From: Sabellastarte sp. h YS-2021
Taxonomy: Eukaryota; Annelida; Polychaeta; Sabellida; Sabellidae
Direction: 5' to 3'
NCBI GenBank assembly: GCA_964017235.1
Contig: OZ024931.1
Location: 96,676,221 to 96,740,220 of the forward strand
DNA: 64,000 nt
The notes beneath the pieces are model-generated. The model was not told where the DNA came from. It ran no database searches and was given only the letters and a program-made list of their open reading frames with translations. Below, piece after piece: positions 1-64,000 of this stretch. How positions within the stretch are numbered: position 1 is the stretch's first letter; each line of letters starts with the position of its first letter. Position numbers and translations under genes: made by a program.

Positions 1-223
1 CAGTCGTTGGACACCCTCCTTCCTTGGACAGAAACCATTTCAGCACACCTAGACTGGTGGCAAAATCTGACAAATGTGATGAAAGGCGCAGACCTTCATC
101 CCAAAGACCACAGTATCCAACTCTTTACAGACGCCTCAAATGAAGGTTGGGGTGCTCACTTAGAGCAAACCTCTGCAAAAGGTCTGTTGTCGGACAGGGA
201 AAAAAGGCTGCACATAAATGTTC
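1..223 (+). pseudogene. DIRS RT/RNase H, linker and RNase H start (fragment)
   Basis: The reading frame covers the linker between RT and RNase H (a 'DWWQN' segment) and then the first RNase H block, 'LFTDASNEGWGAHL', which holds the first catalytic Asp. The frame stops at the insertion that begins at 224 and resumes after 1273. The same stretch is present in the family I copy at 13550-13775. In DIRS elements RNase H degrades the RNA strand during reverse transcription. The window start truncates the gene. Confidence 0.75.
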
Positions 224-1272
224 AAGGGACACTAGCATTCTGAGTGTGAATGAATGCTAAAAATGATATACATTTAAATAAATTGATTAATGCCAACTGG
301 ATGTATTGCTCCAATATTCCACATCCACCATCTTTAACACATTTTTCTGTGTTCAGGTTTAGGTGTGTTGTATTTTAGAGAACACCATTCCAGAATTGAG
401 AATCTGAGATCATTTACAGAATGACCCTTGTCTGTGAAGTGTTTAGACACAGGGGTTGATCTGCTCTCCTTTGGTTTTTTCACTGAGAGAATGTGCTCAT
501 ACATTCTTGATCTGAATGCACGCACTATTTACAAAGAAGTTAATAAATTACTTTTGTTTTATTCATATAATAAGACTGACCTCTCAGTATAACACTGAAA
601 AATACAGTTCCAATACTCACCTGAGACTCATTGAGACTTACCTTGGTCACATGATTCTGTACCTGTTTATAACCCAATAAAAAACACATCAATTGAGAGT
701 TGGTCTGAACTTTAGAAAGTCTATTTTTAAGTCATATTATCCAGCAAAGAGTGTAAATAACACTATGGATATTGCACCTTTGACTCAAAAACAAAAAAAG
801 GACTCAGGTCACATTTTCATAAAATCCAAGTTCCAAAGGTGACACAAAGTGCAAAGACTATTCCATTATACACACATGATGTATATAATAATGGAATAAT
901 TTTTGACACTAATAAATCCCATTATGTTAATTAAACCAAAAAACATATAATTAATGGTTTATATATACTTACCACATATCCAGAACACTTATCTGAATAT
1001 ATTCTGAACAAATAGGTCATAGAGTGCAAATTGCACTTTATAAAAGAGCTTGCACCTACCCCTGCACCGGTGCAATGAGCCGGTGCAATTGCACCATTGA
1101 AAAAGTACTTCAGGGATAGGACTTGGTCAATTCTCCAGCCTCTGATAAGACAACTCACCTGATTGTCGAAATACAGTTGTGTGTGAATAAACATAACAGT
1201 AGAAGGCCCACAACACTTTGCTATAGTGAACTGTTAGAAGTGATTGGCACATATATATTTTTGTGTTTTGTA
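224..1272 (-). mobile_element. Insertion carrying a Penelope-like element fragment, 13-bp target duplication
   Basis: The insert is bounded by perfect 13-bp direct repeats 'cacataaatgttc' at 211-223 and 1273-1285. The sister DIRS copy has this 13-mer once, at 13762-13774, giving a natural empty site. On the minus strand a short frame resembles the GIY-YIG nuclease end of Penelope-like elements. The rest of the insert (about 530-1272) has no recognisable coding. It includes a CG-bearing palindromic stretch around 1060-1100 ('ttgcaccggtgcaa'-like halves) and AT-rich DNA. A long irregular-length duplication fits target-primed integration of a truncated retroelement. Confidence 0.65.
334..525 (-). 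pseudogene. GIY-YIG endonuclease C-terminal fragment, Penelope-like
   Basis: The conceptual peptide contains 'RMYEHILSV', then 'STPVSKHFTDKGHSVNDL' and 'FSILEW'. This spacing (Arg/Glu-His helix, then 'PV..HF...GHS..D....ILE') is what I know from the GIY-YIG nuclease at the C terminus of Penelope-like retroelements. The GIY and YIG strands themselves and the whole RT domain are missing: there is an in-frame stop just upstream of codon 1. This is a 5'-truncated remnant. Another GIY-YIG source cannot be excluded. Confidence 0.55.
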
Positions 1273-2121
1273 CACATAAATGTTCTAGAGCTGAAGGCGG
1301 TTTCTCTGGCCCTTCAAAGGTTCAAGGACCAGTGTCAAAACCAAACAGTGTTAGTTACCACTGACAACTCAACAGTGGTAGCCTACATAACAAACAAGGT
1401 GGAACCGACTCGTCAGAGATGTGCACTCTCCTGTGGAAGATCATGACCTGGTGCCATCGTTATCAGATAACACTAAAAGCCAGACGCATTCCAGGGTGTC
1501 TGAATGTGATGGCCGACCTGCTGTCCAGGTCGAACCAAATTTAGTCAACAGAATGGTCACTGCATCCGCAGGTGTTCAAACAGACCTGTCTCAAGTGGTT
1601 CACTCCTCATGTAGATCTATTTGCCACTCGCCTGAACCACAAATTTCCACTGTACGTGTCTCCAGTCCCAGACCAAAATGCTTGGGACATAGATGCTCTG
1701 AACATAAGCTGGTCGGGTCTCACTGCTTATGCTTACCCTTCCACGGCTCTCCTTCATAGTGATCCAAAAAGTCAGGCAATCCAATTGCCTGATCATCGTT
1801 ATAGCCCTAGGCTTGTCAGGGATGCCCTGGTTTTGGGACCTAGTGCAGTTCTCAGCAGAGATCCCACTTCAACTTCCAGTGTCAACAACTGTTCTGAAAC
1901 AGTCCCACAATTATGTGTTCCACAGCAATCCACAGCATCTCAACCTCCACGCCTGGTGTCTAGGAGTGGACAGCTCCAAAAACAAGGCTTCTCTGTGGAA
2001 GTGGCAGAGAGAATTGCTGCCCCTCAGAGATCGTCAACAAAGACCATCTATGAGTCAAAGTGGACCTTATTTGAGAGATGGTGCAGAGAAAATTTGGTGG
2101 ATTTCTCCACTACCTCTATAA
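1273..2121 (+). pseudogene. DIRS RNase H remainder and C-terminal RT-ORF region, broken
   Basis: After the insertion the RNase H frame resumes with 'LELKAVSLALQRF' (catalytic Glu) and 'TTDNSTVVAYI' (catalytic Asp). A frameshift follows near 1395-1405, and the next frame reads 'LKARRIPGCLNVMADLLSR' (last catalytic Asp). An in-frame stop lies near 1543. Downstream comes the DIRS-typical segment 'VDLFATRLNHKFPLYVSPVPD', and the frame then shifts again, ending near 2121 with 'KNKASLWKWQREL'. All four RNase H acidic blocks are recognisable, but no single frame carries them. Confidence 0.8.
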
Positions 2122-3010
2122 AGCAAGTCTCAGACTTCTTTTTGTACCTGTACCAAGATCTAAACAGGCGCCCTTCGACCAGTGATGGTTATAGGATAGC
2201 CATTGTTGACACTCTGGGCCCAACGTGGGCTCCATATCTCTCAGAGTTCAGACCTTAATAGGTTGCTCTCCAGTTTTCACAGGGATCGTCCCACAAGTTC
2301 CAGGAATCTTCCTAAGTGGAACCTTTCTGTTGTTCTCAGCTCATAAAAGCACCCTTTGAACCTATGAAAGACACGGACCTCAAACATCTTACTCTCAAAA
2401 CTGCGTTCTTGCTAGCTTTGGCCTCCGGCAAGCGCCGCAGTGAAATCCATGCCTGGGTTGCAAGCAAAGTACCTAATCTAGGCCAATGGGAAAGGTTGCC
2501 TTGTTCCCCTCTTCAGATTTCATAGCCAAAAACCAACTAGCAGGAGAAGGTTCTCAAAGTGTGTCTCCGGTGATTATTCCTGCTCTAACTACCATTGTAG
2601 ATAGACAATTCAAGGAAGACACGACCTTGTGTCTGGTACGGGCCCTGAGGTACTATATGGATTGAACCAAAGACCTAAGATTGTCTCGATCCCTTCTTTT
2701 AATCTCCTTTAAGAAAGGACATACCTCAGACATCAGACCCGCTACACTCTCTTCCTGGCTGAAACAAACTATCCTACTTATAAACAAGCAGACTAACAAG
2801 CCTTGGACCTGGTCCAAGTCAAAGCACCTGACATTAGGGCCTTCGCGCCCTCTAAGGCCTTTTACGGTGGGGTATCGGTGGACCAAATCATGCAAGCATG
2901 TCACTGGAAAGCTCACAACACATTTACAAATTTTTACCTAAAAGACCTTACTTGGTCAGACAACGACAACAATATGTATCTGGGACCAGTAGTAGCAGCA
3001 CAACAAGTCC
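1960..3010 (+). pseudogene. DIRS tyrosine recombinase, frameshifted
   Basis: The N-terminal core-binding part reads 'TIYESKWTLFERWC', followed by 'FLLALASGKRRSEIHAW' (box I Arg) near 2410-2455. Later pieces in other frames give 'CPVRALRYY'-like sequence near 2635, 'SFKKGHTSDI' and 'CHWKAHNTFTNFYLKD' (Trp/His and catalytic Tyr) near 2890-2945. The HxxR motif is changed to 'APDIR' (His to Pro). Several frameshifts separate the blocks. The gene overlaps the end of the RT ORF in another frame, as in the better copy at 33400-34544. It is non-functional. Confidence 0.8.
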
Positions 3011-3552
3011 TAGACCCTTCCCCTCAGCATGTTCATCTTCGGGAAGAAAAGAGGGGGGGGGGGGGGGGGGGCACACCTGCTGCAGCCAAGTCTTCAGGAG
3101 TCTATCCCAGGGTCTAGGTATTGGTTACCTCTCCAGTTGTTTACGGTAAGGTCTCTTATATTCTTAACTGTATAATGTATTTAATGTTTATCAGTGTACC
3201 GTGTATTTAATGTTTATCAGTGTACCATAATCTCATATTTAGGGTGGCAAAATTGATGAGATTCAAGCCTAGGGTTGTATTATTATAGCAGTGATGCCCT
3301 TAGGGGCTACTATCTTTAGTGAGCATGGTTGCACTCTCTTTTCTCAAAACATCCAGACAGTAAATTAATTCATTAAATTTCTGTTTTTGGCTACTTAGAG
3401 GCCCGACTTTAGAACTGGGGCTCTGTAACTGGGACTTAGACTCGTAATTTGGCAATATTTTGATATATTTTTTAGTTCTAAATTCAAGAAAAATGAACAA
3501 CATTCTTCCAGTCTCAGCTGTAATCCCGCCACCAGGCGGTTGAATTCAGCAT
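3011..3552. other. DIRS family I 3' untranslated region
   Basis: This non-coding stretch aligns by eye with 15000-15504 of the sister copy, sharing the segments around 'gagcatg', 'tctcagctgtaatccc' and 'tcagcattcagtccc'. It contains a poly-G run and a short direct repeat ('gtatttaatgtttatcagtg' at about 3175-3225). No gene is seen. Confidence 0.6.
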
Positions 3553-3650
3553 TCAGTCCCACATGGTAAGCTATTGTAGTGCAATAAAATTGAAAATTTT
3601 AATTACTTAAATGTAGCTTTTATAAGCTACAAGCTTACCATGTGGGACTG
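3553..3650. repeat. DIRS internal complementary region (ICR), family I copy 1
   Basis: The segment starts 'cagtcccacatggtaagc' and ends with the inverse, 'gcttaccatgtgggactg'. Its left half is complementary to the element's left end (compare 10336-10370 in copy 2). Its right half is complementary to the right terminus at about 3840-3902. The point where the halves join, 'gcaataaaat', corresponds to the joined ends of a circle. In DIRS1-type elements this region is the proposed template for completing the ends. Confidence 0.75.
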
Positions 3651-3902
3651 AGGAAAGTCCCACCCTACCTCCCCGCTGTATTTCAGCTGAGGGGGTATGG
3701 GCTAAATTTACTACGAGAGAAGAAGGACGAATTACCAAACGAGACTGCTATGGTACATACTAAACCACGGACTTGGCCAAATCCAAATGTCCATTTTTCG
3801 TGGTCGTTGGCTAGAGTCCTGCGGCCTCCCGAGTTAGCATTCAGTCCCACATGGTAAGCTTGTAGCTTATAAAAGCTACATTTAAGTCATTAAAATTTTC
3901 AA
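3651..3902. repeat. DIRS family I right inverted terminal repeat, copy 1
   Basis: The outer part 'cagtcccacatggtaagc' to 'taaaattttcaa' is the right end. The inner part is homologous to the right repeat of copy 2 (15602-15854) but more diverged. The left partner would lie outside the window. Confidence 0.65.
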
Positions 3903-4159
3903 GTTATCAAGCAAAAACCCTGTATCTATTGTTTCCAGGAAATTCTATTCAATTCTATTCATCAGGTCACATAACTTCATTACTACAGGCCAAAAATAAA
4001 TAAAATTAATGCTATCTAGCCATTAAAATAACACGCGAGTGCACCAAAATCTCTTAAAACCACAGACACAACAAGGAGCTAAATTTTGTCTCTTTCGAGA
4101 AGGGGTCTGATAAAAATATCAACTCCCTCAATCATATCCCATTAGATTAAAGAAACCAT
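3903..4159. other. No recognisable feature
   Basis: AT-rich DNA between two DIRS-derived segments. It has a small duplication of 'aattctattc' near 3940-3960 and no coding signal. Confidence 0.4.
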
Positions 4160-4800
4160 AATTTCTTGTTACCAGCACTCTGACCAGGAGTCTTTGTCCT
4201 GATATCAGGTTAAAGCACATGATATAAGGGCTTTGCTGCCTTTAAGGCTTTCCAAGGAGGAATTTCCCAAGAGTGATTTCTGTCAGCCTGCCACTGGAAT
4301 TCACACAATACCTTTTCACGGTTTTGTCTGAAAGATGTGGCCTGGACATATTCAGATCTTTGCAATTTGGGCCCTGGTAGCTGCTCCTTACTCCTTGTAT
4401 TATAGTTGCTTTTGCACTGTTTATATTTATTTTTGCTTCATCCTTTTGGGCCTCGCTGCTCCCAGCATGGGAGGAGCCCCACTGGGTCACATTGTTTCTC
4501 CCATTGGTATCTTTGGGAATTTTGGGACTAATCTCTCCTGTTCCTTCTTCCCTATCAGAAAAGGAAAAAAGAGCGGGGTGCCCTGATCCAGTAGCTGGTT
4601 CACCAGCTTATACCTCAAGAATTTCATCAGGGGTGTGTTTGGGACAGATTTATTCATGTTCAAGTCCCCAGTAAGCTGACCTCCTTCATTTGAGTAGTCA
4701 GTCCACAATAATCTGTTTGGTAAGGTTATTCACAATAAAACAGAAAATTTAAATGGTGTATTAAATTTTAAAAGTTAATACCTAACAGACAAGGGATTCC
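4160..4800 (+). pseudogene. Old DIRS tyrosine recombinase 3' remnant and tail
   Basis: Translation near 4210-4390 gives degraded versions of the recombinase C terminus. 'VKAHDIRALLPL' matches the HxxR block, and a Cys/His/Trp block and 'WALVAAP' can be aligned with 'KAHDVRAF', 'CHWKSHNTF' and 'LGPVVAAQQ' of the intact copy. Multiple frameshifts are present. Downstream, about 4720-4800 carries an 'acaataaaac' plus AT-rich inverted segment resembling a degraded internal complementary region. It is distinct from families I and II and is the oldest DIRS trace here. Confidence 0.55.
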
Positions 4801-5469
4801 CTCCGTACCTTCCCCACAAATTCAACTTACTAGGATCCTAATTGGGTGGTATTCTAACAAAAATATAACATTACATGTTGGACACCTTGTGAGTGAAAGA
4901 AGCATTAGCCACCCGGCGACAGTGTTCATGGCTTATCAAATGTTTAGTGGTCCAATGGGCCAGTAACTTGAAAAACTTAATGGCCCGAAAGAAAAGTTCC
5001 TGGTCCAATACTTATTTGTTAAAATCTAATGTAATTTCCAATTTCTGATAGATTTTGGCACAGATCATTTGGCAAGCTGCATGAAGCTGTAAATGTTCAG
5101 ATTTTACATAAAATGCAACAAAAGGAAAGTAAAATGTAATATGACTAAACTTAAATATTACTGTGTGGTCACAAAAAAAATATTAAATTTTGCACTGAAA
5201 TTTTATGATGCATGCAAACTTGAATATACCCCCCTTTTCGGCGGTAAAAAGTAGATGTTATTGCTGTTCTGTGACAAAAATAATTTTATGCTTTGTCTTT
5301 ATAAGTCATGCATTAAAGTTCTGAAAAAGGAAATAATGCCTAAGAGATTTCCCCAAAGAGAGCAAATTTAATGTATTTGAAAAATAATTAGCTGGGCGTG
5401 CGTTACCAGTAGATTAGCAGTGCAGAATCGAGTCTTTTAAAACACAGTATTTTATTGCTAGCCGGTCCA
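4801..5469. other. No recognisable gene
   Basis: AT-rich DNA with 'ggtccaat' motifs repeated near 4950-5010 and 5465. No coding region, terminal repeats or RNA gene could be supported. Confidence 0.35.
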
Positions 5470-6012
5470 TGGTCCAATAAATTGAGGATTATTGACTGGG
5501 CTCTGACGTCACCAAGTATTTGTTTACAAATATTACACTCTCACTTGAAATTTTCAACTTATAATATCTTGCTTATTACTGAACGGATTTTAACCAAACA
5601 AAAACGAGAAAAAACAGTGTAATAATATCTTTCCAATGGTATAAGAATGTTTTAGAATCTTAACTTTTCATTTTGAAAGCCTAGCACTTGTTTACGGAAA
5701 AAGATAAACATCCAAGAACCACTTCAAAATAAAACGTCATGATGACATGTTTTTTAAGCCTCTATTTATGTGATGTCACAACATTATATGTTTCTCTTTG
5801 ACTTGCAAAACGTCCAGTTATATAAAGTTCAGCTAATAATAATAGTCATAATGCAATGTATTATGAGAAACTGACAATTGTTTATGAAAAAAAACATCCA
5901 AGAGCTATTCAAAAAACGTCACGATTATGTGTTATCGGCCTGTGCTTATATGATGTCACAACATTATATCTGTGTCTTTGACCAGTGCCCCATCCAATTA
6001 TATAAAATTCAG
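5470..6012. repeat. Degenerate dispersed repeat, about 180-bp units
   Basis: Two successive units share 'gatgtcacaacattatat' and 'cagctaataataatag', at about 5770-5840 and 5950-6025, giving a period near 181 bp. The first part ('caccaagtatttgtttaca', 'cacttgaaattttcaact') recurs at 15865-16100. In both places the repeat leads into a foldback element, so the two may be parts of one composite element. Confidence 0.55.
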
Positions 6013-6385
6013 CTAATAATAATAGTAATAATGCAATTTTAATGCGCAATATGCTGTAGAAATGGACCTTCATCAACGATTATTGGCCTTTCACATTCAA
6101 TGGTGCCCTCGGCAAGCCTCGGGGTCCTCAGTGGCCTAGTGGTTAGCAAGTTTGGCATCTAATCATAGGCTGTCACCTCTGTGGGTTCAAGTCCCACAAG
6201 TGGCAATTCTGAGGACCTGTCCCAATATGACCCTGGCTGTTGAACGGGACGTAAAACCCCAACTTTGACCTTTGTCGGCAAGCCTCGGGCACTAATGAAT
6301 GTGTCAGGCCAATAATCATTGATGGCGGTCCATTTCTACAGCACATTGTCCTATAAAATTACATTATTGTACTATTATTAGTCGA
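6013..6385. mobile_element. Foldback (hairpin) MITE-like element interrupted by a SINE
   Basis: The left arm (about 6015-6109) and right arm (about 6290-6383) are inverted copies. 'gtagaaatggacc' pairs with 'ggtccatttctac', and 'ccaataatc' with 'gattattgg'. The outer ends are 'aatagtaataatg' and 'attattgtactatt'. The centre 'cggcaagcctcggg' is duplicated around a 152-bp SINE. A second, uninterrupted relative is at 16615-16790. Confidence 0.7.
6124..6275 (+). mobile_element. tRNA-derived SINE with 14-bp target duplication
   Basis: The element is flanked by perfect 14-bp repeats 'cggcaagcctcggg' (6110-6123 and 6276-6289). It begins with a tRNA-like head having a pol III A box ('TGGCCTAGTGGTTAGC') and B box ('GGTTCAAGTCC'). 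A body follows with 'gttgaacgggacgtaaaacc' and a tail 'tttgacctttg'. The head folds only approximately as a tRNA and the body has no coding. This is a SINE, not a tRNA gene. It was mobilised by a LINE partner that I cannot identify. Confidence 0.75.
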
Positions 6386-6784
6386 ATCTTGGATTCGAGT
6401 TATGTACTGGGTTCTGATTGTTATTTAAAAAACTCCATTTTATCCTCTAAAAGCTAAAGATATATGCAATATCTATATACCTATATTAAATATAAGAGGT
6501 ACTTTATATACTCTATAGGTATATCATCATATTAACCATTGTGAGGCATATCATCATATTAACCATTGTAAGGCATATCATCATATTAACCATTGTGAAC
6601 ATCATTTGGTGACTTATTGTTCACTTCAGTTTATTTTCCTACTTTATATACTCTGTCATTTTGTTTTTTGTTTAATATTTTCTTTAATGTGCAGTTTATG
6701 AAATGAATATACTGTCTAGCCTTTGTCTAGCTTCTTACAAAGTACCAGGATTAGAAAATCTTTTGTCTTTTTCTTTGTCTTCTG
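6386..6784. repeat. AT-rich region with three short tandem copies
   Basis: A unit of about 28 bp containing 'catatcatcatattaacc' is repeated three times at about 6519-6600. The rest is AT-rich without coding signal. Confidence 0.5.
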
Positions 6785-7500
6785 GGGCCGGTTTCATGAA
6801 CAGACTTAAGCCTTGAGTCAGACTCAAAAGTTGAGACTTTGTCTCAAATTTTGGAAATATTTTGCTGAATCTGTGAACTCAGACTCAATGCATTTCACAA
6901 ACAAGCTCAACTTGAGACCTGGCTCAGTCACAGGCTCAAATTTGAGCCCATGAAGGAGGTGTCTCAAATTTGAGTCCAAGCTTTGATGCCAAAAAACACA
7001 TACATAAGGCGATACAATTTGTTCCAAAATGAAATTGATAAATCTTGAAATCTTCTATCTTCATTTTATTTTGTAATTACAGCCACATATTCAATATTTA
7101 CTAATAACAAAAGTCAATAGAATTGACATGCTTTATAGGCTATTATCAAGTGACAGGCCTCAAGGGTGGATTCAAAGCCAGACTCAACCTCAGTTGAGTC
7201 TCAATCCTATGGATCACTTAAAATAATATATTATCATATAATTTCTTTGTATTATGAGTATTAAAGATATTGAAAATGATAATAATCATGAAATATAACT
7301 TTTTAAACTAAAAATAAGCCCACTAAATATATGAAATGAGATTAAAAAGTTGAGACCATAACTTGAGACTGGTCTCAGCTGATCCACCCTTTGTGAAATC
7401 CATTTGAGCCAAAAACTCAGCCGAGACAAAAGTCTCAGATTTGAGACCCTGACTCAGCCTTGAGTCTGGCTCAGTTTGAGACTTTTCATGAAACCGGCCC
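6785..7500. mobile_element. TIR element (MITE), 'GGGCCGGTTTCATGAA' termini, CTG target duplication
   Basis: The left end 'GGGCCGGTTTCATGAA' is the inverse of the right end. It is flanked on both sides by CTG (6782-6784 and 7501-7503). The 716-bp interior is filled with 'gactcaa', 'tctcaaattt' and 'ttgagac' motifs and has no convincing gene. A second copy at 52755-55674 has the same termini with CAG on both sides. The target preference therefore looks like CWG. The 3-bp duplication fits PIF/Harbinger-type or related DDE transposons, but the family is not proven. Confidence 0.8.
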
Positions 7501-10335
7501 CTGGTGCTCAGTGGAGTAATTTTCCCCAATATAAATGTCTGGTTCTTGACTTCAGGCATGTCTTCCAGACATACTAATAGGTTCAATAAACAGTATTTAT
7601 GCTCTTGTTGGTGGTTATTCAAAACACTGGTGGAAACACCATTTACATATTTTGAAGTGGCAATTTTAATTATGTGGGTGCAAGTTTTTGCATAAATAAT
7701 AGTTCAGAAAAGTGGCCTTTGTCATGAATACAAAGTCAGAAAATTAATTGAAACTGGTTTACATGTGAATGGTATCAATGTGTATGTGTGACACATGTAC
7801 TCTTAATTGGTATTTCATCAGTTTTACAAGTCACATATAGTACATAACATGAACTTTTTCATACCCGTTGTGTGTTTAAAATTTGCATTTTAGGGAATGT
7901 GTTTTGTCCTTGACAGCCTGTATCTGTCTCCTGGTAAAAATATTCCAAAGGGAAAACCAAAGTCTGTACTTAATGTTGTGTGCAATATTCAGGGTCATAT
8001 TTGGACAGATCTACTGTTATGTGCAGTTGTGTAGCCACATCAGAGATATACATAAACCATGTAAGCCTCTTTAAAAATAATGGAGAATACCAATATTGAA
8101 GATCTCTGGTGTTTGCACTTGAATGTCCTGGGGTGTTTTATGTATAAAGTTATACATATATACAGAATTAGTTTAAATTGTTTCTAGTTGTTATAGATCA
8201 GTGGACCACCTTGTCCTTTAAACTTGTAATTGATGAAATACCATAATTCATTCAATTGACACCCAGGGAAATTCACTTAATTACGGGGAGGCCCCAGATA
8301 ACATTCTACCATCTGCAAAACACTAGAGAATAGTCATAAAACATTAACATGATGTTTTTACTTTGGGTGAATACTGATGTAACAGTAACTTCAGTAAGCA
8401 ACATATTTTGTATGATTAGATTTTTTTTAATATCGTGTAAAGTTTCAATCATATATGTCAACCATCGTAATATTAAGTAGAACCTTTACAATGTCATTTG
8501 TCGGAGTTGAACCAGTAGAACCAAAATAGTGACCCTAGTATTGGCCCTAGCTCTAGTACAAATGTAACTTTTACAACAGACCAGGCAATAAATCAATATT
8601 TTTTATGTCACAACAGGTAATTTTTTGCAGTGGCAAGTGAATGTGAGGATATAAATTGTCTTCTGTTTTGTGCAAAGTTAAGGCATTTTCCAAGTTACGG
8701 TTTGAAGCATTAGACAGCCCCAAAAATCTGTCTTTCATCAGCCATGTTAAGACAACTTAAGTACAATTTAAGTACTAATTTAAATGGTGTTGGTCTAAAA
8801 TTCACTTGCACCATTGTATAGTTAATCTTTGAGTGTGGAAAGGGAAGTAGAACATATGCCCATGAATGCCAAGGCAAGCAAGTACCAACATTATGACAAT
8901 ATATGATGAAATGGGCAAAACTAACATTTGACTTGTGATGTAATCTTGGAACAAGGCCTTCACATTATTGGCTTACTGATCATACAATATTTATAAATTC
9001 TGTTTTATTGAATAATTTAAAGTCAATTATATTATTCATGAAAGTTAACCATATAGAAAGAAAAGACAAATTTACCTTTAACTCTTGTATCAGTAATCTA
9101 CTTATATTTTTGATACTGCGAATTATGATTTATAGCTGAGCCACCGTGTCTCCTATAATCTTATTTTACAAATTTGAAGCTTACTTCACAACCTTCAGCT
9201 TTTCACCTGCAATGTCTCATCCTTAATAGTTGTTATCTCTGATTTTTCTTGTTTGATGTTCCTCGGAATCTGTTTAATGTGTCTTGGAATCTGGGGTCCA
9301 GTCCATCCATACTTCAACCCAGTAACTGTCTTTAGATAGAGATTAAATGCTATAGAAATACTATTAGAGTTAGAATTACCTGGTGTTGATTACTCTGCAA
9401 ATAGAAACAATAGAAACTGAGCCAACTATATGTCTTGAAAGTGTAATGTATACATAGAAATCTTAACTAACTGTATGTAACATGTGTCAACGAAATCCCA
9501 TGCATTCGGCATCAATTTCTACCATAAATGAGGCAGAGCTAAAACACATGATTCAAATATTTTTGGCTCATAGTGAATTAAAAGTTAGCATGGAGCAGTG
9601 TTGTCTGGTGTATTAATTACAAACACTCTCATTATAAATTTGGTATTAAAGTAAAGGGGCATTAATTAGAAAATATATGGTATATGTAATGATCAGTATT
9701 TATCTTCATTTATAGGTCACTGTTTAAAATGTACAATGAAAAAGCCATGCATATGGGGGTTATATGTCTTTATTATGAGATACAGTTAATTTTGGATCAC
9801 AAAAAAGTATTCATCTGGTGGCTCTACACATGAAAGCATGTGGACAGTAACAGTTTCATAGATGGCAGACACCACGTGATTAATTTAATAAAGTTATTTG
9901 GGTTCTGCAAATCTATTTAGTATTTCTCCCTCAGAAAAGGTTATTGCCTTCTCTGTTAGGATTTTCATTTGTAAATCTATCATAAAAACACATTTTAACA
10001 GTCTTGGTAAATGATATTATTCTATTCAAAAACACTATTAAACATTTGGAAAGTTATTGGGTACTAATGAGCTCTCTCCTTGTTACCCTTGCGGTATATG
10101 TATATTGTTATCTAAACATAATAAATTGATATCTATTATTCTGGGTTTAACTCAACTTTAATCTAAAGATTTCGAATTTCTGGTTGTCTGAAAGACTGCC
10201 ACTGTTCCCTTGTTATTAGATAGGCAGGCATTCCCTAGCTCATTAATGTTTTTTAAAGGTCCATAAAACACCATATTTGCACAGGTTCTTTCATTATCTG
10301 CCCGCTATTTTGGGAATAATAATATTAATGCATGG
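7501..10335. other. No recognisable gene or repeat
   Basis: About 2.8 kb of AT-rich, apparently low-copy DNA. I checked for exons by splice sites and protein similarity, and for tRNA-like boxes and terminal repeats, without a supportable result. It may be intron of the gene whose exon lies at 17300, but nothing here proves that. Confidence 0.35.
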
Positions 10336-10510
10336 TTTTATTGCGCTACAATAGCTTAACATGTGGGACTGATTGCTGTTCTCGGATGGCCGCAAGGCAT
10401 CATGGCCAACGTCTAAGAAAAATAGACATTTATAGTTGGCCGTAGCCTCAGGTTGTCGTCTCACGGTACACTCTGACATTTGTCTCCTTTTCTCGTTGGC
10501 CATGTGATCT
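10336..10510. repeat. DIRS family I left inverted terminal repeat, copy 2
   Basis: Blocks such as 'ctcaggttgtcgtct' and 'gccaacgtctaagaaaaa' reappear inverted at 15695-15765. The outermost 'ttttattgcgctacaatag' is matched by the complementary region at 15525-15542, not by the right terminus, as expected for DIRS. Confidence 0.8.
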
Positions 10511-12800
10511 TAACATGCTTTCATTTTAGAAGGAAAAGTTTTCAATTTTACAAGGATATACTTGTCGTTGGATATGGAAACTGCATCAGTTTCCTTATTT
10601 TAATACATAGAATAATAAATTGGTGACTTTTTATAGATCAGATAAGTATTTTTAGCATATTTTACAACTGAAGTCCACTTCCAGGTTCACGTCAAGAATA
10701 GCAACTCATTTATGCGGCTTTTAATTCAGGATATATATATATATATGCCTGGCAAAGAAAAGAAAAGAAATATTTAACCCTATCTGTTTCATTATCTGAC
10801 CATTTCTAGGGTTTTAAAATATATATATATAAATTAAGCTCAAACATGTCCTTGCTGAGAGAAATCTCCGGAAACAACTTCGTTTTTGTCTAGACGGCAA
10901 TTGCTTGCAAACTATGCACTACTCGTGCGTGTAGTTTATATACAGGAATATATGCCTGTTGAACTCAAATAAAATAAATTTTGTAAGGGTTTATCCCCGT
11001 TCTGCTACAGTATTTGTCCATTTTAAGGGTTAAAATATGATATAAAGCACGAAACTAACTTGGGGAATCCTTGGGGAAACCCCTGTGATGACGTCACGTC
11101 TAGACAGCGTGTGCTGAGAGACGCGTGTACGTAGTTTCTTATACAATATACAGTATATTTACCTATTAAATAAAATGAAATAAAATATTTTACCCCTTCT
11201 TTCCTGTATTATTGACCATTTAAAATGTTAATACTTAAATAAACAGGAATAGAATCCTTCCTCAAATCATCTAGACAGTACGTATTTTTTCAAACTAAGG
11301 TAACCTTGGTTTGTCATTATTTTATGTCATCCAATTTTATAATATAAGTAATATTATACCTTGCCTTTTAGGTTCTATGTTATTTAATATAAATTCTGTG
11401 TAATTATTGCTTTCCTTATCTCACAACTAGCCCTATCTGCAGTGAGGCGGGTGGGGCAGATGACCTTGTGTCACTCTTGATTTAAATACGTAAATCCAGT
11501 TGTGTAGTTCTTCTCAAAGAACCGTGTAAGGAAAGCTTGCATGGAAATTAGAATATCCAACTTCTTTAATCTGAAGCCAGATCCGATCCTAGTTCATCCG
11601 AGTTTTTAATTCAGCCGAGAATCGGATGCATTATTCCCAACTTCTATCCATCCGAGTATGGTTTGATACTCGGATTTTCATTGCATCTAGATCCGATGCT
11701 CAGATCTAAGATCCGCTGATCAGATGTCTGCTATCATCCTATGCTCGGATGATCAGATGTTTACACTAAGTTCCAATGCTCGGATGATCTAATCTAAAAT
11801 CCAATGCTCGGATGATTGTATCTAGATCTGATCGGATCTTAAATCTGATGTTCGGATGATGGTTCCAGATCAGAACTCTGAACAATCCTAACACACACTT
11901 GCACTAATAGTTCACAAGTCTGGCAGTAAATATCACTTATTGGAGGCTTCGGTGCAAGTCCAAGTCCTCAAGCCCAAGAGGGCTTCTTCTAACAAGGTCC
12001 TTCATTCAGTCCTGACTCTGTATTTTTAGGGAAGTAGGTTGCCTGACTTAACCCTAACCATTTTCTGAGGACATTGAAACTTGGGCAGTTTTTGAATCTC
12101 CCTGTCCCCAGGGAATTTATGCCTAGATCCTCCACAGTCTGGACTCTGAATGATTTACCAAGCCAACAGGAACTTAGGCTGTTAATTTCCCTTAAAATGG
12201 GACAACCTTGTTTTGAAGACAAATAACAAGTTTTCAAATCTGTATCTCCCTAGGGGCTCTTTGGGTAAGCCCCCCCCCCCCCCCCCCCCCCCTTCTGGTC
12301 ATCAAGAGTTGAGCTTCAGGCTAATCTTCACTAGGTTTTTCTGAATACAACCTGGTTATGGATATCTGTTAAGACAGTAGCAAGGCTACTACCAGTCAGG
12401 TCAACTCAATTTCATGGTGCATATAAGTAGTCAGAAGGGGTATGGTGAATTCAGGTGAGATACTGGATCTTTAGATCTTAAAGTTCCCCATTCACAACTA
12501 GTTTAGGAGGGACATGAGTTCCTCATCAAGGCAACACTTAGGGTTTAGGCCCTATTACTCAGCCCTTTCCCATTCCCCACAATCTTGAGGCTCCTACAGG
12601 AACCACCCCAATGGGGGTCATTCCATTCCAAGCAGTAACCAATTGTTTCCTCAGGCAGGGGGGAAACCAATTTCAGAGGCTCCAGGCATCGTTTTTGACC
12701 CCACAACAGGGGATGAGGGCGTAGAAACCCCTTTCCCCAATGACTCCTTGAAAGCCTCCCTCAGTCCACCAGTAGGAGGTCTCCGTTCTTTCAGAAGAGA
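10511..12800. other. Non-coding interior of DIRS copy 2; expected gag region not recognisable
   Basis: Position and orientation predict the 5' leader and gag, but no zinc-finger or Gag-like frame can be seen. Notable pieces are a 'gatgacgtcacgtctagacagcgtg' stretch near 11085 resembling the family II terminal repeat, a cluster of 'ctcggatgat' copies at 11570-11880, and a run of about 22 C at 12270-12292. The segment may include unrelated insertions. Confidence 0.45.
11570..11880. repeat. Cluster of degenerate 'gctcggatgatc' repeats
   Basis: At least five copies of 'gctcggatgat' or close variants, with 'gatccgat' inverses, occur at irregular spacing near 11640, 11740, 11780, 11810 and 11855. 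Function is unknown. It is a local degenerate minisatellite. Confidence 0.5.
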
Positions 12801-12949
12801 CTGACAAACAAATGTTCATCAAACGTGTTAAACATTATCACCAATGGCTACGTACTGCCATTCATTTCAGAACCAAGTCTGGTCAGATTCCCTCTGATTC
12901 GGTCAGAATACAATGCCCTTCAAAAAGCAGGCTCAACACTTTTCTACAT

Positions 12950-14120
12950 GTAGAAAAGTTCAAAATGAAACTCCAGACTCCATCAGGACTCCATCAGGGT
13001 AATGGGTATCGTCGATAGACCTATCGGACGCTTACCTTCACATCCCTATCCACCCAAACTCAAGGAAAGACCCAAGGTTTTGCCACAGGTCGCAGGTGTT
13101 CTAATTCCCCTCCCTCCCCTTCGGACTAGCCAACCCCCAGGTCTTTACAATGATTGTAAAGGAAGTCAAACTAATGGCCCTCTCCAGAGGACTCAGACTT
13201 CTCCAATTCCTGGACGACTGGCTGATCAGGTCCCAGTCTCAGGAGGAAGCCCTAGTGAACACTCAGGCGGTGGTAGACCTAACCCAGTCCTTGGGGCGGA
13301 TAATAAATCGGAAGAAATCAGAACTAAACCTTCTCAGGTGTTTTTTTCATTCATGGGCTACGAATACCATCTAGATTCAGCCCTTGTAAAACCCTCTCAA
13401 GAGAGATGGCTCAACTTCAGGATTTGATCCTGCGTCTCAAGATGTTTGATGTCGCTAATTGGGTTGCTTACCTCAACGGAGAAAATGGTCCCGGAGGGAC
13501 GCCTTCACATGAGGCCCTTCAGTTTCACCTCAAGGAGCACTGGAGACATCCTCACTCGCTGGACAACCTCCTTGCTTGGGCAGAAACAATTTCTGCACCC
13601 CTAGACTGGTGGCAGAACCCCACAAACGTGATGCGAGGTGCAGACCTTCATCCCAAGACCACAGCATCCAACTCTTTACAGACGCCTCAAACGAAGGTTA
13701 GGGCTCTCACTTAAATCAAGTTCTACAAAGGGTCTGTGATCACATTGGGCAAAAAAGGCTGCACATAAATGTTCCAGATTTGAAGGCGGTCTCCCTGGTC
13801 CTTCGAAGCTTCAAGGACCAGTGTCAGAACCAAACAGTGCTAGTTGCAATGGACAACTCAACAGTGGTAGCCTACTTAAACAAACAAGGAGGAATTCACT
13901 CAGCAGAGATCTGCATGCTCCTGTGGAAGATCATGACATGGTGCCATCATTATCACATAACATTGAAAGCCAGACACATTCCAGGGTGTCTGAATGTGAT
14001 GGCTGACCTTCTGTCCAGGTCCAACCAAGTTCAGTCAACAGAATGGTCACTGCATCCGCAGGTGTTCAACAGATCTGTCAAAAGTGGTTCACCCCTTATG
14101 TAGATCTATTTGCCACTCAT
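12950..14120 (+). pseudogene. DIRS reverse transcriptase/RNase H, broken
   Basis: Pieces in several frames match the intact RT at 31850-33100: 'VEKFKM', 'KEVKLMALSRGLRLLQFLDDWLIR' (the LDD catalytic box, near 13165-13230), then 'AETISAPLDWWQNP', 'QLFTDASNEG'-like RNase H block I, 'VAMDNSTVVAYLNKQGG', 'LKARHIPGCLNVMADLLSR' and 'VDLFATHLNHKLPLYVSPVPD'. Frameshifts near 13140, 13375, 13690 and 14080 and several stops break it. The 13-bp site at 13762-13774 is the empty counterpart of the insertion in copy 1. Confidence 0.8.
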
Positions 14121-14224
14121 CTGAACCACAAACTTCCACTGTATGTGTCTCCAGTCCCAGACCAAAAATACTTGGGACATAGATACTCGGAACATAAACT
14201 GGACGGGTCTCACTACCTATGCTT

Positions 14225-14990
14225 ACCCTCCGACATCCCAAAAGTTCCAGGAATCTTCCAAAATGGAACCTTTCTGTTGTTCTCAATGAGCTCACAAAAG
14301 CATCCTTTGGGCCTATGAAAGACACAGACCTTGAACATCTTACCATCAAAACTGCTTTCTTGCTAGCTTTGGCCTCCGGCAAGCGCCGCAGCGGAATCCA
14401 TGCCTGGGTTGCATACAAAGTATCTAATCTAGGCCAATGGGAAAAGGTTGCCTTGTTCCCTTCTTCTGATTTTATAGCCAAAAACCAACTAGCAAGAGAA
14501 GGTTCACAAGTGTGTCTCCGGTGACTATTCCTGCTCTAACTACCATTGTAGACAGACAATTCAAAGAATACAGGACCTTGTGTCCCGTGCGGGCCCTGAG
14601 GTACTATTTGGACCAAAGACCTGAGAGGGTCTCGATCCCTCCCTTTCATCTCCTTCAAGAAAGGACACACCTCAGACATCAGGCCTGCTACTCTTTCTTC
14701 TTGGTTGAAACAAACCATTCTCCTTTGTTATAAACAAGCAGACCAACAAACCTTGGACTTGGTCCAAGAATTAAAGCGCATGACATTAGGGCCTTCGCGG
14801 CCAATAAGGCCTTTTTACGGTGGGGTATCGGTGGACCAAATCATGCAAGCCTGTCACTGGAAAACTCACAACACATTTACAAATTTTGACCTAAAAGACC
14901 TTACTTGGTCAGACAATGACAACAATATGTATCTGGGACCAGTGGTGGCAGCACAACAAGTCCTAGACCCTTCCCCTCAGACCAGTCATC
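14225..14990 (+). pseudogene. DIRS tyrosine recombinase, N-terminally deleted and frameshifted
   Basis: The remaining blocks are 'TAFLLALASGKRRSGIHAW' (box I Arg kept), 'CPVRALRYYLDQ', and 'ACHWKTHNTFTNFDLKDL'. The last differs from copy 1 by Tyr to Asp at the position of the catalytic tyrosine ('NFYLKD' in copy 1). The HxxR block is also lost through a frameshift near 14780. The N-terminal core-binding domain is removed by the 550-bp deletion. The product could not be active. Confidence 0.8.
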
Positions 14991-15504
14991 CTCGGAAAGA
15001 AAGAAGGGGTGGGGAGGTGGGGGGCACATCCGCTACAGCCAAGTCTTCAGGAGTCAAATCCCAGGATCTAGGTATAAGTTTACCTTTCAAGATGTTATGG
15101 GTAAGGTCATTTTGTATTTTTAGTTTATCAAGTATAAGATGTATTAAGGACTTATCAAGGTTGTCATTAATCTCATGTTCGGTGGCAAAAATTTATGAGA
15201 ATTCCAACCAGTGGACTGGTTTTTCACTCGTGGATGGTCCCTAAGGACCCTTACACTCCTTAAGTGAGCATGTCTGCACTTCTCTCCTACAATCAAAACA
15301 TCTTGACAGTTTTAGCACTGTCATCCATTATATTCAGGTTTTTGGCTCTTTACAGGCCCGATCTTCGGGATTGGGGCACTGTAAACAGGACTCAGACTGG
15401 TATTTCTAACATTCATTCTATCTATTACTTCAAAATCTAAGAAAAATTGACATATCTTCCAGTCTCAGCTGTAATCCCTCCACCGAGTGGTTGGATTCAG
15501 CAAT

Positions 15505-15601
15505 CAGTCCCACATGGTAAGCTATTGTAGCGCAATAAAATTGAAAATTTTAATTACTTAAATATAGCTTTTATAAGCTACAAGCTTACCATGTGGGACT
15601 G
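15505..15601. repeat. DIRS internal complementary region, family I copy 2
   Basis: The segment is bounded by 'cagtcccacatgg' and its inverse. The left half is complementary to 10336-10370 and the right half to 15795-15850. The halves meet at 'gcgcaataaaattgaaaa'. It is nearly identical to 3553-3650. Confidence 0.8.
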
Positions 15602-15854
15602 AGAAGAGTCCCACACTGCCTCCCCACTGTATTACAGCTGAGGGGGTATGGTTTAACATTGCAACGAGAAAAAGGAGACGAATGTCAGAGTGTACCGCGA
15701 GACGACAACCTGAGGCTACGGCCAACTATAAATGTCTATTTTTCTTAGACGTTGGCCATGATGCCTTGCGGCAATCCGAGAACAGCAATCAGTCCCACAT
15801 GGTAAGCTTGTAGCTTATAAAAGCTACATTTAAGTAATTAAAATTTTCAATTTT
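15602..15854. repeat. DIRS family I right inverted terminal repeat, copy 2
   Basis: Positions 15660-15790 are the inverse of 10365-10497. The terminal part 'agcttgtagcttataaaagc' to 'ttttcaa' is unique to the right end and is matched by the right half of the complementary region. Confidence 0.8.
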
Positions 15855-16230
15855 TTTTGTCTCGTAAGTTTGTTTACAAATGGTTTTCTCTCACTTGAAA
15901 TTTTCAAAGTGCCATATCTCCCTTATTATTTGATGGATTTTGATCAAATAAAAAGGAGAATAAACAGCTTAAAAGTATTTTGAGAATGATATAAGGACAT
16001 AATCATTAAATAGGCATGCAATACTAGCGCCTTAACATCACCAAGTGTTTGTTTATAAATATTCCACTCTTCATTTCAAATTTTCATCTTGCGATATCTC
16101 TCTTATTTGTGCATGGATTTTGATCAAACAAAACAACAACAAGTAGTGTAAAAAGTATGTTTCCAGTGATTGTATAGTTATTTTAAGTTAAAGTTAAGAA
16201 GTGAAAAATAGTTAGAAAAGTAAATGTTTT
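15855..16230. repeat. Dispersed repeat, two degenerate units of about 165 bp
   Basis: Units at about 15865-16015 and 16030-16190 share 'gtttgtttacaaat'-like, 'cacttgaaattttca'-like and 'ggattttgatcaaa' motifs. They match 5500-5650. Both occurrences precede a foldback element. Confidence 0.5.
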
Positions 16231-16280
16231 GGATGAGTGCATTACAGATGAAGGAAAAAATAACATTTTACAAGGTTCAC

Positions 16281-16351
16281 TGTTTATGAATTTCGGTGGC
16301 CGTGAGTGTAAAGTGCTCCACTTCTTAATCGTGAGGTCGGGGATTGAATCC
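16281..16351 (+). other. Possible decayed tRNA-like (SINE head) sequence
   Basis: 'TGGCCGTGAGTG' resembles an A box. 'GGGATTGAATCCC' about 40 bases later resembles a B box and could form the T stem. It lacks a proper acceptor stem, so a functional tRNA is unlikely. Confidence 0.3.
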
Positions 16352-16614
16352 CATCAGGACCGTTTAATTTTTTTTTCAGCTTTTTTTAAGCAATCTCTTT
16401 TAAAGGTTTTTCAAATAAAAAAAAAGTTACGTTATCTATTGAAGAGTTGAAGTATTAAAGTTTTAGTTAAAACATTGTTTTAAGCGTGTTTACAGTTACA
16501 GATAAACAATTGAATCAAAATACATGGTTTCCTTTGAAGTACTACAGTTTTGCAAGAAAATGTTAGAAATAATATTATTTATGAGAATTTAGGTGAATAA
16601 TAATGACAAATGCA

Positions 16615-16790
16615 GATCTAATAATAATAGTAATAATGTGATTTTGCATGGGCATTATAGGTTTTTACAGGCACTTCATGAATCATTACTGCTGTCGGGC
16701 CTAATGGCCCTCGGGCTGTAATGATTCATGGCGTGCCTGTAAAAACCTATAATGCCCTACAAAATCACATTATTGTACTATTATTTTGAG
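16615..16790. mobile_element. Foldback (hairpin) MITE-like element
   Basis: A long near-perfect inverted repeat: 'gtttttacaggcac' pairs with 'gtgcctgtaaaaac', and 'catgaatcattac' with 'gtaatgattcatg'. A small loop contains 'gggcctaatggccc'. The ends 'aatagtaataatgtga' and 'cacattattgtactatt' match those of the element at 6013-6385. No coding capacity. Confidence 0.75.
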
Positions 16791-17299
16791 TTTTAAATTT
16801 TGATTTTTATGTGAACTTTGTTCAGTTTCATTTCTGGCCATGGAATATATGATGATAAAAATGTATCAAAAATATGTTGTCAATTTTTATTCAGTAAAAT
16901 ATAAAAATTTACTGAAGTTCAATGTGCTGTATCTCAACAAACCCTCAACTTAATACTACTTTGTAAAAAGTACCAGATAGGGCAGTGCCACATCTTTTAC
17001 GTCTCCATAGTTGGTGGTCTTTGGCCGACGGACCAGCATAAGTTTCAAACACTGCCTGGCGAGTATAATTCGATACAGATCAGGTCAGAGTAGAACTCAA
17101 GACGTATTTTTCTGATGTTTGGCAGGACTGGCTGATACTGGATATGCATTTAGTCTGTTAGGTAAGATATTGAAGGTCTTACAAGGATGCATGGATGATC
17201 TATGCAAGTGACTGACTCAGTCTGATTGCTGTTAATGTTGCCTTTTTCAATGCGGGTACTATATTCTTGTTTTACTTTTGATGTATTTTCTATTTATAG
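16791..17299. other. Probable intron sequence upstream of the exon
   Basis: No gene is seen. It ends in a pyrimidine/AT-rich stretch and 'tttatag' immediately before the exon at 17300. Confidence 0.4.
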
Positions 17300-17829
<530 letters not shown>

Positions 17830-18200
17830 AGTATTTTTTGCTTCTGTCTCTTTAACCGTGCGAGATAGAGTGATTTCGTTGAAATGTTTGACCCACAGGG
17901 TATCTGAGAAATGTACTCTTGGCAATTTTCAAAAAATTTTCCCCTCCCCAAAAATGGCGGCCATTTTGAATTTTTGCCAAAAATGGCAAAACACAAATTT
18001 TCTTCTATCTCCTTAACCGTGCAAGATAGAGCGATTTCATCGAAATTTTCAACCCACAGGGTATCTAAGCAATGTATTTTTGGCAATTTTCCAAAAATTT
18101 TACTCTCCCCAAAAATGGCGGCCATTTTGAATTTTCGAACTTTTGCCAAAAATGGAAAAACACAAATTTGCTTCTATCGTCTTTACTGTTGGGTTGGGCC
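17830..18200. repeat. Tandem repeat, two units of about 165 bp
   Basis: Both units carry 'aaaaatggcggccatttt', 'aacccacagggtatct' or similar, and 'gagatagagtgatttc'-type motifs, at about 17846-18008 and 18009-18177. Open frames on both strands here simply reflect the repeat. Confidence 0.65.
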
Positions 18201-18559
18201 CTGTTATTCCATAAAACTGAAAAATGTCAAATTTCGCCCTCCATCTTCAATTTTATCGGAAATCGGAAAAGTTGGTTATCTCAAAAACCTGTAGAGACAG
18301 AATGATTTTGAGCAAATTTTGAACCAGTGCAAAAAGGCATGAAGCTGAAATAATTTACATGTATACTAATAAATATTTAAGCATCATTGATATATTTTAC
18401 AAATGAAACAGGGTCTTGTAAGACTACTGTACAGTTTTTGCAAAAGGTTCATGGGGTGGACATTACACATGATAATGTGTGTTCTCTATGCTATCCTGTT
18501 TCTATTCATATGTTGCAGCTACTATCAACAGGGCGTCCTATTTCTAGTGTTTAAATATA

Positions 18560-19255
18560 TTGTTCACCTAATTTTTGGTCAGCTATAACATAGTGAAATT
18601 GCAGACCTGTAGCTCATTACATAGCTGAGCAATAGCTGTTTTCAGGTTCTCACTGTTGAGTAAATCAGTTGTAACTTGAAAACTTTTCCATTTACAGTAT
18701 TTTGTTTAAATATGTTGTTCACCTACTTTTGGGTCAGCTATAAGATAGTGAATAGCTACTTTGAGGTTCTCACAGTTGAGTAAATCAGTTGTAATTTGAA
18801 AACTATTGCATTTAGAGTATTTTCTCTGAATATGTTTTTCACCTACTTTTGGGTCAGCTATAACATAGTGAAATTACAGACCTACAGCTCATGGCATAGT
18901 TGAGCAATAGCTATTTTTAAGTTTTCACTGTTGAGTAAATCAGTTGTAACTTGAAAACTATTGCATTTACAGTATTTTGTTTAAATATATCGTTCACCTA
19001 CTTTTGGGTCAGCTATAACAAAGTACAATTTCAGACCTGTAATAGCTACTTTGAGGTTATCACTGTTGAGTAAATCAGTTGTAACTTGATAACTATTGCA
19101 TTTACAGTATTTTCTTTAAATGTGTTATTGACCTACTTTTGAGCCAGCTATACCACAGTAAAATTGCAGCCCTTTAACTCATTGGATAGCTGAGAAAAAG
19201 CTACTTTGAAATTCTCTCTGTTGAGTAAATCAGTTGTAACTCGAAAACTTCTTTC
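18560..19255. repeat. Tandem array, about 130-150-bp unit, about five copies
   Basis: Each unit contains 'gtcagctataac', 'gcagacctgtagctcat'-like, 'gttgagtaaatcagttgtaa' and 'gaaaactattgcatttacag'. Another array of the same family is at 45040-45490. In both places the array is followed by 'gaaactcaaaacacagtcag' and 'gcccattca.gggcactgat', so the array is part of a larger dispersed element. Confidence 0.75.
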
Positions 19256-19330
19256 ACTTCTACTCTGAAACTCAAAACACACAGTCAGCTGACACAGAGC
19301 CCATTCATGGGCACTGATTGCGTGTTATTT
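19256..19330. repeat. Conserved segment adjoining the tandem array
   Basis: About 75 bases ending in 'gggcactgattgc' are shared almost exactly with 45600-45665. In both places different sequence follows, which marks a boundary of the repeated element or two independent insertions at its end. Confidence 0.55.
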
Positions 19331-19640
19331 GATTGTACCTCCTTTTAGTGACAAAAATATTAAAAATCCCACCACCAGTATGGTTGTAATCAAGCATTAG
19401 TGAGGATAAGGTAAGGGTATTTCACGCAATAAAATGTAAAACTTTTATTGTATTTAACTTTTTGTAAGTGAAATACTTACCTTATCCTCACTAGATTCGG
19501 ATTCCCTGCCAGCCGACCCCACCTTTTTATGTCAGTCTGCTGACATTATGGCATCACTCTGCGGCGTTGGCATACATGTTGGAGTCCGCATGAACAACTT
19601 CTTCTCCAAAAATACAAGTCCCAGAGACATGCTGTTTTTT
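19331..19640 (+). mobile_element. DIRS family III 3' fragment with internal complementary region
   Basis: 'atcccaccaccagtatgg' resembles the segment preceding the complementary region in family I. Positions about 19402-19490 form a complementary region: 'agtgaggataaggtaagg' pairs with 'ccttatcctcact'. Its centre 'cacgcaataaaa' matches the left end of the family III element that begins at 61775 ('ttttattgcgtaaaatacc', inverted). No coding part is present, so this is a 5'-truncated 3' end. The far right boundary is uncertain. Confidence 0.6.
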
Positions 19641-19900
19641 TTAAAAGATACCTTATCTAGTGCTTGGTGCTATGAAAATGTCTATTTTCGCAGGTTTTGT
19701 GTCTAAATTTTAACAGCTATTGTACATAGAATACTAACATGTAGAATAAACCTGCAAATGACAGCTTATTGCTTTTGTATATGGTTTCTTCTTGTGCAGT
19801 CTTGGTACGCTCCTCTCAGGAGACAGACTCTTGAGCGCCCATCCCTTGGTTGACCGAACCCCTCTTACTTATCCCGGGAATTGGGAGTTCTTCTTAAAAG
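19641..19900. other. No recognisable feature
   Basis: Unassigned sequence between a DIRS fragment and a LINE fragment. Part may belong to the 5' side of the LINE. Confidence 0.3.
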
Positions 19901-19906
19901 TTAAGA

Positions 19907-20680
19907 ATGGATATAGTCTTCAGTAGTCTTAACCCAGAGAAAATGGAGTTCATTGTCTTTGGCTCTAAGTCTCAGCGTCAGAAGCTTTCCTCCTACTTTC
20001 CTGTTAGTATCTTTGGCAGCCTTATTCATCCGGTTGATTCTGTTAGAAATCTAGGTGTGTGGTTCGATGCAGAATTTTCATTTTCTGAACATGTCAAGAG
20101 TACTTGCAAAGCGTGTTTTCTCCAGATGCGTGACCTTCGTAGAATAAGACAGTATCTCACTATGGAAGTGGCAGTCCTAGCTGCAAATGCCTTGGTTAGT
20201 GGCCGCCTGGACTACTGTAACTCTCTTTTTAGGAGTTTGTCATGTTTCAATCTTCACAAATTGCAAAGTATTCAGAATACCCTTGCTCGTATTGTTACAA
20301 ACCATAGAAGGTATTCTCATGTTACGCCCATTCTGAAACAACTCCACTGGCTGCCCGTGAAGTATAGATGTATGTTCAAAACTGCAACTCTAGTATATAA
20401 ATTTCTACATAGTGGCTCCCCTTCCTACTTTCAACCTTACTAGTCTCCCTGTAGTAGTTCCTATAGTACCAGGCGTAGTCACCCAGATTGTCAATATCTT
20501 ACTGTTCCTCCTTTCCGCCCATCAGTCTTTAAGTCTGTGAAACATTTTGATCACAGCTTTGCCTTTGATGCTCCTAGAATCTGGAATGAACTCCCTCATG
20601 ATGTGCGCAGTGCAACATCAGTTGCCTCCTTCAGAAAGAAGCTTAAGACTTATCTGTATGCAAAAGCCTATCCGCCATAG
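19907..20680 (+). pseudogene. CR1/L2-like LINE reverse transcriptase C-terminal region
   Basis: The first frame (19907-20443, 178 aa) has the non-LTR 'thumb/connection' signature: 'LNPEKMEFIVFGS', 'VRNLGVWFDAEFSF', 'ANALVSGRLDYCNSLF', 'KLQSIQNTLARIV' and 'LKQLHWLPVKYR'. An in-frame stop occurs at 20441-20443. The last part is readable in another frame and ends 'RIWNELPHDVRSA', 'FRKKLKTYLY' with a stop at 20678-20680. The endonuclease and the RT catalytic FADD box are missing, so the copy is 5'-truncated. A related copy lies on the minus strand at 44250-45035. Confidence 0.75.
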
Positions 20681-20835
20681 CCTCCCTTGTCACCCTGTGT
20701 CTCCTTGGTACGACCTTGCTATATCCCCGGATTAATGTTAATTGCCCTTGCTTTATGTTCTGTTGCGCCTTAGAGTCCATCTGAGATGGAGATTAAGCAC
20801 TATAAAAGTCCACATTAGATTAGATTAGATTGGTT
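20681..20835 (+). mobile_element. LINE 3' tail
   Basis: The 3' UTR ends in tandem 'attag' units (about 20814-20832), a short-repeat tail typical of CR1/L2-type LINEs. A related ending, 'gattaagcactgttaaagtc', recurs at 21590 and 40795. Confidence 0.6.
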
Positions 20836-20837
20836 TT

Positions 20838-21560
20838 GAGATAGCCAGAACCAGGTGTGAAAATTTCAACAGTTTGCATTTACGGCATTGGTTAGGGGTG
20901 TAGGTGTGCAACGTCTTGGTGTGACCTTGATTTGACCTTTGACCTTGCTGTAGTGACCTTGACCTATAAAATCTTGTCCGGGCTATATCTCGGAAACTGT
21001 AAGGTGTAGGCAGTTGAAACTTGGTAGGGACATTGGTTAGGGGTTGTAGGTGTGCAACGTCATCGTCTGACCTTGATTTGACCTTTGACCTTGCCGTAGT
21101 GACCTTGACCTATAAAATCTTGTCCAGGCTATATCTCAGAAACCGTAAGGTGTAGGAAGTTGATACTTGGTAAGGACATTGGTTGGGGGTGTAGGTGTGC
21201 AACGTCATGGTCTGACCAGGATTTGACTTTGACCTTGCCATAGTGACCTTGACCTATAAAATCTTGTCTGGGCTATATCTCGGAAACCGTGAGGTGTAGG
21301 AGTTGATACTTACTATGGACATTGGTTGGGGGTGTAACTGTGCAACGTCATGGTCTGACCTTGATTTGACCTTTGACCTTGCTGTAGTGACCTTGACCTA
21401 TAAAATCTTGTCTGGACTATATCTCGGAAACCTTAAGGTGTAGGAAGTTGATGCTTGGTAGGGACATTGGTTAGGGGTTGTAGGTGTGGACCATCATGGT
21501 GTTCCCTTGATTTGACCTTTGACCTTGTCGTAGTGACCTTGACCTTTAAAATCTTGTTGC
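20838..21560. repeat. Tandem array, about 150-bp unit, about five copies
   Basis: Units contain 'tgaccttgacctataaaatc', 'gggctatatctcggaaacc', 'gtaggaagttgatacttgg' and 'gacattggttaggggtgtag'. The same family occurs at 35480-35945 and 40430-40670. Short internal 'gaccttgatttgaccttt' motifs give a sub-periodicity. Such arrays inside dispersed elements are known from bivalve 'pearl'/Helentron-like elements; that link is inferred here. Confidence 0.8.
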
Positions 21561-21969
21561 ACCTTTAGGTCTGTCTTTTGATGCAGATTAAGCACTGTTA
21601 AAGTCATATTAGAATTCATTAAGAATTTTACTTTCACAACTTCCCATTGTAACAGATGGTATTTCATCAAGTGAGCCACAGATTTTGCTCCAACACCACA
21701 CTTAAGCATTCATTGAATGTATTACCACTTCTGTATGCATGGTAATATTCAAAACATCTAAACCATAATTCGGCCATGCCAGATGTAGATAAAGTACATG
21801 CATTATCTTTCTCTTAGACATTTTTTGCTCTATTTAAACATTGTTTGGACCTTTATATAACTGACAGTGCTCTGAAAGTATCCTGATGTTGTACTGATAC
21901 AGTACTTCTATATCTCATAGTGTTAAAAATATTTCCCTAGGCTGTGGGGTACGGGCATCTCTGATGCTA
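21561..21969. repeat. Dispersed repeat tail; target of the family II DIRS insertion
   Basis: The segment 'gttgcacctttaggtctgtc' to 'gggcatctctgatgctatttt' is matched in order at 40750-41190. The DIRS starts exactly at 'ttttattgcg' after 'gatgcta', whereas the second copy reads on as 'gatgctatttttaatgc'. The left DIRS boundary is therefore well supported. Confidence 0.65.
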
Positions 21970-22160
21970 TTTTATTGCGTTAATACATCCTATCCAATGG
22001 ACAATAGCTTATCCGGTCGGCGCGGACCAGCCCGCCAAACGTCAGAAAAAGACGTCCTGTGTCTCCACCGGCTAGGCCGGCCCAGTACTGTGCACTCGCC
22101 AGATGGCGTGTCGTACTTCCTTCCTGTCTAGACAGCGTGACGTCATAGCATCTTTTTCGT
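21970..22160. repeat. DIRS family II left inverted terminal repeat
   Basis: Contains 'ctatccaatggacaatagct', 'gacgtcctgtgtctccacc' and 'tgtctagacagcgtgacgtc', each found inverted at 35058-35240. The outermost 25 bases differ from the right end and are instead complementary to 34925-34955. Confidence 0.85.
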
Positions 22161-22273
22161 TTGGCGCATGACTAGTGCACAGGAATTTTTTCAGCCAGAT
22201 ATATTTTAAAGTTTTCATCAGACATTTTGTTCTGGAAGCTTTCTTATTGTGTCCAACGGATAGTATTTATATC

Positions 22274-24427
22274 ATGTCTTCTCCAGGACAACGCAGGGGG
22301 AGTTGTGGTCACGCCATGGCTAATTTTGACACTCATCAGTATTGCGCACGCTGCAGAGAGAAGGGTAAGGGCTCTGACCCCTGTATTAAAGAACCACAAT
22401 CAGATAACTGCTCCATTTGTAATGCCTTTTCTGAAGAGCAGCGTCAGCAGTTAGCTACACCTTCTTATAGATTGAAGAAGGAGAAACGGGAGGCTAAGAA
22501 GCTTGTTACAGCTCCACCTCAAGAATCAGAAGAGTTGGTGGACCCCGCTAGTGTAGCTGTTATAGGGGCTGTGGATAAAGGTTCTCTGAAATCTCCCTCT
22601 CCCGCCCCTCCACCAGAGAAAAAGACCAAGAAGGACTTAAAAAAGGATATTAGGAAGGACAAATCCCCCCCTGCTAAAGCTTCCAAATCTACCAGTCAGA
22701 CCACTGCAGACTCTAAAATTGCAGACTTGGACCTTAAGTGGTCGGAACGTTTCAACCGCTTAGAAGCGTTGATTTTATCAAAGAACTTTGAACCTACCTT
22801 TTCTGCCAACGTTAAGGTTACACCGACCCATTCACCTCCGTCATCGATTGAAAATGTGTCTGAGCCGTTTATCCGGCCTTCAACTTCATCCACGCTTCCT
22901 GGAAATGGCTCCTCTGCTGAAAAGCATCAGCCTACCAGTAAAGCAGTGACCGACAAGCCGACTTCTTCTTCTAAGTTTCCTGGTACGGGCTTCTCTGCTA
23001 CCCAGCATCAGCCGGCCAGTCAAACTAAATCCAGCCGACCTACATCAACCTCCAAGTTTCCTGGACAAGGCTCCTCTGCTAGTATGCATCAGCCTGCCAG
23101 TAAAACTGCTAGTAGCCGACCTACTCCACTGGACTCGGTTCAGAACCGGCCTGCTGTTACCGACCGACCTCTCCCCACAGGACCGGCCGACACCGGCTCT
23201 CCTACTCTGCATAGATCTAGAAGGGGTAGTGTATCCAGCCTTTCCTCAGAGGCCAACAGTGTCCAGTCGGACCGACCTCCTTTGGATCTATACACGGAGG
23301 AAGGGGAACTCTCTGAGGACCCGGATCAAACAGTCATGGACCAGGACCAACCTATTTCGGAAGAACAAAATTATAGAGAGACAATGCAAGGCATCCGTTC
23401 TTATATGGGATGGTCCCATATTCCAGAGGTCGACAACTTAACAGCCACTTCAGATGACAACCCCTTTGCAGGGCCTAAGACTGTGACACCGGGCAAAGTT
23501 TCAATTAAAATGCCCACAGAGGAGTGGCTCTGTAAGAAGCTAGGGAAGCTAAATTTGACACTAACTGAAGGGTATCCCTCCCGTGGCTCAGAAGCCGGTG
23601 GTTTGGCAAAAGATGTGTTTCTCAGACCTCCCCGTTCTCAGTCAAAATGGTACGGCCTGCACACCGACTCTCAACCGGATCCGACTAAAGTGACCAGTTG
23701 GAGTACTGACGCCTCCAAACTAAACAGCAGTTACAGCCGGATTGCCCGTTACACCGGACTTTCTTCCACTCCACCTGCTTCACGCAGGATAGCTCAGGAA
23801 ACGCTGCGCCGGTGGGAAAGGTCGGCTAGGGAAGCCTCCGTTGTGTGTAATCAGGCTGCGAGTTTTAATCGGTGTTTGTTTAGAGTACAACAAAGCATGA
23901 AAGATCACATCAAGACACTGTCTTCTGAAAATAAGGGTAAAGGATCTTCAAAGACTTCAGTGGCCATTGATGAGTTAAACTACCTCCTGGACTTCAACTC
24001 CAGTATTACACAAGCAACCGCGAAGTCCATGGAGCACTTGTCGGATTTTGTGTTCATAACCATGGGGAATCTCACCCTGGTCCGTAGGGACGCGTATCTT
24101 AGCCACCTCAGGACGGGTATCAAGCAGGACACCCTCACAGCTTTGAGAGCCGCCCCTCTTCACATACCGACACTCTTCCCGGATGCCACTATTAAGCGTG
24201 CAGAGGAAGACATTGCTCAGTTTGAGTCAAAAGGACACACCGGACAGCAGCATAGCAAGGGTCGTTACCACCCTTATGAGCGTCCGGACAAGAGACACAG
24301 TGGAAAAGACACCAAATCGGAGAAACCGGCTTGGAAAACAATTGGGAAGAAACAGTTTAGAAAAGGGAAAGGACGTGCTTCCACCTACTCTTCCCGACCT
24401 GCCAAGGGCCAGCAGTCGTACAAATGA
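22274..24427 (+). CDS. DIRS Gag-like protein
   Basis: The 717-aa frame is open from an ATG at 22274. The frame extends upstream to a GTG at 22175, but the ATG giving 'MSSPGQRRGSCGHAM' precedes the first conserved block. Residues about 10-60 hold a Cys/His-rich motif, 'CGHAM..FDTHQYCARCREKGKG', then 'CSICNAFSEEQ', typical of DIRS Gag N termini. A long Ser/Pro/Thr-rich low-complexity linker follows (about 75-380), including imperfect repeats of 'SSKFPGTGFSA'-type. A conserved globular part (about 400-650) and a basic C terminus ending 'KGRASTYSSRPAKGQ' complete it. Gag packages the element RNA. It lies 1.1 kb downstream of no other gene and is separated from RT by the nested element. Confidence 0.8.
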   Translation: MSSPGQRRGSCGHAMANFDTHQYCARCREKGKGSDPCIKEPQSDNCSICNAFSEEQRQQLATPSYRLKKEKREAKKLVTAPPQESEELVDPASVAVIGAVDKGSLKSPSPAPPPEKKTKKDLKKDIRKDKSPPAKASKSTSQTTADSKIADLDLKWSERFNRLEALILSKNFEPTFSANVKVTPTHSPPSSIENVSEPFIRPSTSSTLPGNGSSAEKHQPTSKAVTDKPTSSSKFPGTGFSATQHQPASQTKSSRPTSTSKFPGQGSSASMHQPASKTASSRPTPLDSVQNRPAVTDRPLPTGPADTGSPTLHRSRRGSVSSLSSEANSVQSDRPPLDLYTEEGELSEDPDQTVMDQDQPISEEQNYRETMQGIRSYMGWSHIPEVDNLTATSDDNPFAGPKTVTPGKVSIKMPTEEWLCKKLGKLNLTLTEGYPSRGSEAGGLAKDVFLRPPRSQSKWYGLHTDSQPDPTKVTSWSTDASKLNSSYSRIARYTGLSSTPPASRRIAQETLRRWERSAREASVVCNQAASFNRCLFRVQQSMKDHIKTLSSENKGKGSSKTSVAIDELNYLLDFNSSITQATAKSMEHLSDFVFITMGNLTLVRRDAYLSHLRTGIKQDTLTALRAAPLHIPTLFPDATIKRAEEDIAQFESKGHTGQQHSKGRYHPYERPDKRHSGKDTKSEKPAWKTIGKKQFRKGKGRASTYSSRPAKGQQSYK

Positions 24428-24565
24428 CAATCACTGTATGACACCCTTGCAGGGACGACTGCTGGCCGGGAGCCTTCCTCAGACTTTAGTAAATCCTGTT
24501 TTGTCAAATGTAAAATCTCATGTTGTTCCAAATGCTCATACTGTGCCCGGGCATTCGCAAAAGAA
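24428..24565. other. DIRS gag-RT intergenic segment, left of nested element
   Basis: Short non-coding link that ends at 'gcattcgcaaaagaa', where the Ngaro-like element begins. DIRS sequence resumes at 31465 with 'agatctaagtcccggg'. Confidence 0.6.
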
Positions 24566-24745
24566 TAGGGGGTGGAGCATTGGGCGCCACCTTATTCAGT
24601 GCAACCCCAGTGAATTTTCTTGTTTTCAATACCTTCGATTGGGTATTGATGTATTGCTAACCCCTTGCCGCCAAAAATATTCCTTTCTTCATTCAACACT
24701 TCAATGTCAAAGGGGCAAGACCTGTTTTTATAATTTGAATTTTTA
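24566..24745 (+). repeat. Split direct repeat A1
   Basis: 180 bp from 'tagggggtggagcattgg' to 'tttgaattttta'. It is apparently identical to A2 (30164-30343). Confidence 0.88.
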
Positions 24746-25287
24746 GCCAGAACTTTAAGTTTGTATGCCCTAAGTGTTGGATATGTGTGCTCTGGCTGGA
24801 AAATTTTTATGTGTTATATAACAAACATTCATCTCATCAGTTATCTGCAGACGTGAAGGACTTTGATCAGCACAGAATCTGGATTTAGTGCTTTGTATAA
24901 TGCGAAACGTGCTCTGGGTTGCTGGAGCCACAGATAAGGAATGAGTTTTATTTAGTTATTTTACAATTTTATACATAATTTTACAAACTATTTTAAGTCA
25001 TTCGTTTTACAAATTTTAGTTTATTTACATGTTGACGGTAGATTTGTAAAATCTTATGCTCCTGTAGAAACGTCATATATATTTCTGATTATATTGTATC
25101 ATTTATCTGACCTATGGTCAGGGCAGGGGTTATGCAATTGACTGATAAACAACTTGCGCTCATCCTGTGAAACTCATTCGAACATTCTTGGTTTTCCCAT
25201 TATACAAAGCACGGGTCATTGTATTGAAAGTTTCAGATCACAAACATTGACAATTATCTCAAAATAATTATATAAAAAAGTGAAAAA
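24746..25287 (+). other. Ngaro-like element 5' leader
   Basis: AT-rich untranslated leader between A1 and the gag ATG. It contains an 'ataaaaaagtgaaaaaatg' approach to the start codon. No ORF of note. Promoter activity would be expected in A1 or here, but no clear TATA signal stands out. Confidence 0.5.
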
Positions 25288-26286
25288 ATGCCTCAGAAAC
25301 AATTCCTGTGTAACAAATGTGGAGACGTTCACAAAAGACCGATCAACAGCAAGTGCACATTTGCCAGTACTATGGACAGTGACTCAGAAAGTCAAGTTGA
25401 ACTTTCACCATCACATAGTGGCCTGACTAGTCAGGCAGTGGGAAATGACTTAAACTTACAAATCTTGGCTGAACTCAAGAGTTTGGGTGGCAGGATGACT
25501 GCCATGGAGAAAAAAATGTGTGACACCAGCCCAGCAGAGGTCAACCAGAGGTCACGGGCCAGCCATGTACCAGGTGCTGTGGTAGCTTCTCCCGATTCTG
25601 CACAACTGGACGAGGTAGTGGTACCTTCAGTAGCAGCCCTCCAAGGAACCCCTCATATACAAGCAGAAGTGGACAGAAGGCTCAAGCATCTGGCTGAACT
25701 AAATGAAGCAGGTAAATTGAAGTCACAAAGGGGTGGTAGTGATACAGTCTGGGTAAAAAAGCAGGTACCGTGGCCTCAGAATTTCGTGTTAGGTGGAAAT
25801 AATAAGTCCAGAATGTCATATGACAACCTAAGTTGGTGCCAATGGGTATCCGGTTTTGCCATGATTGCCAGAGAAGAAACTAATATTCAAACGAAAAATG
25901 CCATGTTGGATTATCTCAGTGAGATAATGGAAGATGCAAACGATTTCAGTTGGCAATCTGCTAAGGCTTCGCATGCGGTTTTATTATGTAGGATGGAGGA
26001 GGGGAAAGTTGATTGGTCTGAGACCAGTAAAATAGATAGGATTAGGCGTGCACATGCACAGAGAGCCCCTCCTCAAAATCTCGCAAGTACCAATAAACCA
26101 AAATCAGAGTTAAAAACCATGGTTTGTCGATTTTATCAAAGAGGAACCTGTCAAAAAGACAAAGATCACGAAACTGGGCAAATTTTTTACAAACATGTGT
26201 GTGCCACCTGCTTTGCCATGGGTAAAGAATATAGACATATGGCAAAAGATTGTAGAGTACCCCCTAAACCTGCAAAAAACGATTAG
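25288..26286 (+). CDS. Ngaro-like Gag protein
   Basis: 332 aa from an ATG. The N terminus has a Cys-x2-Cys ... His ... Cys motif, 'FLCNKCGDVHKRPINSKC'. A middle segment 'LQILAELKSLGGRMTAMEKK' looks like a short coiled coil. A conserved region reads 'KSQRGGSDTVWVKKQVPWPQ', then 'MSYDNLSWCQWVSGFA'. The C terminus has a zinc-finger-like cluster 'CRFYQRGTCQKDKDHE', then 'CATCFAMG..YRHMAKDC'. Presumed to bind element RNA and form particles. The stop is 11 nt before the RT start, in a different frame. A related broken copy lies on the minus strand at 45660-46241. Confidence 0.8.
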   Translation: MPQKQFLCNKCGDVHKRPINSKCTFASTMDSDSESQVELSPSHSGLTSQAVGNDLNLQILAELKSLGGRMTAMEKKMCDTSPAEVNQRSRASHVPGAVVASPDSAQLDEVVVPSVAALQGTPHIQAEVDRRLKHLAELNEAGKLKSQRGGSDTVWVKKQVPWPQNFVLGGNNKSRMSYDNLSWCQWVSGFAMIAREETNIQTKNAMLDYLSEIMEDANDFSWQSAKASHAVLLCRMEEGKVDWSETSKIDRIRRAHAQRAPPQNLASTNKPKSELKTMVCRFYQRGTCQKDKDHETGQIFYKHVCATCFAMGKEYRHMAKDCRVPPKPAKND

Positions 26287-26297
26287 GGCACTGCCCA

Positions 26298-28736
26298 ATG
26301 GCAGTGCAGAGTCATGTAGTAAATGTAAATAAATGTGTAAAAAAGTATAACTCAAAAATTGTGCATGCCACTGTAGTTAACAATGGTACTAGCATCAACT
26401 GGAAGGCTGACTGGGCTCGGTTTCGAGGCAAAACATATGCACAGGTTTTAAAATCTAATATCGACAATTGTCGCAGGTCTAGGGTTCAAGCTAAATACAA
26501 AGTGGATATTCCTAGGTCAAGGGAAAGACATTTCAAATTTGTCAACACTGACACAGTTGCTTCTGTCGGTCTTCCAGTGCATGCAAAGTATCAAAAATCG
26601 ATGTCTGGGAATATGAATACAAAGATAACTAAAAATTTCCAAAATCCATCATCCAATGAGGGTTTTGTTTGTCCCACTGCAAACAGGTTTGCATTATTAG
26701 ACCTCAATGCAGCAGAACAGAACAATGACTGTGATTCCAGTGTTGGAATTAACAAAAACCCCGACACAAATGAACTGAAACCTATTAACCAGGTCAAGGT
26801 TTCTAAACAGTCCAAAAATATTGGAAAAAACCAGTTAATACATATTGCTTGCAATGTCAACCATAGTGGTCAAAAAGAGGGAAAAAATTGTCAAAAACCG
26901 TCAAAATTGTGCCCGGAAACGCCTGAAGACAAATATGATCTAGGCCTTCAGGTTAAATCACACAACAAAGACAGATTAAATCAAGCAAGGTCGGATCCGA
27001 CTTATAAAAAGTGGAGTGAACAAACGGATGACAAGTTTGGTTTCATACCCTTAGGTCCCCTGGTAATACCGACGTCAGACAAAAGAACACACCTAGGTTC
27101 GGACCCCATAAAATTGTATGATTTAACAAGAAAGGAAACTACATTTAATTTTCTGTCCACACAAATTCAGATTCCTTCCCAGCTGAATGCAGACGCGTGG
27201 GAAAAATTATTAGAAAATTATTGGGATCAACAATTGCCATTTCTTATTAGGTACGGCTTTCCACTTGATTTTGACAGAAATTCTAAATTGGGACAAAATG
27301 ATAAAAATCACACTTCGGCATTAGCCTTCCCTCAGGATATAGATGCCTACTTAAAAGAAGAAATTAGTTATGGCGCCATTTTTGGCCCATATAAGCATCC
27401 ACCCTTTGACGACTTTCACACTTCTCCTTTCATGACCAGGCCAAAGCCTGGAGCTGCACATAGGCGAGTCATTATTGACTTGAGTTTTCCTCATGGTCAG
27501 GCAGTCAATTCCAATATCAGTAAAAATCAGTACCTGGGCACAGAATTTGTATTGACTTTACCATCCATTGACACCATTACAAACAAGGTTAAACGATTTG
27601 GCAAAGGTTCACTATTATACAAGATTGATATTAGTCGGGCCTTTAGGCTTGTAAAAATTGACCCCAGGGACTATTTTTTGTTAGGTTTAAAGCATCAGGA
27701 CTATTATCTGGACACCTGTTTGCCGTTCGGATACAGGAACGGATCCGGAATTTTTCAACGACTCAGCGACGCCATACGCTTCATAATGAAGTCACAAGGC
27801 CATGACGTCATCAATTATATTGATGACGTCATTGGTTTTGGCACTATTTCCAATGCCAAACCATCTTTTGAAGCACTGACCAACTTACTTCAAAAATTGG
27901 GACTTGATATCAGCATCAAAAAATTGGTTCAACCGTCAACTAAAGTAACCTGTTTAGGGGTTGAAGTAGACACAAAAACTTTCACAGTAGCAATTCCCAG
28001 TGAAAAAGTATCCGAAATCCTGAAAAAATGTCACCAATGGTCACACAAAACATATGCCACAAAAAATGAATTACAATCTCTTCTAGGTTCCCTTTTATAC
28101 ATATCAAAGTGTGTAAAATCTTCCAGAGCTTTCCTCAATAGAATGCTGGACACTTTAAGGAGACACTTTGGCACTGATAATATTGTCCTGGATATTGAGT
28201 TCCACAGAGATTTAAACTGGTTTAAAAAATTTCTCAAAAAATTTAATGGCACAGCATTTTTTGATCACCGCCCTGTAAAGGCTACTATTGAGCTTGACGC
28301 ATGTTTACAAGGTCTTGGGGCTATATATAGAAATCAAGTGTATGCCATTCCCATTCCGCATTATTGTGATTCATTTTCCATAGTTCACCTGGAAATGTTG
28401 AATATTTTAGTCGCCATCAGAGTTTGGGGGAATGATTGGAAACATCAACGTGTATTAATCAAATGTGACAATCAGGCAGTTGTCTCGGTCTTAAATTCAG
28501 GGAAAACTCAGGATTTAACACTGGCAGCAATAGCCAGAAATATTATGATGGAAATTTCAGATCAGGATATTGACTTGCAGGTTATTCACATTCTGGGAGT
28601 TGAAAATAAAGTAGCTGACTTACTGTCCAGATGGTTTATTACTGACAACCCAGGTAACATTTTGAATAATTATGTTGCTAGCCCCATGTGGATGCATCTT
28701 AGTACAGATATTGCTTTCATAGATTGGTCTATATAA
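26298..28736 (+). CDS. Ngaro-like reverse transcriptase/RNase H
   Basis: 812 aa, ATG start. About 330 N-terminal residues are unassigned. RT follows: 'RRVIIDLSFPHG', 'SLLYKIDISRAFR' (first catalytic Asp), 'CLPFGYRNGSGIFQR' and 'VINYIDDVIGFG' (the YxDD box, near nt 27815-27850). RNase H then has 'TIELDACLQGLG' (Asp), 'SIVHLEMLNILVA' (Glu), 'IKCDNQAVVSVL' (Asp) and 'VENKVADLLSRW' (Asp). All catalytic acids are present. It makes DNA from the element RNA, probably as a circular intermediate. Its end overlaps the open YR frame by 13 nt (28724-28736). Confidence 0.9.
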   Translation: MAVQSHVVNVNKCVKKYNSKIVHATVVNNGTSINWKADWARFRGKTYAQVLKSNIDNCRRSRVQAKYKVDIPRSRERHFKFVNTDTVASVGLPVHAKYQKSMSGNMNTKITKNFQNPSSNEGFVCPTANRFALLDLNAAEQNNDCDSSVGINKNPDTNELKPINQVKVSKQSKNIGKNQLIHIACNVNHSGQKEGKNCQKPSKLCPETPEDKYDLGLQVKSHNKDRLNQARSDPTYKKWSEQTDDKFGFIPLGPLVIPTSDKRTHLGSDPIKLYDLTRKETTFNFLSTQIQIPSQLNADAWEKLLENYWDQQLPFLIRYGFPLDFDRNSKLGQNDKNHTSALAFPQDIDAYLKEEISYGAIFGPYKHPPFDDFHTSPFMTRPKPGAAHRRVIIDLSFPHGQAVNSNISKNQYLGTEFVLTLPSIDTITNKVKRFGKGSLLYKIDISRAFRLVKIDPRDYFLLGLKHQDYYLDTCLPFGYRNGSGIFQRLSDAIRFIMKSQGHDVINYIDDVIGFGTISNAKPSFEALTNLLQKLGLDISIKKLVQPSTKVTCLGVEVDTKTFTVAIPSEKVSEILKKCHQWSHKTYATKNELQSLLGSLLYISKCVKSSRAFLNRMLDTLRRHFGTDNIVLDIEFHRDLNWFKKFLKKFNGTAFFDHRPVKATIELDACLQGLGAIYRNQVYAIPIPHYCDSFSIVHLEMLNILVAIRVWGNDWKHQRVLIKCDNQAVVSVLNSGKTQDLTLAAIARNIMMEISDQDIDLQVIHILGVENKVADLLSRWFITDNPGNILNNYVASPMWMHLSTDIAFIDWSI

Positions 28737-29737
28737 CAGGTTTACACAAAACAGCTGCGCACTTGGCTTCCAGAGCTGTAGACAGAGTACAACAGGCACT
28801 CAGACCAGCCACCATGGCTTCCTATGGCCGAAAATTTCGTCTATTTTTGGCTTATTGTTGCTTCATACAGGTTCAGGTACACCAAGTAACACCCTTAGTT
28901 CTCTTGTCGTTTATGGAATTTTTAATTCATAATGGAAGTTCATATTCTGCCGTTGCAAACTATCTTTCAGCTATAAAGACAAGCCTTGCAATGCATGGTC
29001 TTTCAGTGTTCTCGTTCTTGGACCCCAGAATAAAGTACTTCCAAAAATCTTTGATCCTCAATAAAAAATTTACTGCAAAAATCAAAAAAATTATAGATAT
29101 CAAGACCCTCACTGAAATTGTTTTTGTTTGTGACACTATGTGGATGGGACAAATTTTTAAAGCATTATATCTAGTGGCTTTCTTTTCCTTTTTACGCATA
29201 TCCAATTTGGTCCCACACAAAATTTCTGCTTTTTCACCATTAGAACAGTTAAGTCGAGGGGATATATTTTTCTCACCCCCTGGCCTCCATATCCTCATTA
29301 AGTGGAGCAAAACCATGCAAACAAGAGACACCGTAAAAATCATTAAACTACCTGCATTGCATTCATCACCCTTGTGCCCTGTCCAAGCTGTCAAAAATTT
29401 GTTAATGCTTACACCTGGTGGTCAGGACACACCCTTATTTCAGATAAAAAATAATAAAGCTCAGTGGGTTCCCTTAACTGATACTAAGACTAGACGGAAT
29501 TTCTCCCAAGTTCTTCAGAGGCTTGGTCTCAGTGATTCATCCATGTCCCTCCACACCTTCAGGCGTTCAGGTGCAACATTGGCCTTTAACTCCAATGTAG
29601 CCCTTCAAAACATTCAGAGTCATGGCACCTGGACGTCTGATTGTGTGTGGAGGTACATTGTTCAAGATCATGATGCATCACAGGAGGTAGCAAATGCCTT
29701 CCAGTCTCTGCTCACTACCCCTACCACTACTTCCTAG
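28724..29737 (+). CDS. Ngaro-like tyrosine recombinase
   Basis: The frame is open from 28724; the first ATG is at 28814 in a good context (ACCATGG). However, the conserved N-terminal 'RVQQALRPATMASYGRKFR' begins before that ATG, so expression may use a -1 frameshift from RT or another route. The N-terminal core-binding domain occupies about residues 20-120. The catalytic part has 'FFSFLRISNLVPHK' (box I Arg), 'IKWSKTM' (Lys), 'LHTFRRSGATLAF' (HxxR), 'QSHGTW' (His/Trp) and 'VWRYI' (nucleophile Tyr). All the R-K-HxxR-H/W-Y residues are present. It should integrate the circular DNA. Confidence 0.88.
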   Translation: MVYITGLHKTAAHLASRAVDRVQQALRPATMASYGRKFRLFLAYCCFIQVQVHQVTPLVLLSFMEFLIHNGSSYSAVANYLSAIKTSLAMHGLSVFSFLDPRIKYFQKSLILNKKFTAKIKKIIDIKTLTEIVFVCDTMWMGQIFKALYLVAFFSFLRISNLVPHKISAFSPLEQLSRGDIFFSPPGLHILIKWSKTMQTRDTVKIIKLPALHSSPLCPVQAVKNLLMLTPGGQDTPLFQIKNNKAQWVPLTDTKTRRNFSQVLQRLGLSDSSMSLHTFRRSGATLAFNSNVALQNIQSHGTWTSDCVWRYIVQDHDASQEVANAFQSLLTTPTTTS

Positions 29738-29746
29738 CTGGGCATT

Positions 29747-29769
29747 GGTGGAGGTTGGCATCTACCTCA

Positions 29770-29804
<35 letters not shown>

Positions 29805-30163
29805 TCTTTTACTGCATAAACTTAATTCTTAATTTAGGGTCACCTTCGTTTGGTTCTAAGTAGGTTTATCTGTGAAGTAAAATCTTTAAGGCCACCTTAT
29901 CTTATCGCATATTGCATTCAGTAATTCTTCTTATGTAAAGTGTTGTACAAGGACTGTAACTTCATCATCCTTAATTTATGGTGGCATTAAACTGAGTTTA
30001 GTCCAAATTATTGAGGTGACCCTAAACTTAAAAAGATGCCTTGTAGTATTGTACATAAACATTAGATGAACAGATTATTAAAAGATTATATCCCATGTAG
30101 TTGTGTTCTTGCATACATAGTCATGGTTTACATATTGTCATGGTCACAAGGGTAGGGGCACTG
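29747..30163 (+). repeat. Split direct repeat B1
   Basis: 417 bp from 'ggtggaggttggcatctacc' to 'gggtaggggcactg'. It carries an (AT)n microsatellite at about 29773-29800. It matches B2 except for a few repeat units and starts 10 nt after the YR stop. Confidence 0.88.
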
Positions 30164-30343
30164 TAGGGGGTGGAGCATTGGGCGCCACCTTATTCAGTGC
30201 AACCCCAGTGAATTTTCTTGTTTTCAATACCTTCGATTGGGTATTGATGTATTGCTAACCCCTTGCCGCCAAAAATATTCCTTTCTTCATTCAACACTTC
30301 AATGTCAAAGGGGCAAGACCTGTTTTTATAATTTGAATTTTTA
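30164..30343 (+). repeat. Split direct repeat A2
   Basis: Directly abuts B1 with no spacer. It is apparently identical to A1. Confidence 0.88.
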
Positions 30344-31043
30344 CCCTCCCCCCACCCTGGTTCATTTTTCATTTCACCTGGAGCAAGTTTCAGGAGGTCG
30401 TCCTTCTGTGAACCTAACTTAACACCCTCTGTGGCGCAGGGGAGGGGGTGAGTTCCATGTATGTGCCCCTAGCTTGTTACCAATGGGGTTCACAGCATTG
30501 GCGCTTGTTAGCTAACAGAGGGACTTCCTCCTTGTCTCTTCATCAAAAATTTCCTGAATAGGACCTTTTTTCACTCATCTCATTACTTCCAGGGTATAGT
30601 TGTCACTTATATGCGTCATTCAGCACTGAGTTTCACTGGAGGGGTGTTCAGTTGTTAGTATATATGGTTATTTTCAGATCAATGATGATAGTCAACGATT
30701 TTCAGTCTTAAATTTGTTACAATTGCACAAATGATCTTGTATATTCTTCAATGTGCTAACAGTGTTTGTAGTTTCAGATTGGAGGGGTTGACTGTGGAAT
30801 TTGACACCTCACTGACAGTCAGGATTCCAACAGCCTCTGCGAATAAATTTTAATGTCTCGATTTTATTCACATTTTGTACCTAGGGGCTAGTCAAAACAT
30901 AGGCATGTTCACACTGTCAATTGTTAGTGTAAGGGCTGAATTATTCAGCCACATAAGGCCTAAGGCAGGAATGGACTGACCTCATGGACTCCTGTTTTTA
31001 TTTTGAGTTTTAGCTAGGAACATGTCTACTCTTTTATTTAATG
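30344..31043. other. Spacer between A2 and B2
   Basis: 700 bp with no recognisable ORF and not repeated elsewhere in the window. It begins 'ccctccccccaccctgg'. Its function is unknown, but it must be carried by the element. Confidence 0.5.
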
Positions 31044-31066
31044 GGTGGAGGTTGGCATCTACCTCA

Positions 31067-31105
<39 letters not shown>

Positions 31106-31464
31106 TCTTTTACTGCATAAACTTAATTCTTAATTTAGGGTCACCTTCGTTTGGTTCTAAGTAGGTTTATCTGTGAAGTAAAATCTTTAAGGCCACCTTA
31201 TCTTATCGCATATTGCATTCAGTAATTCTTCTTATGTAAAGTGTTGTACAAGGACTGTAACTTCATCATCCTTAATTTATGGTGGCATTAAACTGAGTTT
31301 AGTCCAAATTATTGAGGTGACCCTAAACTTAAAAAGATGCCTTGTAGTATTGTACATAAACATTAGATGAACAGATTATTAAAAGATTATATCCCATGTA
31401 GTTGTGTTCTTGCATACATAGTCATGGTTTACATATTGTCATGGTCACAAGGGTAGGGGCACTG
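31044..31464 (+). repeat. Split direct repeat B2
   Basis: 421 bp copy of B1 with a slightly longer (AT)n tract (about 31072-31100). It ends '...ggggcactg', after which DIRS sequence resumes. Confidence 0.88.
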
Positions 31465-31519
31465 AGATCTAAGTCCCGGGCCAGTAGATTGTATTTACAG
31501 AAAGTACATATTAAAGTCT

Positions 31520-33630
31520 GTGAAAAGTGTTTCTTGTGTCATTCCATTGTCTTGTGTCCAACCTGCAACAAGTGTAAAACATGCTGCCTCCAATCCACCT
31601 GTAGGGGCTCGACTACAGAACTTTTGGCAAACTTGGCTGGATCTAGGGGCCGGTCCGAAAATAGTTCAAATCCTGAGGGAAGGTTATACCCTCCCTTTCC
31701 GGACCCGACCCAATCTTACAAGGTCTCCGACTGTCATAAGCCGTTATGTCAATCCTCACAGGAACAGCTACCTGTTGGAGGCATTACATCAGCTTATGAA
31801 CAAAGAGGCAATAGAACTGGTCCACAATCAAACATCTCTGGGGTTTTCAACCGACTCTTTCTAGTCCCCAAACCCAACAACAAATGGAGGCCAATACTGG
31901 ATTTAAGCAAACTAAACCTCTTCCTCAAGGTGGAGAAATTCAAAATGGAGACACCAGAAACCATCAGGACATCCCTCCAACAAGGGGAGTGGGTCACCTC
32001 AGTAGACTTCAAGGATGCCTACTTCCACATACCGATACAGGAACAATCCAGGAAATACCTAAGATTTCATGTCCAGGGCCGGACTTATCAATTCAAGGCA
32101 CTGCCCTTTGGTCTGTCCACAGCGCCCATGGAGTTCACTGTACTAGCCAAAGAGGTAAAACTGATGGCCATACGCAAGGGTATAAGAATCCACCAGTACC
32201 TAGACGACTGGTTGGTGAGGGCCAGATCCCTAGAAATTTGTCTCCAGCACACCCAAATTCTCATCAAAATGTGCCAGAACCTAGGCTGGCTGGTGAATTT
32301 GGAAAAATCAGAACTGGAACCCAAACAGGTCTTCAGTTTTGTAGGTTACCAATTCGACCTCAGGTTCGGCCGGGTCAGACCGACTCCGGACCGGTGGCGA
32401 AACCTTCAGGACAAAGTACAGACGCTTCTGTCTCTACCGGCCTGTCCGGTCCGGCAGTTTATGTCCCTGATAGGCCTTTTAACAGCCACAGAAAAACAGG
32501 TTCACCTCGGCCGACTACACATGAGACCTATACAGTGGCACCTCAAAAACAATTGGCGGGTACCAGAATCTCTAGAAAAGATTATCCCTCTACCAAGATC
32601 CCTACACCCTCACCTACAATGGTGGCTAGAGGAAGACAATGTGCTTCAAGGCCAACCATTACACCCAGTAAAACATGCTCTGCAAATATTTACAGACGCA
32701 TCAAAAGAAGGATGGGGCGCTCACTTAAACGAGCTCATTGCAAGAGGGTCCTGGTCGGTGCCGGAAAGCAAACTGCACATAAATTATCTGGAACTCAAAG
32801 CAGTGTTTCTAGCCCTCAAAGAGTTCCAAGACCTCTGTGTAGACAAAATCGTTCTAGTGGCAACCGACAATACTACAGTGGTAGCTTACATAAACAAGGA
32901 AGGGGGCATGAGGTCGGGCCCACTGTGTGCCCTACTGTGGAGAATCTTGACCTGGTGTTCCCAGCGACAAGTGACCCTAAAAGCCCGGCACATCCCAGGC
33001 CATCTCAATGTGATAGCAGACAAGCTATCCAGGCTGGGTCAGATCATCCAAACAGAGTGGTCCCTCCTTCCGGAAGTCTTTCAACAGATATGCAGCCAAT
33101 GGCACCAGCCTCAAATAGATCTCTTTGCCACGAGGTTCAACCACAAGTTACCTCAGTTTGTCTCTCCAGTACCGGACCCCCTGGCTGTAGCAGTGGATGC
33201 ACTTACTCTGTCATGGGACGAGCTGGATGCATACGCCTTCCCACCGACCGCCATATTGGGCAAAGTGGTGGAGAAGCTACTGGACTCCCCGTGCAAGAGA
33301 CTCATTCTGATTTCCCCTGGGTGGCCCAACATGCCTTGGTTTTGGGACCTAGTGGCCATGTCCAGTCAGGTCCCTCTAAGCCTACCCAACCTGCCCAGTC
33401 TTCTTACACAGCCCTTCAATCAGATCCCTCACAGAAATCTGACAAATCTAAATCTCCATGCCTGGCTCCTAGAGCCTCTAAAATCAAAGAACAGGGCTTC
33501 TCTGAGGCAGTGGCAGCAAGAATTGAGGCTCCTCAAAGAAGATCTACCAGATCAGTCTATGAGGCAAAGTGGACCATTTTTACAAAGTGGTGCGACGCTA
33601 ATCAGGTGGACTTCAGGTCACCACCTGTAA
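31520..33630 (+). pseudogene. DIRS family II reverse transcriptase/RNase H, one frameshift
   Basis: The N-terminal part (frame from about 31520 to 31845) holds 'LREGYTLPF' and 'LLEALHQLMNKEAIELV'. The frame then shifts near 31845 and continues 'NRLFLVPKPNNKWRPILDLS', 'VTSVDFKDAYFHIPI' (catalytic Asp), 'LPFGLSTAPMEFT' and 'HQYLDDWLVRA' (LDD box). RNase H has 'IFTDASKEGWGAHL', 'LELKAVFLALKEF', 'VATDNTTVVAYI' and 'LNVIADKLSRLG'. The DIRS-specific 'IDLFATRFNHKLPQFVSPVPD' region follows, to 33630. Comparison with related copies suggests one base is missing at the shift. All catalytic acids are otherwise present. No upstream ATG can be assigned with confidence. Confidence 0.85.
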
Positions 33631-34544
33631 AGTCGGTGGCTGACTTCCTAATGCACCTTTTTGAGGACAAGAAGTTACAGCCCAGCACCATTGATGGATA
33701 CAGGTCTGCCATTGCTGATAAACTGGGTAACACGACAGTCAGTATCAGCAAAGATGATAATCTCACTCGTCTCTTGGAAAGTTTCCACAGAGATAGACCC
33801 AAAGGGCGGAGGGGTATTCCCTCCTGGAACCTGTCCCTGGTGCTACACCAGCTGACCAAGGCCCCTTTTGAACCTCTCAGGGAAGCATCTCTGAAGCACC
33901 TGACCTTCAAAACTGTCTTCCTTTTAGCCCTAGGCTCTGGAAAAAGGAGGAGTGAGATCCATGCATGGCAGCACAAGAACATCAGACATCAGTCCGATTG
34001 GTCTAAGGTGTCTTTGTTCCCATCTCCCAGCTTTCTTTCCAAGAACCAGCTGGCCAAAGAGGGTCTGGAGAGTGTAGCCCCAGTGGTCATACCAGCCCTG
34101 GCTCCTACTCTAGATAAATCCCTCAAGTCTGACAGATCCCTTTGTCCAGTCAGAGCCTTGCGCTACTATTTGGACAGGACTTCAGACATAAGACAACACA
34201 AGGAGCTAGTCTTTGTCTCCTTCAAGAAAGGCTTCGATAAAGACATCTCCCCTGCCACTATCTCCTCATGGATCAAACAAACTGTGATCCTATGCTATGA
34301 GCTCTCTGATCATCAAGCCCATACCCTACATCAAGTTAAAGCTCATGATGTTAGGGCTTTCGCTGCTTCTAAGGCCTTCCAGTCGGGAGTCTCCTTGGAG
34401 CAGATCCTTTCAGCCTGCCACTGGAAGTCTCATAATACCTTCACTCAATTCTATCTGAAGGATGTGGCTTGGGCTGACTCAGAGCTCTACCATCTTGGTC
34501 CTGTTGTGGCTGCTCAGCAGATCCATCAACAGACCGGCACCTAG
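33400..34544 (+). CDS. DIRS family II tyrosine recombinase
   Basis: The recognisable protein starts near 33480 ('ASKIKEQGFSEAVAARIEAP') and ends at 34544. The same frame is open all the way back to 31884, over the RT gene. Core-binding part: 'SVYEAKWTIFTKWCDANQVD', 'STIDGYRSAIAD'. Catalytic part: 'LLALGSGKRRSEIHAW' (box I Arg), 'KAHDVRAFAASKAF' (HxxR), 'ACHWKSHNTF' (His/Trp) and 'FYLKDVAWAD' (Tyr). All expected residues are kept. The first ~150 nt overlap the RT ORF in another frame, so translation probably depends on frameshifting, splicing or internal initiation. It performs integration of the DIRS circle. Confidence 0.85.
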
Positions 34545-34917
34545 AGGAGATCTGTGCCTATGTATATAGTTGTACATATTTGTATATATTGCACGTATAG
34601 TTAAGAAGCATCAAAAAAAAAAAATAAATAAATAAAATCTCACGTACTTCCTCCGGGAGACTTGTTTTATGGGACTGAACTCATCCCTCTCTTCCCCTAC
34701 CTCAGAGCAGGTCTGTCAAAAAGGGGGGGGGGGGAGCAAGGTCGACTCTGACAGTTCCAGCCCGGTTAACCGGATGATGATATTCGACCATGGCCTTAGG
34801 GGTTTTGACTTCTAGGTCTTCCCAGGCTTAAAGGCAGAGTTTTCATTTAGCATGAGTTCACACAAGTCCCTAGTAGCTTACCCGCCGACCAAGCGGTAGT
34901 TATTCAGCTATTGTCCA
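34545..34917. other. DIRS family II 3' untranslated region
   Basis: Contains an A-rich 'aaaataaataaataaaat' stretch near 34615, poly-G near 34725, and segments such as 'gggactgaactcatccctct' shared with 57715-57740 of copy 2. Confidence 0.6.
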
Positions 34918-35010
34918 TTGGATAGGATGTATTAACGCAATAAAATTGCAAATTTAATAAGTAAATTAAATTTTTATAAGTTAATACCCTATCCAATGGA
35001 CACACAAGAC
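34918..35010. repeat. DIRS family II internal complementary region
   Basis: The left half ('agctattgtccattggatag' to 'acgcaataaaa') is the reverse complement of the element's first bases (21970-22005). The right half ('ttgcaaatttaataag' to 'accctatccaatgg') is the reverse complement of the last bases (35220-35279). The join corresponds to the two ends fused in a circle. Confidence 0.85.
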
Positions 35011-35057
35011 CCTCCCACCGACCCCGCTTTCAGTCTACTAGGGGTCTAATAGGTTTA

Positions 35058-35279
35058 GACAACAAAAAAGATGCTATGACGTCACGCTGTCTAGACAGGA
35101 AGGAAGTACGACACGCCATCTGGCGAGTGCACAGTACTGGGCCGGCCTAGCCGGTGGAGACACAGGACGTCTTTTTCTGACGTTTGGCGGGCCGGTCCGC
35201 GCCGACCGGATAAGCTATTGTCCATTGGATAGGGTATTAACTTATAAAAATTTAATTTACTTATTAAATTTGCAATTTT
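35058..35279. repeat. DIRS family II right inverted terminal repeat
   Basis: Inverse of the left repeat over about 190 bp. The terminal 50 bases ('gtattaacttataaaaattt' to 'gcaatttt') are right-end specific. Confidence 0.85.
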
Positions 35280-35945
35280 CTCATTTACTATTGTAGGGAT
35301 TTCTCTCATTTCTTGCATATATGTACTAGGCTATAAGTAGATTCCCTTGTGTGAGTATCAGACCTGGATCTGTCTTAATTTTTTTATGAATTTTTAAAAT
35401 AATTTTTACCCCACACCCCTTAAGGGCTGTCAGGGTATTGTTTTCACCCATGTCCGGATGGGTGGGCGGACGGTGGGAAAAAGTTTGTCCGGCCTGTATC
35501 TCAGAAACTGTAAGGTGTCGGACGTTGATACTTGGTACAGACATTGGTTAGGGGGTGTGGGTGTGTAATGTCATGGTGTGACCTTGATTTAACCTTTGAC
35601 CTTGCCGTAGTGACCTTGAGTTTAAAAATCTTGTCCGGGCCATATCTCAAACCGTAAGGTTTAGGAAGTTGATACTTGGTAGGGACATTGGTTAGGGGGT
35701 GTAGGTGTGCAACATCATGGTCTGACCTTGATTTGGCCTTTGACCTTGCCGTAGTGACCTTGACCAATAAAATCTTGTTTGGGCTATATATCAGAAACCG
35801 CAAGGTGTAGTAAGTTGATATTTGGTAGAGACATTGGTTAGGGGTTGTAGGTGTGAAACGTCATAGTGTGACCTTGGTTTGACCTTGCCGTAGTGACCTT
35901 GACCTATAAAATCTTGTCCAAGCTATATCTAGGCAACCGTAATGT
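35280..35945. repeat. Dispersed repeat with about three 150-bp tandem units
   Basis: The first 200 bp ('gtagggatttctctc' to 'ctggatctg') recur at 43880-43985. From about 35480, units of the 'gaccttgacctataaaatc' family occur, and the last is cut by the Harbinger element at about 35945. Confidence 0.7.
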
Positions 35946-36563
35946 GGGTGTTCCACCACACGACTAAGCTTCCCGGTTAAGGGTTTTTGGGAGTCGGTTT
36001 CAAATATTTGCTTAGTCCCAGACGTCCTGTAAGGGTCGGTAGTTGTCGGTTGTGGCCGTGAGAGAAATCAAACATGTTTGATATTTCTCATGACTCAAAC
36101 CGATTCCTATTTCCCGCCGTCAACAAAATGTCCACTCCCAAGCTTCCTTAGGCCTCCTCAGACCCAAATTTACACAATCCTATGTTGTCCCAGGTGTCCT
36201 GTGACCCTTAGTCCCAGACCTCTGTACCGTAGTCCCAGGAAGCCTGTTTGGCAGTCCCCGACTTATAACAGATCTTTGAAGTTTCATGCATGTGAAAGGG
36301 AATCGGTTTCATTAGTCCCAGGAAGCCTCAGACCGTCTCAGGTGTCCTGGGACTAAGAAATCTGGGTCTGGGACTAAGCCCCGACTAAGAGAAGCCAACA
36401 CTATCTGATCCAAGCCGGCATCCTCAGGCCGCCTGGGACAACACAAATTTAGTCTGCGACGGTCTGAGGACGCCCCAGGAGGCCTGGGACTAAGAACCGA
36501 TTAAGAGCCGACTGTTTTCCGCGCGTCGGAAATTAAAACGAGGCAATGAGGGGGTCTGGGACT

Positions 36564-36571
36564 ATATAAGC
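36564..36571 (+). promoter_or_regulatory. Possible TATA box for the Harbinger DNA-binding protein gene
   Basis: 'ctatataag' in a GC-rich setting about 175 bases before the ATG, with pyrimidine-rich 'cattctcattg' about 25-30 bases downstream as a plausible start region. Based on sequence only. Confidence 0.4.
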
Positions 36572-36742
36572 GACCGCGCACACATTCTCATTGTTACTGA
36601 CTATTTGGCTACTGAGAGACGTGTGTCACTGTTTTGTAGGGGTTTTTAGTTTTTTAAATATCATATAATACTTGAGCTTAAGGCAAATTTTACAGTTAGG
36701 AGACACATTTTACTTTTTTTTTTATTACTATTGACTGGAGTC

Positions 36743-37777
36743 ATGAGGAAAGAGAAAGGAAGGAAGAGAGGAAAGAAAAAGATGGATGAGAGGCAAGAGG
36801 AGAGGGAGAAGGAAAGTGGAGAGGTGGATGAAAGGATTGAGGAAAGGACGGAGGAGGGTACAGAGGAGGGTACACAAGAGACTGAGGAGCGATTGAAACT
36901 TACTGAGGAAGCTTGCGAAGAAGAAGAGAGGTGTGAGGAGGATTTAGAGAGTCACTCGGCACCCGAGAGAGCCAGGGTCTGTTCAACTTTCAGCCAAGAA
37001 ACTGCAATATTGGAGTTTGTGAAGGAGCATCCAGAGCTCTACGACAAGGAGCATGCACGTTTCCATGACAGACAGAAGAAGGAGGCTCTCTGGGCAGAAA
37101 TCTCTGCAGAACTGAAGCTCCAGCCCTTTGATGTCAGAAGATGGTTCGAATCCCAGCGAACGCGTTATGGCAAGCTGTCAAAACTACAATCTGGCCAAGC
37201 CCCAAGGGAGATGACCAAGAGACAGTCCTGGGTCTACCAGCAGATGGGTTTCCTTTATACCCATATCAGACGAAAGGGGGCCAGCAGAAGTTCAGGGTTC
37301 GAGGCCAGTCCAAATACCAGCAAGCAGGACGAATCTCGTGGGTCTACTACTGATACAGAACACCTCGAGTCCAGTGTCCTCAGGGAGAGTAGGAGTCAAC
37401 CTAGGTTCACATCTACACCAGTTTCAACAGACTCCAAGATACTCGAGCACTTTGACCAGATGAGGACATTGATCTCAGGTTTCCTGCAGCAGAAGTCAGA
37501 CAGGCAGCCCTTCTTTAACTACGTGGCATCAGAGGCTGAAAAGATGACCCAAGAGGAATTTGAGGACCTTAAGGGCAGAATTTTTAGAGATATTGAAAGC
37601 ATTAAGAGTAACCGTAGACGTCAACCACTAGCCAGAAGATCAGCCACTATTACCACAGAGTCCCAGAGGGTCGGGATACTGCCAACAACCACTCAACAGG
37701 CGTCTACTTCCACCCAAGCAGCAGCTAGCAGCAGTTACGTCATTCATAACCCCCATCATTGTAAAGAAAACCAGTAA
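36743..37777 (+). CDS. Harbinger Myb/MADF-like DNA-binding protein
   Basis: 344 aa from the ATG at 36743. An in-frame TTG upstream at 36731 is less likely. Residues 1-75 are highly charged (Lys/Arg then Glu-rich, coiled-coil-like). About 80-165 form a MADF/Myb-SANT-like domain: 'ILEFVKEHPELYDKEHARFH', 'LWAEISAELKL', 'DVRRWFESQRTRYGKL' and 'SWVYQQMGFLYTHI'. The C-terminal part has 'FFNYVASEAEKMTQEEFEDL', resembling the BESS-type tail of such proteins. In PIF/Harbinger elements this second protein binds the ends and helps bring the transposase to the nucleus. The frame is open and looks undamaged. Confidence 0.75.
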   Translation: MRKEKGRKRGKKKMDERQEEREKESGEVDERIEERTEEGTEEGTQETEERLKLTEEACEEEERCEEDLESHSAPERARVCSTFSQETAILEFVKEHPELYDKEHARFHDRQKKEALWAEISAELKLQPFDVRRWFESQRTRYGKLSKLQSGQAPREMTKRQSWVYQQMGFLYTHIRRKGASRSSGFEASPNTSKQDESRGSTTDTEHLESSVLRESRSQPRFTSTPVSTDSKILEHFDQMRTLISGFLQQKSDRQPFFNYVASEAEKMTQEEFEDLKGRIFRDIESIKSNRRRQPLARRSATITTESQRVGILPTTTQQASTSTQAAASSSYVIHNPHHCKENQ

Positions 37778-38036
37778 GGTGGTTATATTTCCTAAATATT
37801 TGTGAAGTGGAGTAAAATATTTTAATTTTAAGATTTCCAGGAAAACATTTCTGTTTCAAATATTTTTCCCCCCCAAAAAAAACAAATGTAGGTAAAATTA
37901 GGATGTAGCTTTCAAAATATATGCCATATTTATTCCATTTAGGAAGTTATGTTTGGCTTTGTGTGTTTCTTTTGATAATTATGTTTAGCACTGGGTTTGT
38001 CTGTATGTTAGTTGGCTGACTGGCATTTATTTCTGT
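37778..38036. other. Harbinger interior, 3' of DNA-binding gene
   Basis: AT-rich sequence with no gene. It includes a C8 and A8 run at about 37870. Confidence 0.4.
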
Positions 38037-38570
38037 CTGTTTGTTGGGTGGATGAATTATGTTGGCCATGGGGTTTGTCTGTTTGTTGGGTGGGTGAATT
38101 ATGTTGGCCATGGGTTTTGTTTGTTTATTGGTTGCGTGACTTCTGTCAGGCATTGGGTTTGTCTGTTTGTTGGGTGGGTGAATTATGTTGGCCATGGGGT
38201 TTGTCTGTTTGTTGGTTGCGTGACTTCTGTCGGGCATTGGGTTTGTCTGTTTGTTGGGTGGGTGAATTATGTTGGCCATGGGGTTTGTCTGTTTGTTGGT
38301 TGCGTGACTTCTGTCGGGCATTGGGTTTGTCTGTTTGTTGGGTGGGTGAATTATGTTGGCCATGGGGTTTGTCTGTTTGTTGGTTGCGTGACTTCTGTCG
38401 GGCATTGGGTTTGTCTGTTTGTTGGGTGGGTGAATTATGTTGGCCATGGGGTTTGTCTGTTTGTTGGTTGCGTGACTTCTGTCGGGCATTGGGTTTATCT
38501 GTTTGTTGGGTGGGTGAATTATGTTGGCCATGGGGTTTGTGTCTGTCTGTTGGTTGCATGACTTCTGTTT
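38037..38570. repeat. 84-bp tandem array inside the Harbinger element
   Basis: About six copies of an 84-bp unit made of two related 42-bp halves, 'tgttgggtgggtgaattatg' and 'tgttggttgcgtgacttctg', each with 'gggtttgtctgtttgttg'. Because 84 is divisible by 3, long open frames exist on both strands (for example 38012-38575 plus and 37947-38600 minus). These are by-products of the repeat, not genes. Confidence 0.85.
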
Positions 38571-38686
38571 GGTAATGTTTGGGTTATTTTGAACAAGCAT
38601 AGCTGATTAATTGTTTTTGGAATATTTGGTAGTCCTGAAAAGGACTGGTTATTAGTCCTGAAAAGGACTGGTTACTGCAGCAGGAG

Positions 38687-39927
38687 TTATATTCTGCCAT
38701 CTTGCCAGGCCACTGCTCCTTCATTATTGAAGTAGTCCTTGAGGTAATCCCTCTGTCTTTTGGCTTCTCTAGCAGGGTTTCTGTCTGGACCAACACCAGC
38801 AGCACCACCAATCAGTCGACAATCACCAGGCACATCATCATCTTCATCATCTCCAGGCTCTTGACCACCATGTTGACCTTGATACTGGCTTCTCAGTATG
38901 TTGTGCAGAACCACACAGGTCATGACCACATCCCTGACTGTTTCTGGGGGTAATTCAATAGTAGTCAACATCACTCTGAATCTTGAGACCAGGATGCCAA
39001 AAGCATTCTCAACAACTCTCCTGGCCCTTGATATTCTTTAGTTGGCAATCCTTTCCTCTCTGGTTAACATCCTTCTTCCATAGGGTTTCATCAGCCAGGT
39101 CTTCAGGGCAAAGGCATCATCTGCTAAAATGAAGTAGGGGACATCTCTACCACCCTGTGTTATAGGAGCTGGGTCAGGGAAGCCTATCCTGCCATCCTCA
39201 ATCCTCCACTTCAGCTGACAGGCATTAAATATCTGGGCATCTGAGCAAGATCCAGCTGTAATCACATCCACCCATCTGAACTTGTACTGTCCATCTACCA
39301 AGGCCAACATTACTATGGAAAAGAACCCCTTGTAGTTGTGGTACAGGGCACCAGAGTTCTTGGGTTTCTTCAGGGCCACATGCTTGCCATCAAGGGCACC
39401 CAGGGCATGTGGAACATTCCACCTGATCCTGAATTCCCTTTCCAGTTCTTTCCACTCATCTGGAGTAGTAGGACATCTGAGGTACTCTCTGGTGAACTCA
39501 TCCTGGATGGCCCTGCAGACCTCTTGTAGAAACTTGGTAATGGTGGATCTTCCAACCCTGAACTGACAGGATAATGATGTGTATGACTCTCCAGTGGCCA
39601 GATATCTGATGGTGAGGGCTAACTTTTCCCCAACACTGATTGGAGCTCTGTAGTTGGTGGCCTGCCTGGCTAGACGTGGTTCCAGTCTGGTCTTTATCAT
39701 TTCAAAGAATTCTGGGGTCATCCTCATGTAGTCGGTGAATCCTGGAATGTCTGTGGCATACAGTTCAGCCATAATGTTGTGGTAGGCCCCCTCTCCTCTC
39801 TCTGTAGTAGCCATGGCCTGACCCACATGTTGTGCCTTCTTCTAGGTCTCTGTATGGCTGGTGGTGGTGGTGATGGAGGTGCTTGTGGTGGTTGCTGTGG
39901 TCGACGTAGAAATAGCAAATACATCAT
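38687..39927 (-). pseudogene. PIF/Harbinger transposase (DDE), nonsense and frameshift
   Basis: From the ATG at 39927 the N terminus reads 'MMYLLFLRRPQQPP' and 'NMWVRPWLLQREERG'. A one-base loss in a G run near 39790 moves the rest to another frame: 'AYHNIMAELYATD', 'LALTIRYLATGESYTSLSCQ' (helix-turn-helix) and 'HALGALDGKHVALKKP' (first Asp). Next come 'YFILADDAFALKTWLMKPY' (second Asp) and, after a TAA stop at 39038-39040, 'RARRVVENAFGIL' (Glu). The C terminus runs to 38687. The DDE residues and expected spacing are all visible, and the total of about 410 codons is normal for the family. It would cut and paste the element if intact. Confidence 0.85.
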
Positions 39928-40425
39928 TATTTGTAACTGAATAAAAACTAAAAAAAGTTGTTGCTGAAGGTGGCATCCTGCTATGTTGCTATAAAAGTAA
40001 TGATAATTAGATCGCGGAATTTATATATATACCCAGAAAATCCAGGTTTTCTGCAAAACAAGAATCGGCCACATTGGTCTGGGGAAGACTGAGGAGGCCT
40101 GAGGACGCCGGGACTTAATCGGGGGTTAGTCGGGGCTTAGTCCCAGGAGGCCTGAGGTGTCCTGGGACCCAGTTGGTATGTGTACGACAGGATCGTGGTT
40201 GAAACCGACCAGAAAACTGGCTTAATCGGTTCTTAGTCCCAGACCAGTCGGGGACTGTCTGGGGCCGCCTGGGGCCTCCTCAGGCTTCCTGAGGCCGATC
40301 TGTACTTAATCCCAGGCTTTGATACCGATCCAGTATTCCCGCCCATTTTACCATTTTCTTCACCGACTGTCCACAATTAAGGGTCGCCGACAGGATCGGG
40401 CCTTAGTCCTTTGGTGGAACAGGGG

Positions 40426-41190
40426 CATTAGGTGTAGGAAGTTGATACTTGGTAGGGACATTGGCTAGGGTGTGTAGATGTATAACATCATAGTGTGACA
40501 TTGATTTGACCTTTGACCTTGCCATGGTGACCTTGACCTATAATGCCTTGTCCGGGCTATGGTTCGGAAACCATAAGTTGCAGGAAGTTGATATTTGGTA
40601 GGGACATTGGTCACGGGTTATAGGTGTGCAACATCATGGTGTGACCTGGATTTGACCTTTGATCTTGCATATCTGATGCTATTGTATCTCTCTACAGGGA
40701 TATGTGATACTATTTTATTTCTCTTATGTCTCTCATATCTTTTTACTTGAATCTTGGTTGTTGCACCTTTGGGTGTCTTTGGATGTAGATTAAGCACTAT
40801 TAAAGTCATATGAGAATTCATTAAGGGTTTTACTTTTGCAACTTCCCATTGTAACAGATGGTATTGCATCAAGTGAGTCACAGGTTTTGACCAAACTCCA
40901 CATATAAGCAAGTATTGCCACATCTGTATGTGTGGGTAATATTCAAAACATTCAAATCATAATTCGACCATACATAATTATGATATTTTCATTGACACCT
41001 ATTCTCCAGTTAAGAAATTGTACAGCTTCATAACTTTAGGTTTACTGAATTGTCTTGTTTTAATGATTAATCTTTACATGCAGTGCTCTGACAGTATCTC
41101 AACCTGTGTACTGTTTCACTACTTCTATATCTCATTTTGTTGAAAAATATTTCCCCAGGCTGTGGGGTACGGGCATCTCTGATGCTATTT
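40426..41190. repeat. Dispersed repeat: tandem units and tail
   Basis: Continues the 150-bp array interrupted by the Harbinger element (to about 40670). The same tail as 21561-21969 follows: 'gttgcacctttgggtgtctt', 'cttcccattgtaacagatgg', 'gctgtggggtacgggcatct'. Confidence 0.65.
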
Positions 41191-41560
41191 TTAATGCATT
41201 AAAAGTCATACAATCATGCACTAAGTCACTTATTGTATCCCCGGACGAAAGTCGGATACTTAGGATTCAGTACGGTCACGCCGCCACCGCCGCCGCAGAG
41301 ATTTCCTTTTGGACGCGATAACTTAAAAAATATTTTAGTTAGAACTTTCAAATTTGGTATGTGGGTATATATGGGCAATGCCACAAACGTTATTGTTTTG
41401 TGACCTTGATCTTCAATCTCAAGGTCACTGGTGGCCTCTTAAAGGTCAGTTTTTGGCCATTTTTTCACTTTTTGGCCCAGTTCTCCTATACAGAAAGTCA
41501 GATCATCCTATGGCTGGTATATATAATACATATATATGTCCTCTGTAAGCATGCAGAAAT
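41191..41560. other. Repeat-derived sequence with a GC-rich CCG-repeat patch
   Basis: Includes 'cacgccgccaccgccgcc' near 41278 and 'gaccttgatcttcaatctca'. A similar CCG patch is found at 57905-57930. No gene. Confidence 0.4.
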
Positions 41561-41990
41561 TTGACCTTGAAGCTCTTCATTGAAAGTCATCCACTGACCG
41601 CCAAAGTACCTGACCGAGGGTCATTTTTGGCCTTTTTTGAGATATTTTCACACTTAATGCTGACTATATTGCATGGAAACTATTGAAAATGGCTTTGAAA
41701 GTTGAGTACATGATGGACTTCTACCATCCAGGCTTACTGGTTACAGATCTTCATTTAAGGTCATCCACTGACCACCAAAGTACCTGACCAATGGTCATTT
41801 TTGGCAAATTTGGAGATATTTTCACACTTAATGCTGACTACATTGCATGGAAACTATGGAAAATGGCTTTGGAGATTGAGTACATGATGGAGTACAACCA
41901 TCCAGGCTTACCGGTTACAGATCTTCATTTAAGGTCATCCACTGACCACCAAAGTACCTGACCGAGGGTCATTTTTGGCCCTCTATTTGT
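41561..41990. repeat. Tandem repeat, about 175-bp unit, nearly three copies
   Basis: Units carry 'gtcatccactgaccaccaaa' (or gaccgcc), 'acctgaccgagggtcatttt', 'cacttaatgctgactac' and 'gatggagtacaaccatccag'. Confidence 0.7.
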
Positions 41991-43735
41991 TTGTTTGTTT
42001 GTGAACAAGATAACTCAAAAACTGACAGATGGATTTTGATAAAATTTTCAGGATATGTCCAAAATGGTAAAAGGAAGATATGATTAAATTTTGGGAGTGA
42101 TCCGGATCACTGTCTGGATCTTCTGGATCCATGAAATTTAATTTTTAAAGACAGATAACTCAAAAACTTATGGGTGCATTTTGATGAAATTTTCAGGAAA
42201 TGTCCTTAATGGGACGAGGAACAAGTGATTAGATTTTGGGAGTGATCTGGATCACTGTCTGGATCATCCGGATCCAGGCTGCCAGATGTGTTTGTGTACA
42301 ATATAGCTCAAAAACTTATGGATGGATTTTGATGAAATTTTCAGGATATGTCTGAAAAGGTAAAAGGATGAAATGGTTGAATTTTGGAGGTGATCCGGAT
42401 CACTATATGGATCTTCTGGATCCATGAAATGTAATTTTTAAAGACAGATACCTCAAAAAGTTATGGATGGATTGTGACGACATTTTCAGCAAATGACCTA
42501 AATGGTACAAGCATAATTTTAGGATGAATTTTGATGATATTTCAGGATATGTCTGAAAAAGTAAAAGGATGAAATGGTTGAATTTTGGAGGTGATCCGGA
42601 TCACTATATGGATCTTCTGGATCCATGAAATGTAATTTTTAAAGACAGATACCTCAAAAAGTTATGGATGGATTGTGACGACATTTTCAGCAAATGACCT
42701 AAATGGTACAAGCATAATTTTAGGATGAATTTTGATGATATTTTTAGGATATGTTACAAATGGTAAAAGGAAGAAGTGGTAAAAGGAAGAAATGGTTCAA
42801 TTTTGCGAGTGATCTGGACCACTATCTGGATCTTCTGGATCCATGAAATATAATTTTTAAAGACAAGTAGCTCAAAAAGTCATGGGTGGATTTAGATAAA
42901 ATTTTCAGGAAATGTCCTAAATGGGACAAGGAACAAGTGATTAGATTTTGGGAGTGATCTGGATCATCTGGATCCAGGCTGCCAGATGTGTTTATGTACA
43001 AGATAAATCAAAAACTTATGGACGGATTTTGATGAAATTTTCAGGATATGTCTGAAAAGGTAAAAGGATGAAATGATTGAATTTTGGAACTGATCCAGAT
43101 CACTATATGGATCTTCTGGATCCATGAAATGTAATTTTTAAAGACAGATACCGCAAAAAGTTATGGATGGATTGTTTCAGCAAATGGCCTAAATGGTACA
43201 AGGAAAAAGTGATTAAATTTTTGGAGTGATCTGGATCACTGTCTGGTTCATCTGGATCCAGGCTGCCACATAATCTTGGGATGGACTTTTATATTTTTAG
43301 GATATGTTACAAATGGTAAAAGGAAGAAGTGGTAAAAGGAAGAAATGATTCAATTTTGCGAGTGATCTGGACCACTATCTGGATCTTCTGGATCCAAGAA
43401 ATATAATTTTTAAAGACAAATACCTCAAAAAGTCATGGATGGATTTTTATGAAATTTTCAGGAAATGTCTTAAATGGGACAAAGAACAAGTGATTAGTTT
43501 TTGGGAGTAATCTGGATCACTGTCTGGATCATGTGGATCCAGGCTGCCAGATGTGTTTGTGTACAAGATAACTAAAAAACTTACGGACAGATTTTGATGA
43601 AATTTTTAGAATATGTCTGAAAAGGTGAAAGGATGCAACGACTGAATTTTGAAAGTGATCTGGATCACTATATGGATCTTCTGGATCCATGAAATGTAAT
43701 TTTTAAAGACAGATATAAGTGAAAGAACTAGTGAT
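41991..43735. repeat. Complex tandem array with higher-order structure
   Basis: Monomers contain 'gatttttgatgaaattttcagg'-type, 'tgatccggatcactatatgg', 'tcttctggatccatgaaat' and 'ggatccaggctgccagatg' motifs. Two adjacent units, around 42385-42580 and 42585-42780, are near-identical, with a period of about 199 bp. Other segments recur every 700 bp or so ('ccaggctgccagatgtgttt' at 42275, 42975 and 43545). No genes. Confidence 0.75.
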
Positions 43736-43753
43736 TAGCTTTTGGCAGTAATC

Positions 43754-43815
43754 TGGTACTATGGAGAATCCTGACCTGGTGCTCCAGGAAACAGGCTCAA
43801 GACCGACATATTCAC
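43754..43815 (+). pseudogene. Tiny DIRS RNase H fragment
   Basis: 'LWRILTWCSRKQAQDRHI' corresponds to 'LWRILTWCSQRQVTLKARHI' of the intact DIRS near 32940. It lies between two unrelated repeats. Confidence 0.5.
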
Positions 43816-44249
43816 GCCTTAACTATGTCCCGTCCGGGGATATACTGCGTCGAGACACAATCTCTAGTTTTTTCATTGACTATTGCAGGGATTTCTCTTT
43901 TAGCTTGCATATATGTACTGGGCCACTGGTAGATTATCTTTTGTGAGTATCGGGCCTGGATCTTTTTAAATTATTTTTTTATGAATTTTTAAAATACTTA
44001 GTTTATAATGCATTAAAATTCATGAAATCAGGCACTAAATCACTTATAACTTGAAAAGTATTGCATTTAGAGCATTTTGCTAAAATATCTAATCTACTGC
44101 TTTGCAAGCGCAGTATCTTCCCCACAGAGGGGAAGTCAGTGCGCTAATTAAACAAAATCATTATCGTGGGGAAGTCGAGGGGCGTTCAAGGTCAGTAATC
44201 CAGGATTATAGGTGTGACCGGGAGGGAAGAAAAACTAGGTTGGGAAACT
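43816..44249. repeat. Dispersed repeat sequence
   Basis: 43880-43985 repeats 35295-35400, and 44005-44080 repeats part of 41190-41225 and of the 18560 array. No gene. Confidence 0.5.
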
Positions 44250-45035
44250 AGAGCTGATGAGATGAGTTTTGAGGTGCATCCTAAAAGATGCAACAGAGGG
44301 ACTATTTCTTACATGGAAAGGGAAAGAGTTCCAAAGGGCAGGGGCATAGTGACTGAAGGAATTAGAAAAGTGTTTAATTGATTTGTAAACTCTGCGATCA
44401 AAAGTGGGGGTTTGAAGGAACTTGAGTTCGGGGTTACTTCGCCTTGTGTTTCTGGAAGAGGAGTAGGGGTGGATTAATTCTCTTAGGTAAACTGGTTGAC
44501 CCTGGTTGAGAATTTTATATGTAATAAGACCAATTTTAAATTGTACCCTGTATCTGACTGGTAGCCAATGGAGTTTTCTGGTTGAGGGGTAATGTGAGAG
44601 AATTTAGAGGAACGGGTGACAACACTGCAGAGTGCGTTTTGGACCAGCTGCAATCTCCTTAACTCACAGTCATTGAGCGATAAGAACAGTGAATTGCAGT
44701 AGTCCAGCCTGCTGCTCACCAAAGCATTCGCTAAAAGCATTGATGTATTCAGGTCTAGAAGGGGACGAATTCTGTAGAGGTCTCTCGCATGTACTATAGT
44801 GGACTTTATGACCTGTGACACATGGTTTGAGAAATTGAAATTAGAGTCAAACACCACTCCGAGGTTCCTGACACTTTGTGCTTTCGAGACCTGATTTCCC
44901 AGAATATTGATAGGGAAGTGAGGGAGGAGTTGGTTACGATTTTTTGGGAGCCTATGAGAATGAACTCTGTTTTGTCTTGGTTAAGTTTTAATTTATTTGC
45001 AAACATGAAATTTTGAATTTCGTTTAGGCAGTATA
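44250..45035 (-). pseudogene. CR1/L2-like LINE reverse transcriptase C-terminal region, broken
   Basis: On the minus strand, from 45035: 'FANKLKLNQDKTEFILIGS', then after a frameshift near 44855 'FDSNFNFSNHVSQVI', 'RDLYRIRPLLD', 'ANALVSSRLDYCNSLFLSL' and 'RRLQLVQNALCSVV'. Further frames run to about 44250. It is the same domain as the plus-strand fragment at 19907-20680, but a different, more diverged copy. Endonuclease and RT catalytic core are absent. Confidence 0.7.
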
Positions 45036-45663
45036 ATGTTATTCAGCTACGTTTTTCATAGCTATAACATGGTGAGTAACTTGGGCATCTATCCTCATAG
45101 TTAAATGAGTAATAGCTACTTTGGAGTAAAATCACTTATAACTTGAAAACTATTGCATATACAGAATTTTGTATAAATATGTTATTCAGCTACTTTTGGG
45201 TCAGCTATAACATAGTAAAGTTGCAGACCTGTATCTCATGGCATACCTGAGTAATAGCTACTTTTATGTTATCACTATTGAGTAAAATCACTTATAACTT
45301 GAAAACTATTGCGTTAAGAGTATTTTGTTTAAATATGTTATTTATTTTTTGTTTAGCTATAACATAGTAAAATTGCAGACATATAGCTCCTGACATAGCT
45401 GAGCAATAGCTACTTTGAGGTTCTCACTGTTGAGTAAATCAGTTATTACTTGAAAACTATTGCATTTACAGTATTTTGTTTGAATATGTTTTCTACCTAC
45501 TTTTTACTCCTTAATAGTTAACGTGGTACTTTACTTCTGTGTACCATTTGCAGAGCACAACTTTTGTGGTCTTTCCTTCTTTTACTTTTAATTCCTTCTT
45601 TCACTTCTAATCTGAAACTCAAAACACAGTCAGCTGACCCAGAGCCCATTCACGGGCACTGAT
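45036..45663. repeat. Tandem array, about 140-bp unit, and adjoining conserved segment
   Basis: About three units of the family at 18560-19255 ('cagctataacatagt', 'gagtaaaatcacttataac', 'gaaaactattgc'). 45595-45663, nearly identical to 19256-19320, follows. Confidence 0.7.
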
Positions 45664-46241
45664 TGCTTGTTTGTTTCTAAATCTGATTCTTCCCGAATGA
45701 TGTTACTGATTCCGGAAACCCAGTAAGACATTGAGAGATTATCATAAGAAACTCTAGTTATACTTGAACCTGACAGTATAAAGTTCTGGGGCCACGGAAC
45801 CTCCCGTTTACACCATACAATTTCATTACTACCACCACGTTGAGATCTGAACTTGCCTTGTAAGTTGATTGCCTGCACTTCCTGTAACCTCTGGTAAACT
45901 TGACTCTGGAGTTGTCTGGATTGCCTCAGTCCACTTAATGTTGGCAGTATGAAATCCCCGTCACTTTGCGACGTCGTCGACATAGCACTTGTCACAGATT
46001 TGGGTGAATTTACATGTCCCTTGTCTTCACTTTCCACTTTTTCTTCCACCTTTGCAATTCTTCCATTTAATTGTTTAAGTTCATTCAAAATTTGTATGTT
46101 AATGTCCATTTGTTCTGCACCACTGGTAGTATCAATTTCCTGGTCACTATTGTCACTTTCTTTAATGTGTTGACATTTAGAATTGATGGGTCCCTCATGC
46201 ATGTCCCCACAAACTTTGCATTGGAATACTTTGTGTGGCAT
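45664..46241 (-). pseudogene. Ngaro-type Gag fragment
   Basis: The minus-strand frame, from an ATG at 46241, begins 'MPHKVFQCKVCGDMHEGPIN', matching the Gag at 25288 ('MPQKQFLCNKCGDVH'). It continues with 'INIQILNELKQLNGRIAKVE', 'KFRSQRGGSNEIVWCKREVP' and 'VSYDNLSMSYWVSGISNI'. The similarity ends near 45665, before the C-terminal zinc cluster, where the tandem-array element begins. It is related to but clearly diverged from the intact element, so it represents a separate lineage. No RT or YR accompanies it. Confidence 0.75.
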
Positions 46242-46649
46242 TTCTGCAAAAATCAATCAATCACTGATTAATACTTGAAATATGCTCCTTTCAGTAATTT
46301 GGATGACAAATGTAGATAAATAACAAAACTTTGATACAGCCCTTATACCCAGCTCCTAGAGATTAATCCCAGAGCAAATTCACATATGTCAAATATCATT
46401 TGACGGATCACAGCACATTATTCCCTTCTGGCCATCAACTGCACTCTGTGAAAAACACTGAAACTCTGAGGTTTCATTGTATCTGGCTGAAGCTTCAGAG
46501 TTTCAAAAAGGTTAGCTAAAATTGAGTAAATTGAAATATATAAAATTGTTTTGTTTAAAAGAGATGTTTCCACTTTGACTTATTTTAAACAAGTAAATAT
46601 GGCTGTAAAAAGTGGGAAATTATAGGATATGAGTGTCAGCCAAAGGTCA
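46242..46649. other. No recognisable gene; possibly Ngaro-type leader
   Basis: The stretch upstream of the Gag fragment (minus-strand sense) could be its 5' leader. No repeat pair was found to confirm this. Confidence 0.3.
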
Positions 46650-46654
46650 ACCAA

Positions 46655-46902
46655 TCAAATTATCAGGCCACAAAAACAAAGCAGTTTTTCTAGCCTTAAA
46701 AGAGTTCCATGACCTCTGCTCATCATAAACAAAGATGGAGGCATGAGGTCGGGCCCACTTTGTGCCCTATTGTGGAGAATCTTGACCTGGTGTACTAGTA
46801 GACAAGTAACTCTCAAAGCCTGACACATTCCAGGCTGGCTGAACGTGGTAGTAGACAAGCTTTCCAGGCTAGGCCAGACCATCCTAACAGAGTGGTCTCT
46901 CC
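46655..46902 (+). pseudogene. DIRS RNase H fragment
   Basis: Homologous to 32780-33065 of copy 1 ('ctagccttaaaagagttcc', 'ggcatgaggtcgggcccact', 'gtggagaatcttgacctgg'). About 55 bases around the 'TDN' catalytic block are deleted near 46722. It ends at the Gypsy LTR. Confidence 0.75.
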
Positions 46903-47050
46903 TGTAACATAATTATGGTTCCTAGTGTACCTTATGAACAATACTCTTTAATGCTGTTACACCAGTCAGTTGTTTGTCTGAGCTTATAGAATAAAGTAGT
47001 GCTTTGAGGATCAGTGTTTCTCTCCACACAAAATAGTTAAAAACATTACA
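46903..47050 (+). repeat. Gypsy 5' LTR
   Basis: 148 bp, TG...CA, starting 'tgtaacataattatgg'. It contains 'gaacaatactctttaatg' and 'agaataaagtagtgc', a possible polyadenylation signal region. Confidence 0.9.
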
Positions 47051-47064
47051 TGGTGTCAGAAGTG
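47051..47064 (+). promoter_or_regulatory. Primer-binding site
   Basis: 'tggtgtcagaagtg' directly follows the 5' LTR. It is complementary to the 3' end of animal tRNA-Leu(CAA) as I recall it (…CACTTCTGACACCA). Confidence 0.65.
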
Positions 47065-47157
47065 CTGGATCTAAAAAAAATTAATAAGCCATTTTGATGC
47101 AGTTGGATAATTATACATTTTCGTGAACTATAGTTTAAACATACTGGATTAAATACA

Positions 47158-48150
47158 ATGGATAATACCAAGCCAGAACCACTAGATCTACACAGTAGTA
47201 ACTTGTCTGAAGCATGGAGAAGATGGTCACAGACAATGAATTTATGTTTGGATTGACCTCTCTCTGAGAAAACTGACAAGGCAAAGTGCTCCTACTTTTT
47301 ACTATACATTGGTCAGGATGCACGAGATGTGTTCAACACTTGGACATTATCTGAAGAAGAGCAAAACAAGCCAAAGATTCTTTTTGAGAAGTTCGGGGAC
47401 TATTGTAAACCGAAGAAAAATCTGACTGTATTACGGCACAAATTCAACAGTCGTGTGCAATCGACAGCAGAGTCAGCAGATCATTTCATCACAGACTTAA
47501 AGCTACTGTCACTGGATTGTGAGTATGGGGCCTAAAGAGATGAGATGATCAGGGATCGCCTTGTAGTTGGTGTTCATTCAGAAGAAATGAAGGAAAAATT
47601 ACTACAAGAGAGTGACTTAACTTTGGACACTGCTGTAAAACTCGTAAAAGCAATAGAGGGTTCAAAACAGCATGTGAAATCAATAAAATCAGACCACACA
47701 GTACATGCTCTAAGAAACACCCCTAGGAAGATGAAACGGCCTCAAAAGCAAGCAAACAGCAGAAGCAAGTGTGGGAAATGTGGCAATCATCATAGCAAGG
47801 GACAATGCCCTGCATATGGCAAGAAGTGTTTGAAATGCCACAAGAAAAACCATTTTGCTGCAGTGTGTAAAAGCCAGAAATCAGTTCACCTGATGCACAA
47901 TGATGACAGTGACCAGAGTGACACAGGGGGTCCAGATCACTTTATTGGTGGTGTGAACAGCAATCAAAGTAGCAATGAAGCTTTTGTGAAACTTTTACTT
48001 GGCAAGGAGAAAACCACACTTCAATTCAAGCTAGACACGGGTGCCCAAGTGAATGTTATACCATTGCAGAAATTCAAGCAAATGAAACTGAAAGACATTA
48101 AACTTGAACACACAAACACAAGCTCACAGGATATGGAGGCACCAAGCTAA
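47158..48150 (+). pseudogene. Gypsy Gag and protease start, two in-frame stops and a frameshift
   Basis: The ATG at 47158 starts 'MDNTKPEPLDLH' and 'SEAWRRWSQTM', a Gag matrix/capsid pattern. TGA at 47254-47256 and TAA at 47533-47535 interrupt the frame. The nucleocapsid has two zinc knuckles, 'CGKCGNHHSKGQCPAYGKKC' and 'CLKCHKKNHFAAVC'. The aspartic protease active site 'FKLDTGAQVNVIP' follows near 48030. A base loss near 48120 shifts the remaining protease ('GYGGTKLKVKGKC') into the frame used by RT. Confidence 0.85.
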
Positions 48151-48479
48151 AAGTGAAGGGCAAGTGCAGTGATGCTTCTAGAGCGCGGGATACGCGATAT
48201 CTCGCGAGTTTTAGTACTAGCCCGCAATTCGGTATATTCGGCGCGTTCGGTAGAAGACGCGATCCCGCATGTTTACAAAATGGAGGGCACCGATCGTTTC
48301 GCGAGAATCCTTTAATTTTATCATCATGAAGGCTATATTTGGTCGTTTTTTCAGTGAAAAATGTTATTTCATATGAAAACAAAATGGATACTACAGTTTG
48401 AAAGTGGATGATGCAAACATCAGATACTAACAACAATACTGTTGAACCAGTTCATACAGCATGTCTGTTACCTCATATC

Positions 48480-48850
48480 TGAATATTAATGAGTTGGGTG
48501 CTTTGGCCGTGAGCTCTCAAGTTTTCTTAAAGTGTTAGATCTCTGTTGAGGCTTCCATTTTATAAAATATTGCTAGAAAACCCCAATAGAAATCTATGAC
48601 CTCCGATCTTCTCATGAATATTAAAGAGTTGGGTGCTATGGCTGTGAGTTCTCAAGTTTAAAGTGTTAGATCTTTGTTGAGGGTTCCATTTTATAAAATA
48701 TTGCTAGAAAATCCCAATGGAAATCTATGACCTCATATCATCTCATGAATATTAATGACTTGGGTGCTATGGCCATGAGTTCCCCAGTTTAAAGCATTTG
48801 GTCTTTCATTGAGGCACTTCTATTTTAAAAAATATTGCTAGAAAAGTATT
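48480..48850. repeat. Three tandem units of about 115-125 bp
   Basis: Units share 'atgaatattaa.gagttggg' type, 'ccattttataaaatattgct' and 'gaaatctatgacctc'. Confidence 0.7.
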
Positions 48851-48913
48851 GTTGTAGAATATGGTCCCAGGTCTTTGATATTTTTCTTATCCAAGCACAG
48901 ATCCAGATAAGTA

Positions 48914-49147
48914 TTGCCTTGCTACCAATTATCGCCGGCTACCAATTATCGCCAGACAGAATTCAAATAGATATAACTTCGCCAAAATAGCATCCCAAGT
49001 CTAGCAAATAAGGTAAAACTATTTCCAAAGTGAATGGAACAAATACACAACAAAAAGCTTTCAAAATATTTAACCATTACTGAAATATGAACGTTTTATT
49101 TTCTGGTGGCGATAATTGGTAGCCGGCGATAATAGGTAGCAAGGCAG
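48914..49147. mobile_element. TA-flanked MITE with about 42-bp terminal inverted repeats
   Basis: The left end 'ttgccttgctaccaattatc' and continuing '...gccggctaccaa' is mirrored by 'ggtagccggcgataat' and 'ggtagcaaggca' at the right. TA lies on both sides (48912-48913, 49148-49149). At 234 bp without coding, it resembles Tc1/mariner-type MITEs. Confidence 0.75.
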
Positions 49148-49385
49148 TAATAAAAATTAATGTGATCTAAGTTGGGTCAGTTTCCATCTTCTATTTTTTT
49201 CACGAAGATCCATACAGTAGTATTTGTGTAATCCTGCTGGTAAACGTATGGACAGACAAATGCTTAATAAATTAATCCCTCTTTGGCGGAGGTACAAGTT
49301 CCCATTTTTATTGACCAAGCCCCCACATTTTTCGGACATAGGGGGGAACTGCCCCCACATTTCAAAATTTCTAGAATCAACACTG

Positions 49386-52235
49386 AAGTGCTCCTTAAAG
49401 TGCTGCTACAAAAATTCTGAAATTGTTGGAACTTTCCATGTTGTCGACACTAACTCACCTGCAGTTCTGGGTCTACAAGGTTGTGTTGATTTAGGCCTGA
49501 TCCAACTAGTAATGTCCGTCTCCTCAAACAACAGTATGGAAGAAATGCTGAACAAGTACAAAAGTGTGTTTCAAGGTTTAGGATGTCTCAAGGAGCCATA
49601 CCACAAAATTGACACAAGTGTCAGTCCTGTTATACACCCACCTAGAAGAATTCCAACAGCACTCAGGGGCAAACTCAAAACTACCCTTGATGAAATGGAA
49701 AAGTTAGGTGTGATAAGAAAGGTCGACGAGCCGACAGACTGGGTTAGCTCCATGGTTGTGGTGGGAAAACCAAAGTCAAATAAATTGAGGGTGTGTCTTG
49801 ACCCAAAAGATTTGAACCATGCAATCATGAGAGAACACTTAGAATTGCCTACAGTTGAAGAAATTACATCAAGGATGACTGGAGCAAAGGTCTTTTCAAA
49901 GATTGACCTAAATCATGGCTACTGGCAACAAGCATTAGATGATGAGAGTCAGTTACTGACTACATTCAACACACCTTTCGGACGCTACTGCTGTAAGAGA
50001 CTTCCCTTTGGAATCAAAAGTGCACAGGAAGTGTTCCAGAAACGAATATCACAGAGGTTTGAGCACATTCCAGGCGTAGAGACGGAAATAGAGGACATTC
50101 TGATCTGGGGAAAGTCTGAAGCTGAGCATGACCAGAGGTTAGAACAAGTTCTCCAGAAGTGCACAGAACTAAACATAACACTGAATAAGGAGAAGTGTGT
50201 GTTCAAACTTCCAGAAGTAGGCTACCTAGGTCACATTATATCATGTGAGGGAGTGAAGCCTGATCCCGAAAAGACCAGAGCAATCAGAGATATGCCTGCA
50301 CCCACTGACAGAAAAGGAGTTGAAAGACTCTTAGGAACTATAAACTACTTAGCAAAATTCCTGCCAAACATGTCTTCCATCACAGAACCCATACGAAAAC
50401 TGCTGAAGAAAGATGTAGAGTTCATGTGGATGGAACCACAAGAGAGAGAATTCAGCCAGATTGTGGACATATTAAGCAAGGAGCCAGTTCTCACATACTA
50501 TGATGTGAAGAAACCCCTAACTGTAAGTTGTGATGCTTCAAAATCTGGACTTGGGGCAGTCCTTCTTCAAGATGATAAGCCCATTGCATTCGCATCCAGG
50601 TCAATGACTGATACAGAAGTTAGATATGCCCAAATAGAAAAAGAACTGTTGGCTGTAGTTTTTGCCATGGAAAGATTCCACCAGTTCACATATGGGCAAA
50701 GTGTGACAGTTGAAAGTGACCACCGTCCACTGGAAATGATAATGAAGAAAAACCTGAGTGCAGCACCTCCCAGATTACAAAGGATGCTGTTAAGACTACA
50801 ACGGTACAACTTCTCATTGAAGTACAAACCAAGAAAGGAATTAGTCATAGCAGACACATTGTCCAGGGCTCATACATCAGACTCTGACAGTACAATGGAG
50901 GAAGATGTCAGACAACATGTGCTTACAGTGGTAGAGAACATCCCAGTTGAAGCCAGCAGACTTCAGAGTATCAAAACTACAACCGCTAGAGATGAAGATC
51001 TATGTCAGTTGCAAAACATAATTCTGAATGGGTGGCCTGACAAATCAAATGTGCCATTGGAACTACATGAGTATTGGAGCTGTAGAGATGAGTTATCAGT
51101 AGCAGATGGTCTCATACTGAGAGGAGACAGAATTGTCATTCCACGGGACTTGCGCTCAACCATGCTAAGGCTATTCCATGTTGGACATTTTGGTGTTGAA
51201 AAAACAACCAGGAAAGCCAGAGGAGCAGTGTATTGGCCCAGTATTGATTCTCAGATCAAGGATATGATTTTGAAGTGTGACACATGCCTCTCAAATAGAT
51301 CTGTCAATCAACAGAGGGAACCATTGCTACAGCATGAAATTCCAGATAGCCCTTGGCAAAAAGTAGCAACAGATCTATTCCAATGGAATGGAAAAGATTA
51401 TGTCCTAGTTGTAGACTATTACAGTCGATACTTTGAGGTAGCACAACTGAACAGTACAAAAAGTACCACAGTTATCAACAACATTAAAGCTATGTTTGCA
51501 AGACATGGCATTCCACTGAAACTCGTGTCAGATGGTGGACCTTAGTATACTTCATCTGAATTTGCAGATTTTGCCCAGCAGTGGGGATTTGAACATGTGA
51601 CTTCATCACCATACCATCCTCGTAGCAATGGACTAGCTGAACGCACAGTACAAACAGTGAAGAACATTTTAACCAAAACACTCCACAGTAATCAAGATCC
51701 ATTACTTGCCATCTTGGAGTATAGAAACACACCAATTGATGACATTGGTTCACCCGCTGAACTGCTGATGAGCAGGAAGTTAAATTCACTTCTTCCTACA
51801 ACACAAAAGAAGCTGAGACCTACACCGCAGCCACAGCAAGTTACCAAAGCTAGAATGCTAAAGAGGCAGAAAAAGCAAAAACAGTACTATGACAGACGAA
51901 CAAAACCCCTAAAGGACATTAGACATGGAGAAAGAGTTCGGATACTTCAACAACAGAAATGGCAACCAGCTATTGAGAAAGAGAAAATGGATTCTCCATG
52001 TTCATTCATACTGGAAACACCTGGTGGTAGTCAATACAGACGCAACCGATCACACATTCTCAAATCTAATGAGAGTGCCCAAGCTGAAAAAATGGATAGC
52101 AATGTGACCAATACAACAAAGCAAAACAGTGGGGAAAATCACTCTGTCAAAACAAAGGATAAAACTGATAATTTGTACATTACAAGATATGGAAGAGAAG
52201 TCAAACCTGTTCAGAGATATGGTCACAATCAGTAA
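49386..52235 (+). pseudogene. Gypsy Pol (RT, RNase H, integrase), stop in integrase
   Basis: One frame runs 49386-52235 with a single TAG at 51543-51545. RT: 'LRVCLDPKDLNHAI', 'KVFSKIDLNHGYWQ' (Asp), 'LPFGIKSAQEVFQ', then 'EIEDILIWG', where the usual D-D box has Glu in place of the first Asp. RNase H: 'VSCDASKSGLGAVLLQ', 'YAQIEKELLAVVFAMERF', 'VESDHRPLEMI' and 'ELVIADTLSRA'. Integrase: zinc finger 'HVGHFG...CDTC', 'ATDLFQWNGKDY' (Asp), 'LVSDGGP' (Asp, next codon is the stop), then 'LAERTVQTVKN' (Glu). A basic C terminus ends at 52235. The frame upstream of 49386 belongs to the nested element. Confidence 0.88.
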
Positions 52236-52754
52236 AGTAACACTTGGTAATTAACACAATAAATGTATATTTTCATGTATATATTGGTTAGAAAAAAGTG
52301 GTTAAAACTTGTATCAAGTGCACATGCACTAAAGACATATAATCTTGTGTATTTCTATTTTGATTAGCTCATATATTTACATTTATGATTAGTTCTCATG
52401 GATTCTAAAGTAGGCAAGCACATTGTCTAGTTGAAAATATTAAGTAAGTCAATAGACTTGCACTGAAGCATACAGTGAGTAAAATATTTTGGAGCATAGT
52501 GTAGACTGAAATTGTGAGTCAAAAACAACTTCCCAAAATATAATTTTCAAACATGTGAAAATGTATTTATTACCAGAGTTCATAGAGATTTCTCATCTCT
52601 TCACATACTAGGCAGAAACATGTGTAAAGCAAACCAGAGTTTGAGCTATGTTTATGTGGTTTATATGTGCCTGTGGATAAATAATCACTAGTATAGTTAA
52701 AAGAGTCAGGCTTGTCAAGTCATAAATCACACAAGTGTTTATATCACAGTCCAG
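52236..52754. other. Gypsy 3' untranslated region, left part
   Basis: AT-rich sequence following pol, up to the nested TIR element. It continues at 55678-55961 after the insertion. Confidence 0.5.
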
Positions 52755-55674
52755 GGGCCGGTTTCATGAAAGGACTTAAAGGGTTATTACACCCCCAAAA
52801 CAAAAGGCCTTTAAAATATTTATTATAATATGGTAAATCATTTCCCCAAAGAGAATTTTGAAACACAGCTTAATTACTGAGTAATGAGCAATTAAAGAAA
52901 ATACACCTTTGCCATATATGGCAAAACTGAGCACAAGCCACGGAAATTGCCGAGTGCACTGCTGTAGTAGTGGGTGTGTGCACTGACGTCATGATGGCCC
53001 ATGTATTTTCTCTGTTTTTTGCACCGGTAAGTCATTCAGATATAGAAGCTTAGATATACTTGAAATGGCCTCATTTTAAAACTGAGAAAGAGAACCAAGA
53101 TACTATACATACTGTGCTTCATCGTGGCCTTATGTTTAAGACTGTAAAAAGATTAAATAACCTGACAAAATGATGATAAAAGTAATAAAACTGACCCATT
53201 AATTGTGGTGGTTTTACCACCACAGTTAACACAGAGAGAATTGTAAAAAAGGACATTAGATGCATGATTTAATCAGGTTTCCATTACTATACATTACTAC
53301 ATAACAAAGTACATTAAGGGTGACCTAACAAGAAAGTTTATTTTGTAAGTTATAAACATTCTGTTATCAGATTTGTGTGTGCTTCAAGGTATCAAAGACT
53401 CCAAGTATAGTTCAGTGCAGTACTGGCAAGTGTTTTTTTTCCTGTTCATCACACACACTGTGTGATCAGCTGAAGAAAATATCATTTTGTTCCTGTATCT
53501 CATGGTTTGATGTGGAATATTGAAAATATACTGGTCATTTTGGTCATGTTATAAGTATTAATTATAATGATATTGAGGAGTCTTCTAATTTTTACTGTTT
53601 TGTATATTTCATAATTCTAAATTGAAATGAGATATTGTATATCGAATTTATAAAGTTATATAAAAGTTATTACCACTACATATAAATTTAAGTAAGTACA
53701 TCACAGTAATGCCACAAATAATAATTTTCATCCAAATGCAATTTCCAGTTTTGTTCATAGGGTCACATCAGTATCTATCCAAAACATTTCCATCTAAGTG
53801 AATTTTTACTGCAATATGAAAATTACACATTTTACCCTGAAGAATTTTTTGTTTAAAATTAGAGTTTAAAAAATGAATTCCCAGTATGTATCCTTATCCA
53901 GTTTAGTTATACACTTCACACATACAGGTGATGATACAAATATGAGACAATATTTAGTAATAATTTATTTAGTAATAAATACTAGGCTCCACCACATAGG
54001 ATATGGTTTGAACACAGGTAAGAAAAAAACATAGTATTGAACTGCTCATTTCTCAAAAACTAGCAGTTATATGACCATCAATAATTCAGTCCATATGAAT
54101 TCCATTATCTCATAAACTTATTTTTATCAGAAGAAATACTGAGGAAAATTCAGATGTCTTAATCTTCTTTGTAAATTTTTTAAAAGGGGCCAAAACTGGA
54201 CAAAATAACTACTTGTCATATACAAATCCTTTTTACATATTTATTTCAATGGCTATTGAGTTATTATATTTTATTATTTCAATGGAAATAACAAAAATAT
54301 AATCAAAGTCACTGCAAAAATCTCTTTTACAAGGTTTTTCCCATTGCACAACACTTGTAAAACATTACAAATGTATATATTTGCTAAATTCTTCTAAATT
54401 CTACACATTCACATCTAAATTCTTCTCTTTTTTGTATCTGGTAGTTAGTAAAGTTAGTAAATCATCTTATTTTCATCTTCACTAAACATTATTTATGTTA
54501 AGAACATAACTTTGTTATATCACCTTTTATTAAGGATATGTCCTGCTGTATCTTTCTACTTGCAATTTTTCAGTACTGTATGTAAAGTTATTCTGTTTTT
54601 ATATACTTAAAAAGGGCCAGTTTTTATTTTTTTTCCTTCTGACATTTATCTTATACATTTATTCTGATAAAAAAATACTTTTAAATTAAATGATCCTGAA
54701 AATAAGACATGTATACTGTATTAAATACAGACATGCATTGAGATAGGCTATAGCCAGATTCTCTAGTTGGGCACTGCTGACGTAAGAGCACCTGTTTACT
54801 GGTGAATTTGCCGAAGTGAGAAGTGTGTGCTGTTTCCTTGACAGGCCTGTAATAAAAGTCATTTTATAAATTGTGTGGTTTGTTTTGGGAGGTCTAACTG
54901 TGGGTAATGTATATAAATACATTAGTTGAGTTGATTACAAGAAAAAAAAGATATAGTAATTTTTGGAGGATAGTAACCCTTTAAGTCTGGTCTCAGGCTC
55001 AAATCTGAGACTTTGGGCTCAAATATTGTAAATATTTTGCTGAGTCTGTGGACTCAGACTCAAAGCATTTCACAAACAGGCTCAACTTGAGATTTGGCTC
55101 AGTCTTGGGCTCAATTTTGAGCCCACCAAGGAGGTGTCTCAAATTTTGAGTCCAAAGTTTGTCATCCAAATACTTGTGTATAAAGCAATATAATTTGCAT
55201 GAAAATGAATTTGTTGAATCTTGAAATATTATATTTTTATTTTGCTTACTAATTACAATTACATATTTAATATTCATAATAAGAAAAGTCAATGGAATTG
55301 ACATGCTTTTTTGACCGTTGTCAAGTGACTAGTCTCAAGAGTGGACTCAAAGCTTAACTCAGTCTCAGTTGAGTCTCAAACAATTGGCTTGTTACCAATA
55401 ATATTATATCAATTTTTTTCATGTGTTATCAGGGTTAATGCAATCTAAATCGATAATGATGATGAAATAAATGCACTTGCATAAAAAACAAACCAAGGAA
55501 GCATCTTAAATGAAATTTAAAAGTTGAGACTATGACTTGAGACCAGTCTCAGCTGAGTCACCTTTTGTGAAACCAATTTGAGCCAAAAACTCAGCCGAGA
55601 CAAAAGTCTCAGATTTGAGACCCAGACTCAGGCCAAAACTGGTCTCAAACTGAGACTTTTCATGAAACTGGCCC
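52755..55674. mobile_element. TIR element (second copy of the 6785-7500 family), CAG duplication, itself interrupted
   Basis: 'GGGCCGGTTTCATGAA' on the left and its inverse (one mismatch, 'aaactggccc') on the right, with CAG at 52752-52754 and 55675-55677. Only 25 bases lie left of the inner insertion at 52780. The rest (54985-55674) aligns with the interior of 6785-7500. Confidence 0.8.
52780..54980. mobile_element. TTAA-flanked element, piggyBac-like, non-autonomous
   Basis: 2.2 kb bounded by TTAA (52776-52779 and 54981-54984). The imperfect inverted ends are 'AGGGTTATTACACCCCC' and, reversed at the right, 'AGGGTTACTATCCTCC'. The unoccupied copy of the host MITE has a single 'cttaag' here (near 6803), confirming the target. 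No transposase frame is visible in AT-rich interior sequence. TTAA duplication suits piggyBac or Kolobok-type mobilisation. Confidence 0.75.
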
Positions 55675-55677
55675 CAG

Positions 55678-55961
55678 GAGATTTGTGTGTACAACAGATA
55701 ATGGGGGAACAGTCATAGGGGATAACAGGAAACAGTTACAGAAGTAAACCAAAATATAAATCATGTAAAATGTGTGAGAAAATTACACTGTTCTATATAA
55801 TTTGGTGTTTCAAGTTTTTGTAACAGAGAATCATAATGCCCTCATGCAAAGTACATCAATTTCAGGTCTTCATGGTGAGCTATGTGTCACATACATATGT
55901 ATTAAATTCAAATGAGTAATTGATTAAATTGACCACTTAATTAATTTATTAATTAATCTTT
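55678..55961. other. Gypsy 3' untranslated region, right part
   Basis: AT-rich non-coding DNA leading to the purine tract. Confidence 0.5.
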
Positions 55962-55971
55962 AAAAGGGGGC
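55962..55971 (+). promoter_or_regulatory. Polypurine tract
   Basis: 'aaaaggggg' ends two bases before the 3' LTR TG, the standard plus-strand primer position. Confidence 0.75.
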
Positions 55972-55972
55972 A

Positions 55973-56120
55973 TGTAGCATAATTATGGTTCCTAGTGTAC
56001 CTTATGAACAATACTCTTTAATGCTGTTACACCAGTCAGTTGTTTGTCTGAGCTTATAGAATAAAGTAGTGCTTTGAGGATCAGTGTTTCTCTCCACACA
56101 AAATAGTTAAAAACATTACA
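55973..56120 (+). repeat. Gypsy 3' LTR
   Basis: 148 bp. It differs from the 5' LTR by very few bases (for example 'tgtagc' against 'tgtaac' at the start). It ends 'aaaacattaca', followed by the 5-bp duplication. Confidence 0.9.
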
Positions 56121-56125
56121 TCTCC

Positions 56126-57581
56126 TTCCAGAGGTTTTTCAAACAATTTGCAGCAGGTGGCACTGGCCTCAAATAGATCTATTTGCCACGAGGTTCAACA
56201 ACAAGTAACCTCTTTTTGTGTCACCGGTAACGGATCCCCTGGCCTCAGCAGTGGATGCACTCAGTTTGCCATGGGAGGATCTGGACGCATATGCCTTCCC
56301 ACCAGCAGCAATCTTGGGCAAAGTGGTGGGAAAGTTACAGGACTGTCCTTGCCAAAGGATCATTCTGATTGCCCCAGGATGGCCCAACATGCCTTGGTTT
56401 TGGGATCTAGTGGCCATTTCCAGCCAAATCCCACTGAGCCTGCCCAATCTGCCCAACCTTCTAACACAGCCCTTCAATCAGATCCCTCACAGAAATCTGA
56501 CAAACCTAAATCTCCATTCATGGTTCCCAGAGCCTCAGCAATCTAGGAGCAAGGCTTCTCTAAGGCAGTGGCAGCAATAATTGAGGCTCCTCAAAGGAGA
56601 TCAACCAGATCCGTCTATGAGGCAAAGTGGACCATTTTACAAAGTGGTGCCTCAGCAATCAGGTGAACTTCAGGGCACCCCCTGTAAAGTCAGTAGCTGA
56701 CTTCCTTATGTACCTATTTCAGGGCAGGAAAGTTGCAACCTACCACCATTGATGGTTACAGGTCAGCCATTGCTGATAAACTGGGAAACTCGCCCATTAA
56801 TGATGAAAATCTCACTCGTCTCCTTGATATTTTCCACAGAGACAGACCCAAAGGACGGAGGGGGATCCCATTTTGGAACCTTTCCCTGGTGTTGCACCAG
56901 CTGACAAAACCTCCTCTTGAACCAATTAAAGAGGTCTCCTTGAAGCACTAGACCTTCAAGACTGTTTTCCTCTTGGTCCTTGGGTCGGGCAAACGCAGTA
57001 GTGAGATTCAAGCTTGGCAAAACAAAAACATCAGACACCAGTCGGACTGGTGTAAGGTGTCCCTGTACCCATCTCCCAGCTTTCGGTCAAAGAATCAGCT
57101 GGCCAAAGAGGGTCCAGACAGTGTGGCCCCAGTGGTTATACCAGCCCTGGCCCCAACTCTGGATAGATCCCTCAAGTCTGACAGGGCCCTCAGTTTGGTC
57201 AGAGCATTGCGCTACTATTTGGACAGGACCTCAGACCTCAGGCAGAATAAGGAGTTGGTCTTTGTCTCCTTTACGAAAGGTTTTGACAAGGACATCTCAC
57301 CTGCCACTATCTCCTCTTGGATCAAGCAAACTGTGATCCTATGTTATGAGCTCTCAGATCAAGAGGCCATCACCTTACATCGGGTTAAAGCCCATGGTGT
57401 CAGGGCCTTTGCTGCTTCAAAGGCCTCCCAGTCGGGGGTTTCCCTTGAGCAGAGCTTATCAGCCTGCCATTGGAAGTCGCATAACACCTTCACAAAATTC
57501 TACCTGAAGGATGTGGCTTGGGCTGACTCAGACCTCTATCACCTGGGACCTGTAGTGGCTGCTCAACAGATCCACCAGTAG
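56126..57581 (+). pseudogene. DIRS family II tyrosine recombinase and RT-ORF tail, broken
   Basis: The RT-ORF tail is readable in one frame near 56218-56580 ('VDALSLPWEDLDAYAFPPAA', 'MPWFWDLVAISSQ'). The recombinase reads 'SVYEAKWTI' near 56615, then frameshifts near 56635 and 56730. 'TIDGYRSAIADKLG' follows, with a TAG stop near 56950. The C-terminal 200 codons (56973-57581) are open: 'LGSGKRSSEIQAW', 'KAHGVRAFAASKA' (HxxR kept), 'ACHWKSHNTF' and 'FYLKDVAWAD' (Tyr kept). It is close to copy 1 but cannot make a full protein. Confidence 0.85.
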
Positions 57582-57870
57582 CCCATATTTTTGAGAAGAT
57601 ATGTACATATGTAAATAGTTTGTACATAATTAAATAAAATAAAAAAACTAAATCATAAAAAGACAAAAAAAAAAGTGATGTGCTTCCTTCGGGAGGTTTA
57701 TTTCCTTCTTATGGGATTGAACTCATCCCTCTCTTCCCTTACCTCAGTGCAGGTCTGTTGAAAAAGGGGGGCAACATCCGTACAGCCCCGGGTAACCAGC
57801 TGCTGGCTACCGATCATGACTTTCAAGGGTTTCCCGAGCTCATGGTCGACCCAGGCCTGGAGAAAAATTG
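57582..57870. other. DIRS family II copy 2, 3' untranslated region
   Basis: Shares 'actcatccctctcttccc' and neighbouring segments with 34680-34720. It leaves homology near 57870. Confidence 0.55.
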
Positions 57871-58230
57871 GTTATTGTACTTAGGTTTAGCGTTCGCTAC
57901 GCCACTACCGCCGCCGCCATCGCGCGTAGAGATTTTCGGCGTTAACGCTCTAAGAGGAAAACGACAGCAGCTAGGTTTACCAAATTTGCGGGATATCTTC
58001 ATTGGGGGGTAAGCTTCTCTGGGAAGGAAAATGGCCTCATTCTGAAAAACAAGATGGCCGCCAAGGGCATTTCTTTGAAAATAATCGACATTTTTCTACT
58101 GGCTGTTTCTCACAGGTAGAAGGTTGAATCTCTTCATAGTTGATATGTATAACAGATATACATGTCCTCTACAACCTCGCACACATTTGACCTTGAAGCT
58201 CTTAATTCAAGGTTATCCACGGAGTGCCGA
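57871..58230. mobile_element. Left part of an insert in the DIRS 3' UTR
   Basis: Non-DIRS sequence that begins between 57860 and 57890 and includes 'ccgccgccgccatcgcgcg'. It leads into the tandem array. DIRS sequence resumes at about 60066 ('gagttcacttatgtccctag'). Ends and class are unclear. The arrangement resembles array-bearing bivalve elements. Confidence 0.5.
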
Positions 58231-59995
58231 AGTAATCCACACAGCGGACTTTAAAAGTGCCTATATCTCCCTTATTATTGGTCCTAGAGCTTTGCAATGT
58301 GAAACCAACCTATAGGAAATCATGTGCTGCGAATCTTCTGATGTTGTCAGAATTGACCTTGGACCCCTCCTTCAAGGTCAAAGGATAGCCAAAGCTAAAA
58401 GTTCTTATAACTCGCTTATTATTGGTCCTACAGGTTTGGGATGGTAAATCAACATATAGGAAATGATGGGCTGGGAATCTTTCTGTGTGGTCGGATTTGA
58501 CCTTGGGCCCCTCCTTCAAGATCAAACGAGGATAGCCAAAGTTAAAAGTGCTTATAACTCACTTATTATTGATCCTAGAGGTTTGGGATGGTAAACCAAC
58601 ATATAAGAAATCATGGGCTGGGAATCTTTCTGTGTGGTCGGATTTGACCTTGGGCCCCTCCTTCAAGGTCAAACGAGGACAGCCAAACTTAAAACTGCTT
58701 ATAACTCTCTTATTATTTGTCCTACAGGTTTGGGATGGTAAACCAACATATAGGAAATCATGGGCTAGGAATCTTCTGGTGTGGTCGGATTTGAGCTGGG
58801 GCCCCTCCTTCAAGGTCAAACGAGGATAGTCAAAGTTAAAACTGCTTATAACTCGCTTATTATTGGTCCTAGAGGTTTGGGATGATAAACCAACATATAG
58901 GAAATCATGGGCTGGGAATCTTTCTGTGTGGTCGGATTTGACCTTGGGCCCCTCCTTCAAGGTCAAATGAGGACAGCAAAACTTAAAACTGCTTATAACT
59001 CACTTATTATTGATCCTAGAGGTTTGGGATGGTAAACCAACATATAGAAACTCATGGGCTGGGAATCTTTTTATGTGGTCAGATTTGACTTTGGGCCCCT
59101 TGTTCAAGGTCAAAAGAGGATAGCCAAAGTTAAAATTGCTTATAACTCACTTATTATTGCTCCTAGAGGTTTGGGATGGTAAACCAACATATTGGAAATC
59201 ATGGGCTGGGAATGTTTTGGTGTGGTCGGATTTGACCTTAGACCCCTCGTTCAAGGTCAAACAAGGATAGCCAAACTTAAAAGTGCGTATAACTCACTTA
59301 TTATTGGTCCTAGAGGTTTGGGATGGTAAACCAGCACATAGGAAATCATTGGCTGGGAATCTTCTGGTGTGGACGGAATTGACCTTGGGCCCCTTCTTCA
59401 AGGTCAAATGAGGACAGCCAAAGTTAAAAGTGCTTATAACTCGCTTATTATTGGTCCTAGAGGTTTGGGATGGTAAACCAACATATAGGAAATCATGGGC
59501 TGGGAATCTTCTGGTGTGGTCGGATTTGACCTTGGGCCCCTTCTTCAAGGTCAAATGAGGACAGCCAAAGTTAAAAGTTCTTATAACTCGCTTATTATTG
59601 GTCCTAGAGGTTTGGGATGGTAAACCAACCTATAGACAATCATGGGCTGGGAATCTTCTGGTGTGGTCGGATTTGACCTTGGGCCTCTTCTTCAAGGTCA
59701 AACAAGGATAGCCAAAGTTAAAAGTTCTTATAACTCGCTTATTATTGGTCCTAGAGGTTTAGGATGGTAAACCAACATATAGGAAATCATGGGCTGGGAA
59801 TCTTCTGGTGTGGTCGGATTTGACCTTGGGCCCCTTCTTCAAGGTCAAACAAGGATAGCCAAAGTTAAAAGTGCTTATAACTCGCTTATTATTGATCCTA
59901 GAAGTTTACAGTACGAAACCAACTCATACGAAATCTTGGGCTAGGAATTTTCTGATGTTAGATTTGACCTTGGGCCCCTCCAAGGTCAAACGGTG
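58231..59995. repeat. 147-bp tandem array, about 12 copies
   Basis: Units repeat 'cttattattggtcctagagg', 'tttgggatggtaaaccaac', 'aaatcatgggctgggaatct' and 'gaccttgggcccctccttca'. The spacing of 'cttattattg' (58414, 58562, 58709, 58856, 59003) gives about 147 bp. As 147 is a multiple of 3, some minus-strand frames stay open over several units (58559-58966, 59294-59554). I regard these as repeat by-products. Confidence 0.85.
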
Positions 59996-60127
59996 GTTCA
60001 CTGGCTTTGGTGAGTTGTCTTTTCGGTGGATACAAATTTGCATTGGTCTCCGATGCGTAGGTCAAGTTTTGTTTATGAGTTCACTTATGTCCCTAGTAAC
60101 TTACCCGCCAACCAAGCGGTAGTTATT

Positions 60128-60503
60128 CAGCAATTGTCCATTGGATAGGATGTATTAACGCAATAAAATTGCAAATTTTATAAACAAATTAAATTTTTGT
60201 AAGTTAATATTCTATCCAATGGACACACAAGACCCTCTCAGCCGGCCCCGCTATCGGCTTACTAAGGGCCTAATAGGTTTAGACAATGAAAAAGATGCTA
60301 TGACGTCACGCTGTCTAGACAGGAAGGAAGTATGATGTGCCACCTGGAGAGTGCATAGTACTGGAACCGGCCGGCCGGGGGAAACACAGGACATCTTTTT
60401 CTGATATTTGGCGGGCTGGTCTGCGCAGGCCGGATTAGCAATTGTCCATTGGATAGGGTATTAACTTATAAAAATTTAATTTACTTGTTAAATTTGCAAT
60501 TTT
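60128..60503. repeat. DIRS family II copy 2 complementary region and right terminal repeat
   Basis: 60128-60225 corresponds to 34918-35010 ('attgtccattggataggatg', 'cgcaataaaattgcaaattt'). The right repeat follows with 'gctatgacgtcacgctgtct' and ends 'aatttgcaatttt' at 60503. It is slightly diverged from copy 1. Confidence 0.8.
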
Positions 60504-60504
60504 G

Positions 60505-61075
60505 GGGTTCTTTGCATTCCAAACCCCTGCATGGATTGGAGCTGATTAGCTTTTCCATGATACCTGGAAACAAGTGTTGCCATGGCACAAGTGTTGCCAT
60601 ATCAAAATTTGTTTCTGTTTCTTGGACCTGAATATTTTTATGGGTTCTTTACATTTCATATCACTACACTGACTGGAGCTGATTAGCTTTTTAGCAATAC
60701 CTGGTAACACGTGTTGCCATGAGTTTTTTCTGCTTCTTGGACTTGTAAATATTTTTATGGGTTCTTTGCATTCCATACTGCTGCACAGACTGGAGCTGAT
60801 TAACTTTTACTTGGACTTATAAATAAATATTAACTTTATTTGGACTTATAAATAAATATTTTTATGGGTTCTTTGCATTCCATACCACTTGCACGGACTG
60901 GAGCTGATTAGTGTTTTGGGAATACCTGGCAACAAGTGTTGCCATGGGAACAGTTTTTTCTGCTTCTTGGACATGTAAATATTTTTATGGGTTCTTTGCA
61001 TCCATACCGCTGCATGGACTGGAGCTGATTAGTTTTATATCTGGCATCGGCAACACTTTTTTCTATTTCTAGGTT
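60505..61075. repeat. Tandem array, about 125-bp unit, about five copies
   Basis: Units contain 'tatgggttctttgcattcca', 'gactggagctgattag', 'acaagtgttgccatgg' and 'tctgcttcttggac'. Unit length varies because of small internal duplications (for example 'acttataaataaatatt'). Confidence 0.75.
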
Positions 61076-61774
61076 GTGGATATAAAAAGTCCAGAAGATA
61101 ACCTGCACACTCCACAAAATCAGATAATGATTTCGCTCATTTGCTGTCCCACAAAATGGCAGACAAATATAAGTAAATCCTTCTTACCTCCATGAATAGA
61201 GGAGGCAGACAGGACTCATCTTGCACAATGCGTTAACTTGTATGGGCATATGACTAGCAGTTTAACTGTAGGTTACCAAAATGATACTTTATTGAATTTT
61301 CTGCTGACATCTATAGAAAACTATGTGACTATGTAACTTTGTGTGTTTGCCTCTGTTTGTCTGTGTGCATTTGTCATAACTTGTACAACAAATATTGTCA
61401 TTGTCTGACAAATGAGTGTTGAAAAATCCCAAGTAGAAAAAAGCTGCAGAAAAATTCACCTTAGAAAACTAGTGTATCAACAAATAATCCTAGTAGAAAA
61501 ATGCCCAAACCTATGTTATATTTTGAATACTACTTGGCAGTGTTTGTGTAAATGTGTTATGTACTATTTAGTTAGAGGGATTTTATACTGAGGTATTTTG
61601 TACTGCAGGTTTTTACAGAGGCTTTTTTCTGCCGGATTATTTTATAGTTTACCTGACCATCATTACAATATATTAAGTGTTTTGCTAAGATTGGCATTTT
61701 GTCTTCCCTGTCCCATAAAATGGCCAGCATTTTGCCCTCCCCTGCAATTTTGACTGACATTTTGTCCACTGGCA
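61076..61774. other. No recognisable feature
   Basis: AT-rich DNA with scattered 'cccacaaaatgg' and 'cccataaaatgg' motifs. No gene found. Confidence 0.35.
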
Positions 61775-61992
61775 TTTTATTGCGTAAAATACCCTTATCT
61801 TATCCTCACTCGTGCTTGCGTGTCAGCGGGAGCAAACATGGACGACCAAATGAGAATATTTTTTAAATAAATATTCTTGTTCGTAGTACTATGGATGCAT
61901 GAGTGCACATGCGCATGCACCAGAAAAACACCCCAAGAAGCCTCACAGGGAGTGAACATCGTAAGCAAATATTGTTTACCGCAAATTCTACA

Positions 61993-63660
61993 ATGCCAGA
62001 AGGACGGATAAAAAATAAAGGTCAAAAGCTGGCTGTTGGTTGTCGCCACACACAGTTTTTGAGTGGGATCATCGTTTCTGTGTCTCATGTAGAGAGAAGA
62101 ATAAAGGTGATGACGTTTATGTTACATCTAAGGAAGATGATTGCTTTGTTTGCCTCCAATTCACGGCAGAACAATGGAAAAAGCTGAAAGCTAAGAAGGT
62201 GTACGAAAAGAAGAAGAGTTCAAAAGAATCCATCTCTAAAGAGGTTGAGGATTTTCTTCTAGGGACTGATGATATTCAGCCCTCTCCAGTTACAGCTACA
62301 AAAGAAAAATTTGCATCTAACCTTCCTTCAACTGTTTCCAATGCTTCATCGGTGTCCAATTCTTCAAATGACCCCTTACAGCTTATACTAGCACGTCTAG
62401 AAGCTATGCATGGTCGACTAGCAGTTTTAGAAACTAAATCTGCAGAAAGTGCAACCTCTTATGGGGTTTATGGAGTAGAATCGTCGTTGTGGTGAAGAAA
62501 CTGCTACAAGGTCTGTCTTTGTGACTAGAGAAGAAGACAGTCATGGAGTGGGTAATGATGATGTTGAGCAAAGAACGCATCACAAATGAGCGCGTTCGCA
62601 GTCTCCTCATTCTGAACACAAATTTTCTACAAAAGAGGAAGAAATTGATGAAGATCCATCTTACAGGCAGTTCTTGGCATCAGTAAGGGGCCTCTTAGAT
62701 CTTACAACCCCAGAAGAATATAAAGAGGTCCCTTCTAAGATCTTTGGGTCTAAAGACAGGAAAAACAAGCAAGCAGTGTTGCCCATGTGTTTGCCTCCAG
62801 TGGAGGAAATAAACTCTGGATGGATAGAGTTAGAAAAGACAGTTGCAGGAAATCCCTCGGGAAAATGGTGGGAGACTCCACTCAGCACCTTTCAATACTG
62901 ACACCTTCCTTCCTTATACTAGGCCCAATATGAAGTTTTACAGATCTACAACATCTGATTTCTCGACGTCAGCACCCAAATGCCAGGATTCATTCAAATC
63001 TGTTTGCTCCAAGTCTACCTCAGCACCATCTTACATCTCGGTACCCACTTGTCAGTTCACAACCATGGAATCTGTGAAACGCAAGCATGTGCAAGTCCTG
63101 GGTTTTGTAAGCCATTTCATCAGGGCGTTAGAGAAGTGTGCTTCTAATATGAAGGATTTGTTGCAATCCTGTGTTGGATCTGTGGATGATAGTTTAAATA
63201 AAGACATAGAGGAGTTACTCTCTTATATTCAGCTGCAATATTCCACCATTGCTTCTATTGAAAGGGCTCTGGAGACTGTGATAGAAGCCTCCATGACAAT
63301 GTCTTGCAATATGTAGTTAGCAAGGAGGGATACTATTTTGAAGTACTCAGCCCCACACTTGCACGAGCATGACAGGAATCATCTTAGGAGATCTGGTTTC
63401 ACTTCTATGGATCTTTTCTCACCATCAGTATTAAACAACGTTGAGACTAAGTATGAATGCAGTCACTCTCCCAAGAGGCAGAAGATGGATTCAAAGCCTA
63501 TTTTCAACTCAAGGAAAGGAAGATCTGATTACAGTGCTTCTTCATTTCCAAATACCAGTTCAAAAGTTGTTTTCGTGGCCAACAGGATAGTAAGCCACAA
63601 TACAAGTCCACAGTGCCTAACAGAGGAGATCGTGATGGAAGAAGAAAATGACTATATAAA
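61993..63660 (+). pseudogene. DIRS family III Gag, multiple frameshifts
   Basis: From an ATG at 61993 ('MPEGRIKNKGQKLAVGCR') the frame shifts near 62055 into 'HTVFEWDHRFCVSCREKNKG', then 'DCFVCLQFTAEQWKKL'. This is the same Cys/His N-terminal module as in the Gag at 22274. A coiled-coil-like 'LILARLEAMHGRLAVLETK' follows. Further blocks in other frames are 62650-62900 ('FLASVRGLLDLTTPEEYKEV'), 62843-63316 ('HVQVLGFVSHFIRALEKCA') and 63338-63560. Breaks occur near 62470, 62590, 62880 and 63316. Confidence 0.7.
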
Positions 63661-63669
63661 AGAAATGGA

Positions 63670-64000
63670 TCTATCACCTGGAGGCCGTTTGCAGTTATTT
63701 TACGAGGTATGGCTAGCAAATGAGTGCCATCCCAGAGTTGCACGCATCCTGAAACACGGCTATGAGATCATTCTGGAAAGTCCAATCGAATTGCCATGAA
63801 ATCCCACAATTTGCAGCGGCTATGCCAATCAACAAAAACAGAACTTCCTCTTAGAGTGTGTAGATCAAATGTTGCAGAAAAAAGCAATAATTCCAGTAAG
63901 GATGTGTGCAAGTCTGGGATTTCACAGCAGGTTGTTTTTAGTACCAAAACCGGGAAAAAATAGTGACCAGTAATAGATTATTATAATAGTGTATTAAATG
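63670..64000 (+). pseudogene. DIRS family III reverse transcriptase N terminus (partial)
   Basis: 'GGRLQLFYEVWLANECHPRV' and 'ILKHGYEI' match the start of the DIRS RT at 31600-31700 ('ARLQNFWQTW', 'ILREGYTL'). After a frame change near 63800, 'FLLECVDQMLQKKAIIPV' and 'LVPKPGKN' can be read, with stops at the end. The gene continues beyond the window. Confidence 0.6.

Follow-up and report, generated by a model that had tools for sequence, protein, structure and literature searches.

The 64,000-nt stretch of the genome of Sabellastarte sp. h YS-2021 analysed here (the window) carries at positions 24566-31464 a mobile element that we regard, with a probability of about 80%, as a young and structurally complete tyrosine recombinase retrotransposon of the Ngaro type, operating by the mechanism proposed below. 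The element has split direct repeats, an exact B-A junction, open reading frames and two conserved sequence signals, and it is inserted precisely into a DIRS retrotransposon. The family is ordinary by kind, and the window copy is a fine young example of it. The features of the element and of its host DIRS are as follows.

21989..24565, + strand: 5' part of the host DIRS, with an inverted terminal repeat (21989-22161) and the gag ORF
24566..24745, + strand: split direct repeat A1, 180 nt, identical to A2; 5' end of the element (TAGGGGG), placed by empty sites
25288..26286, + strand: ORF1, Gag-like, 332 aa, Cys/His-rich C-terminus; 68-98% identical in 9 aligned relatives
26268..28736, + strand: ORF2 frame (-1 to ORF1), reverse transcriptase (RT) and RNase H, open from 26268; Pfam RVT_1 1.2e-10, RVT_3 7.7e-05
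26274..26280, + strand: predicted slippery heptamer A AAA AAC in phase 0 of ORF1
26288..26307, + strand: predicted hairpin GCACTGCC-CAAT-GGCAGTGC, 8 bp, separated from the heptamer by 7 nt; exact in 28 of 30 loci
28703..29737, + strand: ORF3 frame (-1 to ORF2), tyrosine recombinase (YR); PHROG integrase 6.8e-08
29747..30163, + strand: split direct repeat B1, 417 nt; relative to B2 no substitution, 4 nt of a TA run missing
30158..30200, + strand: B1-A2 junction with inverted arms GCACTG...CAGTGC; found by pattern in 24 of 30 loci
30164..30343, + strand: split direct repeat A2, 180 nt, identical to A1
30344..31043, + strand: A2-B2 spacer, 700 nt, no ORF of at least 120 aa
30345..30538, + strand: conserved, putatively structured RNA element at the start of the spacer (conservation and sense folding)
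31044..31464, + strand: split direct repeat B2, 421 nt; 3' end of the element (GGCACTG), placed by empty sites
31465..35279, + strand: 3' part of the host DIRS, with RT/RNase H, YR, an inverted repeat (35061-35233) and complementary arms (34942-35002 and 35219-35279)

Repeats, junction and limits of the element

Repeats and reading frames follow one another in the order A1-ORFs-B1A2-spacer-B2. A1 and A2 show no difference over 180 nt, and B1 and B2 show no substitution and a single length difference of 4 nt within the TA run. The last base of B1 (30163) is followed directly by the first base of A2 (30164). The layout given in the preliminary description, with A repeats of 180 bp, B repeats of about 420 bp and B1 touching A2, was thereby confirmed (180/180 and 417/421 nt by alignment). 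The absence of substitutions in 597 positions sets the 95% upper bound of repeat divergence at about 0.5% (computed on 598), a value that can serve for dating only on the premise of the replication model for this group, in which insertion leaves the repeats identical. The recent insertion suggested in the same description agrees with the identical repeat pairs and with the near-identical copies that a genome search recovered, among them a copy on contig C6 with 99.4-99.9% identity across the ORF parts. That the element is still active, as the description also considered, is possible.

All 7 other near-identical copies that were read across the B1-A2 join (L002-L008) have it in exactly the same form, which rules out the assembly artefact that had been considered as its origin, and an eighth copy (C4) matches B1 and A2 as a single piece. 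In a set of 30 loci (L029-L058), which includes the window copy L029 and five near-identical copies, the junction was detected 24 times by means of a pattern for the start of A, and the pattern gave nothing in the remaining six. The junction with its inverted arms is probably a recombination site.

The limits 24566-31464 are exact, because other copies of the host DIRS display the unbroken empty site: the sequence ...GCAAAAGAA/AGATCTAAG... is continuous in 18 of the 19 other copies examined, with neither target duplication nor loss. The exception, L027, has no exact match to the empty-site probe, and L026 carries a small deletion slightly downstream of the site. The 5' start TAGGGGG is present in all nine near-identical copies compared (window included), and the 3' end GGCACTG in 10 of 10 copies (window counted) as well as in a solo remnant and in two A-ORFs-B forms; the first bases vary among more diverged copies. 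As a curiosity, the hexamer GCACTG/CAGTGC is common to the B1-A2 junction and the ORF1-ORF2 hairpin.

Coding regions and classification

None of the three frames is interrupted in the window copy, and what we take to be the YIDD motif of RT, the acidic residues of RNase H and the R...HxxR...Y residues of YR are all present, in accordance with the earlier report of three open ORFs with catalytic residues. ORF1 was without a match in the Pfam search. For ORF3, Pfam Phage_integrase was recovered from 11 of the 14 members aligned (E values up to 0.1), the window copy's own Pfam matches falling below the curated cut-offs. A PDB sequence search yielded no match to ORF2 at E values up to 0.001 and five weak matches to YR (E 0.006-0.53), none of them named integrase, and a YR profile gave none. 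The AlphaFold models of YR and Gag are poor (mean pLDDT 44 and 41) and do not confirm the YR fold. The ORF2 product has 812 aa in the window and 802-825 aa in 8 aligned Ngaro copies, and no stop interrupts ORF2 in the C6 copy (99%) or the C210 copy (97%). Compared with diverged copies, each of the three ORFs has a dN/dS far below 1 (0.07-0.16 wherever dS was computable); for ORF2, dS amounted to 1.1-2.9 in five comparisons, which places synonymous sites near saturation between families.

Judged by its domains, its split repeats and the lack of room for a methyltransferase, the element is a Ngaro by the definitions found in portions of PMC8547959, PMC4157794 and PMC9210276. It combines the A1-ORFs-B1A2-B2 arrangement with an ORF for RT and RNase H, a YR ORF with R, HxxR and Y, and insertion without target site duplication. 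The absence of a methyltransferase is judged by length: 45 aa separate the VENKVAD motif from the end of ORF2, compared with 209 aa after the matching motif of the host DIRS, and Pfam names a methyltransferase neither in the Ngaro ORF2 nor in the host DIRS. Inverted arms as in DIRS elements, sought at a length of at least 40 nt, were found at neither end (24566 and 31464) by a search that did detect the inverted repeats of the host DIRS. The RT is only 23.5% identical to that of the host DIRS but 64-99% identical to those of the 8 aligned Ngaro copies, and the element is accordingly not a DIRS. Two protein scans of viral contigs revealed no relative, nor did the phage collection.

The earlier assignment to a 'Ngaro/PAT group' stands with regard to the Ngaro layout, whereas its PAT part is too wide, because PAT elements by definition encode a methyltransferase after RNase H (PMC4157794, in part), for which the length of ORF2 leaves no room here. 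A PAT-type element that has lost this domain and resembles Ngaro by convergence could draw on the split direct repeats shared by both groups and on one such loss suggested for a C. briggsae lineage in a portion of PMC4157794. We nevertheless consider this origin quite improbable: the 8 aligned Ngaro copies share a similarly short ORF2, so that the loss would be old, and the RT is remote from that of the host DIRS, whereas PAT is described as close to DIRS in a section of PMC9210276.

A candidate frameshift signal at the ORF1-ORF2 overlap

Signals for -1 frameshifting consist of a heptamer X XXY YYZ in phase 0, a short spacer and a stable downstream structure; retroviral gag-pro signals that use A AAA AAC, for instance that of MMTV, are built in this way. 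The same components are predicted from the sequence at the overlap of ORF1 and ORF2, where ORF2 is in the -1 frame: GCA AAA AAC is followed by 7 nt that include the ORF1 stop (26284-26286) and then by the hairpin. In contrast to the retroviral signals, the structure is a simple 8-bp hairpin and belongs to a tyrosine recombinase element. An exact hairpin is present at 27 of the 29 other loci, with freely varying loop letters; L050 has one mismatch, and in L039 it was not found. Among the 28 loci with an exact hairpin the spacer is always 7 nt long, and the heptamer reads AAAAAAC in 26 and AAAAAAT in two, although several of the 30 loci are near-identical copies of one family and hence not independent. 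The complete pattern of heptamer, spacer and hairpin has 129 matches genome-wide and none in the reversed control, and the signal persists despite the near-saturated synonymous sites of ORF2. These observations suggest that ribosomes probably shift by -1 at this position. A role of the hairpin as a YR site was considered and dropped, since frameshifting accounts better for the phase, the heptamer and the loss of the AUG.

The expression of ORF3 may involve another non-standard step. An in-frame AUG before the conserved YR protein is absent from L040, L049, L052-L055, L057 and L058, and the stop region of ORF2, TGGTCTATATAACAGGTTT, is conserved and contains AUGA or AUAA depending on the copy. 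We can offer stop-start reinitiation at AUAA/AUGA as a guess, and splicing to CAG/G at the ORF2 stop region as another.

A conserved folded element after repeat A2

About 194 nt at the beginning of the A2-B2 spacer are 81.5-99.5% identical in 29 other copies (matched part), and in diverged copies in which both were compared this stretch is more conserved than the genes. In L049, it is 93.8% identical, compared with 71% for ORF1, 72% for the RT part of ORF2, 68% for the YR part and 74% for A; in L039, the value is 88.2%, compared with 81% for ORF1 and 80% for the RT part, repeat A being higher at 91.3%. Five places were predicted solely from the YR end of other families (YR identity 66-71%), and the element was present at four of them with 81.5-88.6% identity, L151 being the place without it. 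One- and five-nucleotide indels among the copies speak against a coding function.

Folding in the sense orientation gave -58.9, compared with -35.1 +/- 3.9 for column shuffles (z -6.1, 0/100), whereas the antisense orientation gave a z of -1.6 (7/100). Paired cells amounted to 98.3%, compared with 96.9 in shuffles, and 11 compensatory cells were counted, compared with 4.0 in shuffles (0/500). Changes on both sides occur in merely 3 of 52 pairs (shuffles 1.6; 22/500 reach 3), further pair types show no excess (24 versus 23.2 in shuffles, 161/500), and single-sequence folding is weak (z -1.7). Among 24 control windows along the element, each folded against 30 shuffles, three reached z values of -4 or below, namely those with the frameshift hairpin, the ORF2-ORF3 overlap and the inverted repeat of B1; one lay at -2.8 and the others between -1.5 and +1.6.

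Rfam contained no match to the stretch up to an E value of 1. A model of the RNA element matched the window only once up to the same value, at the Ngaro copy, so that the DIRS copies in the window are without it. A first look at the genome returned 293 candidates, and of the best 40 of these, 28 lie directly downstream of Ngaro YR, ORF2 or B1A2 matches on the same strand, five lie in A-spacer-B remnants and seven were left unassigned by the matches listed (counted by coordinates). A 23-nt pattern of the RNA core had no exact match in viral or genome contigs. We infer that the folded RNA works in cis on the genomic RNA; packaging is its most likely role, with recognition by RT or Gag, or export, as alternatives.

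Both signals have been weighed against other explanations. Translation of ORF2 from its own AUG, by reinitiation or from a spliced RNA, with heptamer and hairpin being incidental, is suggested by the window copy, in which an ATG at 26298, codon 9 of the -1 frame in this family, sits in the hairpin loop (codon 24 in the broken copy L040). The loop and hence the ATG are not conserved, however, whereas heptamer, 7-nt spacer and stem are; the first AUG of the ORF2 frame lies 65-256 codons in for L036, L037, L041, L049, L052 and L057, diverged copies with an open ORF2, and the genome-wide matches to the pattern are likewise against coincidence. This explanation is thus hardly credible, and the ATG at 26298 is probably not the true start of ORF2. 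As to the conserved 194 nt, their position next to the B1-A2 junction and short stretches that by eye resemble the end of B and the start of A would fit a function as DNA, with accessory recombinase sites beside A2. We consider this unlikely in view of a fold that is strong on the sense strand alone and of 174 G-U versus 7 A-C cells on the sense structure, a ratio biased toward sense as the structure was chosen on that strand. Some transposons share modules, and the 293 candidates might indicate a SINE-like or gene-derived module of the host that was acquired by the spacer; the location of 28 of the best 40 copies downstream of Ngaro parts and of five in A-spacer-B remnants, as well as the negative Rfam search, render such an origin very improbable. 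A cis-acting RNA remains the preferred reading of the stretch.

The insertion site within the host DIRS

The host DIRS belongs to a young family, in which 11 of the best 40 copies (window included) tie at the highest score over 366 nt. The empty host copy L012 shows an uninterrupted pol frame that runs from the gag stop through the insertion point, which is located 138 nt (46 codons) past the gag stop. The preliminary description placed the element between gag and RT; it does lie upstream of the RT domain, but it is not cleanly between the two genes, as it breaks the pol frame 46 codons in.

Nesting in a DIRS had also been singled out as notable, a view that the data do not sustain. For comparison, 5' flanks of 280 nt (174 nt for C3solo) were set against 40 control stretches of 280 nt, 29 of them taken 30 kb from an insertion and 11 at round positions. 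The DIRS library matched 5 of 30 flanks, one being that of the window, which is itself in the library; the remaining 4 of 29 became 5 of 29 when L088 was added by its likeness to L090. Compared with 3 of 40 controls, these counts gave p values of 0.27 (5/29) and 0.44 (4/29), or 0.12 and 0.23 when control L112, which rests on a 27-nt match, was dropped. Among 14 near-identical non-window sites, a subset chosen afterwards that leans toward such nesting, four are in DIRS (p 0.065; 0.033 without L112). The C3 insertion, within a gag-like frame, was excluded from the DIRS count. An insertion preference for DIRS is thus not supported, and insertion into DIRS is to be expected now and then because these elements are common in the genome, with matches in two or three of the 40 control stretches and several fragments in the window itself.

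Copies and recombination remnants

The genome search covered 1.79 Gb in 647 contigs. A1 with the following 45 nt occurs at at least 14 places with at least 98% identity (window included), and 121 YR matches were scored, all of them at least 66% identical; judged by these matches, the window family is small and is part of a large Ngaro population. Partial forms are present as well. One A-spacer-B remnant stands alone (C3:12835874-12837171), and contig C424 contains four spacer-B units, A lacking its first 41 nt in both units whose start was read. Two forms of the type A-ORFs-B terminate precisely at B, and the matches listed include no spacer there:

C2:144444045-144449641: A-ORFs-B form
C6:70580225-70589803: A-ORFs-B form with extra length inside

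Near one element, at C6:47455645-47471270, at least ten RNA cores stand in a row; of the nine gaps between those listed, seven measure 1440-1452 nt and two measure 2421 and 2905 nt. Two further elements have a second RNA core 1350 or 1414 nt on (all by coordinates only). Both deletion and expansion would follow from unequal crossing-over between B repeats.

Proposed mechanism

According to the proposed mechanism, the full-length RNA would be translated into Gag from ORF1, and a -1 shift on the A AAA AAC heptamer ahead of the hairpin would yield a Gag-RT/RNase H fusion. YR would be made from ORF3 by a different non-standard route, perhaps the reinitiation considered above, and the folded RNA after A2 would act in cis on the genomic RNA. 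RT would then produce a circle whose B-A join equals the internal B1A2, the regeneration of a circle from split repeats being established theory for this group, and YR would recombine this join into new sites, here a DIRS copy. We know of no primer for the start of reverse transcription in tyrosine recombinase retrotransposons. A more far-reaching proposal, which we put forward tentatively and with somewhat less than even confidence, is that the branched fold of ~160 nt fixed after A2 represents a new class of cis-acting RNA, shared by the Ngaro elements of this animal, that selects the genomic RNA for packaging or starts reverse transcription, in combination with Gag-RT synthesis by -1 frameshifting, YR synthesis by stop-start reinitiation and the growth of A-spacer-B into tandem arrays.

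Comparison with known elements

The Ngaro elements of Cafeteria burkhardae, as described in the main text of PMC8547959, share the A1-[ORFs]-B1A2B2 arrangement, a Gag-like ORF1, RT/RNase H in ORF2 and YR in ORF3, as well as solo repeat remnants and insertion into other mobile elements; the conserved candidate -1 frameshift signal and the folded A2-B2 RNA distinguish the sabellid element, and the word 'frameshift' is absent from that main text. Fungal Ngaro elements likewise have RT/RNase H and YR ORFs, and their YR ORF is reported either to share the frame of RT-RNase H or to be shifted relative to it; the shift there concerns YR, whereas the main signal here lies between Gag and RT, and the accessible portion of PMC3783388 names neither a slippery site nor a hairpin and does not contain the word 'slippery'. 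ORF overlaps are not usual in Ngaro elements according to a passage of an overview (PMC3266345). DIRS-53_XT of Xenopus (PMC9210276, in part) agrees in its identical A1/A2 and B1/B2 pairs, its RT/RNase H and YR and its lack of a methyltransferase, but has a fourth ORF for an SGNH hydrolase, whereas the spacer here is without an ORF of at least 120 aa. PAT-like elements, in the sections of PMC4157794 that treat them, share split direct repeats, with a Gag zinc finger in Pat1, and encode the methyltransferase for which the sabellid element has no room.

A limited literature search found neither a frameshift signal nor a folded RNA of this kind for Ngaro elements, and no mention of Ngaro together with frameshifting or with reinitiation, or of DIRS retrotransposons together with a slippery frameshift site. 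To our knowledge, the Gag-RT ratio, the choice of RNA and the start of cDNA synthesis in tyrosine recombinase retrotransposons are poorly understood. If the RNA element is indeed a packaging or priming signal, it would, within the limits of that search, be the first met for this order of elements. The two conserved RNA signals are a lead worth more than the insertion finding itself, and as short sequences common to many copies, the 34-nt frameshift cassette and the 160-nt RNA element offer cheap and direct handles.

Coding frames of the Ngaro and DIRS elements

The pair GCACTG...CAGTGC is present in the predicted -1 frameshift hairpin between ORF1 and ORF2 of the Ngaro element (26284-26307) and also spans the B1A2 junction (30158-30200); the window contains no further pair of these hexamers with a spacing of up to 40 nt. 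The conserved sequence TGGTCTATATAACAGGTTT at 28720-28745 marks the site of the ORF2 stop and the overlap with ORF3, which encodes the tyrosine recombinase (YR). The YR frames of several Ngaro copies lack an AUG. Among the YR matches listed for the genome assembly, which has a total size of 1.79 Gb, at least 21 copies contain a 371-aa frame with exactly one TAG within the aligned region, and one further copy contains two.

In a DIRS copy of the host family without the Ngaro insertion (L012:1-3366; window 24425-24565), gag is followed by a single stop and then by pol in the same frame, an arrangement that looks as if the single stop were read through.

Other elements in the window

The window is dense in DIRS sequence and includes the following additional features:

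1-3009, 12940-14962, 46678-46931 and 56122-57578: additional DIRS fragments
36731-39826, both strands: region with two ORFs, one per strand, putatively encoding PIF/Harbinger MADF and transposase proteins, from their resemblance by eye
37950-38621: 42-bp tandem array between these two ORFs
45672-46241, minus strand: fragment of a second Ngaro gag (40% identity across 205 aa)

Reiterated A-spacer-B units

A satellite with a repeat of approximately 328 bp carries Ngaro sequence on contigs C210 (loci L007/L062) and C424 (locus L067). The C210 satellite contains a full Ngaro copy; in the C424 satellite, A-spacer-B pieces are reiterated along with the array and are 5'-truncated where read.

Match coordinates also placed rows of the spacer RNA core, the conserved folded stretch at the start of the A2-B2 spacer, beside Ngaro elements on three contigs:

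C6:47455645-47471270
C2:130711668-130713241
C7:110720481-110722001

The spacing of the RNA cores in these rows, taken from the match coordinates alone, is mostly 1350-1452 nt. On these coordinates, A-spacer-B units apparently expand to arrays next to Ngaro elements.
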